From assembly GCF_000253115.1 (NCBI RefSeq), contig NC_014145.1:1922001-1986000 (forward strand): a stretch of 64,000 nucleotides of DNA, given 5' to 3'. The stretch is from Thiomonas arsenitoxydans. Its GTDB lineage: Bacteria > Pseudomonadota > Gammaproteobacteria > Burkholderiales > Burkholderiaceae_C. Each line of letters starts with the position of its first letter. Position 1 is the stretch's first letter. The notes below the pieces were generated by a model. The model searched no databases and had not been told where the DNA came from. It was given only the letters and a program-made list of their open reading frames with translations. Positions 1 to 64,000 of this stretch are shown here, piece by piece. Position numbers and translations under genes: made by a program.

Positions 1-2
1 CG

Positions 3-1229
3 GGCTACGGGCGCGCGGCCACCGGCGCCACGGTCACGCCGCAGACGGCGCTGGCGCTGACCGCTGTGCAGCGCGCCGTCACCCTCCTTGCCGAGTCGGT
101 GGCCAAGCTACCGGCGGGAATTTTTCGGCACGCGCCGGATGGATCGAAGGAACCCCTTGCGGATCATCCGCTACTGCCGATCCTGCGCACCGCGCCCAAT
201 GCCTTCCAAACCCCGTACCAGTTCCGCGAATTCTTGCAGACGCAACTGGGCTTGCGCGGCAACGCCTTCGCGCTCAAGTTCCGCAACCCTGACGGCACGA
301 TCAAGAGCCTCTACCCGATCAACTCAGACCGGGTCATCGTGTACGTGAGCCCCATCGACCGCCTGCCGTACTACCGCATCCTGCGCGCGCCGGACGGCAT
401 CGAGGGGATGTACGCCATGGGCGACATCCACCATGTACGCTGGATCTCCGACAACGCTTACACGGGGCTGTCGCCGATCGCGCTGCACCGCGAGGCCATC
501 GGGGTGGCGATGGCGGGGGAACGCCACACGGGACGCGTGTTCGGCAATGGCACGAATCTGACCGGCACGCTCACCCGGCCCGCGACCGCGCCGCCGATCA
601 AGGATCCGGCGATGATCGAGCGCATCACCCGCAATTGGGAGGAGAAGTACTCCGGGGCAGACAACGCCGGGCGCGTGGCGCTGCTGCAGGAGGGCATGGC
701 GTTCACGCCGCTGTCCATGAGCAACGCCGATGCGCAGTTGATCGAGCAACGGCGCTATTCGGCCGGCGACATCGCGCGCATCTACGGCATCCCGCCGCAC
801 ATGCTCGGCGACCTGAACCGGGCGACGAACGCCAACATCGAGCAGCAGTCGCTCGAGTTCCTCACCCACACGCTCATGTCCTGGATCAAGCGCCACGAGG
901 AGGCGATGGAGCGTGACCTCCTCCTGCCTCAGGAGCGCGAGGCCGGCATCGTCATTCGCCTGGACGTGCGTGAGCTGCTGCGCGGGGATTTGTCCTCGCG
1001 CTACGCCGCCTACGCCATGGGTCGGCAGTGGGGATGGCTGTCGATCAACGACATTCGCCGCGCTGAAGGGATGCCATCCATCGAGCGCGGCGACGCCTAC
1101 TTGCAACCGCTGAACATGGCCGACGCGACGCAGCCGGCCCCGGCGCCGGCGCCGGCCAAGACGCCGGGTGCCCCCTCGACCACGGCGCCGAGGACGCTGC
1201 ACGACATGACGGAGACCCAAGATGCATGA
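3..1229 (+). CDS. Phage portal protein, HK97 type, 5' end outside window
   Basis: Forms the dodecameric portal at one capsid vertex through which DNA is packaged and to which the tail attaches. The frame is open from base 3, and the residues before the GTG at 66 (T-P-Q-T-A-L-A-L-T-A-V) continue the usual portal N-terminal pattern, so the true start lies left of the window. Inside are the family-typical segments around IARIYGIPPHMLGDLNRATN and NIEQQSLEFLTHTL. The C-terminus is an Ala/Pro-rich tail. It overlaps the protease gene by eight bases, as in HK97-like head operons. The terminase genes expected upstream are not visible. Confidence 0.93.
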   Translation, partial: GYGRAATGATVTPQTALALTAVQRAVTLLAESVAKLPAGIFRHAPDGSKEPLADHPLLPILRTAPNAFQTPYQFREFLQTQLGLRGNAFALKFRNPDGTIKSLYPINSDRVIVYVSPIDRLPYYRILRAPDGIEGMYAMGDIHHVRWISDNAYTGLSPIALHREAIGVAMAGERHTGRVFGNGTNLTGTLTRPATAPPIKDPAMIERITRNWEEKYSGADNAGRVALLQEGMAFTPLSMSNADAQLIEQRRYSAGDIARIYGIPPHMLGDLNRATNANIEQQSLEFLTHTLMSWIKRHEEAMERDLLLPQEREAGIVIRLDVRELLRGDLSSRYAAYAMGRQWGWLSINDIRRAEGMPSIERGDAYLQPLNMADATQPAPAPAPAKTPGAPSTTAPRTLHDMTETQDA

Positions 1230-2145
1230 CGCTTACCCCTATCTGCGCGGACTGATCTACAACCAGCCGCTGATGGCCACGCCCGCTCTGGCTGACCTGG
1301 CCGACGAGTGGGCGCGCGCCATCTTGATCGAAGGCCGCGAGCGGTTGTCCGTCGAGGCGAGCGCGGCGCAGACCAAGGTGCTCGCGCCTGACGCCATCAA
1401 GGCCGCAGGGGTGGCTGTCATCCCGGTGCATGGCGCGCTCGTTCCTCGCGGCAACACGATGACCGCCTGCATGGGCACGTCCAGCTACGACCGGATCGGC
1501 GCGCAATTGGACGCGGCGCTGGCTGACCCTGAGGTGCGGCAAATCGCCCTGGACATCGACTCGCCGGGGGGTTCGGTCCAAGGCGCTTTCGAACTGGCGG
1601 GCAAGATCGCCCAGGCGACCAAGCCCACCACGGCCATCGTCAACTTCAACGCCTTATCGGCGGCCTACCTGCTGGCATCGGCCTGCGACAGCGTGAGCGT
1701 CAGCTCCACCGGCGCAGTGGGGTCCGTGGGGGTGGTGGCGATGCACCGCGATCTATCGGGCGCCAACGACAAGGCGGGCGTGAAGATCACGGCCGTCTAC
1801 CGAGGCGACAAGAAGCTCCACGGGGCATCGCACGCGCCGCTGTCGGAGGTGGCGCAGCAGGAATTGCAAGCGCAAGTGGACGATGCCTTCGACCAATTCG
1901 TGGCCGCTGTCTCGACCCACCGCAATCTGCCGGCTGATCGGGTCGTAGGCCTGCAGGCCGGTGTGTTTCACGGTGCGGACGCGCTCTCGCAAGGGCTGGC
2001 CGATCAGATGGAGACGCCGCAAGAGGCAATCGACAGACTGGCCGGTCTGGTGCAGGCCGGTGCGGCGCAGCAGCGGCAGCAGACCCAGCGCCGCCAGGCC
2101 ATGACGCTACGCGCGCAGGCGCTGGAGATCGCCGCGCGCCTTTGA
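1222..2145 (+). CDS. Prohead maturation protease, S49 (SppA/SohB-like) family
   Basis: Serine peptidase that cleaves scaffold or capsid N-termini during head assembly. The 307-residue protein has the S49 fold signatures: IALDIDSPGGSVQGAFELAG near 108-127, the nucleophile region NALSAAYLLASACD with Ser146, and a candidate general-base lysine in RGDKK near 195-198. The tail after residue 270 is Gln/Arg-rich and may act as scaffold, as in other fused protease-scaffold proteins; that role is inference. It starts at ATG 1222 inside the portal stop region and lies directly before the capsid gene, the canonical position. Confidence 0.93.
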   Translation: MHDAYPYLRGLIYNQPLMATPALADLADEWARAILIEGRERLSVEASAAQTKVLAPDAIKAAGVAVIPVHGALVPRGNTMTACMGTSSYDRIGAQLDAALADPEVRQIALDIDSPGGSVQGAFELAGKIAQATKPTTAIVNFNALSAAYLLASACDSVSVSSTGAVGSVGVVAMHRDLSGANDKAGVKITAVYRGDKKLHGASHAPLSEVAQQELQAQVDDAFDQFVAAVSTHRNLPADRVVGLQAGVFHGADALSQGLADQMETPQEAIDRLAGLVQAGAAQQRQQTQRRQAMTLRAQALEIAARL

Positions 2146-2154
2146 ACCGAACAC

Positions 2155-2239
2155 GATGGCCTCCAGGATCTGGAGGCCATCTCCCCGACCCTGAACCGCG
2201 TTCGCGCTTCAGATCTTGCCGCCCGCCTCGCGCGGGCGG
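2155..2239 (+). other. Two hairpins between protease and capsid genes
   Basis: A perfect 12-bp stem (GATGGCCTCCAG, loop GAT, CTGGAGGCCATC) occupies 2155-2181, ten bases after the protease stop. A second stem of 8 bp (CCGCCCGC, loop CTCGC, GCGGGCGG) lies at 2219-2239, just ahead of the capsid ribosome-binding site. Neither has a long T-run, so a simple rho-independent terminator is doubtful. Transcript processing or stabilisation to boost capsid expression is a possible role (inference). Confidence 0.6.
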
Positions 2240-2269
2240 ATTCGTTTGTGGAACCTACAGGAAATTCCC

Positions 2270-3766
2270 ATGGATGCCATCCAGACCCTGAAAAGCGAAC
2301 GCGCCGCTTTGAGTCAACGCGCGAAGGAACTGGCCGACAAGGCGCAGGCCGCACCGCTCATCGAAGCCGAGCAGGTAGAGTTCGACGCCATCACGCCGGC
2401 TTTCGAGGCGCTGGGTCGGCGCCTGGCCGTGCTCGAGGGCGCGCAAGCGATGTCGCGCACCCTCGCCATGGCCGCCGCCGCGCCCGTCGATGTGCTCGAG
2501 CAGGGCAAGCTCGACGCCGTGGCCGTCGATCGTCTGGCGTCCAACGTGCAGGGCCAGCACGCTGCTGTCGGCCAGGCCGGCGAGCCGATCGTCTACGCCC
2601 GGCCCCGCGACCCCGCCGAGCGCACGCGGCGCAACATGAGCGTGTTCTCCGGGATCATCGGTGCGCTCAAGCACGCCCCGGGGAACCTCGCTGCCGGTGC
2701 CGAGTTCGCCCAGCGCGCCATGAGCCGCGACGGCATCGGTGTGGAGGTGGCCGCAGCCCTCTCCTCGGTCACGGCGTCCGGCGGCGCGGTGCTGATCCCC
2801 AACGTACTGGCGGCCACCGTCATCGAGCGCCTGGTGCCCAACGCGGTGGTGCGCTCCATGGGGCCGCTGACCCTGCCGCTGACCAACGGCAACCTGACCA
2901 TGCCGCGCATCGCCGGCGGGGCGCTGGCCGGCTACATCGGGCGCGACAGCGACGCGCCGGTGTCGCAACAGAGCTTCGACGACGTGCAACTCGTGGCCAA
3001 GAAGCTGGCGTGTCTCGTGCCCATCGGCAATGACCTCATCCGCTTCGCCGGCATCGACGAGCGCGTGGACCAGCTCATCGTCGAGGACACCGCGATCTCG
3101 ATGGCCACGGCCGAGGACGCGGCCTTCATTCGCGGCGACGGCACCAACGCCACGCCGGTGGGCCTGCGCAACTGGTGCCTGCCGGCCAATGTCCTGTCGG
3201 CCACCCCCATCGAGCCGGCCTCCGGCACGCCGGGTGCGGCCCCCGCCGGCACCACCTGGGCCACGCCGCCTGCGGCGCCGCTTGCGGGCCAGGCACTGGC
3301 GCAGGCCATCATGACCGATGCCGGACGCATGGTGCTGGCGCTGCGCCGCGCCAACGTGCGCATGCGCAAACCCGGCTGGCTCATGCACCCGGACTCGGTG
3401 CAGTTCCTGCGCGACCTGCTCACCACCACCGGCAACCGCGTCTTCCCCGAGATCGACCAGGGGATGTTCCGGGGATACCCGTTCGCGCAGACCACGCAGA
3501 TCCCGACCAACCTGTCCACGCCCAACGGCGGGGGCAACTGCTCGGAGATCTACTTCGTGGACTTCGCGCAGATGGTCATCGGCGAGTCACTGAACCTGTC
3601 GGTGGCCATCAGCCAGGACGGCGCCTACACCGACCCGACCAGCGGCACGAGCGTCAGCGCCTTCCAGCGCGATCTCACGCTCATCCGGCTGCTGACCGAA
3701 AACGACTTCGGTCCGCGTCACCCCCAGGCGATTGCCGTGCTGCAGGGTGTGACTTGGTACCGCTGA
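2270..3766 (+). CDS. Major capsid protein, HK97 family
   Basis: Forms the icosahedral shell. A start at ATG 2270 gives 498 residues and is preferred over an upstream TTG at 2216, because 2219-2239 is a hairpin and AGGAAA lies just before 2270. The first roughly 100 residues are helical and charged (a delta-domain-like scaffold), followed near 165-205 by the mature-domain-like segment SRDGIGVEVAAALSSVTASG and IPNVLAATVIERL. The C-terminus has the late HK97-type segment with FQRDLTLIRLLTENDFGPRH. Its length fits a capsid with a cleaved N-terminal scaffold, and the protease upstream supports cleavage. Confidence 0.95.
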   Translation: MDAIQTLKSERAALSQRAKELADKAQAAPLIEAEQVEFDAITPAFEALGRRLAVLEGAQAMSRTLAMAAAAPVDVLEQGKLDAVAVDRLASNVQGQHAAVGQAGEPIVYARPRDPAERTRRNMSVFSGIIGALKHAPGNLAAGAEFAQRAMSRDGIGVEVAAALSSVTASGGAVLIPNVLAATVIERLVPNAVVRSMGPLTLPLTNGNLTMPRIAGGALAGYIGRDSDAPVSQQSFDDVQLVAKKLACLVPIGNDLIRFAGIDERVDQLIVEDTAISMATAEDAAFIRGDGTNATPVGLRNWCLPANVLSATPIEPASGTPGAAPAGTTWATPPAAPLAGQALAQAIMTDAGRMVLALRRANVRMRKPGWLMHPDSVQFLRDLLTTTGNRVFPEIDQGMFRGYPFAQTTQIPTNLSTPNGGGNCSEIYFVDFAQMVIGESLNLSVAISQDGAYTDPTSGTSVSAFQRDLTLIRLLTENDFGPRHPQAIAVLQGVTWYR

Positions 3767-3823
3767 ACCTGACGGGCGTACCCACGCTGCGCCCACTGTG
3801 CAATGTTTGCAAGGACTCCCGAC

Positions 3824-3997
3824 ATGAAGGACATCCGCTTCCTGAAGTGGTGGAACGGCTATCGCAAGGACGACGTGGCCGCGTTCGCCGACGATCTGGC
3901 CGACACGCTGATCCAGCGCAAGTTCGCCGAAGCCACCGACGCGCCCGTCGCCCAGGACGTGCTCCCGAAGGGCAAGGCGCCCGCGCCGCAGAAGTAA
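3824..3997 (+). CDS. Small phage head-region protein, unknown
   Basis: A 57-residue protein starting MKDIRFLKWWNGYRKDDVAA. The start at ATG 3824 is supported by AAGGA about ten bases upstream. The sequence is acidic in the middle (FADDLADTLIQRKFAEATDA) and ends Pro/Lys-rich. I do not recognise a named family. Its position between capsid and head-tail connector, with only six bases to the next gene, suggests a small virion or assembly component of the head operon (inference). Confidence 0.7.
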   Translation: MKDIRFLKWWNGYRKDDVAAFADDLADTLIQRKFAEATDAPVAQDVLPKGKAPAPQK

Positions 3998-4003
3998 TTC
4001 GGT

Positions 4004-4687
4004 ATGGCTCTGCTGCTGTCCGTACAGCCCGCGGCACCCGGTGACCCCTTCCAGGGCGAGCCGGTGCTGCTCGCCGAGGTCAAGGCACAGGCGCGCATCG
4101 ACGCCGACCTCACGGCCGACGACGCACTGATCCAGGGCATCATCGCCGGCGCCCGTGCCCAGGCCGAGGTGCGCACGGGCGCTGCGATCCGGCAGGCGAT
4201 CTATCTGCAGACGATGGACGGCTTCCCGCCGTTCGGCCGTCCCCTGGTCCTGGCGCACGCAGGCATCCAGAGCGTGCAGGCCATCACCTACGCCGACCCG
4301 CTGGCCGAGAACCAGCGGCTCAGCCTCGATCCGTCGACGCTCGACACGGTGAACCGCGGGCGCGAACTGCTGCTGGCGCCCTTGAGCGTGCCCGCATGGA
4401 CGCGCAAGGCACCCTACGCCCAGCCGGGCGCGGCGATGCACGGGGTGTGGCCGCAGACCGGGCGGTCCGAGCGCGCGGTGGAGATCACGTATCTGGCGGG
4501 GTTCGCGCCAGAGGATTTTGTGAGCCGCTATCCGAGCGTGCGCATCTGGATTCTGATGGCCTGCGCCTGGGCCTATGCCCAGCGCGAGATGTTCATGCTC
4601 AAGCTGCGCGGCTCGGGCTTCGAGGAGCTTCCGCCCGACTACATGCAGTCGCTGCTCGAGCCCCTGACCGTGCCGCCGAGGTTCTGA
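4004..4687 (+). CDS. Head-tail connector, gp6/phiE125 gp8-like
   Basis: A 227-residue protein beginning MALLLSVQPAAPGDPF. Residues 20-65 have the pattern LLAEVKAQARIDADLTADD followed by IIAGARAQAEVRTG, typical of adaptor proteins that form a ring under the portal. The C-terminal half is longer than HK97 gp6 and resembles the phiE125 gp8 type. It abuts the following head-tail adaptor gene without a gap, fitting the portal-protease-capsid-connector order. Confidence 0.83.
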   Translation: MALLLSVQPAAPGDPFQGEPVLLAEVKAQARIDADLTADDALIQGIIAGARAQAEVRTGAAIRQAIYLQTMDGFPPFGRPLVLAHAGIQSVQAITYADPLAENQRLSLDPSTLDTVNRGRELLLAPLSVPAWTRKAPYAQPGAAMHGVWPQTGRSERAVEITYLAGFAPEDFVSRYPSVRIWILMACAWAYAQREMFMLKLRGSGFEELPPDYMQSLLEPLTVPPRF

Positions 4688-5050
4688 ATGACCTTGAGCT
4701 CGGGCATCGTCGCCGCCGGCACGTATCGGCACCGCATCAGCATCCTCGCGCGCACGCCGGGCGCCGAGGATGCGCTGGGGCAATCGGGCCCCTCCGCGTG
4801 GCAACCGCTGCTCACGGGCATCAGCGCGATGGTCGAAGACCTATCGGGGCGCGAACTGCTGGCGGCACAGCAAGTACACGGCGAGGTGACGAGCCGCATT
4901 TTCCTGCGCTACCGGGCCGCGCTCGCCCCGGGCATGCGCGTCGTGTTCGGCGCGGACGTCTATACCGTCCTGGCCGTGCTGCGCATGGACGCCGTGAATG
5001 TGGAACTGGCCTTGCTGTGCAGCAAGGGCACCGTGGATCCCGGAACATGA
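4688..5050 (+). CDS. Phage head-tail adaptor (head closure protein)
   Basis: A 120-residue protein with the characteristic opening GTYRHRISILARTPGAEDALG, in which the 'R-HRI-I' strand is family typical, and a C-terminal strand GADVYTVLAVLRMDAVNVEL. It closes the connector after packaging and contacts the first tail ring. The stop overlaps the ATG of the next gene by four bases, so the two are probably translationally coupled. Confidence 0.85.
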   Translation: MTLSSGIVAAGTYRHRISILARTPGAEDALGQSGPSAWQPLLTGISAMVEDLSGRELLAAQQVHGEVTSRIFLRYRAALAPGMRVVFGADVYTVLAVLRMDAVNVELALLCSKGTVDPGT

Positions 5051-5493
5051 TCGAATTTCAGGTGGAAGGATTGCAGGCTCTCGAAGCCGAACTGCTCGCG
5101 CTCGGCCCCAAGATCGGCGGGCGCGCGCTGCAGGGGGCGCTGACCGCGGCGGCCCTGCCGATCGTCAAGGAGGCCCGCGCCAAGGTACCGCTCGCCCACG
5201 ACGCCTACAGGCTGCACGGCGGTGGCATGGCCACGCCGGGCTGGCTGCGCCAGCAAATCGTGCGCAAGAAGGTGCGCCACAGCAAGCACAGCGCCCAGAC
5301 CCTCGTCACTTTCCGTGACCAGCAGCAGGCGTACTTCTGGCGTTTCATCGAGTTCGGCACGAGCAAGATGGACATGCGCCCCTTCATGCGCCCGGCGTTC
5401 GAGAGTGCCAAGCAGGCCGCACTCGATCGCTTCGTGGCTGTCTGCCGAGGCAACATCGCCAAAGCCAGCAGCAAGCTGCATTACACGCCGTGA
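5047..5493 (+). CDS. HK97 gp10-like tail completion protein
   Basis: A 148-residue protein. The start at ATG 5047 is set by the ATGA overlap with the upstream gene. The body has the gp10-type layout: a helix (QALEAELLALGPKIGGRALQ), the segment AALPIVKEARAKVPLAH, then the conserved late motif FWRFIEFGTSKMDMRPFMRP near 97-118. gp10-like proteins sit at the head-proximal end of the tail tube. The gene also overlaps its downstream neighbour by four bases (GTGA). Confidence 0.88.
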   Translation: MIEFQVEGLQALEAELLALGPKIGGRALQGALTAAALPIVKEARAKVPLAHDAYRLHGGGMATPGWLRQQIVRKKVRHSKHSAQTLVTFRDQQQAYFWRFIEFGTSKMDMRPFMRPAFESAKQAALDRFVAVCRGNIAKASSKLHYTP

Positions 5494-5849
5494 ATCACGA
5501 TCCGCTGGTGGCGCAGACCCTTCGATCGATCGCCGCGCTCTCAGGTCTGCCCATCCGCCCCGACGCGGCCGAAGAAGGCGACGTGGCCCCGTACCTCGTC
5601 TATGCCGAGATCGCGCTGCCGCCGGATGCCTACACCCTGGGCGGTGAGAGTTCCCTGGTGCCATCTCGCTACCAGATCGACGTCTATGCCGCCACGCGCG
5701 CGCAGGCCAACGCGCTTGCGCAGGCCGCGCACGACGCCTTGACGGCAGCCTTCGGCGGCGCGGCCGTCTCGCGCCAAAGCTTGTTCGAACACGACACCCG
5801 GCTGCGGCGCACGCTGCTGGATCTGCAACTGTGGTTCCCCAACCCCTGA
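5490..5849 (+). CDS. Tail completion protein, DUF3168 (gp17-like)
   Basis: A 119-residue protein starting at a GTG that overlaps the gp10-like stop. It follows the DUF3168 pattern: an N-terminal helix, AEEGDVAPYLVYAEIA, then SLVPSRYQIDVYAATRAQAN and a final strand LRRTLLDLQLWF. Members terminate the tail tube at the head-proximal end. Placement directly before the major tail protein supports the call. Confidence 0.85.
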   Translation: MNHDPLVAQTLRSIAALSGLPIRPDAAEEGDVAPYLVYAEIALPPDAYTLGGESSLVPSRYQIDVYAATRAQANALAQAAHDALTAAFGGAAVSRQSLFEHDTRLRRTLLDLQLWFPNP

Positions 5850-5859
5850 GACCCTCGCC

Positions 5860-6360
5860 ATGAGCAATGCACTTCGAAGCCAGTTTTCTTCCATCGCCTG
5901 GGGCGGCGCTGCGCCCACGACCCAACCCCTGACCGCGGCCGTCATCGCCACGGCGGCGGCAGCCACCACCACCGTCTGGCAGCCCCTGGAGGAGGCGGTG
6001 GAGATCAAACCCTCCGGGCAGAAGGTCGACGAGATCGACGTCACCCATCTGCAGTCTCTGGCCAAGGAGTTCGTCCTGGGGCTGGAGGACTCCGGGTCGG
6101 TGGCGGTGACGATGAACTTCACCGGCGGCAAGGGCCAGCAGCAGATGTTCGTCGAGAAGGCGAACAAGACGCTGTCGCTGTACCAGATCACCCTGGGGGC
6201 GCAGCTTGCTCAACCCGCCACCTTCTCCTTCTGCGCCTACTGCGTGAGTGCCGAGACACCCGACGCCAAGGTCAACGGCAAGCTCGAACTCGCCTGCACC
6301 CTGCGTATTTCCGGCCCCGTCTCGATCGTCTGGGGCAGCCTGGCCAATCCGACCGTGTAA
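5860..6360 (+). CDS. Phage major tail tube protein
   Basis: A 166-residue protein with a beta-rich pattern, including KVDEIDVTHLQSLAKEFVLG near 50-70 and SVAVTMNFTGGKGQQQMFVE near 78-98, resembling major tail proteins of lambdoid and HK97-like siphoviruses. It polymerises as stacked hexamer rings forming the tail tube. The start at ATG 5860 follows a short spacer after the completion protein. The next genes are the tail chaperones, the normal order. Confidence 0.87.
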   Translation: MSNALRSQFSSIAWGGAAPTTQPLTAAVIATAAAATTTVWQPLEEAVEIKPSGQKVDEIDVTHLQSLAKEFVLGLEDSGSVAVTMNFTGGKGQQQMFVEKANKTLSLYQITLGAQLAQPATFSFCAYCVSAETPDAKVNGKLELACTLRISGPVSIVWGSLANPTV

Positions 6361-6366
6361 TCCCCT

Positions 6367-6708
6367 ATGACCCAGCCATCCATCAACCACGCGGCCGCCT
6401 TCTTCGCGGCCGTCACCCCCAAAACCGAACCCTACGACCTGCCCGGCGTGGGCACGGTCGACCTCGTCGAACTGCGCGAGCGCGACGTGGCCGAGATCCG
6501 CAAGGCGGCCGAGGTCGAGAAGGACGCCACCCGCCGCACGCGAGCGTTCGGCTACGGCCTGGTCGTGCGCAGCGTGCGCAAAGAGGGTCGGGCCGTGTTC
6601 GCTGACGCCGACATCGAGCGCTTCGCCGAGGCCGGCAATGCCGCCGTGGAGAAACTCGCCGCCGCCGTGCTGCGCATCAACGGCTACGGAACCGACGCGG
6701 GAAACTGA
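6367..6708 (+). CDS. Tail assembly chaperone, G-like (unshifted product)
   Basis: A 113-residue protein beginning MTQPSINHAAAFFAAVTPKT, with the central charged segment ERDVAEIRKAAEVEKDATRR. In lambda, gpG and the frameshifted gpGT bind the tape measure protein and recruit tail tube subunits. Here the short form ends in TGA immediately after the slippery heptamer at 6699-6705. It is expected to be the abundant product. Confidence 0.88.
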   Translation: MTQPSINHAAAFFAAVTPKTEPYDLPGVGTVDLVELRERDVAEIRKAAEVEKDATRRTRAFGYGLVVRSVRKEGRAVFADADIERFAEAGNAAVEKLAAAVLRINGYGTDAGN

Positions 6709-7091
6709 CCCCCGAGCGCCAGGCCAAGCACCGCCTGGCGCTCGCACTGAGCCGCACGGTCGAGGAACTGGAGGCCACGCTGTCGGCCTCGGAGTGGCTG
6801 AACTGGCAGCGCTTTGCCGCCGTCGAGCCTTTCGGTGCACCGATGCTCGATGTCGTGCAGGCGCAGTTGCGCGCGGTGCTGGCCGAGATCCATCGCGATC
6901 CCAAGGCGAGGACCGAGCCGTTCGCCCCGCAGGACTTCCTGTTGTTCGCACGGCCAGTCGAGCCGTCCGACGCGCATCTCGTTGATGGCTTGACCGCCGC
7001 CGACTGGCGTCTGGCGATGTATTTGAAGGCCTTGCAAGCGCGTCAGCAAAGCACCGAATCCCCAACCGCCGGCGATCCGGCAACCCCTTGA
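6367..7091 (+). CDS. Tail assembly chaperone, GT-like fusion by -1 frameshift
   Basis: Slipping back one base at GGGAAAC (6699-6705) joins the 113-residue G part to a 128-residue T domain read in the -1 frame, giving 241 residues. The T part continues LTPERQAKHRLALALSRTVE and contains SEWLNWQRFAAVEPFGAPM, the familiar T-domain segment. It is open to the TGA at 7089 and has no good start of its own near its beginning. The fusion should be the minor product that contacts the tape measure encoded directly downstream. The frameshift is inferred from sequence signals and family precedent. Confidence 0.85.
6699..6744 (+). promoter_or_regulatory. Programmed -1 frameshift signal (slippery site and hairpin)
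   Basis: The heptamer G-GGA-AAC (6699-6705) is in the correct zero-frame phase, with the TGA stop next. After a 7-base spacer there is a perfect 12-bp stem: CGAGCGCCAGGC at 6713-6724 pairs with GCCTGGCGCTCG at 6733-6744 around an 8-base loop. Heptamer phase, spacing and stem all match known prokaryotic -1 sites such as lambda G/GT (GGGAAAG). Confidence 0.9.
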
Positions 7092-7100
7092 GCACACACC

Positions 7101-9968
7101 ATGTCCGGAGCCCTCGGCGCCCTCAACATCGATCTTTCGGCCAACACCGCGCGCTTCGATTCGGCGCTGGAACGCGCCGCCTACTTGATGAAGCGCTCCA
7201 TGCACCAGATGGAGTCGGCCATGGAAGTGGCCAAGGTGCACGCCGAACGCCTGGAAGGCGCGCTGGGTGCGATCGGCGCCTCCATCGAGAAGCTCGGAGC
7301 CGTCGCCGGGGTCGCTGGACTGATCGAGGTGGCCAAGTCCTCCATCGAGTCGGCTGTGCGCCTCAAAGAGATGAGCGAGCAGACGGGGCTGTCGGTCGCC
7401 GTCCTGTCCGACATGCAGCGCGAGGCGCAGATCACCGGCGTGAGCATGGGAAGCGTGGGCGAAGTCGCGGCCAAGCTCGGGCGCGCGATGTGGAACGCCC
7501 AGGAAGGGCTCAAGTCGAGCAAGGATGCGTTCAAGGCGATGGGCGTGGCGGTCACCGATGCGCACGGACGCCTTCGCAGCTCGGACGCGGTGCTGATGGA
7601 CGTGGCCAAGAGCTTCGTGCATATGCAAAACGGGGCTGCCAAATCCGCCATTGCCATGCAACTCTTCGGGCGCTCGGGCTCGGAGCTGATCCCCATGCTG
7701 CAGCGCCTGGGCGAGGAGGGCAAGGTCAACGGCTTCATCACCGACGCCCAGGCTGAGAAAGCCAAGCGACTGGAGTACGCGTGGCAGGCACTGACGTGGA
7801 AGCTCAACCAGTGGAAGTTCACCGCGATCGGCGCCGTCGCCCCGGCCTTGCAGGGTTTGCTGCCGATTCTGCCCGCGCTGGCGGCAGGCGCGATCGGATT
7901 TCTCGGGGTGGTCAAGATCCTGCCGGCCGCCATCGAGGGGGTGAGCGCCAGCGTCAAATTCTTGCAAGCCGCGTTCGTCACCTCGGGGGAGGTCGGCCTC
8001 GGGGTGTTCGCCGGACTGACCGACGCCGTGGACGGACTGACTGCGGCAATGGCTGCCAACCCCATCGGGGCCATTGCCGTGGCCCTCACGGCAGCCGCAG
8101 CTGCGCTCTACGTCTTTCGCGACAGCGTCATCACGTTGGGCGGCACCACGGCCTCGGTGAGCGAGTTCATCGGCGGCGCCTGGGACGCCGTGCGTGGGGC
8201 GGTGGTCTCGGCGCTGGGAGCGCTGCGCGACGCATTCGCGGGCGCATCGGCCGACTGGCGTCGATTCATGGTCGAGATGGGGATCGGCTGGCAGAGCGTC
8301 GAGTCCGACTTTGGCAAGGCCGTGTCGGTCGCTGGGACGTACTTGAAGGATTTCGTCAACGTCAGCATCGGCTTCGCGTGGGGCGGCATCCAGGCCGTGA
8401 ACGTCTTGGTCAACGGCGTCGCCGATCTGGTGACGCGCGGATTCTCGTCGGCCATGGCCACCGCCCGTGCCTTCGGCAAGGGATTCATGGCCGCACTGCA
8501 CGGCGACTTTGGTTTCACGGCGTTTCGAGCGCACCTGCGCGGCGGCGTCGATGCGGTCAAGGAGTTCGGCGGTGCGGTCAACCAGGCGATCACCTCGGCG
8601 ATGAACACCGACTACGTCGGCACTGCGGGCCTGGTGGCCTCGCGCGCGTGGGGCAGCGTCGCCCGCGACGCCGCGGCCCGCCACGCGCGGGATGTCGCGC
8701 AAGAGCGTCGCCGCCGCGCCGAGGAAGCGGCGCAAGAAGCTGCACTGCGCAATCCCACCGTGCCGGGCAGAGCGAGGGTGGCGCATTCCCCGCACGCCAA
8801 GACTGACCCCTTCGCGCAGGCCCTGCAGGGTCTTGCCCGCGAGAAGGCGGCGCTCGACGCCTCGGCGTTCGACTGGAGCCAGTACCACGGCAAAGTCGAC
8901 AACGCCAAGCAGGCGCTTGTCGAGTTCACCCTCACGCAGGGCAAGCTCAGCGACGCGCGCCGCAAGGCCGAGGGATTCCAGCCGCTGACCGCCACGCAGA
9001 AAGCGCAGTACCTCGCTGCGGCCAAGGCCATCGATGACGAGACCGCGCGGCTCAAGAGGCTCAAGGCCACGCAGGCATTTCAGACCCAGATGCAAGGCGT
9101 CGATCAGGGGCGCCAGCAGGACATCGCCAGGCGCGAGAACGCCTTGCTGCTCATCGGCAAGACCCGGGAACAGCAGGCAGCCATGACCGAAATCCTGGAT
9201 CAGCAGGCCAAGGCGCAGCAGCGCATCAACGACGCCCTGGCCAAGGGCGTGAACCTGACCCTGGCCCAGCAACGCGCGATCCTGGCCTCCGCCGTCGGGT
9301 ACGCCCAGCAGGTCAACGCGCTGGAGGCCCAGAAAAAGAAGGCGACGGACGCCTTCAACAACAACCCGACGGTGGCGATTCATGCCGGCCTGCAGCAAGT
9401 GGCTCAAAGCGCCGTGCTGACCGGGGCCAAGATCAAGCAGTCCATCGTCGGCGCCTTCCAGAGTGCGACAAACGCCCTGGTCCAGTTCGCCGAGACCGGC
9501 AAGCTCAACTTCCGGCAACTCGCCGCGTCGATCATTCAGGATCTCCTGAAGATCGCTGCCGAGAAGGCCATGGCCGGTGTGGCCGGCATGGTGTCGGGCG
9601 CCTCCACCGGCTGGATCGGGGCGATCGGTTCGTTCCTGTCCGGCAAGCGCGCCGCGGGCGGCTCGGTCGAGGCCGGTGGCATGTATCTCGTGGGCGAGCG
9701 CGGGCCCGAGGTCGTCAAGATGGGCGCCAGCGGCACCGTCGTGCCCAACCACCAGTTGCGCCAGGCGATCAGCGGCGGCACCCTTTCCAAGGGCGGCGCC
9801 AGCTACCACGGCGATGTGAACGTGGTGGTCAACCACGACGGCTCGGCGAGTCTTGCCGGCCCGCAGGGGGGAGCCGCGATGCAGGGCGTGGGCGCGATGA
9901 TCGGCGAGCATGTGCGCCAGATCCTGCTCACCGAAATGCGCCCAGGCGGCCTGATGAACCCAGCGTGA
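7101..9968 (+). CDS. Tape measure protein
   Basis: A 955-residue protein that sets tail length and is ejected into the cell. It starts MSGALGALNIDLSANTARFD, a common opening of this family. Hydrophobic, probably membrane-active stretches occur near 245-285 and 320-345 (Ala/Gly/Ile-rich), with long Gln/Ala-rich coiled-coil-like helices around 515-770. The C-terminal part ends in AGGSVEAGGMYLVGERGPEV followed by a VPNHQL segment, as in lambdoid tape measures. It is the longest gene of the tail tube module and follows the chaperones as expected. Confidence 0.93.
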   Translation: MSGALGALNIDLSANTARFDSALERAAYLMKRSMHQMESAMEVAKVHAERLEGALGAIGASIEKLGAVAGVAGLIEVAKSSIESAVRLKEMSEQTGLSVAVLSDMQREAQITGVSMGSVGEVAAKLGRAMWNAQEGLKSSKDAFKAMGVAVTDAHGRLRSSDAVLMDVAKSFVHMQNGAAKSAIAMQLFGRSGSELIPMLQRLGEEGKVNGFITDAQAEKAKRLEYAWQALTWKLNQWKFTAIGAVAPALQGLLPILPALAAGAIGFLGVVKILPAAIEGVSASVKFLQAAFVTSGEVGLGVFAGLTDAVDGLTAAMAANPIGAIAVALTAAAAALYVFRDSVITLGGTTASVSEFIGGAWDAVRGAVVSALGALRDAFAGASADWRRFMVEMGIGWQSVESDFGKAVSVAGTYLKDFVNVSIGFAWGGIQAVNVLVNGVADLVTRGFSSAMATARAFGKGFMAALHGDFGFTAFRAHLRGGVDAVKEFGGAVNQAITSAMNTDYVGTAGLVASRAWGSVARDAAARHARDVAQERRRRAEEAAQEAALRNPTVPGRARVAHSPHAKTDPFAQALQGLAREKAALDASAFDWSQYHGKVDNAKQALVEFTLTQGKLSDARRKAEGFQPLTATQKAQYLAAAKAIDDETARLKRLKATQAFQTQMQGVDQGRQQDIARRENALLLIGKTREQQAAMTEILDQQAKAQQRINDALAKGVNLTLAQQRAILASAVGYAQQVNALEAQKKKATDAFNNNPTVAIHAGLQQVAQSAVLTGAKIKQSIVGAFQSATNALVQFAETGKLNFRQLAASIIQDLLKIAAEKAMAGVAGMVSGASTGWIGAIGSFLSGKRAAGGSVEAGGMYLVGERGPEVVKMGASGTVVPNHQLRQAISGGTLSKGGASYHGDVNVVVNHDGSASLAGPQGGAAMQGVGAMIGEHVRQILLTEMRPGGLMNPA

Positions 9969-9978
9969 GGGCGCCATC

Positions 9979-10329
9979 ATGAGCACTTCCAACGAGCCCG
10001 TCTTCGCGTGGGACGCCGCATCCGTCGTCGCGCAGCGCAAGCCGCTGCTATGGACGGCCAAGTTCGGCGACGGCTATCAACAAAACGTCCCCCAGGGCTT
10101 GAACAACCAGTCTGGCCACTGGACGCTGCAGTTGCATTGCGCCTCCAGTGCCGAGGCCGACGCAATCGATACGTTCCTGCAGGAGCAAGGCGGCTACTTG
10201 CCCTTCGCCTGGACGCCACCACGCGCCGCCACACCGGTGTCCGTGCTGTGCCAGAACTGGAGCAAGTACGACAAGCCAGGAGGCGTCGTGAGCATCACCG
10301 CCACCTTTGAGCAGGTCTTCGGTGCTTGA
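9979..10329 (+). CDS. Minor tail protein, lambda M-like
   Basis: A 116-residue protein with FGDGYQQNVPQGLNNQSGHW near 30-49 and the late strand GGVVSITATFEQVFGA, typical of phage minor tail (gpM-like) proteins that link the tube to the tail tip. It begins eleven bases after the tape measure stop, and the gene order M-L-K-I-J follows. Confidence 0.87.
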   Translation: MSTSNEPVFAWDAASVVAQRKPLLWTAKFGDGYQQNVPQGLNNQSGHWTLQLHCASSAEADAIDTFLQEQGGYLPFAWTPPRAATPVSVLCQNWSKYDKPGGVVSITATFEQVFGA

Positions 10330-10374
10330 ACAGGCGCTTGAACAGACAAGGGCCGCCGATCGAGTTGCATCACC

Positions 10375-11073
10375 ATGTCCATTCGCGCTGAAATCCAGTC
10401 CCTCTCGCCGTCCGCGTTGATCGAGTTGTTCGTGCTCGACCTGTCCCTGCAGGGCGGCTCCACACTCTACTGGCACGCCGGCACCAACGGCCTGAGCGCC
10501 GACATCATCTGGGGGGCCCAAGCCTACTCGCGCTATCCCATCGAGGCGCAGGGCTTCAAGATGTCGGGCACGGGCGCGCTGCCCAGACCCAAGCTCTCGG
10601 CATCCAATGCGCAGGGCATCCTCGGCGCGCTGGCGCGCCAGTACAACGACTTCGCCGGCTGCAAGCTCACGCGCATTCGCACCTTCGCGCGCTTTCTGGA
10701 TGCGGCCAATTTCCCCGGTGGCGTCAACCCCACGGCCGACCCCACCCAAGAACTGCCCCGGCAGATCTGGTTCGTCGACCGCAAGGCGCAGGAGACACCT
10801 CAGCTTCTTCAGTTCGACCTGGCCAGCGCCTTGGACATGGTGGCGGTCAAGCTACCCCGACGCCAGTTCATCCAGAACGCCTGCCCCTGGGTCTACCGCG
10901 GCGCCGACTGTGGCTACACGGGTGGCGCTGTGGCCGACGCCGCCGGCAACCCGACCGCGGACCCGGCCCAGGATGTCTGTGGCAAACGGCTGTCGGATTG
11001 CGCGCTGCGCTTTGCCCCGCCCGCGTTGATGAACTTCGGCGGCTTTCCCGGCTGCGGGATCGGCACCTCATGA
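10375..11073 (+). CDS. Minor tail protein, lambda L-like, probable Fe-S protein
   Basis: A 232-residue tail-tip protein. Four cysteines at 170, 179, 202 and 209 have the same spacing as the cysteines of lambda gpL that bind a [4Fe-4S] cluster (established for lambda). They lie in NACPWVYRGADCGYTGG and VCGKRLSDCALRF, followed by NFGGFPG. Cluster binding here is inferred from that spacing. The gene overlaps the next by four bases (ATGA). Confidence 0.9.
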   Translation: MSIRAEIQSLSPSALIELFVLDLSLQGGSTLYWHAGTNGLSADIIWGAQAYSRYPIEAQGFKMSGTGALPRPKLSASNAQGILGALARQYNDFAGCKLTRIRTFARFLDAANFPGGVNPTADPTQELPRQIWFVDRKAQETPQLLQFDLASALDMVAVKLPRRQFIQNACPWVYRGADCGYTGGAVADAAGNPTADPAQDVCGKRLSDCALRFAPPALMNFGGFPGCGIGTS

Positions 11074-11789
11074 CGCCGATACCCGAATCGATCCTGGCGG
11101 CCATTCGCGCCCATGCGCAAGCCCAGGCCCCACGCGAATGCTGCGGCGTGGTGATCGTGCGCCAGGGCAAACTGCGCTATATCCCCTGTGCCAACCTGGC
11201 CGCCTCGCCCGAGGAGCACTTCGTGCTGTCGCCGACCGACTTCGCCAGGGCTGAAGAACAGGGCGAGATCGTGCGCATCGTGCACTCGCACCCCTACGCG
11301 GCGCCCGAGCCCAGCCAGGCCGACCGCGTCGGCTGCGAGGCGTCCGCCATTCCGTGGCTGATCGTCAACTGGCCAATCGGCAACGTCCACGAGTTCGCGC
11401 CCAGCGGCTACGTGGCACCGCTGATCGGGCGCCGTTTTCATCACGGCGTGCTCGACTGCTACAGCCTCATCCGCGACTACTACCGGCAGACCCTGCACAT
11501 CGACTTGCCCGACTTCCACCGCGACGTGCAGTGGTGGCTGCGTGGCGGTGACCTCTATGCGGAAGGCTTTCCGCAGGCCGGATTCGTCGAAATTCCGTTT
11601 GACACCCTGGCCGAGCACGACGTCTTGCTGATGCAAATCGGCTCGCCCGTCATCAACCACGCTGCCGTGCACCTGGGCGACAACCTCATCGTGCAGCACT
11701 GCGCCGGGCGCCTGTCCAGTCGAGACGTGTTTGGGGGCGCCTGGCGGCGCGCGACGCGCAAGGTCATCCGACACAAGGAGTTGTTGTGA
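11070..11789 (+). CDS. Tail assembly protein, lambda K-like (JAMM + NlpC/P60)
   Basis: A 239-residue protein with two peptidase domains. The N-terminal JAMM/MPN domain has Glu23 and the metal site H72-x-H74 with Ser82 and Asp85 (VHSHP then PSQAD). The C-terminal NlpC/P60 domain has a nucleophile Cys130 in GVLDCYSL and His197 in NHAAVHLG. In lambda-like phages this protein is needed at the tail tip and may open peptidoglycan. The start at ATG 11070 is chosen for the ATGA overlap with the L-like gene rather than the upstream in-frame codon at 10998. Confidence 0.92.
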   Translation: MTPIPESILAAIRAHAQAQAPRECCGVVIVRQGKLRYIPCANLAASPEEHFVLSPTDFARAEEQGEIVRIVHSHPYAAPEPSQADRVGCEASAIPWLIVNWPIGNVHEFAPSGYVAPLIGRRFHHGVLDCYSLIRDYYRQTLHIDLPDFHRDVQWWLRGGDLYAEGFPQAGFVEIPFDTLAEHDVLLMQIGSPVINHAAVHLGDNLIVQHCAGRLSSRDVFGGAWRRATRKVIRHKELL

Positions 11790-12454
11790 CGCTCAAGACC
11801 ATCCGCCTGCACGGTCCTTTGGGACGGCGCTTCGGACGCGTGCATCGCCTGGACTGCGCCGATGCGCTGGACGCCGTGCGCGCCCTGTGCGCACTGCATC
11901 CGGGTTTCCGCAAGGCCTTCGCGCAGGGGCGCTACCTCGTCAAGCTTGACGGCGCGACGGTGACGGATCGTGAGGAGCTGCGCCTGCCCGCCGCCGACAT
12001 TCGCTTTGTGCCTCAAGTCTCGGGCGCCGGACACGGCGTGGGAGAAATCCTGCTGGGCGCGGCGATGATCGTGGCAGCCTTCTACACCGGCGGGGCGTCG
12101 CTTGCCGGCGGGACGCTCACCACGACGGCCATGGGCGGCATGGCGCTGTCCTTCGGCGCCACCTTGGTGCTCGGGGGGCTGTCGCAGATGCTCACCCACG
12201 CTCCGCAGACCAACCTGCCCAACAGCCAAAACTCCACCGCGTTCAGCGGCCCGGTCAATACCACAGCCCAAGGCAACCCGGTGCCGATCCTCTACGGACG
12301 GCTGATGATCGGCTCGCAGGTCGTCTCCGCCTCATTGCAGTCCTTCGACGTGCCCATCGGCCAGACACCTGGTGGACAGGTGACGACGACGACCAAGAGC
12401 GGCGGCACGCTGACCTACACCACCAACCAAAGCGCCTACCTGGGCGGATCCTGA
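11786..12454 (+). CDS. Tail assembly protein, lambda I-like
   Basis: A 222-residue protein. The N-terminal ubiquitin-like part (IRLHGPLGRRFGRVHRLD, then ADALDAVRALCALHPGF) is family typical. A hydrophobic glycine-rich stretch (GEILLGAAMIVAAFYTGGAS) occupies about 92-111. The C-terminal half has the GNPVPILYGRLMIGS segment shared with lambda I and related proteins. It starts at GTG 11786 overlapping the K-like stop, and its own stop overlaps the J gene (TGATG). Confidence 0.9.
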   Translation: MTLKTIRLHGPLGRRFGRVHRLDCADALDAVRALCALHPGFRKAFAQGRYLVKLDGATVTDREELRLPAADIRFVPQVSGAGHGVGEILLGAAMIVAAFYTGGASLAGGTLTTTAMGGMALSFGATLVLGGLSQMLTHAPQTNLPNSQNSTAFSGPVNTTAQGNPVPILYGRLMIGSQVVSASLQSFDVPIGQTPGGQVTTTTKSGGTLTYTTNQSAYLGGS

Positions 12455-15400
12455 TGCGCGCGGATCTCCTCATTCGCGGCGCGGGAGGCGGTGGCAAGGG
12501 CGGCGGTGGCAGTGGCGGCGTGTCCGAGTCCCCCAACACCCTGCGTTCCTCGCAGAAGGCGCTGGTGCTCGACGCCTGGTGCGAAGGGCCGATCGTGGGC
12601 CTTGCCAACGGCGCGCAGTCCGTCTTTCTGGACAAGACCCCGCTACAAAACGCCGACGGCTCGTGGAACTTCAACGGCTTCGTGTTCGAGTACGCCACCG
12701 GCACGCCAGGCGCCGTGGGTGTGACCAACGCGGCAGGCTACGCTGGCTCCGACGCGCAAAACACGATCTCGGTCCACGCGAAGGTCTACCAGGCCACACC
12801 CGTCGTGCAGGCCGTCACGGCAGCCAACGTCAATGCCCTGCGCGTGTCCCTCATGACACCGGCGCTGACCGACACGGACGCTAAAACCGGCAATATCGGC
12901 GGCACGTCGGTGGCCTTTCAGATCGCGCTCAACACCAACGGCGGCGGCTTCGTCACCGTCGTTGGTGACAGCTTCAACGGCAAGACCACGAGCCAGTACA
13001 CCCGCGACTACCTGATCCCCCTGACGGGAACGGGGCCGTGGGAGGTCCAGGTCACGCGCCTGACGCCAGACACGGGCAGTTCGCTCCTGGCCAACGATCT
13101 GTACTTTGACGCGCTCACGCTGGTGTCCAACGCGAGCCTGGCCTACCCGCACACCGCGATGGCGGCCATCGCCATCGACGCCATGCAGTTCGATCACATC
13201 CCGGCGCGGGCCTACGACGTGAGGGGCCTGATCGTGCAGGTCCCGAGCAACTATGACCCGGCCACGCGCAGCTACACCGGAACCTGGGACGGCACGTTCC
13301 GGTTGGCCTGGACCGACAACCCGGCTTGGTGCTTCTACGACTTGCTCACCAACGAACGCTACGGCCTGGGCGGACTGATCGATGCGAGCAGCATCGACAA
13401 ATGGTCGCTCTACACCATCAGCCAATACTGCGACCAGACGGTGCCCGATGGCTTCGGTGGGCTCGAGCCGCGCTTTACCTGCAATCTGCTGCTGGCCTCG
13501 CAGCAGGACGCCTACGCTGCCGTGCAGCACATGGCCTCCATTTTTCGGGCCATCGTCTATTGGGGCGCAGGTGCGCTTCACGTCAGCCAGGATTCGCCTG
13601 CCGATCCGGTGATGATGTTCGCGCCGGCCAATGTCGCAGGCGGCGCGTTCTCCTACCAGGGCACCAGCCTGCGCGCGCGCCACACCGTGGCGCAGGTGAC
13701 GTGGAACGACCCGGATAACGGCTACGCCACCGTCGTCGAGTACGTGCAGGACGACGCGCTGGTGGCCAAGTACGGCGTCGTCACCGCCCAGGTGCGCGCC
13801 CTGGGCTGCACCCGCCGCGGCCAGGCGCATCGTCTGGGCAAGTGGCTGCTGTACTCGGAGAGTCTGCAAACCGAGACGGTGACGTTTCGCTGCGCGATGG
13901 ACGGGATGTATCTGGCGCCGGGCGACATCATCCAGACCAGCGACCCGACGCGCGCAGGCGTGCGCATGGGCGGACGGATGCTGGACGTGTCCGCAGACTT
14001 GCTCACCCTCACACTCGACGCAGCGCCGCCGGCAGCCAGCGGCCTCTCGGCGCAAGTTCTCCTGCCCGACGGGAGCCTGGTGAAGCAGGCGGTAGCCGGC
14101 GTCACCGGCAACCAGATCGTGCTTGCAGCGGCCCTGCCGCAAACGCCCGTACCCGGCGCGCTGGTCCTGCTCAGCGACGCCCAGGTTCAACCCGAACTTT
14201 GGCAGGTGGTCACCCTCACCGAGGCGAACGCGACGCAGATCGACGTGGCCGCCGTGGCCTACAACGCCAGCAAGTACGCCCTCATCGAAGACGGTCTGGC
14301 GCTCACCACCCCCGCTACGAGCCTGATTGCCGCTGTTCCCGCTGCGCCGTCGAACCTGAATCTCCTGGTGTCGCGGTACGTGATCGACATCGGTGTGGCG
14401 GGCCTGCGAGGTACCGTGTCCTGGAGCGCAAGCGGCGCGTGCCGCTACCGGGTGGTCTGGAACAAAGCGAACGCGCCGGCCACCACGATCATGACCGATC
14501 AGCACAGCGTGGACATCGAAAGCCTCGAGATCGGCGTGCCCTACACCTTCACCGTCACGGCATTCTCTGCGGTCGGTCAGGTATCGCCCGCGGCCACACT
14601 GAGCGTAACGCCGGCCCCTGCGCCACCTCCAACCATCGCCGATGTGGCGGGGCTTCAGGCGGCGGTGCAAAGCAATGGCGTGTTGCTGAGTTGGACCGAC
14701 GTGGCCGACCCCATGCGCTACGACTATGAGATCCGCGAGGGTGTCGACTGGGTTTCGGGCACGCTGGTGGGCTTTTACGCCGGCACCTCGGCCCACGTGC
14801 CGCCGCTGCCGCAAACGCAATACGACTGGTGGATCAAGGCGCGCAACCTGCTTCTGGTCGAATCCGTCAACGCCACGCCCGCGAGCCTCTCGGTCACCGC
14901 CCCGCAAGCGCCCGGCGTCACGGCCAGCCTCTCGGGGGATCACTATGTGCTCGGCTGGCTGCTTCCCGCCAGTATGTTCCCGGTGGATCATTATGTGATC
15001 GCCACCGGCGCGCAGGCGGCCTCGGCGCGAGTCATCGCCAACAACAAGACCACGCAGTACCAGAGCAAGGTCGATTGGGCGGGCACCCAGACCTTCTGGA
15101 TCGCCGCGGTCGATGCCGCCGGCAACCAAGGCGCCTGGGCGATGGCTCAATTGGTGGTCACCCCGCCCGCAGCGCCCACGTTGATCGCGCAGGTCATCGA
15201 CAACAACGTGCTGCTGTCCTGGACCGACGCCACCGCGACGCTGCCGGTCGTCACCTACCAGGTACGCCGGGGGCCCGCGGCAGGCACCTTCGATGCGGCG
15301 CAGATCATCGGCACCCAAGCGGGGCTGTTCACCACGGTGTTCGAGACCAGCGCCGGCACTTACCGCTACTGGGTCGCTGCGGTGGATTCGGCCGGCAACG

Positions 15401-16158
15401 TGGGCACGCCTGGGGCGGTGGCTGCCGCCGTCAACGCGCCGCCCGACTACGTGCTGCACGCCGACATCTTCTCCACGTTCGCCGGCACGCTCACAAAGGC
15501 CGTGCTCGACGAGGGGGCGATCACCTTGCCAGTGGACACTGCCTCGACCTGGGCGCAGCACTTTAGCGCGAGATCCTGGAACGCTCCGCAGGACCAAATC
15601 GCTGCAGGGCTACCGATCTACGCGCAGCCCGCGCTGGCCGCAGGCTCCTACGAGGAAGTCATCGACTACGGCGCGGTGCTGAGCGCCACGAATGTGCAAG
15701 TCACTCCCACCACCACGGTCGTGGCGGGCACGCCTGCGCTTTCGATCACGGTCAGCAGCAGCAACGTGGGGCCAGCCGGTCCCTGGACCGACTATGCGGG
15801 CGCCAACGTCTACCTGACCGACTTTCGCTGGGTGAAGGTGCTTCTCACCGTCACCGCGCCCGATGCAACGTCCCTGCTGGAGATCTCGCGCCTGGAGATC
15901 AAACTGTCCGTCAAGCTCAAGAACGATGCCGGCACCGTGCTGGCCAACGCGGCGGACGCGAACGGCACGGCAGTCGCCTTCAACGTGCCCTTCGTAGACG
16001 TCACCAGCATCACCGTCACCCCCGCGGGCACCTCGCCACTCGTGGCGCTTTACGACTTCTCGGGGCACGCGAACCCGAGCGGCTTCAGCGTCTATCTGTT
16101 CACCCCCGCCGGGCAGCGCTCCTCGGGCGCGGTGTCCTGGGCCGCCAAAGGGTATTGA
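12454..16158 (+). CDS. Tail tip attachment protein J (host specificity)
   Basis: A 1,234-residue central tail fibre/tip protein. It opens with a glycine-rich stretch (GAGGGGKGGGGSGG), then the J-type segment with LDAWCEGPIVGLANGAQSVF. Residues 280-480 contain WCFYDLLTNERYGLGG and LGKWLLYSE, characteristic of lambda J. From about 640 onward several fibronectin-III-like repeats are visible (WSASG, LLSWTDVAD, YRYWVAAVDSAGN). The C-terminus is predicted to carry the receptor-binding part. Receptor identity cannot be told. Confidence 0.93.
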   Translation: MRADLLIRGAGGGGKGGGGSGGVSESPNTLRSSQKALVLDAWCEGPIVGLANGAQSVFLDKTPLQNADGSWNFNGFVFEYATGTPGAVGVTNAAGYAGSDAQNTISVHAKVYQATPVVQAVTAANVNALRVSLMTPALTDTDAKTGNIGGTSVAFQIALNTNGGGFVTVVGDSFNGKTTSQYTRDYLIPLTGTGPWEVQVTRLTPDTGSSLLANDLYFDALTLVSNASLAYPHTAMAAIAIDAMQFDHIPARAYDVRGLIVQVPSNYDPATRSYTGTWDGTFRLAWTDNPAWCFYDLLTNERYGLGGLIDASSIDKWSLYTISQYCDQTVPDGFGGLEPRFTCNLLLASQQDAYAAVQHMASIFRAIVYWGAGALHVSQDSPADPVMMFAPANVAGGAFSYQGTSLRARHTVAQVTWNDPDNGYATVVEYVQDDALVAKYGVVTAQVRALGCTRRGQAHRLGKWLLYSESLQTETVTFRCAMDGMYLAPGDIIQTSDPTRAGVRMGGRMLDVSADLLTLTLDAAPPAASGLSAQVLLPDGSLVKQAVAGVTGNQIVLAAALPQTPVPGALVLLSDAQVQPELWQVVTLTEANATQIDVAAVAYNASKYALIEDGLALTTPATSLIAAVPAAPSNLNLLVSRYVIDIGVAGLRGTVSWSASGACRYRVVWNKANAPATTIMTDQHSVDIESLEIGVPYTFTVTAFSAVGQVSPAATLSVTPAPAPPPTIADVAGLQAAVQSNGVLLSWTDVADPMRYDYEIREGVDWVSGTLVGFYAGTSAHVPPLPQTQYDWWIKARNLLLVESVNATPASLSVTAPQAPGVTASLSGDHYVLGWLLPASMFPVDHYVIATGAQAASARVIANNKTTQYQSKVDWAGTQTFWIAAVDAAGNQGAWAMAQLVVTPPAAPTLIAQVIDNNVLLSWTDATATLPVVTYQVRRGPAAGTFDAAQIIGTQAGLFTTVFETSAGTYRYWVAAVDSAGNVGTPGAVAAAVNAPPDYVLHADIFSTFAGTLTKAVLDEGAITLPVDTASTWAQHFSARSWNAPQDQIAAGLPIYAQPALAAGSYEEVIDYGAVLSATNVQVTPTTTVVAGTPALSITVSSSNVGPAGPWTDYAGANVYLTDFRWVKVLLTVTAPDATSLLEISRLEIKLSVKLKNDAGTVLANAADANGTAVAFNVPFVDVTSITVTPAGTSPLVALYDFSGHANPSGFSVYLFTPAGQRSSGAVSWAAKGY

Positions 16159-16179
16159 AGGTATGGAAAGGATCGCCGC

Positions 16180-17694
16180 ATGAGCAACACCTCGGATTTC
16201 TCCAAACCGCAGGTGACGGATCCCTATGTGGACGTCACCGCAGAGATCAACGCGCTGGCCTGCGATCTGGCGCAGGGACTCGACCCGGCCACCACCAACC
16301 CTGCCAACCTGCCGGTGGGTGCCGTGCGCTTCAACAGCGCCAACGGCTTCTGGGAGAAGTTCAACGGCACGGCCTGGAGCGCGCTGGCCGCTGTCTACAA
16401 CGTCGTGGCCGCGCAGGCCAAGAAGCTGCAGCAGGCGGTGACCCTGGCCCTCACCGGCGACATCACCGGATCGGCCAGCTTCGACGGCAGCGGCAACGTG
16501 AGCATCGCGGCCACCTTATCCAACGTCAACCCCAACCCCGGCACCGCGGGCGATGCCACGACCGTGCCGGTGCTGACCACCAACGCCAAGGGCCAGGTCA
16601 CGGCGATGGCCACCGCGGCGATCGCGTTTCCGAGCAGCATCGCGGGCAACGCGGGCACGGTGTCCACCGTGGGTGGCGCCAGCGGCGGCACGGTCAACGG
16701 CAACCTGTTCGCGAGCAACCCAGGCGGCGAAGCCCAGGTGGGCGCTGTAGGTGCGGGCCAAAACCCCGCTTACCTCTACAACAACGCCAGCGCCTGGGGC
16801 CTGTACTCGGCAAGCGGCGGCTCGATCGTCACATTCAACCGATCCAACAACCACGTCGTCGTGGGCGGGGTCGACACCACCGCCATCGTGCAGAACAACG
16901 GCGGCACCTACGGCATCAACATCTCGGGCAACGCGGCGACCGCGAGCCGCGCCCACCCGCTGCGCGCCGACGGTGCGGCGTGGGACCTGAACTGGAGCGG
17001 GCAAGGCGGGCAGCCCACGTGGCTGGTGGGCAGCAACGACGGGGCCAATTTTTATGTCTGGAACCCCTCGAACTTCAGCGTCAACTACGCCACCACGGCC
17101 AACTACGCCCGCACGGCGGGCTCGGCCACGGTCGCTGATAGTCTCGCCAACTGCAACTGCAATTGCACCTGCTTCCCCGCGGGCACGCGCGTGCTGATGG
17201 CCGATGGAACGCAACGCTCCATCGAGACCATTCGCCCAGGCGACCGCGTGATGGGGGCCGACGGCAAGCCGGTCGCAGTGCTGGCCATCGATCGCCCCCT
17301 CCTCGGTGATCGGCGCATGCTGACCTTCGAAGACGCCTCGCTGCTCTGGTCGGAGGAGCACGCGCTGTGGACGTGCGATGCGGCAGGTAAGCAATGGTGG
17401 TGGTCGGCCAACCCGGGCCGCTGGCGCCTGGAGGCGGCCGTGGGCGCGATCCGGGGCCTGAAGGACAACGGCAGTCTGCGTACGGGACAGGGGCATGTCT
17501 TTGCCCACCTCGAGGGCTGGCGCGAGCGCCGCGTCGTCGAGGCCCCAGGCTTCGGGCCGGCCACGCCGCTGTACCTGCCGCTCACGGGCGGGGTGCCGAT
17601 CGTGGTGGGCGGCTATGTGGCGGGCGCGGGGGTGGACGAATGGGGATTCGACTACGCCGCATTCCGGTGGGATCCACGGGCGCTGCGTCGATGA
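16180..17694 (+). CDS. Tail-fibre protein with C-terminal Hint domain
   Basis: A 504-residue protein. Residues 1-320 are low-complexity fibre-like sequence (NPGTAGDATTVPVLTTNAKG, then Gly/Asn/Ala repeats). Residues 325-331 hold four alternating cysteines (NCNCNCTC). From Cys331 a Hint-type block starts: CFPAGTRVLMADGTQRSIET then IRPGDRVMG, with a second conserved block SEEHALWTC (His394). No C-terminal His-Asn plus extein is seen, so it resembles hedgehog-type Hint domains that form an internal thioester and release or modify the upstream part (family knowledge; activity here is inference). Its stop overlaps the aminotransferase start (ATGA). Confidence 0.87.
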   Translation: MSNTSDFSKPQVTDPYVDVTAEINALACDLAQGLDPATTNPANLPVGAVRFNSANGFWEKFNGTAWSALAAVYNVVAAQAKKLQQAVTLALTGDITGSASFDGSGNVSIAATLSNVNPNPGTAGDATTVPVLTTNAKGQVTAMATAAIAFPSSIAGNAGTVSTVGGASGGTVNGNLFASNPGGEAQVGAVGAGQNPAYLYNNASAWGLYSASGGSIVTFNRSNNHVVVGGVDTTAIVQNNGGTYGINISGNAATASRAHPLRADGAAWDLNWSGQGGQPTWLVGSNDGANFYVWNPSNFSVNYATTANYARTAGSATVADSLANCNCNCTCFPAGTRVLMADGTQRSIETIRPGDRVMGADGKPVAVLAIDRPLLGDRRMLTFEDASLLWSEEHALWTCDAAGKQWWWSANPGRWRLEAAVGAIRGLKDNGSLRTGQGHVFAHLEGWRERRVVEAPGFGPATPLYLPLTGGVPIVVGGYVAGAGVDEWGFDYAAFRWDPRALRR

Positions 17695-18782
17695 ACGCCG
17701 CCTGGCGCAACGCGCACAACTTCTCGGGCGGCCCGGGGGCCATGCCGCGGGCGGTGCTGGAGCAACTGGCGCAGGCCGCGCTGGAGGTTCCCGAAGTCGG
17801 TCTGTCACTCTACGGCATCAGCCATCGCAGCGACTGGTTCCGCGCTGTGGTGGACGAGGCGCAGCAGATCCTGCGCGTACTGCTGGGCGCAGGCGATGAC
17901 TGGGAGGTGCTTTCCCTGCAGGGCGGCGCCTCGCTGCAGTTCTCGATGGCACTCGTCAATTTGGGCTGCACCCCGGCAACACCGGTCGATTGGGTGCGCG
18001 CGGGGTACTGGAGCGCGCGGGCAATGGCCGAGGCGACCGCAGTGTGCGCGCCGCACTTGGCCTGGGATGGGCTCGCGCAGGGCTACCGCGCGCTGCCGCG
18101 GTGGGACCAGACCACCCAGCGGCCCGGCATCTTGCACGTTGTGAGCAACGAGACGGTCGAGGGGTTGCAGTTCCGAGACGCGCCACCGCGACTGCCGGGG
18201 CGGCTCGTGGTCTGCGACATGAGCTCGGACCTGCTGTCGCGGACGATCGACCTCGATGCCTACGACCTGATCTACGCCCACGCCCAGAAGAACCTGGGGC
18301 CGGCCGGAGTCACGGTCGTGCTGGTGCGAAAGAGCTTGTTGGAGCAGGCGCCCAGCGGCCTGCCGCCCATGCTCGACTACCGCACGCACGCGCGAGCCGG
18401 CTCGATCTACAACACCCCGCCGGTCGCCGCGATCTACACGATGCTGCTCGTGCTGCGCTGGCTACGCGACGAGATCGGAGATCTGAAGCGCATGGCGCAC
18501 ATCAACGCCGCCAAGGCGGCAGCGGTCTACGCGGCGTTGGACGCAAACCCCGACGTCTACATCCCGCACGCCCAACCGGCTTGGCGCTCGCAGATGAACG
18601 TCGCGTTCCGCCTGGCCGACCCAGCGCGCGATGCATCACTGCGCCGGGCACTGACCGACGCCGGCTTCTCGGGACTGGACGGGCACCGCAGCTTGGGGGG
18701 ATTTCGGGCGTCGCTGTACGACGCGGTGGCGCTCGAGGCTGCACAAAACCTGGCGGCGGTGCTGCGCGATTGGGCGCAATAG
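17691..18782 (+). CDS. SerC-type PLP aminotransferase carried by the phage
   Basis: A 363-residue protein, the same length as bacterial phosphoserine aminotransferase, aligning end to end: NFSGGPGAMP at the N-terminus, ISHRSDWF near 43-50, CDMSSD near 175-180, the PLP lysine in YAHAQKNLGPAG (Lys200), SIYNTPP, and GHRSLGGFRASLYDA near 331-345. One substrate-side position differs from E. coli SerC (SRMN reads SQMN). The start at ATG 17691 overlaps the Hint gene stop, so the two are coupled. Housekeeping serine synthesis is unlikely in a tail operon; modification of the fibre or supply of an amino donor is inference. Confidence 0.92.
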   Translation: MNAAWRNAHNFSGGPGAMPRAVLEQLAQAALEVPEVGLSLYGISHRSDWFRAVVDEAQQILRVLLGAGDDWEVLSLQGGASLQFSMALVNLGCTPATPVDWVRAGYWSARAMAEATAVCAPHLAWDGLAQGYRALPRWDQTTQRPGILHVVSNETVEGLQFRDAPPRLPGRLVVCDMSSDLLSRTIDLDAYDLIYAHAQKNLGPAGVTVVLVRKSLLEQAPSGLPPMLDYRTHARAGSIYNTPPVAAIYTMLLVLRWLRDEIGDLKRMAHINAAKAAAVYAALDANPDVYIPHAQPAWRSQMNVAFRLADPARDASLRRALTDAGFSGLDGHRSLGGFRASLYDAVALEAAQNLAAVLRDWAQ

Positions 18783-18842
18783 GACGCAATTTGGCGCGGC
18801 ATTGCTCATGTGTCTGACATTCCACAAGCGAGACCTTGAATC

Positions 18843-19643
18843 ATGACCACCATTCTCCTCACCAGCGACCCCAAGGCCGCTGGCTTCGCCGCGCAATGCG
18901 CAGTTGCTGGCACGTCGTCCCAGCCCGTGTTATCCGACGCGGGCTCGCAGACGCTCACACTGGATCTCGCCTCGGTGTTTGCGCCGCTGTCGTCCCTGCT
19001 GATCTACCAGGACTTCTTGGGCCGCTGGATCACCGTACCCGGCTCCGAGCAGGTCGACTCCAAGGACTTCGTCGCCTGGATGCAAGGCGCCTACGGCGTC
19101 AACGCCCAGGCACCGCTGTTCGTGCTGTGCTGCGGCAACAGCATCGACCGGGTCGCGTTGGTGGCAACCGTGCCGACGAGTTGCACGCTGCCCTACACGG
19201 TGGCCGCCAACCCCAAGCGCTTTGCGATGACGATCGCGGCCGACCTCTACCCGGAACTGGCCCACCTGCAGGCGGCCTACAAGGCCAAAATCGATGCGAT
19301 GTCGCAAATCTGCATCCCAGATGCGGTCATGGCCCTGGAGCAGCAGGTCGACCTGCTGACCTCTGCGGTGCTGGAACTCTTTGCGGCACTGCCCGCAGCG
19401 CAGCAGCCGGCGTGGTTCGCCGCCGTGAGTGGCGATCTCTCCCAAGCCGGGGTGCAGACGCTCATCCCGCAAGACGCGATGCTGGCCAACATCGTCGCGG
19501 TCAAGACTCAGGTGCGCGCGGTGCAAAAGGCCTACCTCGCGGCATCCCAATCGGCCATGACCGCCGCAGCGGCCGTGACAGCACCGCCGAGTTCGGCGAC
19601 GGCGACCACCAGCGGCACGGTCGCCGCGCCCACCGCCTCCTGA
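18843..19643 (+). CDS. Unknown 266-residue phage protein between SerC-like and radical SAM genes
   Basis: I do not recognise a family. The N-terminal half is mixed alpha/beta with SLLIYQDFLGRWITVPGSEQ and a cysteine pair in FVLCCGNSIDRVAL. The middle is helical (PDAVMALEQQVDLLTSAVLE), and the last 40 residues are Ala/Thr/Ser-rich and probably disordered. There is no signal peptide or clear membrane segment. It sits 60 bases after the aminotransferase and four bases before the radical SAM gene. This suggests a substrate, scaffold or partner protein in the same pathway (inference from position only). Confidence 0.75.
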   Translation: MTTILLTSDPKAAGFAAQCAVAGTSSQPVLSDAGSQTLTLDLASVFAPLSSLLIYQDFLGRWITVPGSEQVDSKDFVAWMQGAYGVNAQAPLFVLCCGNSIDRVALVATVPTSCTLPYTVAANPKRFAMTIAADLYPELAHLQAAYKAKIDAMSQICIPDAVMALEQQVDLLTSAVLELFAALPAAQQPAWFAAVSGDLSQAGVQTLIPQDAMLANIVAVKTQVRAVQKAYLAASQSAMTAAAAVTAPPSSATATTSGTVAAPTAS

Positions 19644-19647
19644 CCCC

Positions 19648-21045
19648 ATGCGCTTTGTCATCGATGCCCTGGGCCCCCAGGGCCGGCAGCGCTTCGTCTA
19701 CGACAACGTCACGTCGAGCCTCACGCAGGGAGATGGCCGCCCAGTGGCGATGCCATTCGAGATTCCAGCACCCGCGCCATGGCAGTCGGTGTCGGCCATC
19801 TCGCGTGATACGCCCGGGCTCAAAGGCGGGCCGTTTCGGCGGATCAAGATCCAACTCGGGCTGCAGTGCAACTACGCCTGCAGCTACTGCAACCAGGCCA
19901 GCCAGCGGCCCGCGCAGGAAGGCGCCGGGCGTGTCGACGCCTTCCTGGCGACGCTTGCGACTTGGCTGAGCGTCGAACGCCATCGCGCGCCCACCTTCGA
20001 GTTCTGGGGCGGTGAGCCGCTGGTGTACTGGAAGCTGCTGCAGCCACTGGCCGAAGCTCTGCGCCAGCGCCATCCGGACGCGGGCTTGTTCCTGATCACC
20101 AACGGTGCGCTGCTCGATACGGCCAAGGTGGATTGGCTCGACCGCATGGGCTTTGCGGTGGGCATTTCGCACGACGGCCCCGGGCAGGCCGCGCGCGGAC
20201 CCGACCCGCTGGAGGTGCCGGCCACCCGCGCGGCCATCCTGGACTTGTACCGCAGGTTCAAGCCGCAGGGGCGCGTCTCCTTCAACGCGATGCTGCACCG
20301 GGGCAATGCAAGCCGAGCGCAGGTCCAAGCGTTCTTTGTCGCACTCACGGGCGACGCCGACGTGCCAATCGGCGAAGGGCATTGGATCGACGCCTACGAC
20401 GACGCCGGTGTGCGCGCGTGCCTGCGCAGCCCTGCGGAGCACGCGATGTTTCGCCGGCAGGCCTTCGCCGAGGCGCGCGCAGGATGCGCCAGCAACTTCG
20501 GGGCGCTGCGCGGCAAGGTCGAAGCGTTCATGGCCAGCATCGCACATCGCCGCCCGGCCTCATCCCTCGGCCAGAAGTGCGGCATGGACCGCGCCGACCA
20601 CCTGGCCGTCGATCTGCACGGCAACGTCCTGACCTGCCAGAACGTCGCAGCAGGCACGGCTGCACCCAATGGGCAGCCCCATCGCCTGGGCACAACGGCC
20701 GCGATCGAGCGCGTGGCGCTGGCCTCTGGGACGCACTGGAGCCGGCGCCCCGAGTGCCCGCGCTGCCCGGTGCTGCACATCTGCCGGGGATCTTGCATGT
20801 TCCTCGAAGGGCCACTGTGGCAGACCAGTTGCGACGCGGCGTATTCGGACGCGGTGGTGGTGTTCGCCCTGGCGTTCGAACTGCTCACCGGAACCGTGCC
20901 GCTGCGCATCGACGCGCTGGAGGGCGAGCCCCTGCCCGATACGCGCCGGGATCTGTTCGGCAGCGATGCACGGGTAGGCGCTGGCGCCGTGGTGCGCCGC
21001 GTCATTCCGATTCATTCCATGTCACCCGTAAGGAGTTCTGCATGA
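19648..21045 (+). CDS. Radical SAM/SPASM domain enzyme
   Basis: A 465-residue protein. The radical SAM cluster motif is Cys74-x3-Cys78-x2-Cys81 (LQCNYACSYCNQ), followed by the SAM-binding FWGGEPLVYW at 119-128. The C-terminal SPASM region has Cys311, Cys330, Cys370, Cys373, Cys379, Cys383 and Cys395, including CPRCPVLHICRGSC, which fits one or two auxiliary Fe-S clusters. SPASM enzymes often modify peptides or proteins, for example RiPP and sulfatase maturases (family knowledge). Its location beside a Hint-domain fibre and a PLP enzyme suggests it modifies a virion protein (inference). Its stop overlaps the next start. Confidence 0.93.
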   Translation: MRFVIDALGPQGRQRFVYDNVTSSLTQGDGRPVAMPFEIPAPAPWQSVSAISRDTPGLKGGPFRRIKIQLGLQCNYACSYCNQASQRPAQEGAGRVDAFLATLATWLSVERHRAPTFEFWGGEPLVYWKLLQPLAEALRQRHPDAGLFLITNGALLDTAKVDWLDRMGFAVGISHDGPGQAARGPDPLEVPATRAAILDLYRRFKPQGRVSFNAMLHRGNASRAQVQAFFVALTGDADVPIGEGHWIDAYDDAGVRACLRSPAEHAMFRRQAFAEARAGCASNFGALRGKVEAFMASIAHRRPASSLGQKCGMDRADHLAVDLHGNVLTCQNVAAGTAAPNGQPHRLGTTAAIERVALASGTHWSRRPECPRCPVLHICRGSCMFLEGPLWQTSCDAAYSDAVVVFALAFELLTGTVPLRIDALEGEPLPDTRRDLFGSDARVGAGAVVRRVIPIHSMSPVRSSA

Positions 21046-21335
21046 AGCGTTGGCCGTTGATCTTGATTTGGCTGGGGCTGTGGCTGGTCGCCCCCGTGGC
21101 ACTGGTGCGCATGGCCTGGGCGATCGTCCGCGCCCCCAAGCGCGCCTGGCTGATCGCCATCGGTTTCGACGACCTGGGCAACGTCGCGGCCAATGGCCAG
21201 CTGGGCCAAACCATCAGCAGCCGCGCTGCTCACGCCCGGCCCGCGCGCTGGGGTTGCCTGCTGTGCGCGCTGCTCGATCGCCTGGATCCTGGGCACTGCG
21301 ACCGGGCGATGACGGCGCGCGACCAGAACCTCTGA
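21042..21335 (+). CDS. Small membrane protein, unknown
   Basis: A 97-residue protein with a strong ribosome-binding site (AAGGAG, about eight bases ahead) starting at ATG 21042 over the radical SAM stop. The N-terminal helix LILIWLGLWLVAPVALVRMA is a probable membrane anchor or signal. The rest is soluble and contains CLLCALLDRLDPGHC. It is the first gene of the lysis-side block, and its role is unknown. Confidence 0.7.
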   Translation: MKRWPLILIWLGLWLVAPVALVRMAWAIVRAPKRAWLIAIGFDDLGNVAANGQLGQTISSRAAHARPARWGCLLCALLDRLDPGHCDRAMTARDQNL

Positions 21336-21417
21336 GGTCCCGCTTTGTACTGGCTGCCGCCCGGGACGACCCGAGGCGGCATTTATTTTCGTGGGTCGAT
21401 TGAAAGGAGCATTTGCC

Positions 21418-21672
21418 ATGACCGAACCCCAACCCCCTCAATCCACGATCGACGCGCTTCGCGCCGAGATCGATCAGATTCCATCGCCGGAGTTCCGGCT
21501 GCTGGCCCGCTACATCGAAGCCTTCCACCAGAAGCACTCGGAGGAGTTCGCTGAGATGAAGCAGACCTTTCTTACCGCCAAGGGTGGGGCGCGCGCCGTC
21601 ATGTGGCTGTCCGTCGTCGGCAGCGGCCTGGCGGTCATTTGGGGTGTGCTGCACGGAGTGATCAAGCCATGA
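21418..21672 (+). CDS. Small protein with C-terminal membrane helix, holin-like candidate
   Basis: An 84-residue protein. The start at ATG 21418 is chosen because AAAGGAG lies just upstream. Residues 20-50 are helical and charged (LLARYIEAFHQKHSEEFAEM); residues 59-80 form a single hydrophobic segment (AVMWLSVVGSGLAVIWGVLH). A holin-type or lysis accessory role is suggested by position before lysozyme and spanins, but a second small membrane protein at 22663 is an equal candidate. It overlaps the next gene by four bases. Confidence 0.7.
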   Translation: MTEPQPPQSTIDALRAEIDQIPSPEFRLLARYIEAFHQKHSEEFAEMKQTFLTAKGGARAVMWLSVVGSGLAVIWGVLHGVIKP

Positions 21673-22223
21673 GCCAAGTCCTCGCCGCACTCGGCATCCT
21701 GCATGAGACCGCCGAGCAGACCCGCATCATTACCCCCTACGCTGACGGCCTCAAAGCCTTCGAAGCGTTCCTGGCCGGGGCTGCCGCCCCCGGAGCCAAG
21801 CTGCGCACCATGATCTACGGCTGCACCCTGCAACCGTTTTTCGACGCGCTGATCGAGGCGCATCGGTGCAGCGCGGACGTGAAGGTGATTTTCGATCACA
21901 CCCAGGCGACGGGACGTGCCGAGGCACCGCAGATCGAGCGTCTTTGCGAGGCAGGGCTCGTCGATGGCGAGCACTTCCTCATCGGCACGAGTCCCGTGCA
22001 CCACCAGATCGTGCATCTGAAGGCCACCGTGATCTGGACGCCTGACGGCAAAGTCGGCGTGGAGGACGGATCGTGGAACTACTCCACCAACGCCAGCCAG
22101 CAGATGAACGATCTGTGCTTCACGGCTTCGCCAGGCCTGGCGGACTACTACACGCAGGCCTTCGAGCGACTCTGGGCCTGGGTGCTGGCCAATGAACCGC
22201 AGTACCAGGGAGACGCGCGATGA
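21669..22223 (+). CDS. Phospholipase D-like domain protein
   Basis: A 184-residue single-domain protein with the PLD-type segment HHQIVHLKATVIW (His116, Lys118) followed by GSWNYSTNASQQMN near 134-147, as in the HKD superfamily. The usual aspartate after HxK is not evident, so catalysis is uncertain. N-terminal residues 18-60 match a PLD-like Rossmann half (TRIITPYADGLKAF). No signal peptide is seen. It lies between a putative holin and lysozyme, overlapping both by four bases, so it is expressed with the lysis genes. Membrane or nucleic-acid hydrolysis are both possible. Confidence 0.8.
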   Translation: MSQVLAALGILHETAEQTRIITPYADGLKAFEAFLAGAAAPGAKLRTMIYGCTLQPFFDALIEAHRCSADVKVIFDHTQATGRAEAPQIERLCEAGLVDGEHFLIGTSPVHHQIVHLKATVIWTPDGKVGVEDGSWNYSTNASQQMNDLCFTASPGLADYYTQAFERLWAWVLANEPQYQGDAR

Positions 22224-22666
22224 AGCCGCCGATGACCTACAGCAAGGCGGGTGAGCAGCTGACCGAACGCTTCGAAGGCTGCCGACTGCAAGCCTATGCG
22301 GATACCGGAGGCGTCTGGACGATCGGCTACGGCCACACCCACGGTGTGATGGAGGGCATGGCCTGCACGCGCGAGCAGGCGCTGGCCTGGCTGGAGCAGG
22401 ACACCCGGGAAGCTGCCGCCGCGGTCAACCGGCTGGTCACCGTGCCGCTCGAACAGGCCGAGTTCGATGCCTTGGTGGACTTCGTTTTCAACCTCGGAGT
22501 TGGCGCCTTTGCCCGCTCGACGCTGTTGCGCGATCTCAATGCGGGGAATCTGGCGGCGGCTGCGGCGCAGTTCCCGCTGTGGGATCACGATGCCGGGCGC
22601 GTATTGGCCGGGCTTTTACATCGCCGTCTGGCCGAGCAGATGGAGTTCGAAGGGAGGACGGCATGA
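22220..22666 (+). CDS. Endolysin, GH24 lysozyme
   Basis: A 148-residue muramidase that cuts peptidoglycan at lysis. The catalytic triad spacing of T4-type lysozymes is present: Glu19 (RFEG), Asp28 (AYADTGG) and Thr34 (WTIGYGHTHG). FNLGVGAFARSTLL near 91-104 is also typical. There is no N-terminal signal-arrest-release helix, so a canonical holin is needed for export. It overlaps both the PLD-like gene and the following membrane protein gene. Confidence 0.94.
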   Translation: MKPPMTYSKAGEQLTERFEGCRLQAYADTGGVWTIGYGHTHGVMEGMACTREQALAWLEQDTREAAAAVNRLVTVPLEQAEFDALVDFVFNLGVGAFARSTLLRDLNAGNLAAAAAQFPLWDHDAGRVLAGLLHRRLAEQMEFEGRTA

Positions 22667-22866
22667 CGCTACTGGAGTTGATCACGGGCGAAGACAACGC
22701 CACGCTGGAGCCGGCCTACTGCTGGTGGGCGCTGGCGATCCTGGTGGGGCTGGGGCTGGAGGTCTACGCCGTGCTCTCGGGCAAGCCCTTCGATCTGCAG
22801 CAGTACGGCATCGGCATCGGCGCGCTCCTGGCCGGTGCGGGTTTCAGCAAACACCTCGGGAGTTGA
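22663..22866 (+). CDS. Putative holin, two membrane segments
   Basis: A 67-residue protein starting at ATG 22663 inside the lysozyme stop region, with AAGGGAGG upstream. Two hydrophobic stretches are visible: CWWALAILVGLGLEVYAVL near 19-37 and YGIGIGALLAGAGF near 49-62. Size, topology and location between endolysin and spanins suit a small class II-type holin. The family is not recognised by sequence. Confidence 0.72.
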   Translation: MTLLELITGEDNATLEPAYCWWALAILVGLGLEVYAVLSGKPFDLQQYGIGIGALLAGAGFSKHLGS

Positions 22867-22868
22867 CG

Positions 22869-23276
22869 ATGGGCAGCGTGCTGTGGATTCTGATCCGGCG
22901 GCAGTGGTGGTTGGCGCCCGTGATCCTGGTTGCCGCGGGCCTCGCGGGGGAGCGGATCGTGATCGCGCATTTGCGGGCGCAGCTTCTGGCGTGCCAGGCG
23001 GCTGCGGTGAAACAGCAAGCGAGCATCGCACAGCTGCGCGCAGGCATCGCCGCGCAGAACCTCGGCGTGGAGAACCTGCTGGATGCTGCCCATCGGGCAC
23101 AGGAGCGTGTGGCGACAGCGGGGAAAGCACGACAGCTTGCAGCCGCTCGGGCGCTGTCGACGGCTGCGCGGCGCGTGGCGCGGATCGAGGCGGCGCCCGT
23201 ACCAAGTCCCTGTGCAAGCGCGGCAGCCTGGGGAGTCGAGCAGGCCGCAGGATTGGCTCGGGGGTGGGGACGATGA
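22869..23276 (+). CDS. Inner-membrane spanin, Rz-like
   Basis: A 135-residue protein with an N-terminal membrane anchor ([19 protein letters not shown]), then an Ala/Gln/Arg-rich coiled-coil region from about 40 to 100, as in Rz-type i-spanins. The next gene encodes a lipoprotein starting within its stop codon, the usual Rz/Rz1 pairing. Together they fuse inner and outer membranes at the last lysis step (family knowledge). Confidence 0.85.
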
Positions 23277-23563
23277 GGACGGCCGCAGTTGGGTTCGGGA
23301 TGTTGGCCTTGGCAGGCTGCGCGGCGTCGCCCGCGGTGCGCACGCAGGTGGTCCGCGTGCCGGTGCCCATCGTGCAGCCGTGTCCGGCGCCAAGCGTGCC
23401 GGCGCGCCCGGCTCTGCCGATCGCCGCACTCGCGGCGACATCGAGTCCGGCGCAGGTGATGCGGGCGTATGTCGTCAGCGTCGCCATGCTCAAAGGCTAT
23501 GTCGAGCAGTTGGAGGCGATTCTCGGCGTGCAGAGAAAACCCGCGCCGCATCCGGTGCGATAG
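23273..23563 (+). CDS. Outer-membrane spanin lipoprotein, Rz1-like
   Basis: A 96-residue protein with a lipoprotein signal: [16 protein letters not shown], lipobox LAGC with Cys16. It is followed by a proline-rich stretch ([20 protein letters not shown]), as in Rz1 proteins. The ATG overlaps the Rz-like stop by four bases rather than being embedded within Rz. Confidence 0.85.
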
Positions 23564-23595
23564 CATCGAGCGATGCCTTGCCTCCAGCATCCGTG

Positions 23596-24354
23596 ATGAA
23601 ACGATTGCCCGAACTGACACCGGCGGATTCTCTGCGCATGATGGCGCCGCCGACCGAGGAGCAGATCGACGAACTCGAAGCGTTCCTGCTCTCGGACGCC
23701 ACGTCCGACGAGGTCATGATGCTCGAGATGCTGGACGGCTACCTGACGGCGATCGCCTCGGGCCCGGTGGAGGTGGCTGGCAGCGAATGGTTGCCCGGAG
23801 TATGGGGGCCGACAGCCGAGGACGAGCCGGACTTCGAGTCCGAGGACCAGGCCGCACGCATCGTGGAGACGATCGTGCGGCAGTACAACGGCATCGTGTG
23901 GAGTCTGCATCACGATCCGGACACCTTCGATCCGAGCTTCGAGACCACCGTGTATGCCGACGATCCGCACCCGTACCTGGATGGCGAGATGTGGGCCTTC
24001 GGTTACATGAAGGGCATCGCGCTGCGTCAGACAGCCTGGCAATCGTTGTTCGACGACCCCGCGATGCAAGAAGTGCTGCGCCCGATCTGGCTGCTCGGCG
24101 CAGACGACCCGCAGGGTGAACTGGATGAGGCCACCCGGACCCCGGCGCAGCGCGAGGCCCTGACGCAGCAGATCCCGGCGGCCGTGGCGGCGATCTATCG
24201 ATACTGGCTGCCGACGCGCCAGGCGGTGATGGAGCGGGAGGTCGCCACAACGATCGAGCGCACGCATCCGAAAGTGGGGCGCAATGATCCGTGCCCTTGT
24301 GGCAGCGGGGAAAAGTTCAAGAAGTGCTGCGGAGTGGCGGCGCAGTTGCACTGA
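23596..24354 (+). CDS. UPF0149/YecA-like protein with SEC-C zinc motif
   Basis: A 252-residue protein. The N-terminal helical part contains [20 protein letters not shown] and [19 protein letters not shown], typical of UPF0149 proteins. The C-terminal SEC-C motif [17 protein letters not shown] binds zinc in SecA and YecA (family knowledge). The start at ATG 23596 is a compromise: the frame is open upstream, but homologous sequence begins after it. Its position after the spanins makes it the last prophage gene or a cargo gene; a function in infection is not known. Confidence 0.83.
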
Positions 24355-24361
24355 AGGGCGT

Positions 24362-24556
24362 TGCATTGGGTGGCTTCACCTGATTCATGGCGAGCAGGAC
24401 AACGTGGTTCCCAGTCGGTGGTCGGTCGAAGGCGCTGACTCCCTGCGCTTGAGTGGTGGTCACGTGACACTGGACCTGGTGCCGGGCCTCGGCCACGGGA
24501 TCGATGCCCGCGCGTTGCGGCTCGTGCTGGGTTACCTTGGCGATCCTGAGAATTGA
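24362..24556 (+). pseudogene. C-terminal fragment of an alpha/beta-hydrolase (carboxylesterase-like)
   Basis: About 64 codons read LHLIHGEQDNVVPSRWSVEG, then LVPGLGHGIDARALRLVLGY, the end of a phospholipase/carboxylesterase-type hydrolase with the Asp (EQDNVVP) and His (GLGHGID) of the triad but no nucleophile half. It begins just after the SEC-C gene stop. The lost 5' part suggests a phage-host junction or deletion here (inference). Confidence 0.75.
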
Positions 24557-24949
24557 TGCCATGGCTGCGCGTCTGGTCATCTCCGAAACGCAGTATGTTC
24601 TTCAGCAGGTGCGCGGCGGCGCCTGGACTGATCTCGCAGTGCTCGCCGGCGGAGCCGAAGCTCTCATGCCCTCGAGCCGAGCGGTGGACGAGCGCCAACT
24701 GGAAGCGGCGATAGAGACGGCAGAGGATTGGTTGATGCCTCACGCGCCGGGTTTGCGGGGTGAGGGTTTGGAAGTGCAGGATAACTTGGGGCGCCTGAAG
24801 GCTGGCATGGAGAACGTCCTGTCTGTGACGACCAGCCAGTGGTCTATGGCCGAAGTAGAAAGCTTCTTCCTCAGAATGGTGGACGCCGCGACAGGGCGAC
24901 ATCCATCGCCTTTGCTGGCGGGACGGCACCATTTCGTTGCTGACTTGTT

Positions 24950-25993
24950 GGCGCTGTTCGCGTTAGAGGTTGATGACCTGCTTTCCGAGGGCCGAGGTGA
25001 GGATGTCGCGGGGCTCGACGCCGCCGGCGCCCCAGGCGCGCAAGCGCATCCAGGCCAGGTAGAGCGGCAGGTTCTTGGTCGCCACGCCGCGTAGCTGGCG
25101 ATTGACCCAGGACTTGAGCCGCTCGTGGTAGCTATTGGCCGATTGCACGTGGTACACGCCGTCCATGACATGGCCGTCGTAGCCCACGACCAGGCTCTTG
25201 GCCGGAACGCCGAGGTCCTTCTCCAGGTTCAGGAACGCCGAGCCGCCGTCGGTGCACACGACCGTCTGTCCGCGTCGCACGACGTCGCGCAATGCGCGCG
25301 TCACCTCCGCGGCCGTCACGCGGGTCAACAGCTTGTCGGTGGTGTAGCGCTGCCCGCGTAGGCGCCCCACGAGCACCGGGGCCCACTCGCTGGCCTTGCG
25401 TCCGCGGCCGGCGCCTTCGCCGCCACGATGCCGCGGTGGGCGCTTGAGGCTCCTCGAACCCTTGTGGGAGATGCGGAAGTACGTCTCGTCGACCTCCAGG
25501 AGCCCGCTCAGGGCCTTGGGCTGATGCTCGACGACCTTCTCCAAGAAGCGCAGGCGCCAGCGGTGCGCGGTGCTGACGGACACAGAACACGCCTTGGCGG
25601 CCTGGCGCACCGTGAAGCCCTTGGCCAAGCACCTGGCGTACGCCTCGAAGGTCTCACGCCGGCGCAGTCGCGCCAAGGGCGTGTCGGTCGTCGCGTTGGA
25701 CGTCTTGCCGCAGTCGCGGCACAGGTAGCGCTGCAGCTCGCCACGGTGCCCGTTGCGCACCACTCGGAGGCTGCCGCAGCGGCGGCAGGCCACAGGGCGC
25801 GCCTTCTCGAGCACTTCCAGGCCGGCTCGCCGGGAGCGGGCGGCCTTCAGCGCATCGCCGAGGCGCTCTATCTGCGCCATGGACAGCTTGTCCATGGACT
25901 CCAGCAGCCGCTGGAAGGCCGTGCTTCGCATGCTCACCCCCTCGTGTCGAGAGGGTGATGGTACCGAAATCAACCGCTAACGCGAACAGCGCC
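24950..25993 (-). mobile_element. IS1595-family insertion sequence, complete
   Basis: 1,044 bp with near-perfect terminal inverted repeats: the left end GGCGCTGTTCGCGTTAG continues to GGTTGAT, and the right end is its complement with one mismatch. The flanks carry the 8-bp duplication GACTTGTT at 24942-24949 and 25994-26001, the size expected for this family. It holds a single transposase gene. Confidence 0.92.
24963..25931 (-). CDS. IS1595-family (ISXO2-like) transposase
   Basis: 322 residues from MRSTAFQRLLESMDKL. The N-terminal zinc-ribbon has ACRRCGSLRVVRNG and YLCRDCGK. The catalytic core carries LLEVDETYF, then VVCTDGGSAF and a late YHERLKSWVNRQLRGVATKN segment, matching the ISXO2-like DDE/DDN-type domain. 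ATG 25931 is preferred over the upstream in-frame codon because homologous sequence starts there. The gene appears intact. Confidence 0.92.
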   Translation of the reverse strand: MRSTAFQRLLESMDKLSMAQIERLGDALKAARSRRAGLEVLEKARPVACRRCGSLRVVRNGHRGELQRYLCRDCGKTSNATTDTPLARLRRRETFEAYARCLAKGFTVRQAAKACSVSVSTAHRWRLRFLEKVVEHQPKALSGLLEVDETYFRISHKGSRSLKRPPRHRGGEGAGRGRKASEWAPVLVGRLRGQRYTTDKLLTRVTAAEVTRALRDVVRRGQTVVCTDGGSAFLNLEKDLGVPAKSLVVGYDGHVMDGVYHVQSANSYHERLKSWVNRQLRGVATKNLPLYLAWMRLRAWGAGGVEPRDILTSALGKQVINL

Positions 25994-26350
25994 GACTTGT
26001 TGCTCTTGCGGGAATTGGCGCATCACGGGCAGCTTGCTGGGATGCAATTGTTTGATTCGTACGGACCGCGCCGAAGGGGGTCGATAGGATAGAGATGTCA
26101 AGTTGTACTTGCCGCATTCCTTTTCGTTGCCAGCGGCCGAGCAAGCACCTGTCCGACCTCTTGCATCCCTCGAAGACTGCCTGACCCAACTCATGACCTC
26201 GTAAAGGCAAGACCCAGCGTGACTCCTGAGGAGTCGGTGCGGGATGTTGCGTAGCGTGCGAGCGCTGTAAGGGCGGTGGTATCTGGCCAGGGCGGCCAAA
26301 TCATCGAATCCACGCCCTCAAGGCCAAGGCGTTACTATCTGGCTCGGCAA

Positions 26351-26370
26351 ACGGACGCGGGTTCGGTTCC
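26351..26370 (+). repeat. Candidate att repeat, left copy
   Basis: ACGGACGCGGGTTCGGTTCC recurs at 62964-62983 as ACGGACGCGGGTTCAATTCC, in direct orientation with 18 of 20 identical. It contains the GGTTCRATTCC-like T-loop core used by many integrases. The interpretation as attL is inference. Confidence 0.45.
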
Positions 26371-26396
26371 GGGTTCCACCACCAATTTTTATTTCT

Positions 26397-26424
26397 AAGC
26401 CCTTGTTTATCAAGGGCTTTTTTC
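26397..26424 (+). terminator. Rho-independent terminator
   Basis: Stem AAGCCCTTG, loop TTTAT, CAAGGGCTT, followed directly by a T-run (TTTTTC). It lies downstream of the tRNA-tail-like sequence, where an ssrA or tRNA terminator would sit. Confidence 0.8.
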
Positions 26425-26545
26425 TTTTTCGTTGGGCGAGTTCTTACTCCAAGGCCACCTCCGTGCGAGTGCTTTACACACCGATTGACTGGTGATTCTG
26501 CGTTGATTTTTTGACCACCGCAGATTGGCTTGCGATAATTTCTGC

Positions 26546-27229
26546 ATGCGCTCCTTTGACAGGCTTGATTACTTCCGACTGGCTCGTGCCATGCTAGTGC
26601 TCGCGCTGTCGCCGGCGCGAGCAGTCGGTGAGCAATTTTGGCAGGCGCTAATGCCCCCGCAGGAAAAAAATGACCGCGGTTTGCTGCCTGCGGCCGTTCG
26701 TTTGATCGCCCGCCTTACTGCGGCCGCTGCGGCGATTGTCGTCCCGGCCGATGTTTTGTTGCTGTCTTCTGACCTCACCCGCTCGCCCCTGCTTGAATCG
26801 ATCTTCACTCAATTTTTTGACTTTTTGTTGCCGGCGTCGCTGGTCTGCGCCGCAGGTTTGGTTTTTGCGCTCTTGTTGCTCGCGGTTGGCGCGTTGGGCG
26901 CGGCGGTGGGCGCATACAAGGGTGAATTCGCGCCGCGCGACGCGGTGGGCGCGCTCCGGCATCTAATTTCGAGGGTCATCCCGCCCGGCGTGGCCATAGC
27001 CATCTCGGCGGCGGCACTTTCCACACTCTCAGCAGTTGTGTTGAGCGTTTTTGAAGCGGCGCTCAGAAAGCTAGGCGCAAGCTTGTTGCGAATGAGAGTC
27101 AGCTGGGCGCATGCGCGCCAGCCTGTGAGGATTCGAGCTCGCACGATCACTCACCTTTGTCTCAGCCCGCGCCTCCTGGCCCAACGCCCCTTCGCCGCCC
27201 GCGCTCTGCGGGTAGCTACATCTTCATAG
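26546..27229 (+). CDS. Hypothetical membrane protein
   Basis: A 227-residue protein starting MRSFDRLDYFRLARAMLVLA. Hydrophobic segments are visible at roughly 58-76, 93-125 (LLPASLVCAAGLVFALLLLA) and 140-165. The C-terminus is Arg-rich. The family is not recognised. Base use is richer in A/T (runs such as TTTTTTGACTTTTTG) than in the phage and metal genes, suggesting separate origin. It is the first gene right of the candidate att repeat. Confidence 0.6.
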   Translation: MRSFDRLDYFRLARAMLVLALSPARAVGEQFWQALMPPQEKNDRGLLPAAVRLIARLTAAAAAIVVPADVLLLSSDLTRSPLLESIFTQFFDFLLPASLVCAAGLVFALLLLAVGALGAAVGAYKGEFAPRDAVGALRHLISRVIPPGVAIAISAAALSTLSAVVLSVFEAALRKLGASLLRMRVSWAHARQPVRIRARTITHLCLSPRLLAQRPFAARALRVATSS

Positions 27230-27320
27230 CGGCTCACGCCGCAGCGGCCCTCCTAGGCCGCCCGCATCGCATCCCCACAAGCGTGATGGGGGGTCGCTCC
27301 TGCATGGACATGGAGTGATC

Positions 27321-27668
27321 ATGAGCGTCGAAATTCTTAAATTTTTTCTGGATCGGATCGCAGCCCAGCTAGGGCTGGAGTCAGCCCCTATTTACCTCAC
27401 GCGGGGCCAAATCGCCCGCATCGCCCAGTTCAAAAATTCACATTCCCTCGCCTCGGCCTTCAGCAGAGGTTTAGCTAAACGGCAGCCGCGTTGGCTGGCG
27501 TTTGAAGCTGCGATAGGGAATGGCGCCCACCGCGTCGCGGCGGAACGTGTGGCGCACTGGATGGCCATTCAGGCGGGCATGCTGCCTATGCCAGCAATGG
27601 CAAAAAAAGATGATGGAGAGCCGACGCTGGAAAGCGCGTTCGGGCTCATTCGTCGTCGCGGCGGATGA
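27321..27668 (+). CDS. Hypothetical protein
   Basis: A 115-residue protein starting MSVEILKFFLDRIAAQLGLE after a GGAG ribosome-binding site. It continues YLTRGQIARIAQFKNSHSLA, which could be a small helical DNA- or protein-binding domain, and ends LIRRRGG. I do not recognise it. It precedes the helicase-like pseudogene in the same orientation, so it may have been co-transcribed with it. Confidence 0.55.
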   Translation: MSVEILKFFLDRIAAQLGLESAPIYLTRGQIARIAQFKNSHSLASAFSRGLAKRQPRWLAFEAAIGNGAHRVAAERVAHWMAIQAGMLPMPAMAKKDDGEPTLESAFGLIRRRGG

Positions 27669-27686
27669 GAGGGGGCGAGCATGCAC

Positions 27687-27727
27687 CCCACCGCCACGCC
27701 GGCGGTGGGCGCGGCTGTTGCCGCGCC
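27687..27727 (+). other. Two overlapping hairpins before helicase-like gene
   Basis: CCCACCGCC (27687-27695) pairs with GGCGGTGGG (27701-27709); GGCGCGGC (27708-27715) pairs with GCCGCGCC (27720-27727). The arms share two bases, so the full stems compete. They lie between two genes, about 48 bases ahead of the next start. There is no T-run. Confidence 0.5.
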
Positions 27728-27774
27728 TATGCCGGTCCGCGCTATATCCAAACCAACCCCAAGGCGGAGTGGAT

Positions 27775-29100
27775 ATGCCATCAACAACCGAATCTCAGCG
27801 CAAGCTCCGCGCCGCAGAGCTGCAGCCCGTGCGCGACGCTATGGGCGCGGCGATGGCGTCATACTTCGAGCAGCACGCAGCGCAAATCGCATTGCTCGAT
27901 GAGGTGCGGGAATTTAATTTGAGCTCGCGTGCTACTGGCGCGCAGAAGCGGCCGATGCCTGAGCCCCTACCGCCTCTGGGAATCCTTGCGACGGTCGGTT
28001 TGGGCAAAGGCGTGGGCGTCACACCAGTGGTGAGTATGGCGCACTCCGCTGGGCTGCCAGTCGTTATTTTGGTGCCAACCCACCAGCTAGCCCAGGAGTA
28101 TGCTGAGCGTTTGAAACCTTTTGGGGCTGTGGTCTACCAGGGCCGGCGTGAGCCGTCTCAGAGCCAGCCGAATGAAGCTCCAAGCGACCCAGGAGCGCAC
28201 GCATGCTACCGCTTGGAGCGCGTGGCGGATGCGGGCGACCAGAATCATCGACCGGCGCAGGGGCTGTGCGGCAAATGCCCCAACGGGCAGGCCGGCGTCC
28301 TGCAGTTTGTTAGCCGAGACCAGATGCGCGTGCAGCGCGCGACCGACTTCTTCAAGGCCCGCGGCATGGATCCGGCCAAAACACCGCCCTGTCAGTTTCT
28401 GTTCCGGGGGCTGCCGGACCAGCTCTCAGCCTGAATCCTTGTCGCGCCAAAGGCGGCGTTCAGCGAGGCAATGGGCGACTGGCGCGAAGTCGACCCAATA
28501 TCTGGAGCGACCATGAGCCAGGCCAAAAGGCTCGTGATTATCGACGAGCACATCTCGCTGGCCAGTGAAGTCGAGATCGACGCGGGTGAAATCAAAGTCT
28601 GGCGCAATCGCTTGGATGGGCTGACGGAGCGGCTGGAGCGTTCGATCTGGGCGCTGCAAGCTAAGGAAGCACCGACGCGAGACGAGGAAGGCGAACTCGC
28701 TCAGGCAAAGGCAATGCTTGAAGTGATCCCCGAAATCGACGCGCTTCTTCGGGACGTTGGCTCAAAAATCGCTGGTGACGTTCCCCTGGGCGTTGATGCG
28801 CAGCGCATCATCGCTATGCAGAAAAAGGTCACCAAAGCTGGTGGATCGACAGCAGGCACGGCTAAGTGGGAGCGGGTGAGCTATTCGCACGAAGATGACG
28901 ATTTCTTCATTCCCTTGCGGGCCTTGTCTACTTTGGCGCGCAACTGCGCATCGGAAACGATGCGGCAAGAGAAAGGCGCGTTGTTCGCTTATGAGACGAG
29001 CCCCATCGTTGAGTGGGCGCGGGACCATGGCAGCGTCATTTTCCTCGACGCGACAATGAGCCTGGCGATGCGCGAGTTCATTCAATCGCGGGGCGGGGAG
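27775..29100 (+). pseudogene. Helicase/primase-like gene with in-frame stop and lost 3' end
   Basis: Starts MPSTTESQRKLRAAELQPVR. A P-loop-like GILATVGLGKGVGVT near 69-83 is followed by VVILVPTHQLAQEYAERLKP (motif Ia-like), a cysteine pair GLCGKCPNG, then a TGA at 28432-28434. The same frame continues ILVAPKAAF and VIIDEHISLASE (Walker B, DEAH-like) and SVIFLDATMSLAMREFI (motif III-like). The protein is thus one interrupted superfamily-2-type helicase. It runs into an IS110 remnant near 29,095. Similar proteins occur on integrative elements and plasmids (general knowledge). Confidence 0.7.
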
Positions 29101-29475
29101 ATCGCCTCCTTTTCGCGTTGCGCGTGCAGGCCGATCGCCCAGACGAAGCCCGCCAGTTCGCGAGCAACGGCCACACAGACCTTGTTGGCCTGAATGCCCC
29201 GCTTGTACAGGGCTGCGTAGCGGCCGCTCAGTCGTAGCTGCCCTTTCCAGGCGATCGTGCGGATCGCCTCGGACAGCCCCTGCTGACGTTCGTTAAGGTC
29301 TCTGCCAACCCTGGCCTTGAATCGGTAGTTCCAGGCCGCCTCGACCAGCAGCCTGCGCGCATGGCCGTTGCCCGTCTTGGTGATGCTTCCCCGACTCGTG
29401 CGCTCACCGCTGGAGTGCTCCGAGGGCACCAGACCCAGGTAACCCATGAGCTTGCGCGGGTGTTCGAATCGGCTC
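29095..29475 (-). pseudogene. IS110-family transposase, C-terminal remnant
   Basis: Reading the minus strand gives FEHPRKLMGYLGLVPSEHSS, then TRSGSI-like and NGHARRLLVEAAWNYR, the transposase_20 part of IS110 transposases, ending shortly after LAGFVWAIG. The N-terminal RuvC-like half is missing. It separates the helicase-like pseudogene from the TlpA-like gene, and both neighbours are truncated at its edges, so a deletion accompanied or followed insertion. Confidence 0.8.
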
Positions 29476-29828
29476 AGGTCTATCTGGTGAATTTCTGGGC
29501 CACGAGCTGCGCCACCTGTATCAAGGAAATGCCCAAAATGGTCAAGACGTACGAGCGATTCAAGGGAAGGGATTTCGAGTTCATTGCCGTGGATATGAGC
29601 TATGACCCGCTGCCCTATGTCACCGATTACACCTCGACCCGGCATTTGCCGTTCGAGGTTGCCAAAGACGTGGGCGGCCGTCTGGCTCGCGAGTTTTACG
29701 ACGTGCGCCTGACTCCGACCACGTTTCTGGTCGATAAGCAAGGGAACATCGTCAAGAGGATTCTCGGCGAGCCAGACTTTTCTGAACTCGATCGGCTGAT
29801 CCAACACGAACTGGCTAAAAACGCTTGA
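29476..29828 (+). pseudogene. TlpA/ScsD-like thioredoxin, N-terminus replaced
   Basis: From about 29,476 the frame reads QVYLVNFWATSCATCIKEMP (CxxC = CATC), then FEFIAVDMSYDPLPYV and the cis-proline region LTPTTFLVDKQGNIV, a periplasmic thiol-disulfide protein of the TlpA family. The codons before it are antisense IS110, so signal peptide and start are lost. The thioredoxin core seems intact but would need an external start. It is followed by DsbD-type genes, recalling copper-tolerance Scs modules. Confidence 0.75.
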
Positions 29829-29842
29829 AAGGACCAAGCCCC

Positions 29843-31015
29843 ATGGACATCTCACTCCTCCTCGAAGTCATGCTCGCGCTCGGCGCAGGCATGCTGCTCA
29901 ACCTGACGCCATGCGTGCTGCCGGTCATTCCAATCAAGGTTCGCACCATCCTGCGCGAAGCGGGAGAAAAACCGGCAACCCGTGCCCTGTCTGCCAGCCT
30001 GTTCGCTGCGGGCTCCCTGTTGTTTTTCACCCCCCTGGGGCTGGCCACAGCGCTGCTGCATCTTCAATGGGGTGTGCTGTTCCAATCACAGGCCGTGCTG
30101 ATCGGCTTGGTCATCGTCCTTCTGGCGATGGCGGTGATGAATTTCACGGGGCGCGGATTGCCCATTCCTCCCATCATCGCCAGAATGGGAGGCGATCGTT
30201 TTGCCGAGCCATTGATCTCCGGCCTGGTCAGTGCCCTTTTGTCCTCTCCCTGCACCGGCCCCTTGCTGGGTGGGATCCTCGTGTTTGCTCTCACCCGGCC
30301 AGCGACAGAGATTGTGATCATTTTCATGGCCATCGGCCTCGGTCTGGCTCTGCCCTACGCCATTCTGCTTCTGAAGCCCGGGCTGCTGGATCGACTGCCG
30401 CGAGGGGGGGCTTGGACCGACGTCGTGCGTCAAAGCTTCGGCTGGCTGCTTGCCGGTGCCGCAGTCTTTTTCGTGCAAAGCCTCGTTCCAGCCATGCTCG
30501 ACAAAGCGCTATGGTTCAGCTTGGTTGTCGGGATCATGCTGTGGATCTTCGCAACGAGCTTTCGCGCCGCAGATCATGCCTCCCGCTGGGCCGCGCCACT
30601 ATCGAGTCTTCCTTCGCTGGCTTTGGTCTACCTGAGTGCGGGGATCTGGCCCGCCCCATCGCAGGGCATCCCCTGGCAGCCGCTCAAGGCAGATCAGATC
30701 ACCGAGATCGCCAGTCTGCATCGACCTGCGCTGGTCGAGTTCACCGCGCAGTGGTGCCTGAATTGCAGGTTTCTGGAGAAAACCGTCTACCGCGACTCGC
30801 GCGTTGTGCAAGCCCTGCGCGCCGGTCGTGTCGTCCCACTGCAAGTCGACCTGACACGCCCCAACCCAGAACTGCAACAGCTGCTTGCCGCATACGGCGG
30901 GGATGGCCTGCCGTTCGTGGCCATCCTGGATCGACATGGACGGGAGATCGATCATCATTCAGGATTGTTCACGGCCGACGCGCTCCTCGGCGATTTGAAT
31001 GCCATCCACCGATAG
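29843..31015 (+). CDS. DsbD-type thiol-disulfide transporter lacking the alpha domain
   Basis: A 390-residue inner-membrane protein that would move electrons from cytoplasmic thioredoxin to the periplasm. About eight membrane segments are visible, with the paired redox cysteines Cys24 (NLTPCVLP) and Cys137 (SSPCTGPLLG). A C-terminal thioredoxin domain has CxxC at Cys305/Cys308 (AQWCLNCRFLEK). The usual periplasmic N-terminal alpha domain is absent but is encoded by the next gene. ATG 29843 is chosen for the GAAAGGA site upstream. It is probably co-transcribed with both neighbours. Confidence 0.9.
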   Translation: MDISLLLEVMLALGAGMLLNLTPCVLPVIPIKVRTILREAGEKPATRALSASLFAAGSLLFFTPLGLATALLHLQWGVLFQSQAVLIGLVIVLLAMAVMNFTGRGLPIPPIIARMGGDRFAEPLISGLVSALLSSPCTGPLLGGILVFALTRPATEIVIIFMAIGLGLALPYAILLLKPGLLDRLPRGGAWTDVVRQSFGWLLAGAAVFFVQSLVPAMLDKALWFSLVVGIMLWIFATSFRAADHASRWAAPLSSLPSLALVYLSAGIWPAPSQGIPWQPLKADQITEIASLHRPALVEFTAQWCLNCRFLEKTVYRDSRVVQALRAGRVVPLQVDLTRPNPELQQLLAAYGGDGLPFVAILDRHGREIDHHSGLFTADALLGDLNAIHR

Positions 31016-31022
31016 AGAACTC

Positions 31023-31517
31023 ATGATGAATCCAAGAACCCTACGCATTGCCATCGCCTCGTTCATCGTTCTTGCCCTTTTGCTTGCTGCCATGTTGCTG
31101 ATCCGGGCCACCCACCCTCCTGGCTTCGGCGCGAGCATCCCCGCCAACCTCGTCGACTCCTCCATGAAGGTTCGCGCTGGCGCCGCGATCGATGGCCGCG
31201 ATGCTGTGGTGACGTTGCACATCCAGCCAGGCTGGCATGTGTACGCAAATCCGCCGTCGGCTCCTTACTTGATCCCTGTCACGATCGTCGTGCAACGTGG
31301 CGGCCACGGGCTGGATCTCCAGCCGAGCTACCCACCTGGTCAGGACATTGGCCTACGGGTCGACGGCAAGATCATCCGGGTCTACGAGAACGGCACGCGC
31401 ATCGCACTACCCGGTCTGTCCAGCCTGCACGATGTCCGCATACAGGTGCGGGTCCAAGCCTGTGCCGACAAGGGGCTATGTCTTCCACCCGCAACGCTCA
31501 TCGCTTCGTCGCGATGA
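31023..31517 (+). CDS. DsbD alpha-like (DsbC-domain) periplasmic protein
   Basis: A 164-residue protein with an N-terminal membrane anchor (IAIASFIVLALLLAAMLLI). The rest resembles the immunoglobulin-like alpha domain of DsbD: HIQPGWHVYANPP, then the cysteine pair VQACADKGLCLPP (Cys147, Cys153) with the six-residue spacing of the active pair in DsbD alpha. It begins seven bases after the DsbD core gene. It probably receives electrons from that protein, restoring in trans the domain missing there (inference). Confidence 0.85.
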   Translation: MMNPRTLRIAIASFIVLALLLAAMLLIRATHPPGFGASIPANLVDSSMKVRAGAAIDGRDAVVTLHIQPGWHVYANPPSAPYLIPVTIVVQRGGHGLDLQPSYPPGQDIGLRVDGKIIRVYENGTRIALPGLSSLHDVRIQVRVQACADKGLCLPPATLIASSR

Positions 31518-31665
31518 ACGCGCCATCCATGCGTGTTCGATGAATACCGTCTGCGGCATCCGTGAAACACGGCATGGCCAGCAGCCCCAGGGCTCAGATT
31601 CGGCGGGCTGATGTTGCCTCGCCGCAGCGACCCACCCGGCACCCGAAGCGCGCCTGTCGCACAGG

Positions 31666-32256
31666 TCAGGAGCCGGGCGCGGACGATGGCGCTGCCGGCT
31701 GTGACGGGGCGCTCAACGCAACCTGGATTTGCTGCTCCGCCTGAAGGCGGATTTGGACGATTTGCCGCAGGATTTCGGCGACCGCGGCGCCGGCCTTGGC
31801 CTGCGCCGCCGGATCGGGCTTGGCCACGGAGTTGACCTCCAGCAGGTTGGCGCGAGCGGTGTAGAGCTGCGCCTGCAAGGCGCCTTCCTGACGCAAGGCC
31901 TCAGCCTGAATCTGTCCAATGCGCACGCGCTGCTGCGGCGTGAACGATTCCTGCCAAGTGCCCCTGGCCGCCGGCCAGATGCCCCCGCCCATCATGCCGT
32001 AGCCATAACCGCCATCGTCACCATAGCCGTGATCGCCCTGAACGCCGAGAGCACCCCAGTCCCTGACCGGGCCGTTCATCATGCCGTAGCCGAATCGTGG
32101 CCCCCACCAACCGGAACTTTCACGCCAGGGGGGCGGTGCGCCCGCTTCCCATCGCTGGCCCCGGAAGGGAACAGCGCCGAATTCGGGGATCAAGAGCAGG
32201 TAAAAAGCGAACAGCACGATCGCCAGCGCGAGCAGCCACTTCGGTAGCGGTTTCAT
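31666..32256 (-). CDS. Spy/CpxP-like periplasmic metal-stress protein
   Basis: A 196-residue protein with an N-terminal anchor/signal (KWLLALAIVLFAFYLLLIPE), a Gly/Met/Tyr-rich linker (GYGDDGGYGYGMMGGG), then a helical region FTPQQRVRIGQIQAEALRQE and QIRLQAEQQIQVALS. The FTPQQ-R pattern is like the LTxxQ motif of Spy/CpxP and heavy-metal sensor proteins. It is the last gene of a minus-strand group starting with copA. A role in periplasmic metal binding or chaperoning is inferred. Confidence 0.75.
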   Translation of the reverse strand: MKPLPKWLLALAIVLFAFYLLLIPEFGAVPFRGQRWEAGAPPPWRESSGWWGPRFGYGMMNGPVRDWGALGVQGDHGYGDDGGYGYGMMGGGIWPAARGTWQESFTPQQRVRIGQIQAEALRQEGALQAQLYTARANLLEVNSVAKPDPAAQAKAGAAVAEILRQIVQIRLQAEQQIQVALSAPSQPAAPSSAPGS

Positions 32257-32266
32257 GATCCCGGCC

Positions 32267-32524
32267 TCAGCTTTCCAGCTCGCGCCGCATGCGGTCATAG
32301 GTCTCGCGGTCGATGTCCCCGCGGGCGTAGCGCTCCTTCAGAATGTCCAGGTGCCTTTTGCTGTCGGATCGCGCCCCGGAATCGCCCGAATGGCCCGTGA
32401 ACAACCATCGGATCAAACCCACAAGCACGGCGAGAATCAAAGCCCACCACACCAGCATGAAGAGCCAGCCCAAACCGAAACCGCCCCATCCGCCCATCAT
32501 TCCATATCCATAGCCCATGACCAT
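32267..32524 (-). CDS. SHOCT-domain membrane protein
   Basis: An 85-residue protein with a Gly/Met/Tyr-rich start (MVMGYGYGMMGGWGGFGLGW), one membrane segment (LFMLVWWALILAVLVGLIRW) and a C-terminal SHOCT motif (LDILKERYARGDIDRETYDR). SHOCT proteins of this type are common beside copper resistance genes. The stop lies ten bases ahead of the Spy-like start, so the two are in one transcript. Confidence 0.85.
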   Translation of the reverse strand: MVMGYGYGMMGGWGGFGLGWLFMLVWWALILAVLVGLIRWLFTGHSGDSGARSDSKRHLDILKERYARGDIDRETYDRMRRELES

Positions 32525-32605
32525 GCTCCCATTGGATGTTCACAATAACCAGGCACCGACCGGCTGGACCGAATCAGCGCCTTGATGACGGCACCGACGC
32601 AGCCC

Positions 32606-33001
32606 TCAGGCGCGCAGGGCCTCGGCGACGCGCTTGAGCTTGCCGCGCACTTCGCCGCCGAGTTTGTCCACCTCGGGGCGCTTGACCATGCCGAGCACGG
32701 CCGCTGGATCCATGAACACCACGCTGACCCTGCCGTCCGCTTCTTCCCGCACGACGACATTGCAGGGCAGCAGCGCGCCAATATCCGGCTCGGCTTGCAG
32801 GGCCTGATGGGCATAGTGCGGATTGCAGGCCCCGAGGATGAGGTAGGGACGTTCCTCGATGCCGAGTTTGGCCTTGAGCGTGGCGGCCACATCGATGGTG
32901 GTCAGTACGCCGAAGCCCTCCTGTTGCAACGCCTCGGTCGCCGCTTGCACGGTGGCCTCGAAGCCTTTGGGGCTGGTCACGGTAAAGACATAGTCACTCA
33001 T
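32606..33001 (-). CDS. DUF302 protein
   Basis: A 131-residue cytoplasmic-type protein: FTVTSPKGFEATVQAATEAL, then LGIEERPYLILGACNPHYAH and a Cys in IGALLPCNVVVREE, all typical of DUF302. ATG 33001 is preceded on the minus strand by GGAGG. DUF302 genes are often linked to copper and other metal resistance clusters; the biochemical role is not established. It sits 95 bases downstream of copA. Confidence 0.88.
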   Translation of the reverse strand: MSDYVFTVTSPKGFEATVQAATEALQQEGFGVLTTIDVAATLKAKLGIEERPYLILGACNPHYAHQALQAEPDIGALLPCNVVVREEADGRVSVVFMDPAAVLGMVKRPEVDKLGGEVRGKLKRVAEALRA

Positions 33002-33096
33002 GGGTAAACCTCCGGATTCTAGGAATGAACGGGTTGAAGATGGTGGTGCACGGTCCTTGATGGCATCGTCTGGCGCATGGCTCTGTCGGCTGCATG

Positions 33097-35397
33097 TCAC
33101 GCCTGCGCTGTTGCTACCTGCGGCCCGGCCACGGCGCTCGTGGCCGGGCCGATGCGAATGCCGGCCAGCCGGGTGCGCTTGAGCATCAAGGCATTGACGG
33201 CCACCAGCGCCGAGCTGCCGGACATGGCGAGCGCCGCCACTTCCGGACTGATGGTGAAGGGGTAGAACACTCCTGCAGCCACTGGAAACGCAATGACGTT
33301 ATAGGCCACGGCCCACCACAGGTTTTGATGCATCTTGCGCAGCGTAGCGCGCGACAGCTCGATCGCGCCGACGACATCGAACGGATCGCTTTTCATCAGC
33401 ACCACGTCGGCGCTTTCGATCGCCACATCGGTTCCAGCGCCGATGGCGAAGCCGACATCGGCCTGCGTCAGCGCCGGTGCATCGTTGATGCCGTCGCCCA
33501 CCATGCCGACCCGCTTTCCCTGCGCCTGCAACTCCTTGATCTTGGCTGCCTTGTCACCGGGCAGCACGTCGGCCAACACGATGTCGATGCCGATCTCGCG
33601 GGCGATGCGCTCCGCCGTCGCCCGGTTGTCGCCGGTCAGCATGGCCACCTGCACGCCCCTTGCGTGGAGCGCCGTTACGGTGGGTGCTGAGGTCGGGCGC
33701 ACGGCGTCGGCAATGGCGACGAGGCCGATCAGCCGCCCTGCGCGCGCGACGTGCACCACCGTGCGCCCCTGTCCCTGCAGGCGCTGCGATGCGGCCTCGA
33801 GGCCGTTCATGTCCACCGTGTCGAGCGCCATCAACTTGGCGTTGCCCAGCAGCACAGTGTCGCCGCCCAGTTCTGCCCGGGCACCCATGCCGTCGACATT
33901 GGTGAACGCGCCGGCGGGTTCCAGTGCAAGGCCCTGGGCGCGCTTGAGGATTGCTAGCGCCAGCGGATGCTCGGAGAATTTCTCCACGGCCGCGGCGGTC
34001 TTCAGCAGGTCGTCTTCCGCTGTTCCGGCAGCCAACGCCAACTCGACCACTTCCGGCTGTCCCAGGGTCAGCGTACCGGTCTTGTCGAAAACCACCACGT
34101 TCAATCGGGTCGCGTCCTCCAGTGCGGAAGCGTTCTTGAACAAGATGCCGTTCATCGCGCCGAGCCCCGTCCCCACCATCACAGCCATCGGAGTGGCGAG
34201 GCCGAGCGCGTCAGGGCAGGCGATGACGAACACGGTGATGGTGAGTGCCAGCGCCAGCAGAAGCGGCTGTCCGAGGACGACGTACCAGGACACGAAGGTC
34301 GCCACGCCGATCAGGACGGCGATCACCACCAGCCATTGCGATGCGCGGTCGGCCAGCAATTGCGCCGGCGCCTTGGAGTTCTGCGCCTCCTGCACCAGCT
34401 TGACGATCTGCGCCAGCGCGGTGTCGGCGCCCACCTTGGTGGCGCGGTAGCGGAAGCTGCCGCTCTTGTTGATGGTCGCCCCGATCACCGCGTCGCCGGG
34501 TTTTTTCCCCACCGGCATCGACTCGCCGGTCAGCATCGACTCGTCGACCTGCGAGGCGCCTTCCAGCACCTCGCCATCCACCGGAATCTTGTCACCGGGG
34601 CGGATGAGCACCACGTCGCCCGGCAGCACCTCGGAGGTTGCCACCGTGAATTCTGCACCATCGCGCAGCACCGTCGCCTTGGGCGGCGCCAGGTTCATCA
34701 GCGCGCGGATCGCCTCGGAAGCGCCGGCGCGGGCGCGCATTTCGAGCCAATGCCCCAGCAGGATGAACACCAGCAGCACCGACACGGCCTCGTAGAACTG
34801 CGCGCCCTCGAAGAAAAAGGTCGTGCCGACGCTGAACAGATAGCCTGTGCCGACGGAGAGCACGACCAGCACCGCCATATTGAGCACGCCGTTGCGCAAT
34901 GCGCGTGCCGCCGCGACGAAGAAAGGCCAGGCCGGATAGATCACCGCGGCGCTGGCCAGGCCGAACAGCCAGTCCTTGAGCGCGAGACCGAACGGCGGCG
35001 CCGGCGGTGCGAACAGGCCACCCATGGGCGAGTACACGAACAGCGGGACCGTGAACAACAGGCACACCCAGAACCGGTTGCGCATGTCCCGTGCCATGGC
35101 GTGCGCATCCATGCCGGCGCCGTGACCCATGTCGTGCGCCATGGCGTCCTTCGCGTGCGGCTCGCACAGGTGGTCGGGAACCGACTCGCCACGGCAGTGA
35201 TAGCCGCACCGCGCGACGTGCGCCTGCAGTGCGGCCACGTTTGTCAAGGCCGCGTCGTACACAACCGTGGCGCTGCCCCCGACGTAGTTGACCTGCACGT
35301 CGCTGACACCGGGCAGGCGCCGGAGCTGCTTTTCGACCCCGCGGGCGGAGAGACTCGACACCAGCCCGGAGACATCGATGACGCTGGTGGTGTTCAT
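33097..35397 (-). CDS. copA: P1B-type copper-exporting ATPase with CPD motif
   Basis: A 766-residue heavy-metal ATPase. An N-terminal HMA-like fold (residues 5-65) lacks CxxC; further on are His/Met-rich residues ([20 protein letters not shown]). The transport motif is CPD at 394-396 ([12 protein letters not shown]) instead of CPC. Actuator TGES is at 290-293, the phosphorylation motif DKTGT starts at Asp438, and a late [10 protein letters not shown] is present. It is probably a Cu-type exporter, with selectivity left open because of CPD. It is the first gene of the minus-strand copper group; the MerR-type gene lies upstream in the same direction. Confidence 0.9.
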
Positions 35398-35465
35398 GGG
35401 GACCGTCTTGTTCCTGAATCGGATGGCTGCGCCGGCGGAGCGGACTATCAATCCGCTCCGCCGTA

Positions 35466-35485
35466 TGGAAACCAACTTGTTTCCA
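35466..35485 (-). promoter_or_regulatory. Dyad in the copA upstream region
   Basis: TGGAAAC (35466-35472) and GTTTCCA (35479-35485) form a perfect 7-bp dyad with a 6-base spacer, 69 bases ahead of copA. A second small dyad, CTGTC/GACAG, lies at 35502-35519. They are candidate operators for copA regulation; the binding protein is unknown. Confidence 0.45.
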
Positions 35486-35562
35486 CCTTAGCGCCGCAAC
35501 GCTGTCCCGTTCATGACAGGGACATTAAAACTCTGTCATCTTTCGCCGACCCACGCCTACGC

Positions 35563-36033
35563 TCACGCCGACCCGCCACCTCGAGGATCCGCTCCGGGCC
35601 GATCGACCGGCTCCGCATGGCATTCGCATGGCCCGCCGGCCGCGGCCTGTTGCAGGTTCTGCATGATGCCGCAGTCGCTCGCCGTCCGGTTGGCCTGGCA
35701 GGTCTCGCGCAACGCGTGCAACTGCTGCTCCAGCAGGCGCAGTGATTCGACCTGATGATGAATGCGCGCGATCTGCCGGTCGATCAACTGGTTGATGTCG
35801 TCGCACGCAGATTCAGGATGTTCCTGAAAGCCGCGCAACACCCGCACGTCCGGCAATCCCATGCCGAGAGAGCGGCAGTGACGAATGAAGTTGAGTTGCA
35901 CCATATGGCCGCCGGTGTAGTTGCGATAGCCGTTGCCCTCGCGGGCGGGCGCATCCAGCAAGCCCTCGCGCTCGTAAAAACGCACCGTCTCCACGTCGCA
36001 GTGGCCGCGCCGCGCTAATTCCCCGATTCGCAT
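35563..36033 (-). CDS. MerR-family regulator, PbrR/CadR type
   Basis: A 156-residue regulator: the winged helix-turn-helix MRIGELARRGHCDVETVRFY at the N-terminus, a long dimerisation helix around 78-115, and metal-site cysteines Cys77, Cys112 and Cys121 with the spacing of the Pb/Cd-responsive PbrR/CadR group, plus a tail CEC at 136-138. It is divergent from the Cd/Zn/Pb ATPase gene, and the MerR-type operator lies between. It probably twists that promoter to activate it on Pb(II)/Cd(II) binding (family knowledge). Confidence 0.92.
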   Translation of the reverse strand: MRIGELARRGHCDVETVRFYEREGLLDAPAREGNGYRNYTGGHMVQLNFIRHCRSLGMGLPDVRVLRGFQEHPESACDDINQLIDRQIARIHHQVESLRLLEQQLHALRETCQANRTASDCGIMQNLQQAAAGGPCECHAEPVDRPGADPRGGGSA

Positions 36034-36061
36034 GATGTATTCCCCTGCCGTGCAAAGGCAC

Positions 36062-36092
36062 TTGACCCTGTAGCTGCTACAGGCTGTTCAAT
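36062..36092 (+). promoter_or_regulatory. MerR-type promoter/operator of the cadA-like gene
   Basis: -35 TTGACC (36062-36067), 19-bp spacer, -10-like TTCAAT (36087-36092). Within the spacer is the perfect dyad CCTGTAG-CTG-CTACAGG (36067-36083). The overlong spacer and the dyad are hallmarks of MerR-family activated promoters. Confidence 0.9.
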
Positions 36093-36121
36093 GATCGCAC
36101 TGTTCACCGAGATCCGCCATC

Positions 36122-38437
36122 ATGAGCCAGTACGACCCCACCAGCACAGCGTTACGCCTGCCTGTCCAGGCGCAAGACCATGAACCCGCCTGTGACCACG
36201 ATCATGGTCACGACCGCGGCCCTGATGCACATACCCACGCCCACGCGGCGGCCGATGCCTGCTGCGCCCCAACGACACAGACCGACTGCCTCACGGGGGT
36301 GTGCAACACCAATCCGGCACCCGAAGGGACCAGCCGGGTGCGCTACCGCATCGACAAGATGGACTGCCCGACCGAGGAGCGCCTGATCCGCAACAAGCTG
36401 GAGGCCATGCCCGGGGTTGTGCAGCTCGACTTCAACCTCGTGAATCGGGAGCTCACGGTGTATCACCGCTTGGATCAGCCCCAGGAGATTGCCGTGGCGC
36501 TGGACAAGCTGGGCATGGCACCCAATTTGCTGGAAGCCAATGCGCCGGTGTCCGTGCTTCCCCCCGCCCTGAGCCGAAGGCAAAAAGGTCTGCTCGCCGT
36601 GGCTGGCGCCGCCGCCGTCGCGGCCGAGGTCATCGCCTGGTCGAGCGGGCAAGAAGCCTCGTGGATGGTGATGGCGCTTGCCGCCGTGTCCATCCTCAGC
36701 GCCGGTCTGCCGACCCTCAAGAAGGGCTGGATCGCGCTCAGAAACCTGACCCTCAATATCAACTTCCTGATGTCCATCGCCGTGGCCGGGGCCGTGGCGC
36801 TCGGCAAGTGGCCGGAAGCGGCGATGGTGGTGTTCCTGTTCGCCGTGGCCGAGGCGATCGAGGCGCTGTCGCTGGAGCGTGCCCGCAACGCGATCAAGGC
36901 GCTCACGGCCATCGCGCCGGAAACCGCCGAGGTCAAGGCCGGCGAGGCCTGGCAGACCAAGCCGGTGGCCGGGGTGGCGGTCGGCAGCCGCATCCGGGTG
37001 CGCACCGGCGCGCGGGTGCCGCTGGACGCACGCGTCGACTCCGGCCGCGCGGCGCTGAACCAGGCGCCGATCACCGGGGAAAGCCTGCCCGTGGACAAGC
37101 AAGCGGGTGACCTGCTGTATGCCGGCAGCATCGTGGCCGATGGCGTGGTGGAAGCCACCGTCACGGCCTCGGCTGGTGACAGCACCTTGGCCCGCATCGC
37201 CCTGGCCATCCAGAGCGCGCAGTCACAGCGCGCGCCGACCCAGCGTTTCGTCGATCAATTCGCGCGCTACTACACCCCCGCGGTGGTGGTCTTCGCCATC
37301 GCCGTGGCCATCCTCGGCCCGCTGCTGAGCGGCGGCGGCTGGAGTTCCTGGCTGTACGAGGCCCTGGTCATGCTGGTCATCGCCTGCCCCTGCGCCTTGG
37401 TGGTGTCGACCCCGGTCACGGTGGTCAGCGGCCTCGCGGCGGCGGCCCGGAGGGGCATCCTCATCAAGGGCGGGGTGCATCTCGAAGGCGGCCGGCTGCT
37501 CAAAGCCGTGGCGCTCGACAAGACCGGCACGCTGACCCTCGGCAAGCCCGCGCTGACCGATGCGATCCCGCTTGGCGATATGCCGATCGCGCAAGCCCTG
37601 CGGATCGCCGCCAGCCTCGATGACCACAGCACCCATCCGGTCGCCCAGGCGCTGGTCGCCGGTTGGCGCGCGCAGCAGCCGGGCGCCGCAGTCATGCCTG
37701 TCGATGATTTCGGCGTGCTCCAGGGGCGCGGCGTCACAGGCCGTATTGCCGGTCAGGATTGGCATCTGGGCAATCACCGTCTGGTCGAAGAGATCGGGGG
37801 GTGTTCGGCGGCACTGGAGGCGCGGCTTGCTGTCCTGGAAAATGCCGGCAAAACCGCCATCGTTCTGTGTGACGCGGCCGATCCGGTGGCCGTGTTTGGC
37901 GTTGCCGACACCCTGAGGCCGGAGAGCGCGCGGGCCGTTGCATCCCTCAAGTCGCTGCATGTCGAACCGGTCATGTTGACCGGCGACAACCCGGCCACGG
38001 CACGGGCGATTGCCGTTCAGCTCGGCATCAAGGATGCTCGCGGCAATCTGCTGCCGCAGGACAAGCAAGCCGCTGTCGCGGAGCTTCTTGGGCGCTACGG
38101 GTCGGTCGGCATGGTCGGCGACGGAGTGAACGATGCGCCGGCGCTGGCGCGTGCGACGATCGGCTTCGCCATGGGGGCGGCCGGCACCGCCACGGCGCTG
38201 GAGACCGCCGATGTGGCCATCATGGACGACGACCCGCGCAAGATCGCCGATTTCATCCGCTTGAGCCGGCGCACCGCCGCGATCCTCAAGCAGAACATCA
38301 CCCTCGCGCTGGGCATCAAGGCGGTGTTCTTCGCCTTGGCCCTGAGCGGAGTGGCGACCCTGTGGATGGCGGTGTTCGCCGACATGGGGGCCAGCCTTCT
38401 GGTGGTGTTCAACGGGATGCGACTGCTGCGCCGGTGA
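36122..38437 (+). CDS. cadA: Cd/Zn/Pb-translocating P-type ATPase
   Basis: A 771-residue P1B-2-type exporter. The N-terminal tail is His/Cys-rich (HDHGHDRG, HTHAHAAADACC), followed by an HMA domain with a single Cys-Pro-Thr-Glu motif (KMDCPTEE, Cys82). The transport motif is CPC at 422-424 (IACPCALVVSTP), TGES at 318-321, DKTGT from Asp466, and late GDGVNDAPALA. It is driven by the MerR-type promoter directly upstream. It confers efflux of Cd, Zn or Pb (family knowledge); exact preference is not readable. Confidence 0.93.
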   Translation: MSQYDPTSTALRLPVQAQDHEPACDHDHGHDRGPDAHTHAHAAADACCAPTTQTDCLTGVCNTNPAPEGTSRVRYRIDKMDCPTEERLIRNKLEAMPGVVQLDFNLVNRELTVYHRLDQPQEIAVALDKLGMAPNLLEANAPVSVLPPALSRRQKGLLAVAGAAAVAAEVIAWSSGQEASWMVMALAAVSILSAGLPTLKKGWIALRNLTLNINFLMSIAVAGAVALGKWPEAAMVVFLFAVAEAIEALSLERARNAIKALTAIAPETAEVKAGEAWQTKPVAGVAVGSRIRVRTGARVPLDARVDSGRAALNQAPITGESLPVDKQAGDLLYAGSIVADGVVEATVTASAGDSTLARIALAIQSAQSQRAPTQRFVDQFARYYTPAVVVFAIAVAILGPLLSGGGWSSWLYEALVMLVIACPCALVVSTPVTVVSGLAAAARRGILIKGGVHLEGGRLLKAVALDKTGTLTLGKPALTDAIPLGDMPIAQALRIAASLDDHSTHPVAQALVAGWRAQQPGAAVMPVDDFGVLQGRGVTGRIAGQDWHLGNHRLVEEIGGCSAALEARLAVLENAGKTAIVLCDAADPVAVFGVADTLRPESARAVASLKSLHVEPVMLTGDNPATARAIAVQLGIKDARGNLLPQDKQAAVAELLGRYGSVGMVGDGVNDAPALARATIGFAMGAAGTATALETADVAIMDDDPRKIADFIRLSRRTAAILKQNITLALGIKAVFFALALSGVATLWMAVFADMGASLLVVFNGMRLLRR

Positions 38438-38483
38438 GTACGGGATGACTTGGTACGATTCGATCGCCGCATTGACGGTATCG

Positions 38484-38500
38484 ACCCTGCCCACCAGGGT
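38484..38500 (+). terminator. Weak hairpin after cadA
   Basis: ACCCTG, loop CCCAC, CAGGGT, 46 bases after the cadA stop. It lacks a T-run, so function as a terminator is uncertain. Confidence 0.35.
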
Positions 38501-38582
38501 CTTCCCGGGCATTCCTGGGCCCTAGTACAACATCCCTGAAATACCGTTACATAGAGAGGGGCATGAAGTAGACTGTTTGGCC

Positions 38583-39722
38583 ATGAGTCGTGAGCGCGTG
38601 GCATCAGTCATCAAGTTGTCGAGGAAGGATCAGGCGAAGCTGCGAGATACGCTGCGTCGGGGTACGGCGCCGCAGCGCGACGCGCTGCGAGCGCGGATCG
38701 CGTTGCTGCTCCACGATGGACACACGATCTCGTCGATCGCATCGACGTTGCAGGTGTCGCGGCCGACCGTGATGCGCTGGCGAGAGCGGCTTGCGCAATC
38801 GGGTGTGGAAGGCCTGCACGAGGGGCTGCGCCCGGGCCGACCTCGACAGATTGACCCGGCGCAGCGTTTGCAACTGCTGGCGCTAGCGTGCGAGACCGGC
38901 GAGGATCGCGCCGGGACGCTGCCGACGCTGGATGAGTTGTGCGTGCGCGCAGTGGAGCGAGGCGTGGTCAAGCACATCAGCCGTAGCCACTTGCAGCGCA
39001 TTTTGCAGGCTGGCGACGTGCGGCCGCACCGCGTTCGGCAATGGTTGCATTCGCCCGACCCGCAATTCCGCGAGAAGGTCAACGCGATTTGCGCGCTGTA
39101 CCGGCGCGCGCCCAAGGGCAGCGTGGTGCTGAGCGTCGATGAGAAGACCGGCATCCAGGCCATCGAGCGCAAGCATGCGGATCGCCACGCGCAACCCGGG
39201 CGACTGCGCCGCCACGAATTCGAATACATCCGCCACGGTACACAGGCGCTGACCGCGGCGCTGGACGTGCATACCGGCCGTGTGCTGGGGCGCTGTACCG
39301 ATCGCCGCACCCAGGCCGACCTCGTGGCTTTCATGGAAGACGTCGCGCGCGCATATCCCAGCGGGCCCGTGCATGTCATCTGGGACAACCTCAATACCCA
39401 TCGCGCCTGGGGCGTGTGGCAGGCGTTCAATGCCCGACACGGCGGACGCTTCGTCTTTCACTACACCCCGCTGCATGCCAGTTGGGTCAACCAGATCGAG
39501 TTGCTGTTCGGCATCTACGCCCGCCGGGTGCTGCGCCGTGCCAGCCACATCTCGGTGCACCATCTGCGCGAGCGCACCGAGGACTTCATTGCCCAGCGCA
39601 ACCTCGATCCGCGACCGTTCCGCTGGACGTTTGCAGGCTTCGAGTTGCAAACTGGGGAGCCTAGGCATCACGTCCATTGCTCTCGCCATGACCGCACCCC
39701 TCGTCCCCGACCCCGCCAGTGA
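38583..39722 (+). CDS. IS630-family transposase
   Basis: About 379 residues from MSRERVASVIKLSRKDQAKL. It has an N-terminal helix-turn-helix (TISSIASTLQVSRPTVMRWR) and the DDE core: VVLSVDEKTGIQAIE, VHVIWDNLNTHRAW and HASWVNQIELLFG. Apparently complete. The C-terminus overlaps the start of a second small frame. ATG 38583 is used in place of the TTG at 38577. Confidence 0.92.
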   Translation: MSRERVASVIKLSRKDQAKLRDTLRRGTAPQRDALRARIALLLHDGHTISSIASTLQVSRPTVMRWRERLAQSGVEGLHEGLRPGRPRQIDPAQRLQLLALACETGEDRAGTLPTLDELCVRAVERGVVKHISRSHLQRILQAGDVRPHRVRQWLHSPDPQFREKVNAICALYRRAPKGSVVLSVDEKTGIQAIERKHADRHAQPGRLRRHEFEYIRHGTQALTAALDVHTGRVLGRCTDRRTQADLVAFMEDVARAYPSGPVHVIWDNLNTHRAWGVWQAFNARHGGRFVFHYTPLHASWVNQIELLFGIYARRVLRRASHISVHHLRERTEDFIAQRNLDPRPFRWTFAGFELQTGEPRHHVHCSRHDRTPRPRPRQ

Positions 39723-39984
39723 ATTGCAGGGCTTGCTCGCCCAGTTGACCGGGCACGCCGCCGCCCGAGTGCGCCGCTATGGCAAGCATCTGCTCATCCA
39801 GATGCAGCGCGACGAATCCCTCGACACCGTCGCCCGATTGACCGAGACAGGGCGCGACCACTACGTGGCTGCCTTTCGAACCCATTCAGGGCGTTGGGAG
39901 CCACTGCCCGCCTCCGGCAACCTGCACCAAACCGCCGAGATCGTGGTCGCCATGCTGGCGCCATACCTTGATCCTGAGCTGTAA
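39688..39984 (+). CDS. Small accessory protein inside IS630 element
   Basis: A 98-residue frame (MTAPLVPDPASELQGLLAQL, then RYGKHLLIQMQRDESLDTVA and YVAAFRTHSGRWEPLPASGN) between the transposase end and the right inverted repeat. Its composition and clean reading frame suggest a real gene. The family is not recognised; it could be a passenger or regulatory peptide of this IS type. Confidence 0.6.
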   Translation: MTAPLVPDPASELQGLLAQLTGHAAARVRRYGKHLLIQMQRDESLDTVARLTETGRDHYVAAFRTHSGRWEPLPASGNLHQTAEIVVAMLAPYLDPEL

Positions 39985-40009
39985 CTCTATTTAAGGGATG
40001 TTGTACTAG

Positions 40010-41592
40010 CCTGGATATTTCGCGAGCAAGAAGGTCGGCCGCTTGATCCGGTCGTGCGTTTCAGAGGTATCGAGACTCGAAACGTGACGAACAAAGGAGG
40101 AAGCGGCCGATGCCAAAGTGTACCGAGGGCGTGGTGGATTTCGGGCGTGTCGGGCGCCGCGTGGTGCAGGCTGCGTTTGATGGCGGCGACATCGTCAGCG
40201 ACGGCGGGGTGATGCTGCTGCGGCAGATCGACGAGCGCATCGGGCTGACGCGCGCGGCAGCGGGAGTGTTCGCTGATGGCCGTCGCGCCGCCAGTGTTCG
40301 CCACAGCATGCGCAGCCTGCTGGCGCAGCGCATCTACGGCCTGTGCTGCGGCTGGGAGGACGTGACGGACCACAACACGTTGCGGCACGACCTGGCGCTG
40401 CAGACGGCGGTGGGCAGGGCCGAGGAGCTGGCGTCGGCCCCCACGTTCAGCCGCCTGGAGCGCTCGGCCACGCCCGCGCATGCCGCGGCGCTGCACGGGG
40501 TGTTGCTGGAGACGTTCATCGCCGGGCGTGGCGAGGCACCGCGCGAGCTGGTGCTCGACATCGACGCCACTCACGTGCCGTTGTACGGACAGCAGGAAGG
40601 GGCGCACTTCCACTTCCACTACGACAGCTACTGCTACTTGCCTCTGTACGTGTTCTGCGGCCAGGACATGCTGGCGTGCGTGCTGCGCCCGAGCTGGCGC
40701 GACCCGGCCAGCGTGCTCAGTGCGCTCATCAAGCTGCTGGCGCGCCGGCTGCGCCAGGCCTGGCCGGGTGTGCGTCTGATCGTGCGCGCCGACTCGGGGT
40801 TCTGCCGCCCGCGCGCGCTCAAGCGCTTCGACGCCTGGGGCATCGATTACATCATCGGGCTGGCGAAGAATCCCACGCTGCAATGGCAGGTCGCCATCGC
40901 TGAGCGGGCCCTGGCCGAGCAGTATCAGGACTGCGGCACCAAGCAGAGGCTCATCGGCGAGTTCACGTACGCGGCACGAAGCTGGGAGCGCGAACGGCGC
41001 GTGATCGCCCGGCTCGAACATGGCCCCCAGGGACCCAATCCACGCTTCGTGGTCACCAGCCTGGCTGGTGATTGCACCGAGCTCTACGAGCGTCTGTACT
41101 GCGCGCGCGGCGAGGCCGAGAACCGCATCAAGGAAGCCCAGCTCGATCTGTTCGGCCGTCGCGCCAGCGCCCATCGCTTCGCGGCCAACCAGCTGCGCCT
41201 GCTGCTGGCGGCCTTCGCCTATACGCTCATCATCCAGTTGCGTCGGCGCGCGCTGCAGGGCACCGAACTCGCGCGTGCCTGTGCGGCCACCATCCGCATC
41301 AAGCTGCTCAAGATCGGCGCGGCCGTCGTGCGCAACACCCGCCGCGTGCGCCTGCTACTGGCCTCCAGCCATCCCCTCAAGCACGTGTTCCTCAGCGCCG
41401 CCCACGCCCTGGCCCCTTGAGCGACAAAGAGTGCTGTCCCCGGCACGTTGACGAACAACGGGGGTAAGGGGGCATTGCGCCCTGCGTTTGCCAATACCCA
41501 CGCGTCGAGGCTTCAGACCCTCCTCCGCGATGCCAGTCGCGTCGCGCTCGATGCCAAACCCGACATCGATCGCGACTCATGAAATATCCAGG
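40010..41592 (+). mobile_element. IS1380-family insertion sequence
   Basis: 1,583 bp. The ends are CCTGGATATTTC and GAAATATCCAGG, flanked by the 4-bp duplication CTAG at 40006-40009 and 41593-41596. The left CTAG includes the TA that flanks the IS630 element, so this element inserted exactly at that junction. Confidence 0.92.
40110..41420 (+). CDS. IS1380-family transposase
   Basis: 436 residues from MPKCTEGVVDFGRVGRRVVQ with an AAAGGAGG site upstream. DDE-type core: LVLDIDATHVPLYGQQEG, VRLIVRADSGFCRPRAL and CARGEAENRIKEAQLDLFGR. Apparently complete, so the element may still be active. Confidence 0.92.
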   Translation: MPKCTEGVVDFGRVGRRVVQAAFDGGDIVSDGGVMLLRQIDERIGLTRAAAGVFADGRRAASVRHSMRSLLAQRIYGLCCGWEDVTDHNTLRHDLALQTAVGRAEELASAPTFSRLERSATPAHAAALHGVLLETFIAGRGEAPRELVLDIDATHVPLYGQQEGAHFHFHYDSYCYLPLYVFCGQDMLACVLRPSWRDPASVLSALIKLLARRLRQAWPGVRLIVRADSGFCRPRALKRFDAWGIDYIIGLAKNPTLQWQVAIAERALAEQYQDCGTKQRLIGEFTYAARSWERERRVIARLEHGPQGPNPRFVVTSLAGDCTELYERLYCARGEAENRIKEAQLDLFGRRASAHRFAANQLRLLLAAFAYTLIIQLRRRALQGTELARACAATIRIKLLKIGAAVVRNTRRVRLLLASSHPLKHVFLSAAHALAP

Positions 41593-41602
41593 CTAGGCCG
41601 TG

Positions 41603-42050
41603 TTAACACAACCGGAGGCCGTCGGCGATCAGCGCGAAACCGATGAAGCCGAGGAACATGACATCAAGCTTCTCGAACCGCGAGAAGATGCGCCGAAAGC
41701 CCTTGAGTCGCCGAAACAATCGCTCGACTTCATTGCGGCGCTTGTCCATCGCTCGGTCGTACTCCCACGGCTCGACTCGAGTCTTCAGGGGCGGGACCGC
41801 AGGGATGAAGCCGAGTTCGAGGGCAAGCTGCCGCGTCTCGTTGCCCTCGTAGGCCCGATCCATGAGCAGATGCAGCGGCCTGTTTGGCGCACCCAGGCGA
41901 CTGAGCAGTGCCCGTCCAGCCGGCGCGTCGTGCGCCTGGCCAGGTGACAAGGAGAACGCTATGGCCGTGCGAACATCCGCGGCAACCCTATGAATCTTGG
42001 TGTTCCATCCGCCTCGAGATTTGCCGATGGATTGGGGGCCGTTTTTTTTA
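41603..42050 (-). pseudogene. IS427-type transposase, orfB half
   Basis: Reads KKNGPQSIGKSRGGWNTKIH, then LSPGQAHDAPAGRALL, HLLMDRAYEGNETR and the late RRNEVERLFRRLKGFRRIFS, the catalytic C-terminal half of IS427-group transposases. It is joined to orfA at an A8 run; in this group orfA and orfB are normally fused by frameshifting. The upstream half is cut off by ISL3 insertion. Confidence 0.85.
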
Positions 42051-43352
42051 GGTTCATCGCGGGATACCGGGGAAGGCGGCGCGGATCTTGAGGAAGAAAT
42101 ATTCCTCGTCGCGGTACCCGTAAGCCCGACGCTTGATGACCTTGATGGTGTTGTTGATGCCCTCGACGATGCTGGTGTTGAGCGGGTGTCGGCAGCGAGC
42201 CACGATGCCGTGCCAGTAGGCCTGCAGCCGCTCGGCAAACGCCTTCAAGGCGGCGATGCCGCTCTGCTGGGCTTGCTCGACCCATTGCTCCCAGGCCGAT
42301 TGGGCCGAAACCGGATCACGATGGAACCAGAGCCGTTTCAGTTCGTCGCGCAGCAGATAAACGCTGAGTAACGGCCGATTGGCCTCCAGTAGTTCGTCGA
42401 GATGGACGGTTTGCTCTGGTTTCAGGTTCTGCCGATTGCGCAACAGCAGCCAGCGGCTGGATTTCAGGACTTTTCGAGCCGGCCGGTCATGTCGCAGCTG
42501 ATTGGCCTGATCCACCCGCACCCGGTCGATCACTTCCCGGCCGTACTTGGCTACGACGTGGAACAGGTCATAGACGATTTCGGCCTGCGGGCAATTCGCC
42601 TTGATTTCCAGCTCGTAAGCCGTCGTCATATCGATCGCGACGGCTTCGATACGCTCAGCAACGCCCTTCGGAAGCTGCTCAAAGAAGGCACGGGCGGTTT
42701 CCCGCGAACGGCCTTGTCCGATCCACAGCACTTGTCGATTGACCGGCTCGACGACGACTGTCGCGTAGCGGTGGCCTTTGTGGAGCGCGAACTCATCCAT
42801 CGCCAGATAACGCACCTGCGACCAATCCGGTTCGACAAGACTGGCCGCCAAGCCCATCTTGTCGATCGCTTTGACCGTGTGCCAATCAAGACCGTAGAAC
42901 CGCGCCACCGCCTGCACGTTGGCCGCTTTCAACAAGACCTCGCAGGCTTTGGCAAAACGCGCCGTGACCCGCTGATAGCGTCCCAACCACTCCAACCGCT
43001 CCAGTCGGGGGCCACCGCAGTGGTCGCACCAAACCCGGCGACGCGGTACGTGAAGCTCGACCCGGTACTCGAACAGCGGTAGATCCCGGATGCGTCGAAC
43101 GGTCGTCTCGTGAACCTGCTGGCAACGCTTGCCGCACTCCTCGCAGATCATCACTTTGCTGACCGGCTTGAGATGCAGCGCCAGCGTCCGACTGCCTTCC
43201 GCCGGCCATTCCACTCGCTCAACCCGGTAGCCCGTCCAGCAGCCCAGCGCTTGCAATGCTTTGCGATCCAGCAATTTATCCTCCGATGACCTTTCCTTGC
43301 GTCGTCAGATTATCAACTGCCTTGAAAACCCCACGGTTTTCCGCGATGAACC
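42051..43352 (-). mobile_element. ISL3-family insertion sequence
   Basis: 1,302 bp with terminal repeats GGTTCATCGCGG (left) and CCGCGATGAACC (right), flanked by the 8-bp duplication TTTTTTTA at 42043-42050 and 43353-43360. The size of the duplication fits the family. It is inserted in the slippery A/T run of the IS427-type transposase gene. Confidence 0.93.
42054..43274 (-). CDS. ISL3-family transposase
   Basis: 406 residues. Zinc-finger cysteines near the N-terminus (VMICEECGKRCQQVH, RRRVWCDHCGG), a helix-turn-helix region (VQAVARFYGLDWHTVKAIDK), and the ISL3 DDE core with YLAMDEFALHKGHRYATVVV, AVAIDMTTAYELEIKANCPQ and the late SIVEGINNTIKVIKRRAYGY. Apparently intact. Confidence 0.92.
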   Translation of the reverse strand: MLDRKALQALGCWTGYRVERVEWPAEGSRTLALHLKPVSKVMICEECGKRCQQVHETTVRRIRDLPLFEYRVELHVPRRRVWCDHCGGPRLERLEWLGRYQRVTARFAKACEVLLKAANVQAVARFYGLDWHTVKAIDKMGLAASLVEPDWSQVRYLAMDEFALHKGHRYATVVVEPVNRQVLWIGQGRSRETARAFFEQLPKGVAERIEAVAIDMTTAYELEIKANCPQAEIVYDLFHVVAKYGREVIDRVRVDQANQLRHDRPARKVLKSSRWLLLRNRQNLKPEQTVHLDELLEANRPLLSVYLLRDELKRLWFHRDPVSAQSAWEQWVEQAQQSGIAALKAFAERLQAYWHGIVARCRHPLNTSIVEGINNTIKVIKRRAYGYRDEEYFFLKIRAAFPGIPR

Positions 43353-43676
43353 TTTTTTTAGCGCCCCGGTGCCATCCGGATGCACCTTGATGCTGGTGCT
43401 GTCCAGTGAAACCGCTTCGATCTTGATGCGCACAACCTGCGATCGCTGCAGCTCCTCGAACACACGGTCCATGACGCCCGACTTGGACCACCGATTCATC
43501 CGCGTATAGATCGTGTGCCAGTTGCCGAACCGCCTGGGCAAGCCGCGCCATTTGCAGCCATGCTCGGCCACGTACAGAATCGCATTCAACACATCCAGGT
43601 TTGACAAGCTGACATTGCCTCGCTGCGTCGGCAAGCAGTGCTCGATTTGGGCGAACTGCGCAGGCGTGATTTCCAT
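43353..43676 (-). pseudogene. IS427-type transposase, orfA half
   Basis: Starts MEITPAQFAQIEHCLPTQRG and reads through LNAILYVAEHGCKWRGLPRR to SLDSTSIKVHPDGTGALKK, the N-terminal part with the first catalytic Asp. It ends at the 7-A run beside the ISL3 insertion. The uninterrupted gene would have an 8-A run followed by C. Confidence 0.85.
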
Positions 43677-43698
43677 GCACGCATTTTCTCGCAGCTAG

Positions 43699-45300
43699 GA
43701 GACTGTCGGACTTTGCGGTCTTCCGGATGAAGACGCTATCCGAGACAATTGCTGCTGCACAACCGAGAGCCCGAGCCGATGAGCCGCTTCGTCCCTGTTG
43801 ACCGAGACACCGCCTATCTGTTGCCACCGTCGGTGGACGAATGGCTGCCCACTGATCACTTGGCGCGCTTCGTGGTCGAAGTCATCGAGCAGCTTGATCT
43901 GGGCGATCTGGCCCGACAGTACGCAGGCCGGGGCTCGGCGGCGCACCATCCGGCGGTGCTGCTGGGCCTGCTGATTGACGGCTACGCCAACGGCGTGCAC
44001 TCCAGCCGCAAGATCGAGCGGGCGACCTACGACTCGGTGGCGTTCCGCTTTGTTGCGGCCAATACCCACCCCGATCACGACACGCTGGCGACGTTCCGCC
44101 GCCGCTTCTTGAAGGAGGTGGAGGCACTGTTCGTGCAGGTGCTGGTTCTGGCGCGCGAGATGAAGCTGCTCAAGCTCGGACACATCGCGCTGGATGGCAC
44201 CAAGATCGACGCCAACGCCAGCAAGCACAAGGCCTTGTCGTGGGCTCATGCCAACAAGATCGAGGCGCAGCTGCGCCAGGAAGTACAAACGCTGCTGGCG
44301 CTGGCAGAGAACAGCGACCGCGCGACGGTACCCGACGGCATGGATGTGCCGGCGGAGATCGCCCTGCGTGCAGATCGCTTGAGCGCAATCGCGCAGGCCA
44401 AGGCCAAGATCGAGCAGCGCGCCAGCGAACGCCATCAGGTCGAGCAGCAGGAGTACGAGGCCAAGACCGCCAAGCGCCAAGCCCAGCGCGAGGCGGGCAA
44501 GAAGCCGCGCGGCAAGGACCCTGAGCCGCCAGAGGCCGGCCCCCGGAGCAGCGATCAGGTCAACCTCACGGATGAAGAGTCGCGCATCATGCCCGTGTCG
44601 GGTGGGGGCTTCGAGCAAAGCTACAACGCACAAGCCGGCGTGGACATCGCGACGATGATGGTGATCACCCAGCATGTGAGCCAGGCATCCAACGACAAGC
44701 GCGAAGTTGTGCCTACGCTGCAGCAGATCCAAGCGTTACCCGCGGTGCTGGGCGAGGTGCACACGCTCATCACGGACAACGGCTTCTTCAGCCAAGCCAA
44801 CGTGATCGCGTGCAACGACGCGGGTATCGAGCCGCTGCTGGCGCTCAAGCGGGAGTCGCATCACACGCCGGTGATGGGGCGCTTTGCACCCGATGTGCCC
44901 GAGCCCCAGACGACGGATCCGCTCGTGCAGATGGCACACCGCCTGGGCACGCAAGCAGGCCGAGCCCTGTACGGCCTGCGCAAGCAGACAGTGGAGCCGG
45001 TGTTCGGCATCATCAAGCAAGTGATGGGTTGGCGCCAGATGAGCATGCGCGGGCTGGCCAAGGCACAAGGCGAATGGAGCTTGGTGACCATGGCTTGGAA
45101 CATCAAGCGCATGCACGTCCTGCGAGCCGCGTGAGGGCAATAGTGCGCCCCGACCACGCCAAAACCGAGTCCCCAGGCCGCCCCATGTGCCCTCACAGTG
45201 TCTCGCCAACCATCGAGAGCGTTCGATCAGCGCGCCGCTGTCAAAAAAAACGCGTCGCACTGATCAATCGGATTCGCTCGGGTTCAAGTCCGACAGCCTC
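43699..45300 (+). mobile_element. IS1182-family insertion sequence
   Basis: 1,602 bp. Ends GAGACTGTCGGACTT and AAGTCCGACAGCCTC (one mismatch) flanked by CTAG at 43695-43698 and 45301-45304. It is inserted upstream of the IS427 orfA start. Confidence 0.92.
43779..45134 (+). CDS. IS1182-family transposase
   Basis: 451 residues from MSRFVPVDRDTAYLLPPSVD. It has the IS1182 N-terminal pattern (EWLPTDHLARFVVEVIEQLD), LGHIALDGTKIDANASKHKA with the first catalytic Asp, a Lys/Gln-rich coiled middle, EVHTLITDNGFFSQANVIAC and KQTVEPVFGIIKQVMGWRQM. Apparently complete. Confidence 0.92.
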   Translation: MSRFVPVDRDTAYLLPPSVDEWLPTDHLARFVVEVIEQLDLGDLARQYAGRGSAAHHPAVLLGLLIDGYANGVHSSRKIERATYDSVAFRFVAANTHPDHDTLATFRRRFLKEVEALFVQVLVLAREMKLLKLGHIALDGTKIDANASKHKALSWAHANKIEAQLRQEVQTLLALAENSDRATVPDGMDVPAEIALRADRLSAIAQAKAKIEQRASERHQVEQQEYEAKTAKRQAQREAGKKPRGKDPEPPEAGPRSSDQVNLTDEESRIMPVSGGGFEQSYNAQAGVDIATMMVITQHVSQASNDKREVVPTLQQIQALPAVLGEVHTLITDNGFFSQANVIACNDAGIEPLLALKRESHHTPVMGRFAPDVPEPQTTDPLVQMAHRLGTQAGRALYGLRKQTVEPVFGIIKQVMGWRQMSMRGLAKAQGEWSLVTMAWNIKRMHVLRAA

Positions 45301-45312
45301 CTAGACGCCTAA

Positions 45313-46642
45313 CAGGCCGTTGAAGACCTGATGGACGGACGAACTTCAGCCTCTTGAATCGCATGATGACGCTCACCGAGTGCTCAATTTCCGAGCAGGC
45401 CGTCCAGTTCCGACCGGAAACGGGCCTTGCTGGGCGCGCAGGATGGCGATTCCCACGGTTTGCGCCCTCATCACACCACCTGCGGACGCAATGCGGCCAA
45501 GGAGCGCAGCCGCGTGAGGTTGTAGGCCGCCATCGTCAGGGTGAACAACTGATCCACCTTGGCCAGGCTCCGCACCATCACCTGGCGGATCGGGCCGATG
45601 GTCTTGCCCCAGCCGAAGCATTGCTCGATGCACTTGCGCCGGCGCTGGCTCATCGCGTAGCCCCCGTGCCGAGTCGTGCGGCCATCGATCGCGCTGCCGC
45701 CCGTTCGGCGCGTGTTGCGCGCCACATGGGGCGTGACCTTCATCTCCCGGCACGCCTTGACGAAGCCGCGCGTGTCGTAGCCCTTGTCGGCGCCGACCGT
45801 CACGCGCACATCAGGGCGCGCGACGTCGCCGAGCAGGGTCGCGGCCACGTCGCGCTCGGCATAGCCATCGGCCGTGCTGGCGCGCACGTTGACCACCAGA
45901 CCGTGTCGGTTGTCGGTCAGCACATGCCCGAGGTAGCTCAGTTGCGCCGGAGCTGCGCTGCTCTTGCGATACAGCCTGCTCTCGGGGTCGGTCGCCGAGG
46001 CGTGCGTGGCGTTGCTGCGCTTGTCGCCATGCCAGTTCTCGGGAGGCCGACCGTCGTCGCTGCCGTCCTTGCGCCTCACGCTCTTGTGGCTGGCCCAGGC
46101 CTGGATCAGCGTTCCGTCGACGCTGAAGTGCTCGCCCGACAGCAGGCCCTTCGTGGCCGCCATCTCGACCGTGGCGTTGAACAGTTCGGTGACCGCATCG
46201 AACTCGATCAGACGGTCGCGGTTCTTGCTGAACACGGAGTGGTTCCACACCGTGTCCTCGATGGACAGACCCACGAACCATCGGAACAGCAGGTTGTAGG
46301 AAATCTGCTCGACGAGCTGGCGCTCGCTGCGGATGCTGTACAGCACCTGCAGCAGCATCGCCCGCATGAGCTTCTCGGGCGCGATGCTCGGCCGGCCGCC
46401 CTTCACGTCGGCCTCGTACATCGCCGAGAACTTGGCATCCATCTTGGCCAGCGCCTCATTCAGCCAGGTGCGGATCGGGCGCAGCGGATGGCTGGCCGGC
46501 ACGAACTCGTCGAGCCTCACCGTGCTGAACAAGGCCTCGTTGTAGCTGTCGGCTCCTCGCATCCTTCGTCCCTCAACCTCTCGCGTCGTCTGCCCGCATC
46601 CTCGCCGATCCGGGCCCGACGCGCCAGTTCTTCAACAGCCTG
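45313..46642 (-). mobile_element. IS5-family insertion sequence
   Basis: 1,330 bp. Ends CAGGCCGTTGAAGACCTG and, at the right, the complement of CAGGCTGTTGAAGAACTG, flanked by the 4-bp duplication CTAA at 45309-45312 and 46643-46646, typical for IS5. Confidence 0.92.
45471..46562 (-). CDS. IS5-family transposase
   Basis: 363 residues from MRGADSYNEALFSTVRLDEF. It carries the N-terminal DUF772-type domain (MRAMLLQVLYSIRSERQLVE), GEHFSVDGTLIQAWASHKSV, VTVGADKGYDTRGFVKACRE and the late RRRKCIEQCFGWGKTIGPIR. Apparently intact. Confidence 0.93.
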   Translation of the reverse strand: MRGADSYNEALFSTVRLDEFVPASHPLRPIRTWLNEALAKMDAKFSAMYEADVKGGRPSIAPEKLMRAMLLQVLYSIRSERQLVEQISYNLLFRWFVGLSIEDTVWNHSVFSKNRDRLIEFDAVTELFNATVEMAATKGLLSGEHFSVDGTLIQAWASHKSVRRKDGSDDGRPPENWHGDKRSNATHASATDPESRLYRKSSAAPAQLSYLGHVLTDNRHGLVVNVRASTADGYAERDVAATLLGDVARPDVRVTVGADKGYDTRGFVKACREMKVTPHVARNTRRTGGSAIDGRTTRHGGYAMSQRRRKCIEQCFGWGKTIGPIRQVMVRSLAKVDQLFTLTMAAYNLTRLRSLAALRPQVV

Positions 46643-46671
46643 CTAAGTCAATTAGTGTTAACACGCCATAA

Positions 46672-46699
46672 TTGACAAGCCCAGAGCTTTGGCTATGAT
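46672..46699 (+). promoter_or_regulatory. Sigma-70-like promoter of the cus region
   Basis: -35 TTGACA (46672-46677), 16-bp spacer, -10 TATGAT (46694-46699). The -35 begins four bases after the right end of the IS427-type element. It would drive the small secreted protein gene and the cusCBA genes. Confidence 0.75.
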
Positions 46700-46730
46700 G
46701 CCTGCAAACAAATCGCTGTACATCCCTCAC

Positions 46731-47138
46731 ATGCAAACGCGCTCCTTTCGAACTTTCTCCCGCTATTGGGCGTTCGTCTGCGCATTGGTTCTCTTGCCCT
46801 GGATGCAAGCCACGGCAGCCCCGATACGGGTCGTGCCAGCCTCGTGCTGCACAGGCATGGCGGCTATGCCGATGGTAGGTGCCGGCCATCAAGCGAATCT
46901 CGCTGGTCATGACGATTCGCGAGTCGAGCGTGCGTTTTGCCAAGCTGCCTGCAATGACCTGGGCGCGGCTGCCGTTTCCAGCACGTCCAACGCCGCATCA
47001 TTTCCTCACGCGGCATTGATCCAACGCTTGGTGCCCATCCACCAAGCTCAGCCTGAGCAGGCTGCCTTGCCCATCGGGCGCATCGATCCGCCGCCTCCCT
47101 CCAAGCCGCCTTTCCTCGCGGCTCGCCTCCAAGTTTGA
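46731..47138 (+). CDS. Small secreted protein, CopL/DUF2946-like in layout
   Basis: A 135-residue protein. Upstream in-frame codons lie in or before the promoter, so ATG 46731 is chosen. The signal peptide MQTRSFRTFSRYWAFVCALV, then LLPWMQATA with likely cleavage before APIRV. The mature part has Cys/His/Met residues (ASCCTGMAAMPMVGAGHQ, FCQAACN) and a proline-rich end (IDPPPPSKPPF). This resembles small leader proteins ahead of copper efflux operons. The family assignment is tentative. Confidence 0.65.
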   Translation: MQTRSFRTFSRYWAFVCALVLLPWMQATAAPIRVVPASCCTGMAAMPMVGAGHQANLAGHDDSRVERAFCQAACNDLGAAAVSSTSNAASFPHAALIQRLVPIHQAQPEQAALPIGRIDPPPPSKPPFLAARLQV

Positions 47139-47157
47139 CCCCTTCGGCAGCACCCGT

Positions 47158-47177
47158 CCCGGTGAACCTTCACCGGG
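47158..47177 (+). terminator. Hairpin between the secreted protein and cusC genes
   Basis: CCCGGTGAA, loop CC, TTCACCGGG: a perfect 9-bp stem 20 bases after the stop. No T-run follows, so it may attenuate or process rather than terminate. Confidence 0.45.
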
Positions 47178-47246
47178 CGGTGTTCGTGTTAGCCTTGCGA
47201 TCAGCGCTGCGGCCTTGCAGCGTTCCATCCGCCGAAGAGGAAAGCG

Positions 47247-48554
47247 ATGTCCCTCATCCTGCAGTGCCGCCGTGCGCAAGCCCGGCGGTTGTCATCCGTC
47301 TGGTCTGAACGCCCGGCGGCCATCCCCGTTCTTGTCACGCTTCTACTGCTCGCCGGCCTGGCCGCACCCGCCCAAGCCGCGCCCCTGACCCTCGGTGCCG
47401 CCGAGGCCCAACTGGCGCGGAGCAACCCCAGCCTGGCCGCAGCCGCGCAGCGCATCCGCGCCATCCAGCACCAGGCCGCGGCGGCCACGCAGTTGCCCGA
47501 CCCGCATGTGTCGTTCGACGCGGTCAACCTGCCCACCAACAGCTTCTCGCTGACGCAGCAGAGCATGACCATGCTCAGCGTCGGCGTCAGCCAGAGCTTT
47601 CCGCCGATCGGCAAGCTGGCCCTCGAAGGTGACAAGCTGCAGGCGCAAGCCTCGGAGCAGCACTTCAACCGCGAAGCCAAACGCGCGCAACTGGTTCTCG
47701 CCTTGCGGCGCGCCTGGCTTGCGGCGGTGTACACGCGCCAGGCCATGGCGGCGGTGCAGCGGCAGCAGTCGCTGGCGCGTGAGAACGTCGACGCGGCCAT
47801 GGCCAGCTACCGCTCGGGCAACGGACCGCAGAGCGATGTGTTGCGCGCCCGTCTCGCCGAGGACGAACTGCGCAACGACCAAAGCGCGCTCGCCGCGGAT
47901 GAAGCGGCGTCTCTGGCCGACATTGCCCAGGCACTCGGCAGCGATCAAACGCCGGAGATCGATCCTGACTGGCCGAGCTTGTCGCCAGGCGCGACGACTC
48001 CCGAGCAAGCGCCCCCGACCCAGCCGCTGCTGCGCATGGCCCAGGCCAAGGTGCGGATCGCCCAGGCTGGCGTGCAGGTGGCCAAGAAGGATTTCCTGCC
48101 GGAGATCACGGTTGGCGCCTCCTACGGCAAGAGCTTTTTTCCGGGCTCCCCCAACTTTTTCTCCGCCGGGGTTTCGATGAACTTGCCGATCTTCTCCAGC
48201 CATCGGCTGGATCAGGAACTCGACAGCGCCCGCGCCCAGGTGATGGAAGCCCGCTACGACGAGCAGGACCAGCGGTTGGCCTTGCAGCAGCAGATCCGCA
48301 CCGCCACGGCGCGCATGCGCAGCCAGCAGGAGAAGTGGCAGCGCATGCGCACGCACATGCTGCCGCTGGCGCATGCGGCGTACGACTCCACCCTCACCAC
48401 CTACAGCAACGGCCGCGCCAGCATGAGCGACGTGCTGAAGGCGCAGCAAGCCGTTTTTGCCCTTGAACTCCAGACCCTGCAACAGCGCCGGGATCTGCTG
48501 GCCACCCAGGCCGAACTCGACTACCTGACAACGCCTTCGGAGCAGCAGCCATGA
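47247..48554 (+). CDS. cusC: Outer-membrane efflux protein, TolC/CusC family
   Basis: A 435-residue protein with an N-terminal signal region (ATPV-like hydrophobic LVTLLLLAGLAAPAQAAPL) and two OEP repeats: AEAQLARSNPSLAAAAQRIR with LRRAWLAAVYTRQAMAAVQR, then AKVRIAQAGVQVAKKDFLPE with NLPIFSSHRLDQELDSARAQ. No lipobox is seen, unlike E. coli CusC. It forms the outer-membrane channel with the next two genes, overlapping the adaptor gene by four bases. An AGAGGAAAG site precedes ATG 47247. Confidence 0.88.
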   Translation: MSLILQCRRAQARRLSSVWSERPAAIPVLVTLLLLAGLAAPAQAAPLTLGAAEAQLARSNPSLAAAAQRIRAIQHQAAAATQLPDPHVSFDAVNLPTNSFSLTQQSMTMLSVGVSQSFPPIGKLALEGDKLQAQASEQHFNREAKRAQLVLALRRAWLAAVYTRQAMAAVQRQQSLARENVDAAMASYRSGNGPQSDVLRARLAEDELRNDQSALAADEAASLADIAQALGSDQTPEIDPDWPSLSPGATTPEQAPPTQPLLRMAQAKVRIAQAGVQVAKKDFLPEITVGASYGKSFFPGSPNFFSAGVSMNLPIFSSHRLDQELDSARAQVMEARYDEQDQRLALQQQIRTATARMRSQQEKWQRMRTHMLPLAHAAYDSTLTTYSNGRASMSDVLKAQQAVFALELQTLQQRRDLLATQAELDYLTTPSEQQP

Positions 48555-50170
48555 ATTTGCGAACCTTCACTCTCGGCCTCGGCCTGTTGCTGGCCGGCAT
48601 CGGCGCGGGCCTCTGGAGCAGCCGCTGGCTGCCGCACGGCGCCTCGGACCCCGAGACGCCGAACGCCGCGGCGGCCCCGGCTTCCGCAGCAGCTTCCGCA
48701 GCAGCGCCGGCAAGCCGCCGGGTGCTGTATTGGGCCAACCCGATGAACGCCGCCATCCACTCCGACCACCCGATGAAGGACAACATGGGGATGGACTATG
48801 TCCCGGTCTACGCCCCGGCTGCGGCGCCGCAGCGCCGGGTGCTGTACTGGGTCAGCCCGATGAATCCGGCGATCCATTCGGACCGTCCGATGAAGGACAA
48901 CATGGGCATGGATTACGTGCCGGTCTACGCCCCGGCCGAAGCCGGCGCCAACGACAGCGGGCTGCGCATCGACCCGCGCCTGACGCAAAACCTGGGCGTG
49001 CGCCTGACGACCGCACAGATGCGTCCCATGGGCCAGGCGATCCAGACCGTGGGCACCGTGGCCGTGGACCAGAACCGCGTCACCACCGTCACCCCGCGCT
49101 TCTCCGGCTGGGTCGTGCATCTCAAGGTGCGTGCCGTGGGCGACCCGGTGGCGCGCGGTCAGGTGCTGGCGGAGATTTACTCGCCCGAGCTGTACAGCGC
49201 GCAGCAGGAATACAGCATTGCGCGCCAGCAAGCCGGCGCGGCCGACGGTCATGCCGACAGCCAGGGTTTGCTGGCCGCGGCCAAACAGCGCCTGCTGCTG
49301 CTGGGCCTGCCCGAGGCTGCGCTCAAGCAGTTGGAGGCCTCGGGCCAGCCGATGCGCAACGTTCCCATCCTGGCGCCCGAGAGCGGGGTGGTGACGGCGC
49401 TCAATATTCGCCAAGGCAGCTATGTCTCGTCGCAGAATAGCCTGTTCGAGATCGCCAATCTGGATCGGGTCTGGGTCAATGTGGCGCTGTACGACTACCA
49501 GATGCCGTGGGTGCGCCTGGGCGACGGCGTGCAGCTCCAGCTTCCGGCCTACCCCGGCAGGAATTGGGATGGGCGCCTGAACTTTCTCTACCCCACGCTG
49601 GACCCGCAAACCCGCACCATCACCGCGCGCCTGAGCTTCGCCAACCCCGGCGGCATTCTGCGCCCGGGCATGTATGCCAACGCCACGGTGCAGGCCCAGG
49701 CGCAAACCGCGCTGGCGCTGCCGAGCAGCGCGGTGCTGCGCACGCAGGATGGCGATTACGCCATGCTGGCGCAAGCGGGCGGCCACTTCCTGCCGGTGCA
49801 AGTTGCGCTTGGGCCCGAGGCGAACGGCTGGGTGGTCATCGCCCGGGGGCTCAAGGCGGGTGACCAGGTGGTGGAAAGCGCCCAGTTCCTGCTGTACTCC
49901 GAGTCGCAGTTCCAGTCGGTCAAGGCGCGCATGCTCGGCGGTCATGCCGGCACGAGCGGCGCGAGTGGCATACCCGCCACGGGAGCGATGCCAGGCATGC
50001 CGCCAGCGAGCGCCCCGCAAGCTGGCTCTGCTGGGCCAATGACCCCGCGAACGGTCGCACCAATAGCCCCACCAACGGGCGCACCACCCGCCACGCCGGC
50101 AGCCGCGCCGCCGCCCGCCGCCGGGTCGATGGCCGGGATGAACATGGCCCCTGGCCGGAGCGCCCCATGA
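48551..50170 (+). CDS. cusB: CusB-type periplasmic adaptor with duplicated metal-binding domain
   Basis: A 539-residue membrane fusion protein. An N-terminal anchor (LGLGLLLAGIGAGLW) is followed by two tandem copies of a heavy-metal-binding domain at about 57-89 and 96-128, each with PMKDNMGMDYVPVYAP. Then the barrel/lipoyl parts (TPRFSGWVVHLKVRAVGDPV, LAPESGVVTALNIRQGSYVS). The last 60 residues are Pro/Met-rich (AAAPPPAAGSMAGMNMAPG). It overlaps both neighbours by four bases. Delivery of Cu(I)/Ag(I) to the RND pump is family knowledge; the duplicated domain may raise capacity. Confidence 0.9.
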   Translation: MNLRTFTLGLGLLLAGIGAGLWSSRWLPHGASDPETPNAAAAPASAAASAAAPASRRVLYWANPMNAAIHSDHPMKDNMGMDYVPVYAPAAAPQRRVLYWVSPMNPAIHSDRPMKDNMGMDYVPVYAPAEAGANDSGLRIDPRLTQNLGVRLTTAQMRPMGQAIQTVGTVAVDQNRVTTVTPRFSGWVVHLKVRAVGDPVARGQVLAEIYSPELYSAQQEYSIARQQAGAADGHADSQGLLAAAKQRLLLLGLPEAALKQLEASGQPMRNVPILAPESGVVTALNIRQGSYVSSQNSLFEIANLDRVWVNVALYDYQMPWVRLGDGVQLQLPAYPGRNWDGRLNFLYPTLDPQTRTITARLSFANPGGILRPGMYANATVQAQAQTALALPSSAVLRTQDGDYAMLAQAGGHFLPVQVALGPEANGWVVIARGLKAGDQVVESAQFLLYSESQFQSVKARMLGGHAGTSGASGIPATGAMPGMPPASAPQAGSAGPMTPRTVAPIAPPTGAPPATPAAAPPPAAGSMAGMNMAPGRSAP

Positions 50171-53100
50171 TCCGGCGGCTCATGGAGTGGTGCTTCGAGA
50201 ACCGCAGCCTGACGGTGATCGGCGCGCTGATGCTGCTGGCCGCAGGCATCCTGGCGGTGCGCAACACGCCGCTGGAGGCCATCCCCGACATCTCCCCCAC
50301 CCAGGTCATCATCAAGACCTCCTACCCCGGGCAGGCGCCGCAGGTGGTGCAGGATCAGGTGACCTATCCGCTGGAGACCACCCTGCAGTCGGTGCCGGGC
50401 GCGCGCGCGGTGCGCGGCTATTCGATGTTCGGCGACTCCTTCGTCTACGTCATCTTCAAGGACGGCACCAACATCTACCAGGCGCGCAACCTGGTGCTGC
50501 AGTATCTCAGCCAGGTGCAATCCAAACTGCCGCCCGGGGTGACGCCGGCGCTGGGGCCGGACAGCTCGGGGGTGGACTGGGTTTACATGTACGCCCTGAC
50601 CGATACCGGCGGCACGCAGGACCTGAGCCAGCTCACCACCTTGCAGAACTGGTTCCTCAAGTACCAGTTGCAGGGCATTCCGGGCGTGGCCGAGGTCGCC
50701 ACCGTCGGCGGCATGGTGAAGGAATACCAGGTGGTGGTGAACCCGCAGGCCCTGCTGGCCTACAACCTCACCCTGCCCCAAGTGGAGGATGCCATCCGCG
50801 CCGCCAACGGCGAGACCAGCGGCTCGGTGGTCGATCTCGGCGAAGCCAGCTATATGGTGCGCACCACCGGCTATATCCGCTCCTTGCGGGATCTGGAGAA
50901 CGCGCCGCTGGCGGCGCGCGGCGGAGTGCCGCTGACGCTCAAAGACGTCGCCCGCGTGCAGTTCGGGCCGGAGCTGCCCAACAGCGCCGCCGACCTCAAC
51001 GGCGAGGGCGCGGTGGTCGGCGGCATCGTGATGATGAACCAGGGCTCGAACGCCGATGCCATCATCCGTCGGGTCGAGGACAAGATCCGCGCCATCCAGC
51101 CCTCGCTGCCGCCCGGGGTGAAGATCGTCACCACCTACAGCCAGGCGCCGCTGATCCAGCGCGCCATCCACACCCTCACCGAGAAGCTGCTGGAAGAGTC
51201 GCTGATCGTCGCCCTGGTGTCGTTCCTGTTCCTGCTGCGCGCGCGCTCGGCGCTGGTGGCCATCGTGTCGCTGCCGCTGGGCATCCTCGCCGCCTTCCTG
51301 GTGATGTGGGCGCAGGGCATTCCGGCCAACATCATGTCCCTGGGGGGCATCGCCATCGCCATCGGCGCGATGACCGACGCCGCGATCGTGATGATCGAGA
51401 ACATGCACAAGCATATGGAGCAGGATCCCGGCGCCGATCCCTGGATGAAGGCGCGGGTGGCGGCATCGGAAGTCGGGCCGGCGCTGTTTTTTTCGCTGCT
51501 GATCATCGCGGTGTCGTTCCTGCCGGTGTTCGCGCTCGGCGGCGAGGAGGGCAAGCTGTTTCGGCCCCTGGCCTTCACCAAGACCTATGCCATGGCCGCG
51601 GCCGCCATCCTGTCCATCACCCTGGTGCCGCTACTGATGGCGTGGTTCATTCGCGGGCATATCCGCCCGGAGGGGAAGAACCCCTTGAACCAGGTGCTGA
51701 TCTGGCTCTACCGCCCCTTGATCCACGGCGTGCTGCGGGCTCCCTGGGTGGTCATCGTGCTGGCCTTCGTCGCCGTGGCCAGCCTGTATTTCCCCTGGAA
51801 GCATCTCGGCTCGGAGTTCATGCCGCCCTTGAACGAAGGCACCCTGCTCTACATGCCGGTGTCGCAGGATCCGTCGATCTCCATCGGCCAATCCGCCGCG
51901 ATCCTGCAGCAGAGCGACCGCATCATCAAGACCTTCCCCGAAGTGGAGAGCGTGTTCGGCAAGGCGGGCCGGGCGCAGACAGCGACCGACCCGACGCCGA
52001 TCTCGATGTTCATGACCGTCGTGAACCTCAAAGACCGCAACACCTGGCCGGCCGGCATGACCACCGCCAAGCTGATCGAGAAGATGAATCAGGCGCTGCA
52101 GATTCCGGGGGTGTCGAACACCTGGACCCAGCCGATCAAGGGCCAGGTGGACATGCTGACCACCGGCCTGCAGACGCCGCTCGGGATCAAGGTCACCGGC
52201 GGCGATCTCGACACCCTGAACCGGCTGGGGCAGGAGATCCAGGCGGCGCTGCAAAAAGTGCCAGGCACCCAGAACGCCTATGCGGCGCGGGCCACCGGCG
52301 GGCGCTACATCGTGGTCGACACCAACCGGCTCGCCGCCGCGCGCTACGGGCTTTCGGTGGCGGACGTGAACCGCCTGGTCGAGACCGCCATCGGCGGACA
52401 GATACTGACCACCGCCGTCAACGGCCTGGAGCGCTTCCCCGTCAGCCTGCGCTATCCGCGCGAACTGCGCCAGTCCCTGGCCACGCTGATGGAAAGCCGC
52501 ATCGCCACGCCCGAGGGCAGCCAGATTCCGCTGGCGCAGGTGGCCACGCTGCGCATCGAGGGCGGCCCGCCCATGCTCACCAGCGACAACAGCCGCCTGA
52601 ATTCCTGGGTGTACATCGACCTCAAACCCGGCACCAGCATCGGCGGCTACGTCGCCGCGGCGCAAGCGGCCCTGGCACAGAAGGTTCATCTGCAGCCCGG
52701 TTTCACGCTCGACTGGGTCGGGCAGTACCAGGCGCTGGAGCAGGCCGTGCAGCGCCTGAAGATCGTCGTGCCGGCGGTGATCGGCCTGATCGCGCTCTTG
52801 CTGTATTTCAACTTCAAGAACATCACCGAGGTCGCCATCATCCTGCTGACCCTGCCGCTGTCGCTGGTGGGCGGATTCTGGTACGTCGATTGGCTGGGCT
52901 ACAAGCTGTCGGTGGCGGTGGGCGTGGGCTTCATCGCCACCGCCGGGGTGGCCTCCGAGTTCGGCGTGGTCATGCTGCTGTATCTCGACGCGGCGCTGGC
53001 GCGGCGCAAGGCTCACGACGCGCTCAACACCTGGGACGATCTCAAGCAAACGGTGGTCGAGGGCACCTTGCTGCGGCTGCGGCCCATGGCGATGACCCTG

Positions 53101-53322
53101 ACCATGGTGGTCGGCGGCCTGCTGCCCATCATGTTCAGCGAAGGCGCCGGTGCCGACGTGATGAAGCGCATCGCCGCGCCCATGGTGGGGGGCATGCTGA
53201 CGGCTGCCTTGCTGGCGCTGCTGGTGATTCCGGCGGTTTACGCCCTGTGGCAGAAGCGGCGCCTGGGGCTGGGCTCAGGCCCGGCACCGCGGGATGTCTT
53301 GTCGAATGCAAACAGGAGTTGA
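50167..53322 (+). CDS. cusA: Heavy-metal RND efflux pump, CusA type
   Basis: A 1,051-residue inner-membrane proton-driven pump, full length for the HME-RND class. It opens MIRRLMEWCFENRSLTVIGA; residues 390-415 carry IAIAIGAMTDAAIVMIENMH with the HME proton-relay Asp, and near 925 it has GVASEFGVVMLLYLDAAL. Methionine-bearing periplasmic segments agree with the Cu/Ag subgroup. About twelve membrane helices are visible in the expected places. It overlaps cusB by four bases. Confidence 0.93.
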   Translation: MIRRLMEWCFENRSLTVIGALMLLAAGILAVRNTPLEAIPDISPTQVIIKTSYPGQAPQVVQDQVTYPLETTLQSVPGARAVRGYSMFGDSFVYVIFKDGTNIYQARNLVLQYLSQVQSKLPPGVTPALGPDSSGVDWVYMYALTDTGGTQDLSQLTTLQNWFLKYQLQGIPGVAEVATVGGMVKEYQVVVNPQALLAYNLTLPQVEDAIRAANGETSGSVVDLGEASYMVRTTGYIRSLRDLENAPLAARGGVPLTLKDVARVQFGPELPNSAADLNGEGAVVGGIVMMNQGSNADAIIRRVEDKIRAIQPSLPPGVKIVTTYSQAPLIQRAIHTLTEKLLEESLIVALVSFLFLLRARSALVAIVSLPLGILAAFLVMWAQGIPANIMSLGGIAIAIGAMTDAAIVMIENMHKHMEQDPGADPWMKARVAASEVGPALFFSLLIIAVSFLPVFALGGEEGKLFRPLAFTKTYAMAAAAILSITLVPLLMAWFIRGHIRPEGKNPLNQVLIWLYRPLIHGVLRAPWVVIVLAFVAVASLYFPWKHLGSEFMPPLNEGTLLYMPVSQDPSISIGQSAAILQQSDRIIKTFPEVESVFGKAGRAQTATDPTPISMFMTVVNLKDRNTWPAGMTTAKLIEKMNQALQIPGVSNTWTQPIKGQVDMLTTGLQTPLGIKVTGGDLDTLNRLGQEIQAALQKVPGTQNAYAARATGGRYIVVDTNRLAAARYGLSVADVNRLVETAIGGQILTTAVNGLERFPVSLRYPRELRQSLATLMESRIATPEGSQIPLAQVATLRIEGGPPMLTSDNSRLNSWVYIDLKPGTSIGGYVAAAQAALAQKVHLQPGFTLDWVGQYQALEQAVQRLKIVVPAVIGLIALLLYFNFKNITEVAIILLTLPLSLVGGFWYVDWLGYKLSVAVGVGFIATAGVASEFGVVMLLYLDAALARRKAHDALNTWDDLKQTVVEGTLLRLRPMAMTLTMVVGGLLPIMFSEGAGADVMKRIAAPMVGGMLTAALLALLVIPAVYALWQKRRLGLGSGPAPRDVLSNANRS

Positions 53323-53324
53323 TC

Positions 53325-53870
53325 ATGCAACGTCGTTCGTTTGTGACTGTGATTGTTGGTCTTGTTGGAACCGTGTCCGGCTACCTGCTCGGCCGCCGCC
53401 CGGCCCAAGCCCAGGGCAACGGGATGATGGGTGGTGGGATGATGGGTGGCGGGATGATGGGCGGCATGATGTCGCCGGAGAACATGCGCGGGCCGATGCG
53501 CACGGGCATGGAGCTGTTCGAGCGGCATAAGTTGATTCGGCGCCAGGTCACCGAGCTGCCCGACGGCGTGCACGACGTCACCACCTCGGCCGACCCCACC
53601 ACGGCGGCGCTGATCAAGGAGCATGTCATCGACATGTACCGGCGCCTGGACGAGGACCGCCCGTTTCCCTATCCCATGAGCAACAGCGTGCCGCAGATGT
53701 TCGCCAATCCGACGAAGTATCAACGCAAGCTGGACATCCTGCCCGATGGCGTGGCCGTGACCGAAACCTCCTCCGACCCGGAGATGGTGGCCGTGATCAA
53801 GGCGCATGCCCGCGAACTCGACCGTTTCGCCAAGGATGGCATGCCGGCCATGATGCGCGGGATGATGTGA
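53325..53870 (+). CDS. Exported Gly/Met-repeat protein downstream of cusA
   Basis: A 181-residue protein. The N-terminus MQRRSFVTVIVGLVGTVSGY looks like a twin-arginine or Sec signal with RRSF. Then GMMGGG repeats (about 33-49) and a soluble domain in which LPDGVHDVTTSADPTTAALI and LPDGVAVTETSSDPEMVAVI are two related halves, suggesting internal duplication. A CAGGAG site precedes ATG 53325. A role as periplasmic copper-binding protein is inferred from Met content and location. Confidence 0.72.
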   Translation: MQRRSFVTVIVGLVGTVSGYLLGRRPAQAQGNGMMGGGMMGGGMMGGMMSPENMRGPMRTGMELFERHKLIRRQVTELPDGVHDVTTSADPTTAALIKEHVIDMYRRLDEDRPFPYPMSNSVPQMFANPTKYQRKLDILPDGVAVTETSSDPEMVAVIKAHARELDRFAKDGMPAMMRGMM

Positions 53871-54024
53871 TGTGTGAATTCGCGGCCCTGTCCAGAAATG
53901 GCCGGGAAGGTCTGCATGGTCATCTTGACGATGCAAAGTCTTCAGTGGGGTTGTCACGGCAGCCAATCCCATGTCTTGGCTGCCTTGTATGCGTTGCTGC
54001 ATTTCAATCATCTGGAGAATTGCC

Positions 54025-54228
54025 ATGAAAAAACTGTTGATCGTCATCACACCCCTGCTGATGCTGGGCTCCGCCTATCCGGCGTTTGCCGCGGGTAACA
54101 ATGGAGTCCAGACCCGGTCGGCGCAAATTCAGGCCTGCTTTCGCAAGCACGGCCAATTGATTCAAAAACCCGCTTTGCGCAATCCGCAAGATTGCTGGAG
54201 GATTTATGGATTCTTGATGAAGCAATAA
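54025..54228 (+). CDS. Small secreted protein
   Basis: A 67-residue protein: signal peptide MKKLLIVITPLLMLGSAYPA with cleavage after FAA, mature part with two cysteines (QACFRKHGQL, PQDCWRIYGF). TGGAG lies upstream. The family is not recognised. It is located between the Gly/Met protein and cusF, so probably part of the same copper response. Confidence 0.65.
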   Translation: MKKLLIVITPLLMLGSAYPAFAAGNNGVQTRSAQIQACFRKHGQLIQKPALRNPQDCWRIYGFLMKQ

Positions 54229-54238
54229 GCTCCCACGC

Positions 54239-54265
54239 GGCGCACGGCCCTTTGGGCCGTGTGCC
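54239..54265 (+). terminator. Strong hairpin before cusF
   Basis: GGCGCACGGCCC pairs with GGGCCGTGTGCC (one G-T pair) around a TTT loop, ten bases after the preceding stop. There is no T-run. It may separate cusF expression from the genes upstream. Confidence 0.5.
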
Positions 54266-54343
54266 GGGCTGGCCGCCTCTCGTCGCCGGCGAGCCGTGGC
54301 GCATATCCACCCACAAACATCATTGACCACACAGGAGAACTCG

Positions 54344-54718
54344 ATGAAACGTTTCGACCTCGCCCTCGTTCTGATCGGTTCCGCGGCCGCCATGTCGCCC
54401 GCTTTCGCCGCGTCGAACGCGATGCCCGGCATGGGCACGATGGACGCCGGGGGCATGGGCGGCATGTCCGCCGCGGCCGGTGCGACCCAAGGTTTCATGG
54501 CGCACGGGACCATCAACAGCGTCAACCGCGCCGCCGGCACGGTGAATATCACGCACCAGGCGATCAAGGCGCTGGGTTGGCCGGGAATGACCATGGATTT
54601 CGGCGTGCGGAACAAAAGCATGCTCGTCGGACTCAAGCCGGGAGACGCAGTGAATTTCGATCTGGCGAAGGGACTGTCGGGACAGTATGTCGTCGCCAGG
54701 ATGGCTGCCGCGAAGTGA
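54344..54718 (+). CDS. cusF: CusF-like periplasmic copper/silver chaperone
   Basis: A 124-residue protein with a signal peptide (MKRFDLALVLIGSAAAMSPA). The OB-fold has the CusF metal site: His71, Trp79, Met82 and Met84 (THQAIKALGWPGMTMDF) in the same spacing as E. coli CusF His36-Trp44-Met47-Met49. A Gly/Met-rich linker precedes it (MPGMGTMDAGGMGGM). An AGGAG site sits before ATG 54344. It hands Cu(I)/Ag(I) to the pump (family knowledge). Confidence 0.92.
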   Translation: MKRFDLALVLIGSAAAMSPAFAASNAMPGMGTMDAGGMGGMSAAAGATQGFMAHGTINSVNRAAGTVNITHQAIKALGWPGMTMDFGVRNKSMLVGLKPGDAVNFDLAKGLSGQYVVARMAAAK

Positions 54719-54897
54719 AGGCGATCAGCGGCGTCGGCGTCAGGCTCGCGGTCTCAGTCGATTGCGGAGGCGTATGGCAGGCGTCGTGTCCGCGCAAGGA
54801 TGCATGCGGTTCTGGGTGCTGCTGGAGGAGAGCCGGTGTCACGCGATGGAACGATGGTCGGTAGAACTCGCTTTGCAGTCGCTGCCCGGCGACAGAT

Positions 54898-56056
54898 CAG
54901 TGGTTCATCGCCCATGCTATCGGCGTTCCCATGAGTCTCGCCCAAGCGTTCGCGCTGGCCTTCTGAATCCCTGGCGCTGCAGTGCCAGGCGGCGCTCACC
55001 AGGCGCTGGACATCGCCACGATGATCCCTGGTTTCTCCCGCAGCGCCAAGCCACGTCCAGGGCTGCACTTGCTCCACACACAGCGCTGCCCAGACTCGAG
55101 TACCACCCAGCGCGAAGGCATGCTGCACCCATGTCGGTCGCAGCGTGTCCTTCTTCCAGGGCTGCCAGTCACCGCCCAGCAGTAGACCCGCTGCCTTGGC
55201 CAGCGGCATGGCGGTGGCCCGGGCATGGGTGACAGCGACGACCGCATCACTTCTTCCCGCTTGAGCTCCAATGAGCCAGATCTGCCCGGGCGGCACGGCT
55301 TCGGCGAACTGCTGGCGCGTACCAGGCAGCCAATTTTCCAGGACAGCCTCTGGGAAAATTACAACCCTGGCGCCTTTGCCCTGGGCCAGCCCAGCATCAA
55401 TGATGGACTGGTTGTTCTGGATGGCGCGAAGGACATTTCCCTTGCTGGGGAGGATATGGGTCTGGACGCCAACCCAGCCATGTGGCGCAGATGCGGGCGC
55501 CGCGAGGACGTTCGCGCCGATTGCCACGATCGCCGCGGACAGCAACGTCCACCAGGATGCGCCAACGAACAGGCGGGGCCGCCCCTGGCCAGCCGGCACA
55601 GACAGCGCGGAATGCATGGCGAGCATAGAGCCGACGGCCAGCGCGAGGCCGATCCAACCCATGCCAGGAAACAGCACGCCGGCGGCATTGAGGGGCGAGA
55701 GCCAGCCGATGACGCCCAGCGGCGGCAACGCCGTGGTGGCCAGCGCAAAAAGCAGGCCGCGCCAGTTGGCTGCCAGTGCCCACGGTATGGCCAGCCCCAC
55801 GTTGCATGCCGCCCATGCCATCAGCCCAACCACTGCATGTCCGGTCCCCCAGTAACCGGCGACAGCGCCGACGATCGGCCAGCAGCCGGTGGCGTAGTAG
55901 CCCAGAGCGGCCGTCAGGCGCTCGACGGGGTTACGCCCTGTGGCGACGGCTGGAACAAGGAGAATGGAAAACAGCGGCCCTATCGGGCCTGCCCCACCCA
56001 TGATCCAAGCTAGGCCTGGGATGGCGCCAAGGGCGATGAGCAGTAGCAGGTGCGGC
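54898..56056 (-). pseudogene. traB: TraB-like (nitrilase/Lnt-like) conjugation gene, main part, decayed
   Basis: The minus strand reads a hydrophobic N-terminal half (PHLLLLIAL, AACNVGLAIPWALAANWRGL) then a carbon-nitrogen hydrolase-like part: VVIFPEAVLENWLPGTRQQF and VWAALCVEQVQPWTWL with the nucleophile Cys. After that the frame shifts; the next frame reads EKPGIIVAMSSAW, a TGA, then APPGTAAPGIQKASANAWAR and LMGTPIAWAMNH to a stop at 54898. The 5' end is cut at 56056 by IS66. The likeness is to Ti-plasmid-type TraB. Confidence 0.75.
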
Positions 56057-56135
56057 GTAAGCGTCCAGCGATCCCATCTTGAGCCGGAAGGCCGCGGCTG
56101 CGAGGCTGCGGCTTTCGAAGGCGAAGGAGGTTGCC

Positions 56136-56501
56136 ATGGGTGGTCGGCTGCGCAAGGACAAGCTGAGCGAGGAGCAGGTCGGGGAACGGTTGGCGGTGGT
56201 CGATGCGTATGAAGCCAGCGGGTTGAGCGGCGAGGCGTTCGCGCAGTCGCGCGGCATCAGCTACCTGGACCTGCGGGGCTGGGCGTCGCATGCGCCGCGG
56301 TGGCGGGCGCGGTTGGCGGGGCAGGCGTATACGGCCACGGGCCGGGCGGCGGCGTTCGTGAAGGTGCAGCCCAGCGAGGCGTCCGTGGGCACAGGCTGCG
56401 CGCGCATCGTTTGCGAGGTCGGGTCGCGGCGGGTGCAGGTCGACTGGCCGGTGGCGGCACCCGTCGAGTGCGCGCAGTGGCTGCGGGCGTGGCTGGGTTG
56501 A
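56136..56501 (+). CDS. tnpA: IS66 accessory protein TnpA
   Basis: A 121-residue protein (MGGRLRKDKLSEEQVGERLA, SGLSGEAFAQSRGISYLDLR) with the IS66 orf1-type helix-turn-helix region. ATG 56136 follows GAAGGAGG. Needed together with TnpB and TnpC in IS66 elements studied (family knowledge). Confidence 0.85.
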   Translation: MGGRLRKDKLSEEQVGERLAVVDAYEASGLSGEAFAQSRGISYLDLRGWASHAPRWRARLAGQAYTATGRAAAFVKVQPSEASVGTGCARIVCEVGSRRVQVDWPVAAPVECAQWLRAWLG

Positions 56502-56505
56502 AGCG

Positions 56506-56847
56506 ATGATCCGCATCGAGGCGGTCTGGCTGGCGGTGGGGAGCAGCGACCTGCGCGGCGGCATGGATCGTCTGCTGGGCCAGGTGATCGGCAGGTTCGG
56601 GGTGGCGCAGCCGCACCACGCGTATGTGTTCGCCAATCGCCGGGCGACGCGGCTGAAGGTGCTGGTGTTCGACGGCGCGGGGATCTGGCTGTGCGCGCGG
56701 CGGCTGCAGGAGGGAGGCTTCGCCTGGCCGCAGGACGAGGCGGCCACGGTGCGACTGAGCGCCCAGCAATGGGACTGGCTCGTGGCCGGCCTGCCCTGGC
56801 AGCGCATGACGGCGGCCGCGCAGGCCGAGGCGATCCGGGTGATCTGA
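56506..56847 (+). CDS. tnpB: IS66 accessory protein TnpB
   Basis: A 113-residue protein, IS66 Orf2 type: MIRIEAVWLAVGSSDLRGGM then HHAYVFANRRATRLKVLVFD and GIWLCARRLQEGGFAWP, all well conserved in the family. It lies four bases after tnpA. Confidence 0.93.
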   Translation: MIRIEAVWLAVGSSDLRGGMDRLLGQVIGRFGVAQPHHAYVFANRRATRLKVLVFDGAGIWLCARRLQEGGFAWPQDEAATVRLSAQQWDWLVAGLPWQRMTAAAQAEAIRVI

Positions 56848-58030
56848 AGGCTGTCCATCGGGGCAAGTGCGCTTTGGCGCGCGCGTGCGCGCACGCGAGA
56901 ATGGCGGGCATGGTGGAGGCGATCGATGACGACAAGCTGCGCGCGCTGGGCGACGACCCGGCGGCGCTTTACGCACGCCGTCTCATCGAGGAGTTGTCTG
57001 GCGAGGCCAAGCGCCAGGCGCTCAAGAATGCGGCGCTGAGCCTGGAGGTGGCGAGGTTGAAGCGCTGGCGCTTCGGCCAGTCCAGCGAGAGCCTGGACAG
57101 CCAGCAAGGCGAGCTGTTCGATGCCAAGACGCAGGCGCTGCTGCAGCAGGAGGAGCAGGCCGAGGACCGCGCCGCCGATGACGAGCGGGGCAGCCCGAAC
57201 AAACGCCGCCCGAAACGCCAGCCGCTGCCCGGCAACCTGGAGCGCATCGAACACCACTACGAGATCGACTCCGGGCTGTGCCCGCAGGGCCACGTGCTCA
57301 AGCGCATCGGCGAGGAGATCAGCGAGCAGCTCGACTGCGAACCGGCGCATGAGACCCCGGTGGCCGAGCTTAAGCCGGGCGCGGGCAAGACCCACCGCGC
57401 CTACGTGTGGGTGTATCGCAGCGCGTGCCAGCCGCTGGTGGTCTACGACTACCGCGGCAGTCGGGCCGGGGAGCATGCGCGCAAGTTCCTGCGTGGCTGG
57501 TCGGGCACGTTGGTGGTCGATGACTTCAGCGGCTACAAGGCGCTGTTCGCCGGCGGCGCCATCCGTGAAGCGGGATGCTGGGCGCACGCGCGGCGCAAGT
57601 TCTTCGAGGCGCACAAGCTCACCGGCAGCGCCCTGGCCGCCCAAGCGCTGGAGCGCATTGGCGAGCTGTACCGCATCGAGCAGGACATCCGTGACCTCGA
57701 CCCCGTCGCGCGATTGCGGCGACGCCGCCAGGACACCCAGCCGCGGCTGCACGCGCTGCATGCCTGGCTGAGCGAGCAGCGGCCCAAGCTGGCCAAGGCC
57801 GACGCCACGGCGCGGGCGATCGACTACGCCCTGGGGCGGTGGACGGCACTGGGCGTGTTCGCCGACGACCATTTGGTTCCCATCGACAACAACGCCGCCG
57901 AGCGCGCGGTCCGGCCCATCGCGCTGGGACGCAATAAGGCGAACTTCGCTTTTATGCGAAGTCAGCACGACGCTGTTGTGTCGGCACCCTGGGCAGGGTC
58001 GCCCCAGGGCGCCGACGGTGATTCGCATAA

Positions 58031-59035
58031 TCACAGCCCTTGTAGGAACGCCAACAGGGCCTTCGGCGCGCGGTACCGCGCTTGCTTGATCTCCGGTTGC
58101 TTCAGCCGTGCCAGCGCGCGCTCCTTCATGGCCAAGTCAGCCTCGACGTACATGTGAGTTGTCGAAGGGCTCTCGTGACCCAGCCATAGCGCGATCTCAC
58201 AAGGGTCGACGCCGGATTGCAACAGGCTCATCGCAGTCGAGTGCCGCACGATATGCGGCGACACCGACATCGTCTTGAGCTGCGCGTGTTTGACCGACGC
58301 CACCTTGACGGCCAGCTTCAACCGCTGGGCAACATTGGCTCTGGTCATCGCCCGTCCGTCTCGCGTGGGCAGCAGCGGCGACTCCTGGCCCAACTGCGGA
58401 TTCAGGTGCAGCCAGTCGCGCACGGCACGAGCCGAACTCTTCCACAGCGGGAGCGAGCGCTGCTTGCGCCCCTTGCCGTGCAGCCGGATGCTGTTGCTCG
58501 GCCCGAGCACGACGTCGGCCACGTGCACGCCGATGATCTCGGAGACGCGGGCACCGGTGTTGAACATGAGCGTCAGCATCAGTCGGTCCCGCTGCCCGAT
58601 CCAGGTGTCGCTCGCCACGTCGATCACCGCCAGCATCTGCTCGTGCGGCACGAAGCCGACCATCCTGCGCTCGAAGCGCTTCATCGGCACGGCCAACGCG
58701 TTCTCGATCACGCCCAGGTTGGCCGGGTCGCGCCTGGCGGCGAACTTCAGGAACGCCCTTACCGCGGCCAATCGAACATTACGACTTCGCACGCAGTTGT
58801 GCCGCTGAGCCTCCAGGTGATCCAGGAAGTCGGCCAGGAACCGGGCACTGAGGTCGGTCATCGTCATCCCGTGTGCGGGCAGGCGCAGCTTGTCCTCGGC
58901 GAAGCGCAGCAACAGCACGAAGGTGTCCCGGTACGAAGCCACCGTGCGTGGGCTCAAGGCGCGCTGCTGCACCATGTAGTCGGTGAAGAATTCCTGCACG
59001 AGGCCGGCGAACGTCGGTGCGGTCTGGTGGCTCAT
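58031..59035 (-). CDS. ritC: RIT tyrosine recombinase, third of trio
   Basis: 334 residues from MSHQTAPTFAGLVQEFFTDY. An N-terminal SAM-like DNA-binding part is followed by a catalytic domain with Arg in NTGARVSEIIGVHV, HIVRHSTAMSLLQSG and LGHESPSTTHMYVEAD (His, nucleophile Tyr). Its ATG overlaps the stop of the second recombinase (TGATG). Upstream in-frame codons belong to a shadow frame. Confidence 0.92.
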   Translation of the reverse strand: MSHQTAPTFAGLVQEFFTDYMVQQRALSPRTVASYRDTFVLLLRFAEDKLRLPAHGMTMTDLSARFLADFLDHLEAQRHNCVRSRNVRLAAVRAFLKFAARRDPANLGVIENALAVPMKRFERRMVGFVPHEQMLAVIDVASDTWIGQRDRLMLTLMFNTGARVSEIIGVHVADVVLGPSNSIRLHGKGRKQRSLPLWKSSARAVRDWLHLNPQLGQESPLLPTRDGRAMTRANVAQRLKLAVKVASVKHAQLKTMSVSPHIVRHSTAMSLLQSGVDPCEIALWLGHESPSTTHMYVEADLAMKERALARLKQPEIKQARYRAPKALLAFLQGL

Positions 59036-59994
59036 CACTCGCCCCCTTGCTCGACGACGCCGACGAAGCGCTCGAACCGCGCGCCGATGGTGTCCATCAA
59101 CTCCGGAATGCCGGACAGGTACCAGTAGGTGTCGGAGATCTTGGCGTGGCCCAAGTAGGTGCACAGCCAGAACATCGCGTGGTCGATGGACTGACCAGAT
59201 TCGCGCCAGCGCTGCAGGCGCCGCACCGCCATCGTGTGCCTCAGATCGTGGATCCGGGGATACGGATGGTCGCCGCGGGCGCGCCAGCCCAGTCCTGGTT
59301 GCAGCCGCCGGAAGACGTTCTCTACCGTGCGCGTGGGCAGATATCCACCATCGTGCGAAACGAAGAACGGGGCGCTGTCCTCGGTGCTCTGGCATCGGTT
59401 TCGCGCTTGCCGGTACAGCTCGAGTTCCTGTACCGTACTCGAATGAAGCGGCAGGCGGCGGGACTTGTGGAACTTGGTCTGGCGCACGGTGAGCGCGGCG
59501 GCCTGCGGGTCGACGTCGCCCAGCGTGAGCATCAACGCTTCGGACAGCCTGAGGCCGGCCGCTGCGATCAGCCCGAACAGGCTGCGGTGGGTCAGCGCTC
59601 GAAGAGGCCAGGTCAAGGTGAGTCGACCGGCTGCGTCGAGCAACTGGATGATCTCCTGGTCCGTGTAAATGTGCGGTGCCAGGCGCCGATGACCACGGCC
59701 AAGGATGCCCCTGGGAGGAATCTCCGTGGCCGGCTCGAACTGCCGGTAATGCGCAGCGAATGGAAGCACGATCTCCAGCCGGCGTGCTGCAGTCACGTCG
59801 CTGGTCCGATGCACATGTTCCCGTGCCCAACCCAGCAGCAGCTCCTGCGTGAGTGGGCCTCGGTGATCTCGTGTGTCGGCGTACCGGGCAAATCGCGCGA
59901 GCTCGGTGGCGGGAGCTGTCAGCGCAAAGCCCAGGCGGCGGCGATCCTGGAGATAGTGCTCCACAGCCTCTTGCATGGGTGTTGCCGCACTCAT
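59035..59994 (-). CDS. ritB: RIT tyrosine recombinase, second of trio
   Basis: 319 residues from MSAATPMQEAVEHYLQDRRR. Catalytic residues lie in AAAGLRLSEALMLTL (Arg), RIHDLRHTMAVRRLQ (His, Arg) and LGHAKISDTYWYL (His, Tyr). ATG 59994 overlaps the first recombinase stop by four bases; TGA overlaps the third gene, so the three are translationally coupled. Confidence 0.92.
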   Translation of the reverse strand: MSAATPMQEAVEHYLQDRRRLGFALTAPATELARFARYADTRDHRGPLTQELLLGWAREHVHRTSDVTAARRLEIVLPFAAHYRQFEPATEIPPRGILGRGHRRLAPHIYTDQEIIQLLDAAGRLTLTWPLRALTHRSLFGLIAAAGLRLSEALMLTLGDVDPQAAALTVRQTKFHKSRRLPLHSSTVQELELYRQARNRCQSTEDSAPFFVSHDGGYLPTRTVENVFRRLQPGLGWRARGDHPYPRIHDLRHTMAVRRLQRWRESGQSIDHAMFWLCTYLGHAKISDTYWYLSGIPELMDTIGARFERFVGVVEQGGE

Positions 59995-61223
59995 GGCCGG
60001 CTCCCGGGCCACGGCATGGCCACCGCGAGCAGCCGGCCGAAGTCGACCTTGGCGTAGATGAGCGAGGTGTCCAGCTCGCGATGGCGAAGCACATCGGCGA
60101 CCTCCTTGAGCGTGCCGCCGGTGTTGAGAAGCCGGCTGGCCAGCGTGTGCCGAAGAATGTGCACCCGGGTGTACGGCAACCCGGCGCGGCGATACGCCTG
60201 GCGCACGGCACGCCTGACGACGTCGGCGGCCACTGGTTCATCGACAGGCGCCACGTGCCGAACGAAGACACGGCGGCTCGTGGTCTGGGGGCGGCGTTCC
60301 GACCGCACATAGTCAGCAATGGCAGCGCCGGTGAGTTGCGGCAGCGGCAGCACATCGGCTCGTCGCGATTTGCTCCCGACGATGCGAACGGTGCCGGCCA
60401 CCCAGTCGATGTCGTCGAGTTCCAGCGCGATCGCCTCGCTGCTGCGCAGTCCGAGGTCGACGACGCAGCGCACCAGGGCGTAACAGCGCAGGCGCGACGG
60501 TAGGTCCGCAGGGAAGGCAGCCAGCAGCCGGTTGACCTCGTCGGGCGCGAGCGTCTGTGGCAAGGGTGCAAGACGCCAATGCGCCGGCGCGGCAACCACC
60601 GGCAGTAGGTGCTCGACGCGATCGCCCTCGAAGGCACGGAAGCCCAGGTAGCTGCGCACGGCCGTCGCGGTGACGCCGCCGCTGGCGGCGCTCACCCGCG
60701 AAAGCTCTTGGGCCAGGAATTGCCGCAGTTCCTCGGCCGACGGCGTCGTCGAGTTCGAGGTCATGGACAGCAACGCGCGAACGATCGCCAAGCGCCGAAG
60801 GCGCGTGCTGCCAGCGAGTCCCTTGGCGTGCAGCAGGTGGTCGTCGAAGCGCAGCAATTGCTCATCGACCGGGTTGCCAGGACGATCGTCCTGTTGGACG
60901 CCCGAAGCGCAGACAACAGCCTTCAGATGCTGCAGAGCCGCGCGGACCTGGTTGCGGCTGCGCTGCACCGGGGCAGCGCAGGTGCAGCGAGGCAGGTGTT
61001 CGTCGATGAAGGCAACGACGTGTTGATTGAGGCTCTGAAGGGCGAAGCGCCGTCGTCTTGACCAGTGGGCGAAGTGGGCAACGCAGTTCATGTACTGGCG
61101 AGCAGTACCAGGCGCGTACCGCTGCTCAGACAGTCGATCCCAGAACGGCTGAACGAACGGCGCAAAGGCGCTGGCTCGAAGTCGAGCCGCGGCCGGCTCC
61201 GTGAGGAATTCGAAGGCATCCAT
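59991..61223 (-). CDS. ritA: RIT tyrosine recombinase, first of trio
   Basis: 410 residues from MDAFEFLTEPAAARLRASAF; ATG 61223 follows AGGAG on the minus strand. The C-terminal domain has LGLRSSEAIALEL (Arg), VHILRHTLASRLLNTGG and LRHRELDTSLIYAKVD (His, Tyr). The cysteine-bearing N-terminal segment HLPRCTCAAPVQRSR resembles a small zinc-binding region. It is the promoter-proximal gene of the trio. Confidence 0.92.
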   Translation of the reverse strand: MDAFEFLTEPAAARLRASAFAPFVQPFWDRLSEQRYAPGTARQYMNCVAHFAHWSRRRRFALQSLNQHVVAFIDEHLPRCTCAAPVQRSRNQVRAALQHLKAVVCASGVQQDDRPGNPVDEQLLRFDDHLLHAKGLAGSTRLRRLAIVRALLSMTSNSTTPSAEELRQFLAQELSRVSAASGGVTATAVRSYLGFRAFEGDRVEHLLPVVAAPAHWRLAPLPQTLAPDEVNRLLAAFPADLPSRLRCYALVRCVVDLGLRSSEAIALELDDIDWVAGTVRIVGSKSRRADVLPLPQLTGAAIADYVRSERRPQTTSRRVFVRHVAPVDEPVAADVVRRAVRQAYRRAGLPYTRVHILRHTLASRLLNTGGTLKEVADVLRHRELDTSLIYAKVDFGRLLAVAMPWPGSRP

Positions 61224-61581
61224 CGCGATCTCCTGATGTGGGGTTGGCACCCCAGGAGACGCGACTTCTTATGCGAAGTCCAGTAGCAGATCAGACTGGC
61301 GCGGCGCTGCGTCACCGGTGCCCCGCGTCGTGCTGACTTCGCATAAAAGCGAAGTTCGCCTTATTGCGTTCATGCGAAGCTTCGCATAAACGCAAGAACT
61401 GGCTGTTCGTGGGGTCACGCCAGGCCGGTGAGCGCGCCGCAGCGCTCATGACCCTGATCGAATCGGCCAAGCTGTGCGGCCTCGATCCCTGGGCCTACCT
61501 CAAGGACGTGTTCACCAAGCTGCCGACCTGGCCGAACCGTCAATTGCAGGATCTGCTCCCTCACCACTGGACGCCGCCACC

Positions 61582-62109
61582 GTGATCGATCGCACGCAGA
61601 TCGCCGCGGCGCTGGAGGGCGCCAGCAGCCTGGAGCTGTACCAACTCGCCTGCCTGCTCGAGCGCATGCTGGCCGACCCGCGCCGCATCGTGGCGGTGCG
61701 CAAGCTGCTGCATCACGGGTAGTTGGTGCGCTGCGTCGATGCGCGCAGCGGCGAGCTCGTGAGCATGCGCATCGCCGCGCTGCACGACACCGAGGTCACG
61801 CTCATCGACCCTCGCGGCGGCAGCCAGGGCCGCCGCGTGCCCTACACGGCCATCGAGCCACCCGAGCAGGCCGAGGTCATCGACGCCCGCCCAGGCGCCC
61901 CGCGCCCCAAGCAGCCCGAGGCCCCGCCGCGCAAGCCCGGCCGCGCCGACTTCAAGCGCGGCGACAAGGTCGCCTTCGAGGACAAGTACCTGCGCCGCCA
62001 GGTCGGCGTCATCGTACGCATCAACCAGCTCACCGCAAGCATCGACTGCGACAGCGGCGAATCCTGGCGCGTCGGGTTCCATCTGCTACGCCACATCGTC
62101 GACATCTGA
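61582..62109 (+). pseudogene. IS66 passenger gene interrupted by an amber codon
   Basis: GTG 61582 overlaps the tnpC stop. The frame reads VIDRTQIAAALEGASSLELY to KLLHHG, then TAG at 61720-61722, and continues in the same frame LVRCVDARSGELVSMRIAAL, DFKRGDKVAFEDKYLRRQVG and FHLLRHIVDI to 62109. An uninterrupted protein would be about 175 residues. Function unknown. A CAG to TAG change is a simple explanation. Confidence 0.65.
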
Positions 62110-62163
62110 ACCCCCATCACGGGCCCCGCCGCCCGTCAAGAACGGGGATCGCTGGACGCTTAC

Positions 62164-62218
62164 GGTGCGGCGTCCTGGCCAGGATGGTTGGAGGCCGTCC
62201 AACGGCATGGGCACTCAT
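62164..62218 (-). pseudogene. traB: 5' fragment of the traB-like gene
   Basis: ATG at 62216-62218 (minus strand) starts MSAHAVGRPPTILARTPH and continues across the IS66 duplication into LLLLIALGAIPGLAWIMGG at 56048. Joining the two at GGTGCGGC restores the frame. The start overlaps the stop of the preceding minus-strand gene by four bases (ATGA). Confidence 0.8.
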
Positions 62219-62472
62219 GGCCGCCTGTGTTCGGCTCGATGCGTCGCCCCCGTTGGGTGCGCCTGCAGATCCTTCAGCTGCTGAGCCTGCGCGGCATTCG
62301 CCGCGGCCAGGTTGGCGATCTGACGCGTGTCCTGGATGTACATCCGTGTCCAGAACACGGAGACAAACAGGCCGATGACAATCGCTCCAGCGACCCAGGT
62401 CCATTTGAATGCCTTGACAAGGCCAACCAGATTCGTGACCCGTTCGAGCAGTCCTTCTTCATGATGGTGCAC
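62215..62472 (-). CDS. Small membrane protein upstream of traB-like gene
   Basis: Up to 85 residues; the hydrophobic segment FKWTWVAGAIVIGLFVSVFW and the helical RQIANLAAANAAQAQQLKDL look real, and the stop is coupled to traB. The N-terminal 20 codons lie antisense to the Fic fragment, so the true start is probably lost or lies near 62,410. The family is not recognised; possibly a conjugation gene by position. Confidence 0.5.
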   Translation of the reverse strand: MHHHEEGLLERVTNLVGLVKAFKWTWVAGAIVIGLFVSVFWTRMYIQDTRQIANLAAANAAQAQQLKDLQAHPTGATHRAEHRRP

Positions 62473-62964
62473 TTGCCCTACCTGCAGCCCTTTGCCGACA
62501 TCAATAAACGCACCTCGCGACTGGCCGCAAATCTGCCGCTGTTCCGCGCCAACCTCTGTCCGCTGACCTTCCTGGACGTCCCGGAGCAGGCCTACAGCCG
62601 CGCCACCCTCGGCGTGTACGAAATGACCAGAGTGGAGTTGCTGCGTGACCTTTACGTCTGGGCCTACGAACGCTCAACGCAGGAATATCTGGCTATCAAG
62701 CAAGACCTGGCGGAGCCCGACCCCCTTCGCTTGGCCTGGCGTGACTTCATCAAGCAGACCATCCGCGCGGTCATCACGCATCCGGAACTTGACCCGCTCT
62801 CCAGCATTCAACGGTCCGTGGCAGAACGTGTTCCGGAGCAAGAGCAGCCAGACGTGCAGGCACTGATCGTCGAAGAGCTGCGTCGGCTGCACGAAGGTGT
62901 GCTGGCGCGCTATGGTTTACGGCCGTCTGAGTACGCGGCGTGGAGGGCGCTGCATGGGCATTGA
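62396..62964 (+). pseudogene. Fic-family protein, C-terminal fragment
   Basis: From about 62,396 the frame reads FECLDKANQIRDPFEQSFFM, then LPYLQPFADINKRTSRLAAN and LGVYEMTRVELLRDLYVWAY, the Fic-type core of a subfamily with degenerate motif (HPFxxGNGR replaced by QPFADINKRTSR). The N-terminal domain is missing; the upstream part belongs to the traB side on the other strand. Catalytic activity is doubtful. Confidence 0.75.
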
Positions 62965-62983
62965 CGGACGCGGGTTCAATTCC
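62964..62983 (+). repeat. Candidate att repeat, right copy
   Basis: ACGGACGCGGGTTCAATTCC, 18 of 20 identical to 26351-26370 and in the same direction. It directly follows the stop of the Fic fragment. The T-loop-like core is followed by an inverted copy, GGAATCGAACC, at 62991-63001. Confidence 0.45.
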
Positions 62984-63307
62984 GCAAATGGGAATCGAAC
63001 CGGGCCCGCTGCCCGCAAGGTTGATGGCCCAGCAGTGGCCGACCGTTTGCCGTGAAAACCGCAGAAATGCCCCGAAATTGGCCTGTCAAGCCCTGCTTTT
63101 CACTGGAATCCGCAGGGATCCGCAACTTGCCGAGACCTCGGTTTCGCGTTCATTCAACGCGGTTTGGGACCGGCTACCACCCCACCACCATTAAACAAGC
63201 CTAAGTGATTGATTCACTTAGGCTTTTTTCTTTTCATCAGTCGTCTGCCCACAGGAATGTCCACAAAGGCGTATTGTCCGCGCGCCTGTTGCCTGCGCGC
63301 AACAACG
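62984..63307 (+). other. Gene-poor stretch after right repeat
   Basis: No gene is seen in these 324 bases. They hold GGAATCGAACC, a second CCACCACCA near 63,182 and a good terminator. The layout, a CCACCACCA followed by a terminator, is like that near 26,380 and suggests a tRNA or tmRNA gene tail scar. Confidence 0.45.
63197..63230 (+). terminator. Rho-independent terminator
   Basis: AAGCCTAAGTGA, loop TTGAT, TCACTTAGGCTT, then a T-run (TTTTC). A perfect 12-bp stem just after CCACCACCATT. Confidence 0.88.
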
Positions 63308-63843
63308 GTAAGCGTCCCGCCAACCCCTCTTGACACCCGAAGTGAAGGTCAGGTGCTGAGTGCAGGGGGATTGGTATTCGCCCAGTTGTGCGGCAGCAAT
63401 TCGCCCAGACGGCTGTTGGGCCAGGTGGGCAGCTTCGTCAGCACATCCTTGAGATAGGCCCAGGGGTCGACCTCGCACAGCTTGGCCGATTCGATCAGCG
63501 TCATGAGCACGGCGGCTCGGCGGCCGGCCTGGGGCGAGCCCACGAAGAGCCAATTCTTACGGCCCAGGGCGAGAGGCCGAATCGCGTTTTCCACCGCGTT
63601 GTTATCGATCGGCACGCGCCCATCGGTGGCAAACACACACAACGCCCGCCACCGGCCCAGCGCATAGTCGATGGCCCGCGCCGTGGCGTCGGCCTTGGCC
63701 AAGAGCGAGCGCTGCCCGATCAGCCAGGCGTGCAAGGCCTCGAGCAGGGGTTGGCTTTGGCGCTGGCGCAGCGCGGTGCGCCCATCGGGCGGATGCTCCT
63801 GAAGGGTCTGCTCAATGGCATACAAGGCTTTGATGCGCTTAAG
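63308..63843 (-). mobile_element. IS66-family fragment
   Basis: The IS66-type end GTAAGCGTCC lies at 63308-63317. A tnpC 3' part follows on the minus strand. The other end is lost at an IS21-type terminus near 63,844. Sequence differs from the IS66 at 56057, so it is a separate element. Confidence 0.8.
63349..63843 (-). pseudogene. tnpC: IS66 TnpC, C-terminal fragment
   Basis: Reads LKRIKALYAIEQTLQEHPPD, LLAKADATARAIDYALGRW, VPIDNNAVENAIRPLALGRK and LTKLPTWPNSRLGELLPHNW, the last 160 residues of an IS66 transposase. The frame is cut upstream by the IS21-type end. Confidence 0.9.
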
Positions 63844-64000
63844 TGTTCGTGCCGATGGAATTTTGACCCACCGTGCCGATTCAATTTTGACCCGGGGTCT
63901 AAGGCCGACTGCGTCGCAGTCGGGTGTGGATAAGTCTACGGTTTTTGCGTGGGGTTGGCTCCTGGTGGGTGGGTTTGGATCCTTGGGGCAAGCTGCGTCG
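63844..64000 (+). mobile_element. End of an IS21-type element, continues off window
   Basis: Starting TGTTCGTGCCGATGG, two 21-base direct copies begin at 63849 and 63873 (GTGCCGATGGAATTTTG and GTGCCGATTCAATTTTG, both then ACCC). Multiple terminal repeats of this kind mark IS21-family ends. No transposase is visible before the window stops. Confidence 0.6.

Follow-up and report, generated by a model that had tools for sequence, protein, structure and literature searches.

Organization of the locus

The window, as we call the whole 64,000-nucleotide stretch of Thiomonas arsenitoxydans DNA analyzed here, carries four open genes on the same (+) strand between the gene for tail-tip protein J and the endolysin region. 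J itself (12454..16158), identified by PHROG search, precedes the fibre and ends in SWAAKGY; a J ending of this kind (WxAxxY) also lies ahead of the fibre in Achromobacter phage JWF and in two other relatives (L009, L010). The tail fibre gene (16180-17694, 504 aa) encodes an N-terminal part and shaft (aa 1-323; 16180..17148) with PHROG tail-fibre matches, followed by an (Asn-Cys)n tip motif, NCNCNCT (aa 324-330; 17149..17169), and a Hint domain (aa 331-504; 17170..17691). Cysteines alternate at C325, C327, C329 and C331, and the Hint domain starts with C331. The fibre stop codon overlaps the start of a SerC-type aminotransferase gene as ATGA (17691..18782, 363 aa), which is separated by 60 bases from the gene for a companion protein (18843..19643, 266 aa) of an UNK family with an ALExQVDLL motif; a gap of four bases then leads to a radical SAM/SPASM enzyme of the phrog_1802 type (19648..21045, 465 aa). 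Open frames and domain matches confirm that these four genes, first described from the sequence alone, are real and as described. The locus is under selection: six pieces of it, compared with two relatives, give dN/dS values of 0.09-0.34, and no piece therefore looks decayed. A Pfam scan of eight proteins (12454-22666) revealed no dedicated peptidase or exporter.

The radical SAM/SPASM enzyme and its companion

The window enzyme matches PF04055 above cut-off with an intact CX3CX2C motif, and matches the SPASM model TIGR04085 at 29.4 bits (cut-off 27) with the seven-Cys SPASM pattern present. All 173 homologous enzymes that are 430 aa or longer have both Fe-S motifs. No maturase equivalog model came up to its cut-off among the 25 of 41 listed; the closest solved relatives by profile include the anaerobic sulfatase-maturating enzyme anSME (1.7e-12) and 5wgg, which we take to be CteB. 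Homologues of the companion precede the enzyme in relatives. It has no Pfam, PHROG or NCBIfam match; a companion from one of two families, never both, occurs in 177/184 loci (a set not filtered for redundancy, the profiles themselves deriving from these loci), and profile comparison detected no homology between the two families.

Some cellular relatives of the enzyme sit in RiPP-like clusters. One (L289) neighbors a YcaO/nitroreductase fusion and a small peptide, a peptide type that recurs in L292 and L302 and weakly in L308, and another (L275) neighbors a C39-peptidase ABC transporter with HlyD. In the window, we found no short precursor peptide with leader and core, as the RiPP definition would have it; the candidate substrate is the 504-aa fibre, and only some of the relatives' tail proteins are as small as ~67-134 aa.

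The enzyme nearly always accompanies phage fibres that end in (Asn-Cys)n

The alternating cysteines, mentioned in passing by the sequence-only reading, turned out to be the conserved element; other fibres encoded next to the enzyme end in the motif as well. Among 104 unique tails, a set of which at least one member (L256) is a chance ORF, Asn precedes the first Cys in 94, and the residues between tail cysteines (n = 403) are Asn (62.5%), Ala (15%) and Asp (13%). Ala is tolerated between the cysteines, a poor fit to a link made purely at the beta-carbon of Asn or Asp. Of ten fibres compared with PHROG, nine match its tail-fibre families. The presence of a 2-oxoglutarate oxygenase showed no link to tail composition (Asn 64% with, 61% without).

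The association was examined from both directions. A motif-first scan selected viral loci by the CNCNCNC pattern alone, giving 120 stretches among the matches listed, and scored the enzyme as present at E < 1e-40, with at least 2.5 kb downstream counted as sufficient DNA. Among these listed matches, the enzyme was present in 34/37 stretches where the motif lies at a protein C-terminus with sufficient downstream DNA, in 5/17 where the C-terminal motif is followed by less than 2.5 kb, and in 2/66 where the pattern lies elsewhere than at the C-terminus; the corresponding values for an 80-stretch subset of the 120 were 24/25, 5/11 and 2/44. In each of the three misses (L033, L107 and L139), a weaker radical SAM match (1e-29 to 1e-34) lies downstream on the same strand; in two stretches counted as positive (L039 and L117) the enzyme lies more than 4 kb off and barely passes the threshold.

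Starting from the enzyme, a CxCxC-ended protein was found in 64 of 75 viral loci, a set from which the window's own lineage (L147-L150) had been left out, and in 62 of 80 genome loci by regular expression, or 60 without the chance matches in L290 and L308. An enzyme with neither a tail nor an explanation for its absence occurs in five of the 80 genome loci (L230, L282, L285, L291 and L303) and likewise in L161 of the viral set. As a shaft-matched control, we compared fibres that share one common shaft repeat: the enzyme accompanied 5/5 with the NC tail and 0/28 without it. Of the 60 loci in this control, 27 were uncounted (fibre open at a contig end, or less than 2.8 kb downstream), among them L320, where the fibre ends in an NC tail and the 1450 available bases contain no enzyme; one of the positives (L316) is the query's source contig, and two others (L317 and L319) also belong to the enzyme-first set.

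In cellular genomes, the DNA pattern by itself lacks specificity, and a chromosome scan gives the link no support: 11 of 399 genomes match the motif, several as long hexamer runs, and just one of these (G487) belongs to the 7 of 399 that carry the enzyme. No tail motif was seen in the seven enzyme loci from these genomes, which at 3.9-4.3 kb are too short to judge. Searches of the genus and the class returned one genome of 13, the window's own, and one of 369, respectively; most relatives come from uncultivated viruses or metagenome bins, and at least 598 IMG/VR stretches encode a relative of the enzyme. The motif-first, enzyme-first and shaft-matched counts bear out the earlier proposal of a link between enzyme and fibre. 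What is conserved is a set of three: an (Asn-Cys)n-ended tail fibre, a companion and a radical SAM/SPASM enzyme.

The Hint domain and SerC are optional

From fibre residue 331, the Hint domain matches PF05203 above cut-off (E 2.4e-11). Its predicted model (pLDDT 83.5) finds BIL, intein and hedgehog autoprocessing domains as best solved matches (E 8e-7), and 35 PDB chains that match at E <= 0.001 are titled BIL, intein, PI-SceI/VMA1 or hedgehog. Cys1 (C331) and the B-block His (H394 in the window) are invariant in the Hint alignments (14 rows in A3, 12 in A5), and the residue three before this His is S, as in the window's SxxH, T, or, in four rows, A; by eye, neither the window Hint nor its aligned relatives has a C-terminal His-Asn. 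The domain has been fused repeatedly at one place, directly after the motif, in 14 fibre sequences. A Hint fibre with the radical SAM enzyme also occurs in Achromobacter phages JWF and 2-1, in Burkholderia paludis and in Rhodospirillales.

SerC is a class-V aminotransferase over its full length (Aminotran_5, E 2.8e-27) with the PLP lysine; residues 8-354 of 363 align with solved phosphoserine aminotransferases, and the QKN motif is kept. It scores 358.5 against a cut-off of 253 for NF003764, 350.1 against 443.6 for TIGR01364 and 481.8 against 563 for NF009112. Among 308 loci scanned, SerC occurs only in the window's lineage (four viral contigs and the window), in an unrelated 279-kb contig (L026) and as the host's own separate copy, which is 41% identical to the window SerC. 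Eleven deposited phage records carry SerC-like genes; those of JWF and 2-1 are not among them.

The sequence-only reading had made Hint and SerC central. The co-occurrence it proposed to look for holds for the Hint fibre with the radical SAM enzyme and fails for SerC, which is missing from all the system's other loci within the 308. A general role of SerC in the pathway is not supported; we rejected it as a core component and regard it as an accessory of the window's lineage. Enzymes lacking a Hint fibre, which that reading had named as evidence against itself, are what most examined relatives show, their fibres ending at (NC)n, and Hint was likewise rejected as the defining element. We consider it an optional cap that probably removes itself.

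A proposed fibre-tip maturation module

We propose, with a probability of roughly 0.75, that the locus is a RiPP-like fibre-tip maturation module in which the radical SAM/SPASM enzyme and its companion modify the (Asn/Asp/Ala-Cys)n tail; the earlier suggestion of a modified fibre tip remains the best reading. The tail is very probably the substrate of the enzyme. In this scheme, the distal fibre C-terminus would present its alternating cysteines to the dedicated enzyme, aided by the companion encoded between the fibre and enzyme genes. The likeliest product would be at least one C-S (thioether) link from a Cys to an intervening Asn, Asp or Ala, either inside a single chain or bridging the chains of the fibre trimer, so that the tip that contacts the receptor would be rigid and non-reducible; we put thioether chemistry itself at a little below even odds. 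The Hint domain would cut at T330|C331 after maturation or to allow it, so that the mature window fibre would end in NCNCNCT, like the Hint-less relatives that stop there. The Cys-Asn thioether of NxxcA and the Cys-Asp thioether of freyrasin offer precedent (PMC8326336).

Four other explanations were weighed. In the first, three chains place their alternating cysteines along the fibre axis, where these would coordinate iron or zinc, the enzyme having another target or preparing the site. Alternation suits a beta-strand with every Cys turned toward the axis, Cys is the fixed element of a run whose other residues vary, and the T4 gp37 tip contains HxH iron sites; a metal tip nevertheless leaves the near-constant presence of a peptide-maturase-like radical SAM enzyme unexplained, and we consider it unlikely. 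Cysteine oxidation to formylglycine, as by sulfatase maturases, would instead give an aldehyde-bearing tip, and the adjacent aminotransferase, SerC, could in the window convert the aldehyde to an amine. Although the kinship with anSME and the annotation of the JWF enzyme as an anaerobic sulfatase-maturating enzyme point this way, the CxPxR motif that forms the sulfatase context is absent from the listed tails, TIGR03942 scores 39.7 against a cut-off of 349, and no SerC turned up elsewhere in the system, which makes this route quite improbable.

A third possibility, the original model for this DNA, is that Hint generates an activated fibre C-terminus (a thioester) where SerC and the radical SAM enzyme build or couple a small group. 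The genes are adjacent, Cys1 and SxxH are kept within a Hint fold, and one relative (L005) shows unusual divergence in Hint as well as in part of SerC, but with most examined relatives carrying the enzyme without Hint, and SerC confined within the system to one lineage, we now think it very unlikely. Finally, a coincidental moron cluster, with fibre and enzyme sharing an insertion hot-spot and no mutual action, is scarcely credible: accessory genes are known to settle at the tail-lysis junction, but the enzyme's presence depends on the motif in matched fibres, and a motif-first search recovered it.

Relation to described systems

A maturation module of the kind we favor resembles the sactipeptide and ranthipeptide maturases (NxxcA, freyrasin, ruminococcin C and CteB), likewise SPASM enzymes acting on Cys-rich ribosomal sequences; it differs in its candidate substrate, a long virion fibre targeted at the C-terminal end, and in that no exporter is found among the window proteins scanned. 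The His-Xaa-Ser system (HxsB/HxsC) also pairs radical SAM enzymes with a protein bearing a short alternating repeat, HxsA being its repeat-tail protein, but that repeat is HxS rather than NC, the window enzyme scores 38.2 against 370 for TIGR03978 and 26.1 against 268 for TIGR03977, and the system is not, to our knowledge, known from phage fibres. QhpD, which acts in quinohemoprotein amine dehydrogenase maturation, forms a thioether by radical SAM chemistry within a protein subunit rather than in a peptide natural product (PMC8326336); its substrate differs, and the window enzyme reaches 48.2 bits for TIGR03906 against a cut-off of 453.

The window Hint shares with BIL type B and hedgehog domains the fold, Cys1, S/TxxH and the lack of a C-terminal His-Asn, and for BIL type B domains N-terminal cleavage is expected (PMC7765530); it is set apart by its fusion directly after an (NC)n fibre tail. 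The order of Hint fibre, distant UNK homologue and radical SAM enzyme is shared by Achromobacter phages JWF and 2-1, which have no SerC and whose records annotate the genes singly. Radical SAM cassettes in the tail-fibre region are reported for the Pelagimyophage host-recognition cluster (PMC7029224), a likeness of position; we found no mention there of a tail motif or a substrate. No description of such a fibre-tip maturation system was found in the open-licence PMC literature. Each of the protein superfamilies has been described before, but the combination did not qualify as any of the known systems with which it was compared, and we therefore regard it as new at the system level.

If this proposal is correct, many environmental phages make their fibre tips by radical chemistry, and a structural adhesin is the substrate of a maturase type previously found, as far as we know, on peptides and enzymes. 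It would also explain orphan radical SAM and 2-oxoglutarate oxygenase genes in phage tail regions, supply a sequence rule for spotting receptor-binding tips that carry modifications, and bring in a compact new family of peptide-modifying enzymes to test. More tentatively, phages may have co-opted a RiPP maturase to staple the adhesin tip covalently: the (Asn-Cys)n tails of the fibre trimer would be C-S cross-linked within or between chains, sometimes tailored by 2-oxoglutarate oxygenases and in a minority released by Hint. The end of the virion that meets the receptor would then be a genetically encoded macrocycle made by radical chemistry, with a size that could vary through slippage of the six-base repeat. 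A second copy of the window's prophage in IMG/VR differs at the tip motif by exactly one 6-base unit.

Gene Content of the Window and Its Relatives

The four-gene description in the sequence-only reading was confirmed in the window by gene calls and by domain and family matches. The fibre (16180-17694, plus strand, as are the others) combines a shaft with PHROG tail-fibre matches and a Hint domain starting at residue 331 (PF05203); the SerC-like protein (17691-18782) can be aligned almost end to end with solved phosphoserine aminotransferases; the third protein (18843-19643) has no matches in Pfam, PHROGs, or NCBIfam; and the fourth (19648-21045) is a radical SAM/SPASM enzyme whose top phage family is phrog_1802. 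The module is under selection, with dN/dS of 0.09-0.34 across the six pieces tested (window vs. two relatives). Immediately 5' of the Hint Cys1, the fibre encodes NCNCNCT (17149-17169, residues 324-330). Elsewhere in the window, a PLD-like domain protein (21669-22223; PF13091, E 1.9e-9) lies immediately upstream of the endolysin, and 26360-26390, which drew no ARAGORN call, resembles a tRNA or tmRNA 3' end (ending ...TTCCACCACCA) and could mark the prophage's attachment-site side.

Among 50,697 deposited phage records, a collection that may omit the window's own genome or near records, the window enzyme has 19 matches at E 1e-5, of which only Achromobacter phages JWF (two records) and 2-1 reach at least 80% coverage; a distant enzyme relative used as query recovered the same three records at E 1e-20. 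Both phages encode the Hint fibre, then a distant homologue of the third protein, then the enzyme, so the proposed co-occurrence stands for fibre and radical SAM enzyme but not for SerC, which is absent between those genes in JWF and 2-1. SerC may be unrelated to the fibre tip. Nor is Hint the necessary partner first envisaged: relatives from viral contigs have the enzyme without Hint, and in these the upstream fibre or short structural protein terminates in alternating cysteines, e.g., NCNCNC. One viral contig (L012, 5089-6007) has three successive short ORFs (92-110 aa), each with an NCNC-type tail, upstream of one enzyme; another (L009) encodes, 3' of the module, an FAD protein (10668-12236) that, by motif, we take to resemble flavin-dependent tryptophan halogenases.

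The Alternating-Cysteine Tail and the Enzyme

The 185 tailed loci, window included, yield 104 unique tails. The residue preceding the first Cys is Asn in 94 of these; residues between cysteines are Asn (62.5%), Ala (15%), and Asp (13%); and the last run holds 3 to 10 cysteines (4 or 5 in 71/104). An IMG/VR contig, L008, matches the window for 9,000 bases without mismatch save one six-base unit at 17149-17169, equal to one Asn-Cys repeat. L008 appears to be a copy of the window's own prophage, and the difference is possibly real repeat slippage or else an assembly difference.

Tail and enzyme co-occur in both directions. Starting from the motif, we scanned IMG/VR for DNA encoding CNCNCNC (at least 120 stretches, the counts being samples), calling it C-terminal if ≤15 residues separated it from the stop codon and the ORF had at least 60 aa, and the enzyme present if a downstream, same-strand profile match fell below E 1e-40. 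Among the matches listed, the motif was C-terminal in 54 of 120 stretches and the enzyme lay downstream in 39 of the 54: in 34 of 37 with at least 2.5 kb available downstream, and in 5 of 17 with less. Where the pattern stood elsewhere, the enzyme was found in 2 of 66 (among the matches listed), namely L047 and L103, the latter with its motif 21 residues before the stop. Two counted matches (L039 and L117) are >4 kb distant and weak (1e-43 to 1e-44). Each of the three misses has a weaker same-strand downstream radical SAM match (L033, 1.4e-32; L107, 9.7e-34; L139, 3.2e-29). In L139 (4821-7076), this much more distant enzyme begins a few bases 3' of the (NC)n-ended fibre and, judged by sequence, may represent another enzyme lineage that uses tails of this type. 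Viral contigs L039 (3054-11671) and L048 (161-2635) encode short proteins (67-82 aa) terminating near CNCNCNC; L039 has three radical SAM ORFs by profile, perhaps more by eye, and L048 one, by eye only.

Starting from the enzyme, a second IMG/VR scan with an alignment of 16 enzymes gave 79 loci kept out of at least 598 stretches, or 75 after own-lineage loci were dropped. In 64 of the 75 (among the matches listed), the same strand carries an ORF whose last 35 residues include CxCxC, against an antisense background of 14 in 3,132 ORFs. Of the 11 misses, six have <2.1 kb upstream; in three (L182, L210, and L216), Hint directly follows the motif; the tail of L214 is a variant; and L161 is without explanation. 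The genome collection gave 126 relatives and 80 loci kept, 62 of them positive, or 60 once chance matches L290 and L308 are removed; many loci are related, so these counts are not independent events, and the tree and unique-tail counts address kinship only in part. Among the 20 non-positive loci, eight have <2 kb upstream, L299 has the variant tail NCNCDRNCGC, L289 and L275 sit in cellular RiPP-like clusters, L292, L302, and (weakly) L308 share a small peptide with L289, L290 resembles these only marginally, and L230, L282, L285, L291, and L303 are without explanation.

As a control, fibres with a common shaft repeat were fetched irrespective of their ends, with a query from an NC-ended fibre, and scoring was confined to the 33 whose end is closed and whose downstream DNA spans at least 2.8 kb. 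The enzyme stands beside 5 of 5 NC-tailed fibres and 0 of 28 without the tail. The five positives form a small, non-independent set (the query's own contig is among them, and two others also belong to the enzyme-first set); therefore, the control mainly shows that the enzyme is absent beside ordinary fibres.

Companion genes, placed between fibre and enzyme by clustering of loci, were sought in 184 tailed loci, not redundancy-filtered and themselves the source of the profiles. One family, "Ig-like-ended" on our reading of its sequence and with no Pfam match backing that label, occurs in 137, the window companion's family in 40, neither in 7, and both never. The companion might present the tail to the enzyme or be a partner at the tip. 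A 2OG-Fe(II) oxygenase occurs in 127 of the 184 (PF13759 in members scanned, some below cut-off). Some loci have an additional radical SAM-like gene immediately ahead of the main one (L020, 6849-7862; L262, 4729-5814; L280, 4361-5428).

Proposed Reaction at the Fibre Tip

Of 186 enzymes from tailed loci, 173 reach 430 aa or more, and every one of these has CX3CX2C and the seven-Cys SPASM motif. The closest solved chains by profile include 8vpo, 4k36 (anaerobic sulfatase-maturating enzyme), and 5wgg, which we take to be CteB. In Variovorax L289 (3149-7239), the neighbours of an enzyme relative are a YcaO/nitroreductase fusion and a peptide of only ~70 aa, which is also conserved in L292 and L302 and, weakly, in L308; this looks like a RiPP cluster shared by Variovorax and other bacteria. 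In L275, a relative adjoins a C39-peptidase ABC transporter and HlyD. These neighbourhoods lend support, separate from the phage loci, to a peptide-modifying activity.

We propose that the fibre tail is the enzyme's substrate. Tail fibres are generally trimeric, and the window fibre would be too. Ala between cysteines argues for links to alpha-carbons, at least in part. The link formed would most likely be a thioether, favored because passages of PMC8326336 describe Cys-Asn and Cys-Asp thioethers made by such enzymes. Searches of open-licence PMC papers found no description of such a system. The nearest remarks found there note that the host-recognition cluster of pelagimyophages contains radical SAM cassettes (PMC7029224) and count radical SAM among the unusual features of a Campylobacter phage (PMC3322345); the passages concerned mention no tail motif.

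The Hint Domain

Besides the window, 13 fibre sequences (L001, L002, L005, L007, L182, L210, L216, L253, L261, L283, L288, L293, and L295) have Hint 3' of the motif, directly or ≤3 residues on; L006, which matches like L005, and L008 are not among them. Every aligned Hint row keeps Cys1 and the B-block His, and no C-terminal His-Asn was seen in the alignment by eye. PDB entries that match the predicted structure (pLDDT 83.5) are a BIL2 domain, inteins, and the autoprocessing domain of hedgehog (best E 8e-7, TM-score 0.62/0.76). A quick tree was built from 96 enzymes, 12 rows of which bear the Hint label; it requires five changes of that label, four of them forced by well-supported branches, compared with 11.5 in shuffles. 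Hint has therefore joined or been lost repeatedly, always at one place, as expected of a self-removing domain that leaves the fibre with the end found in Hint-less fibres; we infer that Hint would cut itself off in this way. Providencia phage PSTNGR1 encodes a Hint-ended protein that lacks the motif; the 10.4 kb inspected there include no annotated radical SAM gene, and the 19 deposited records matching the enzyme do not include this phage's.

Nucleotide identity between the window and L005 falls from 0.97 to 0.68 within two 75-base bins spanning the motif and stays at 0.60-0.73 through Hint; in SerC it is mixed over the first third (0.77-0.91), then 0.62-0.77 to ~18375 before recovering. The dS is 1.39 for Hint, 0.54 for SerC, and 0.14-0.27 for the other four pieces. 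This pattern resembles the exchange of one block or two, with the motif marking the left edge of one of them. In L033, a stand-alone Hint-like ORF (1961-2389, minus strand; Hint_2, E 9.7e-5, below cut-off) has two radical SAM ORFs and CxC-rich tail proteins in its neighbourhood; here Hint perhaps acts as a separate protein.
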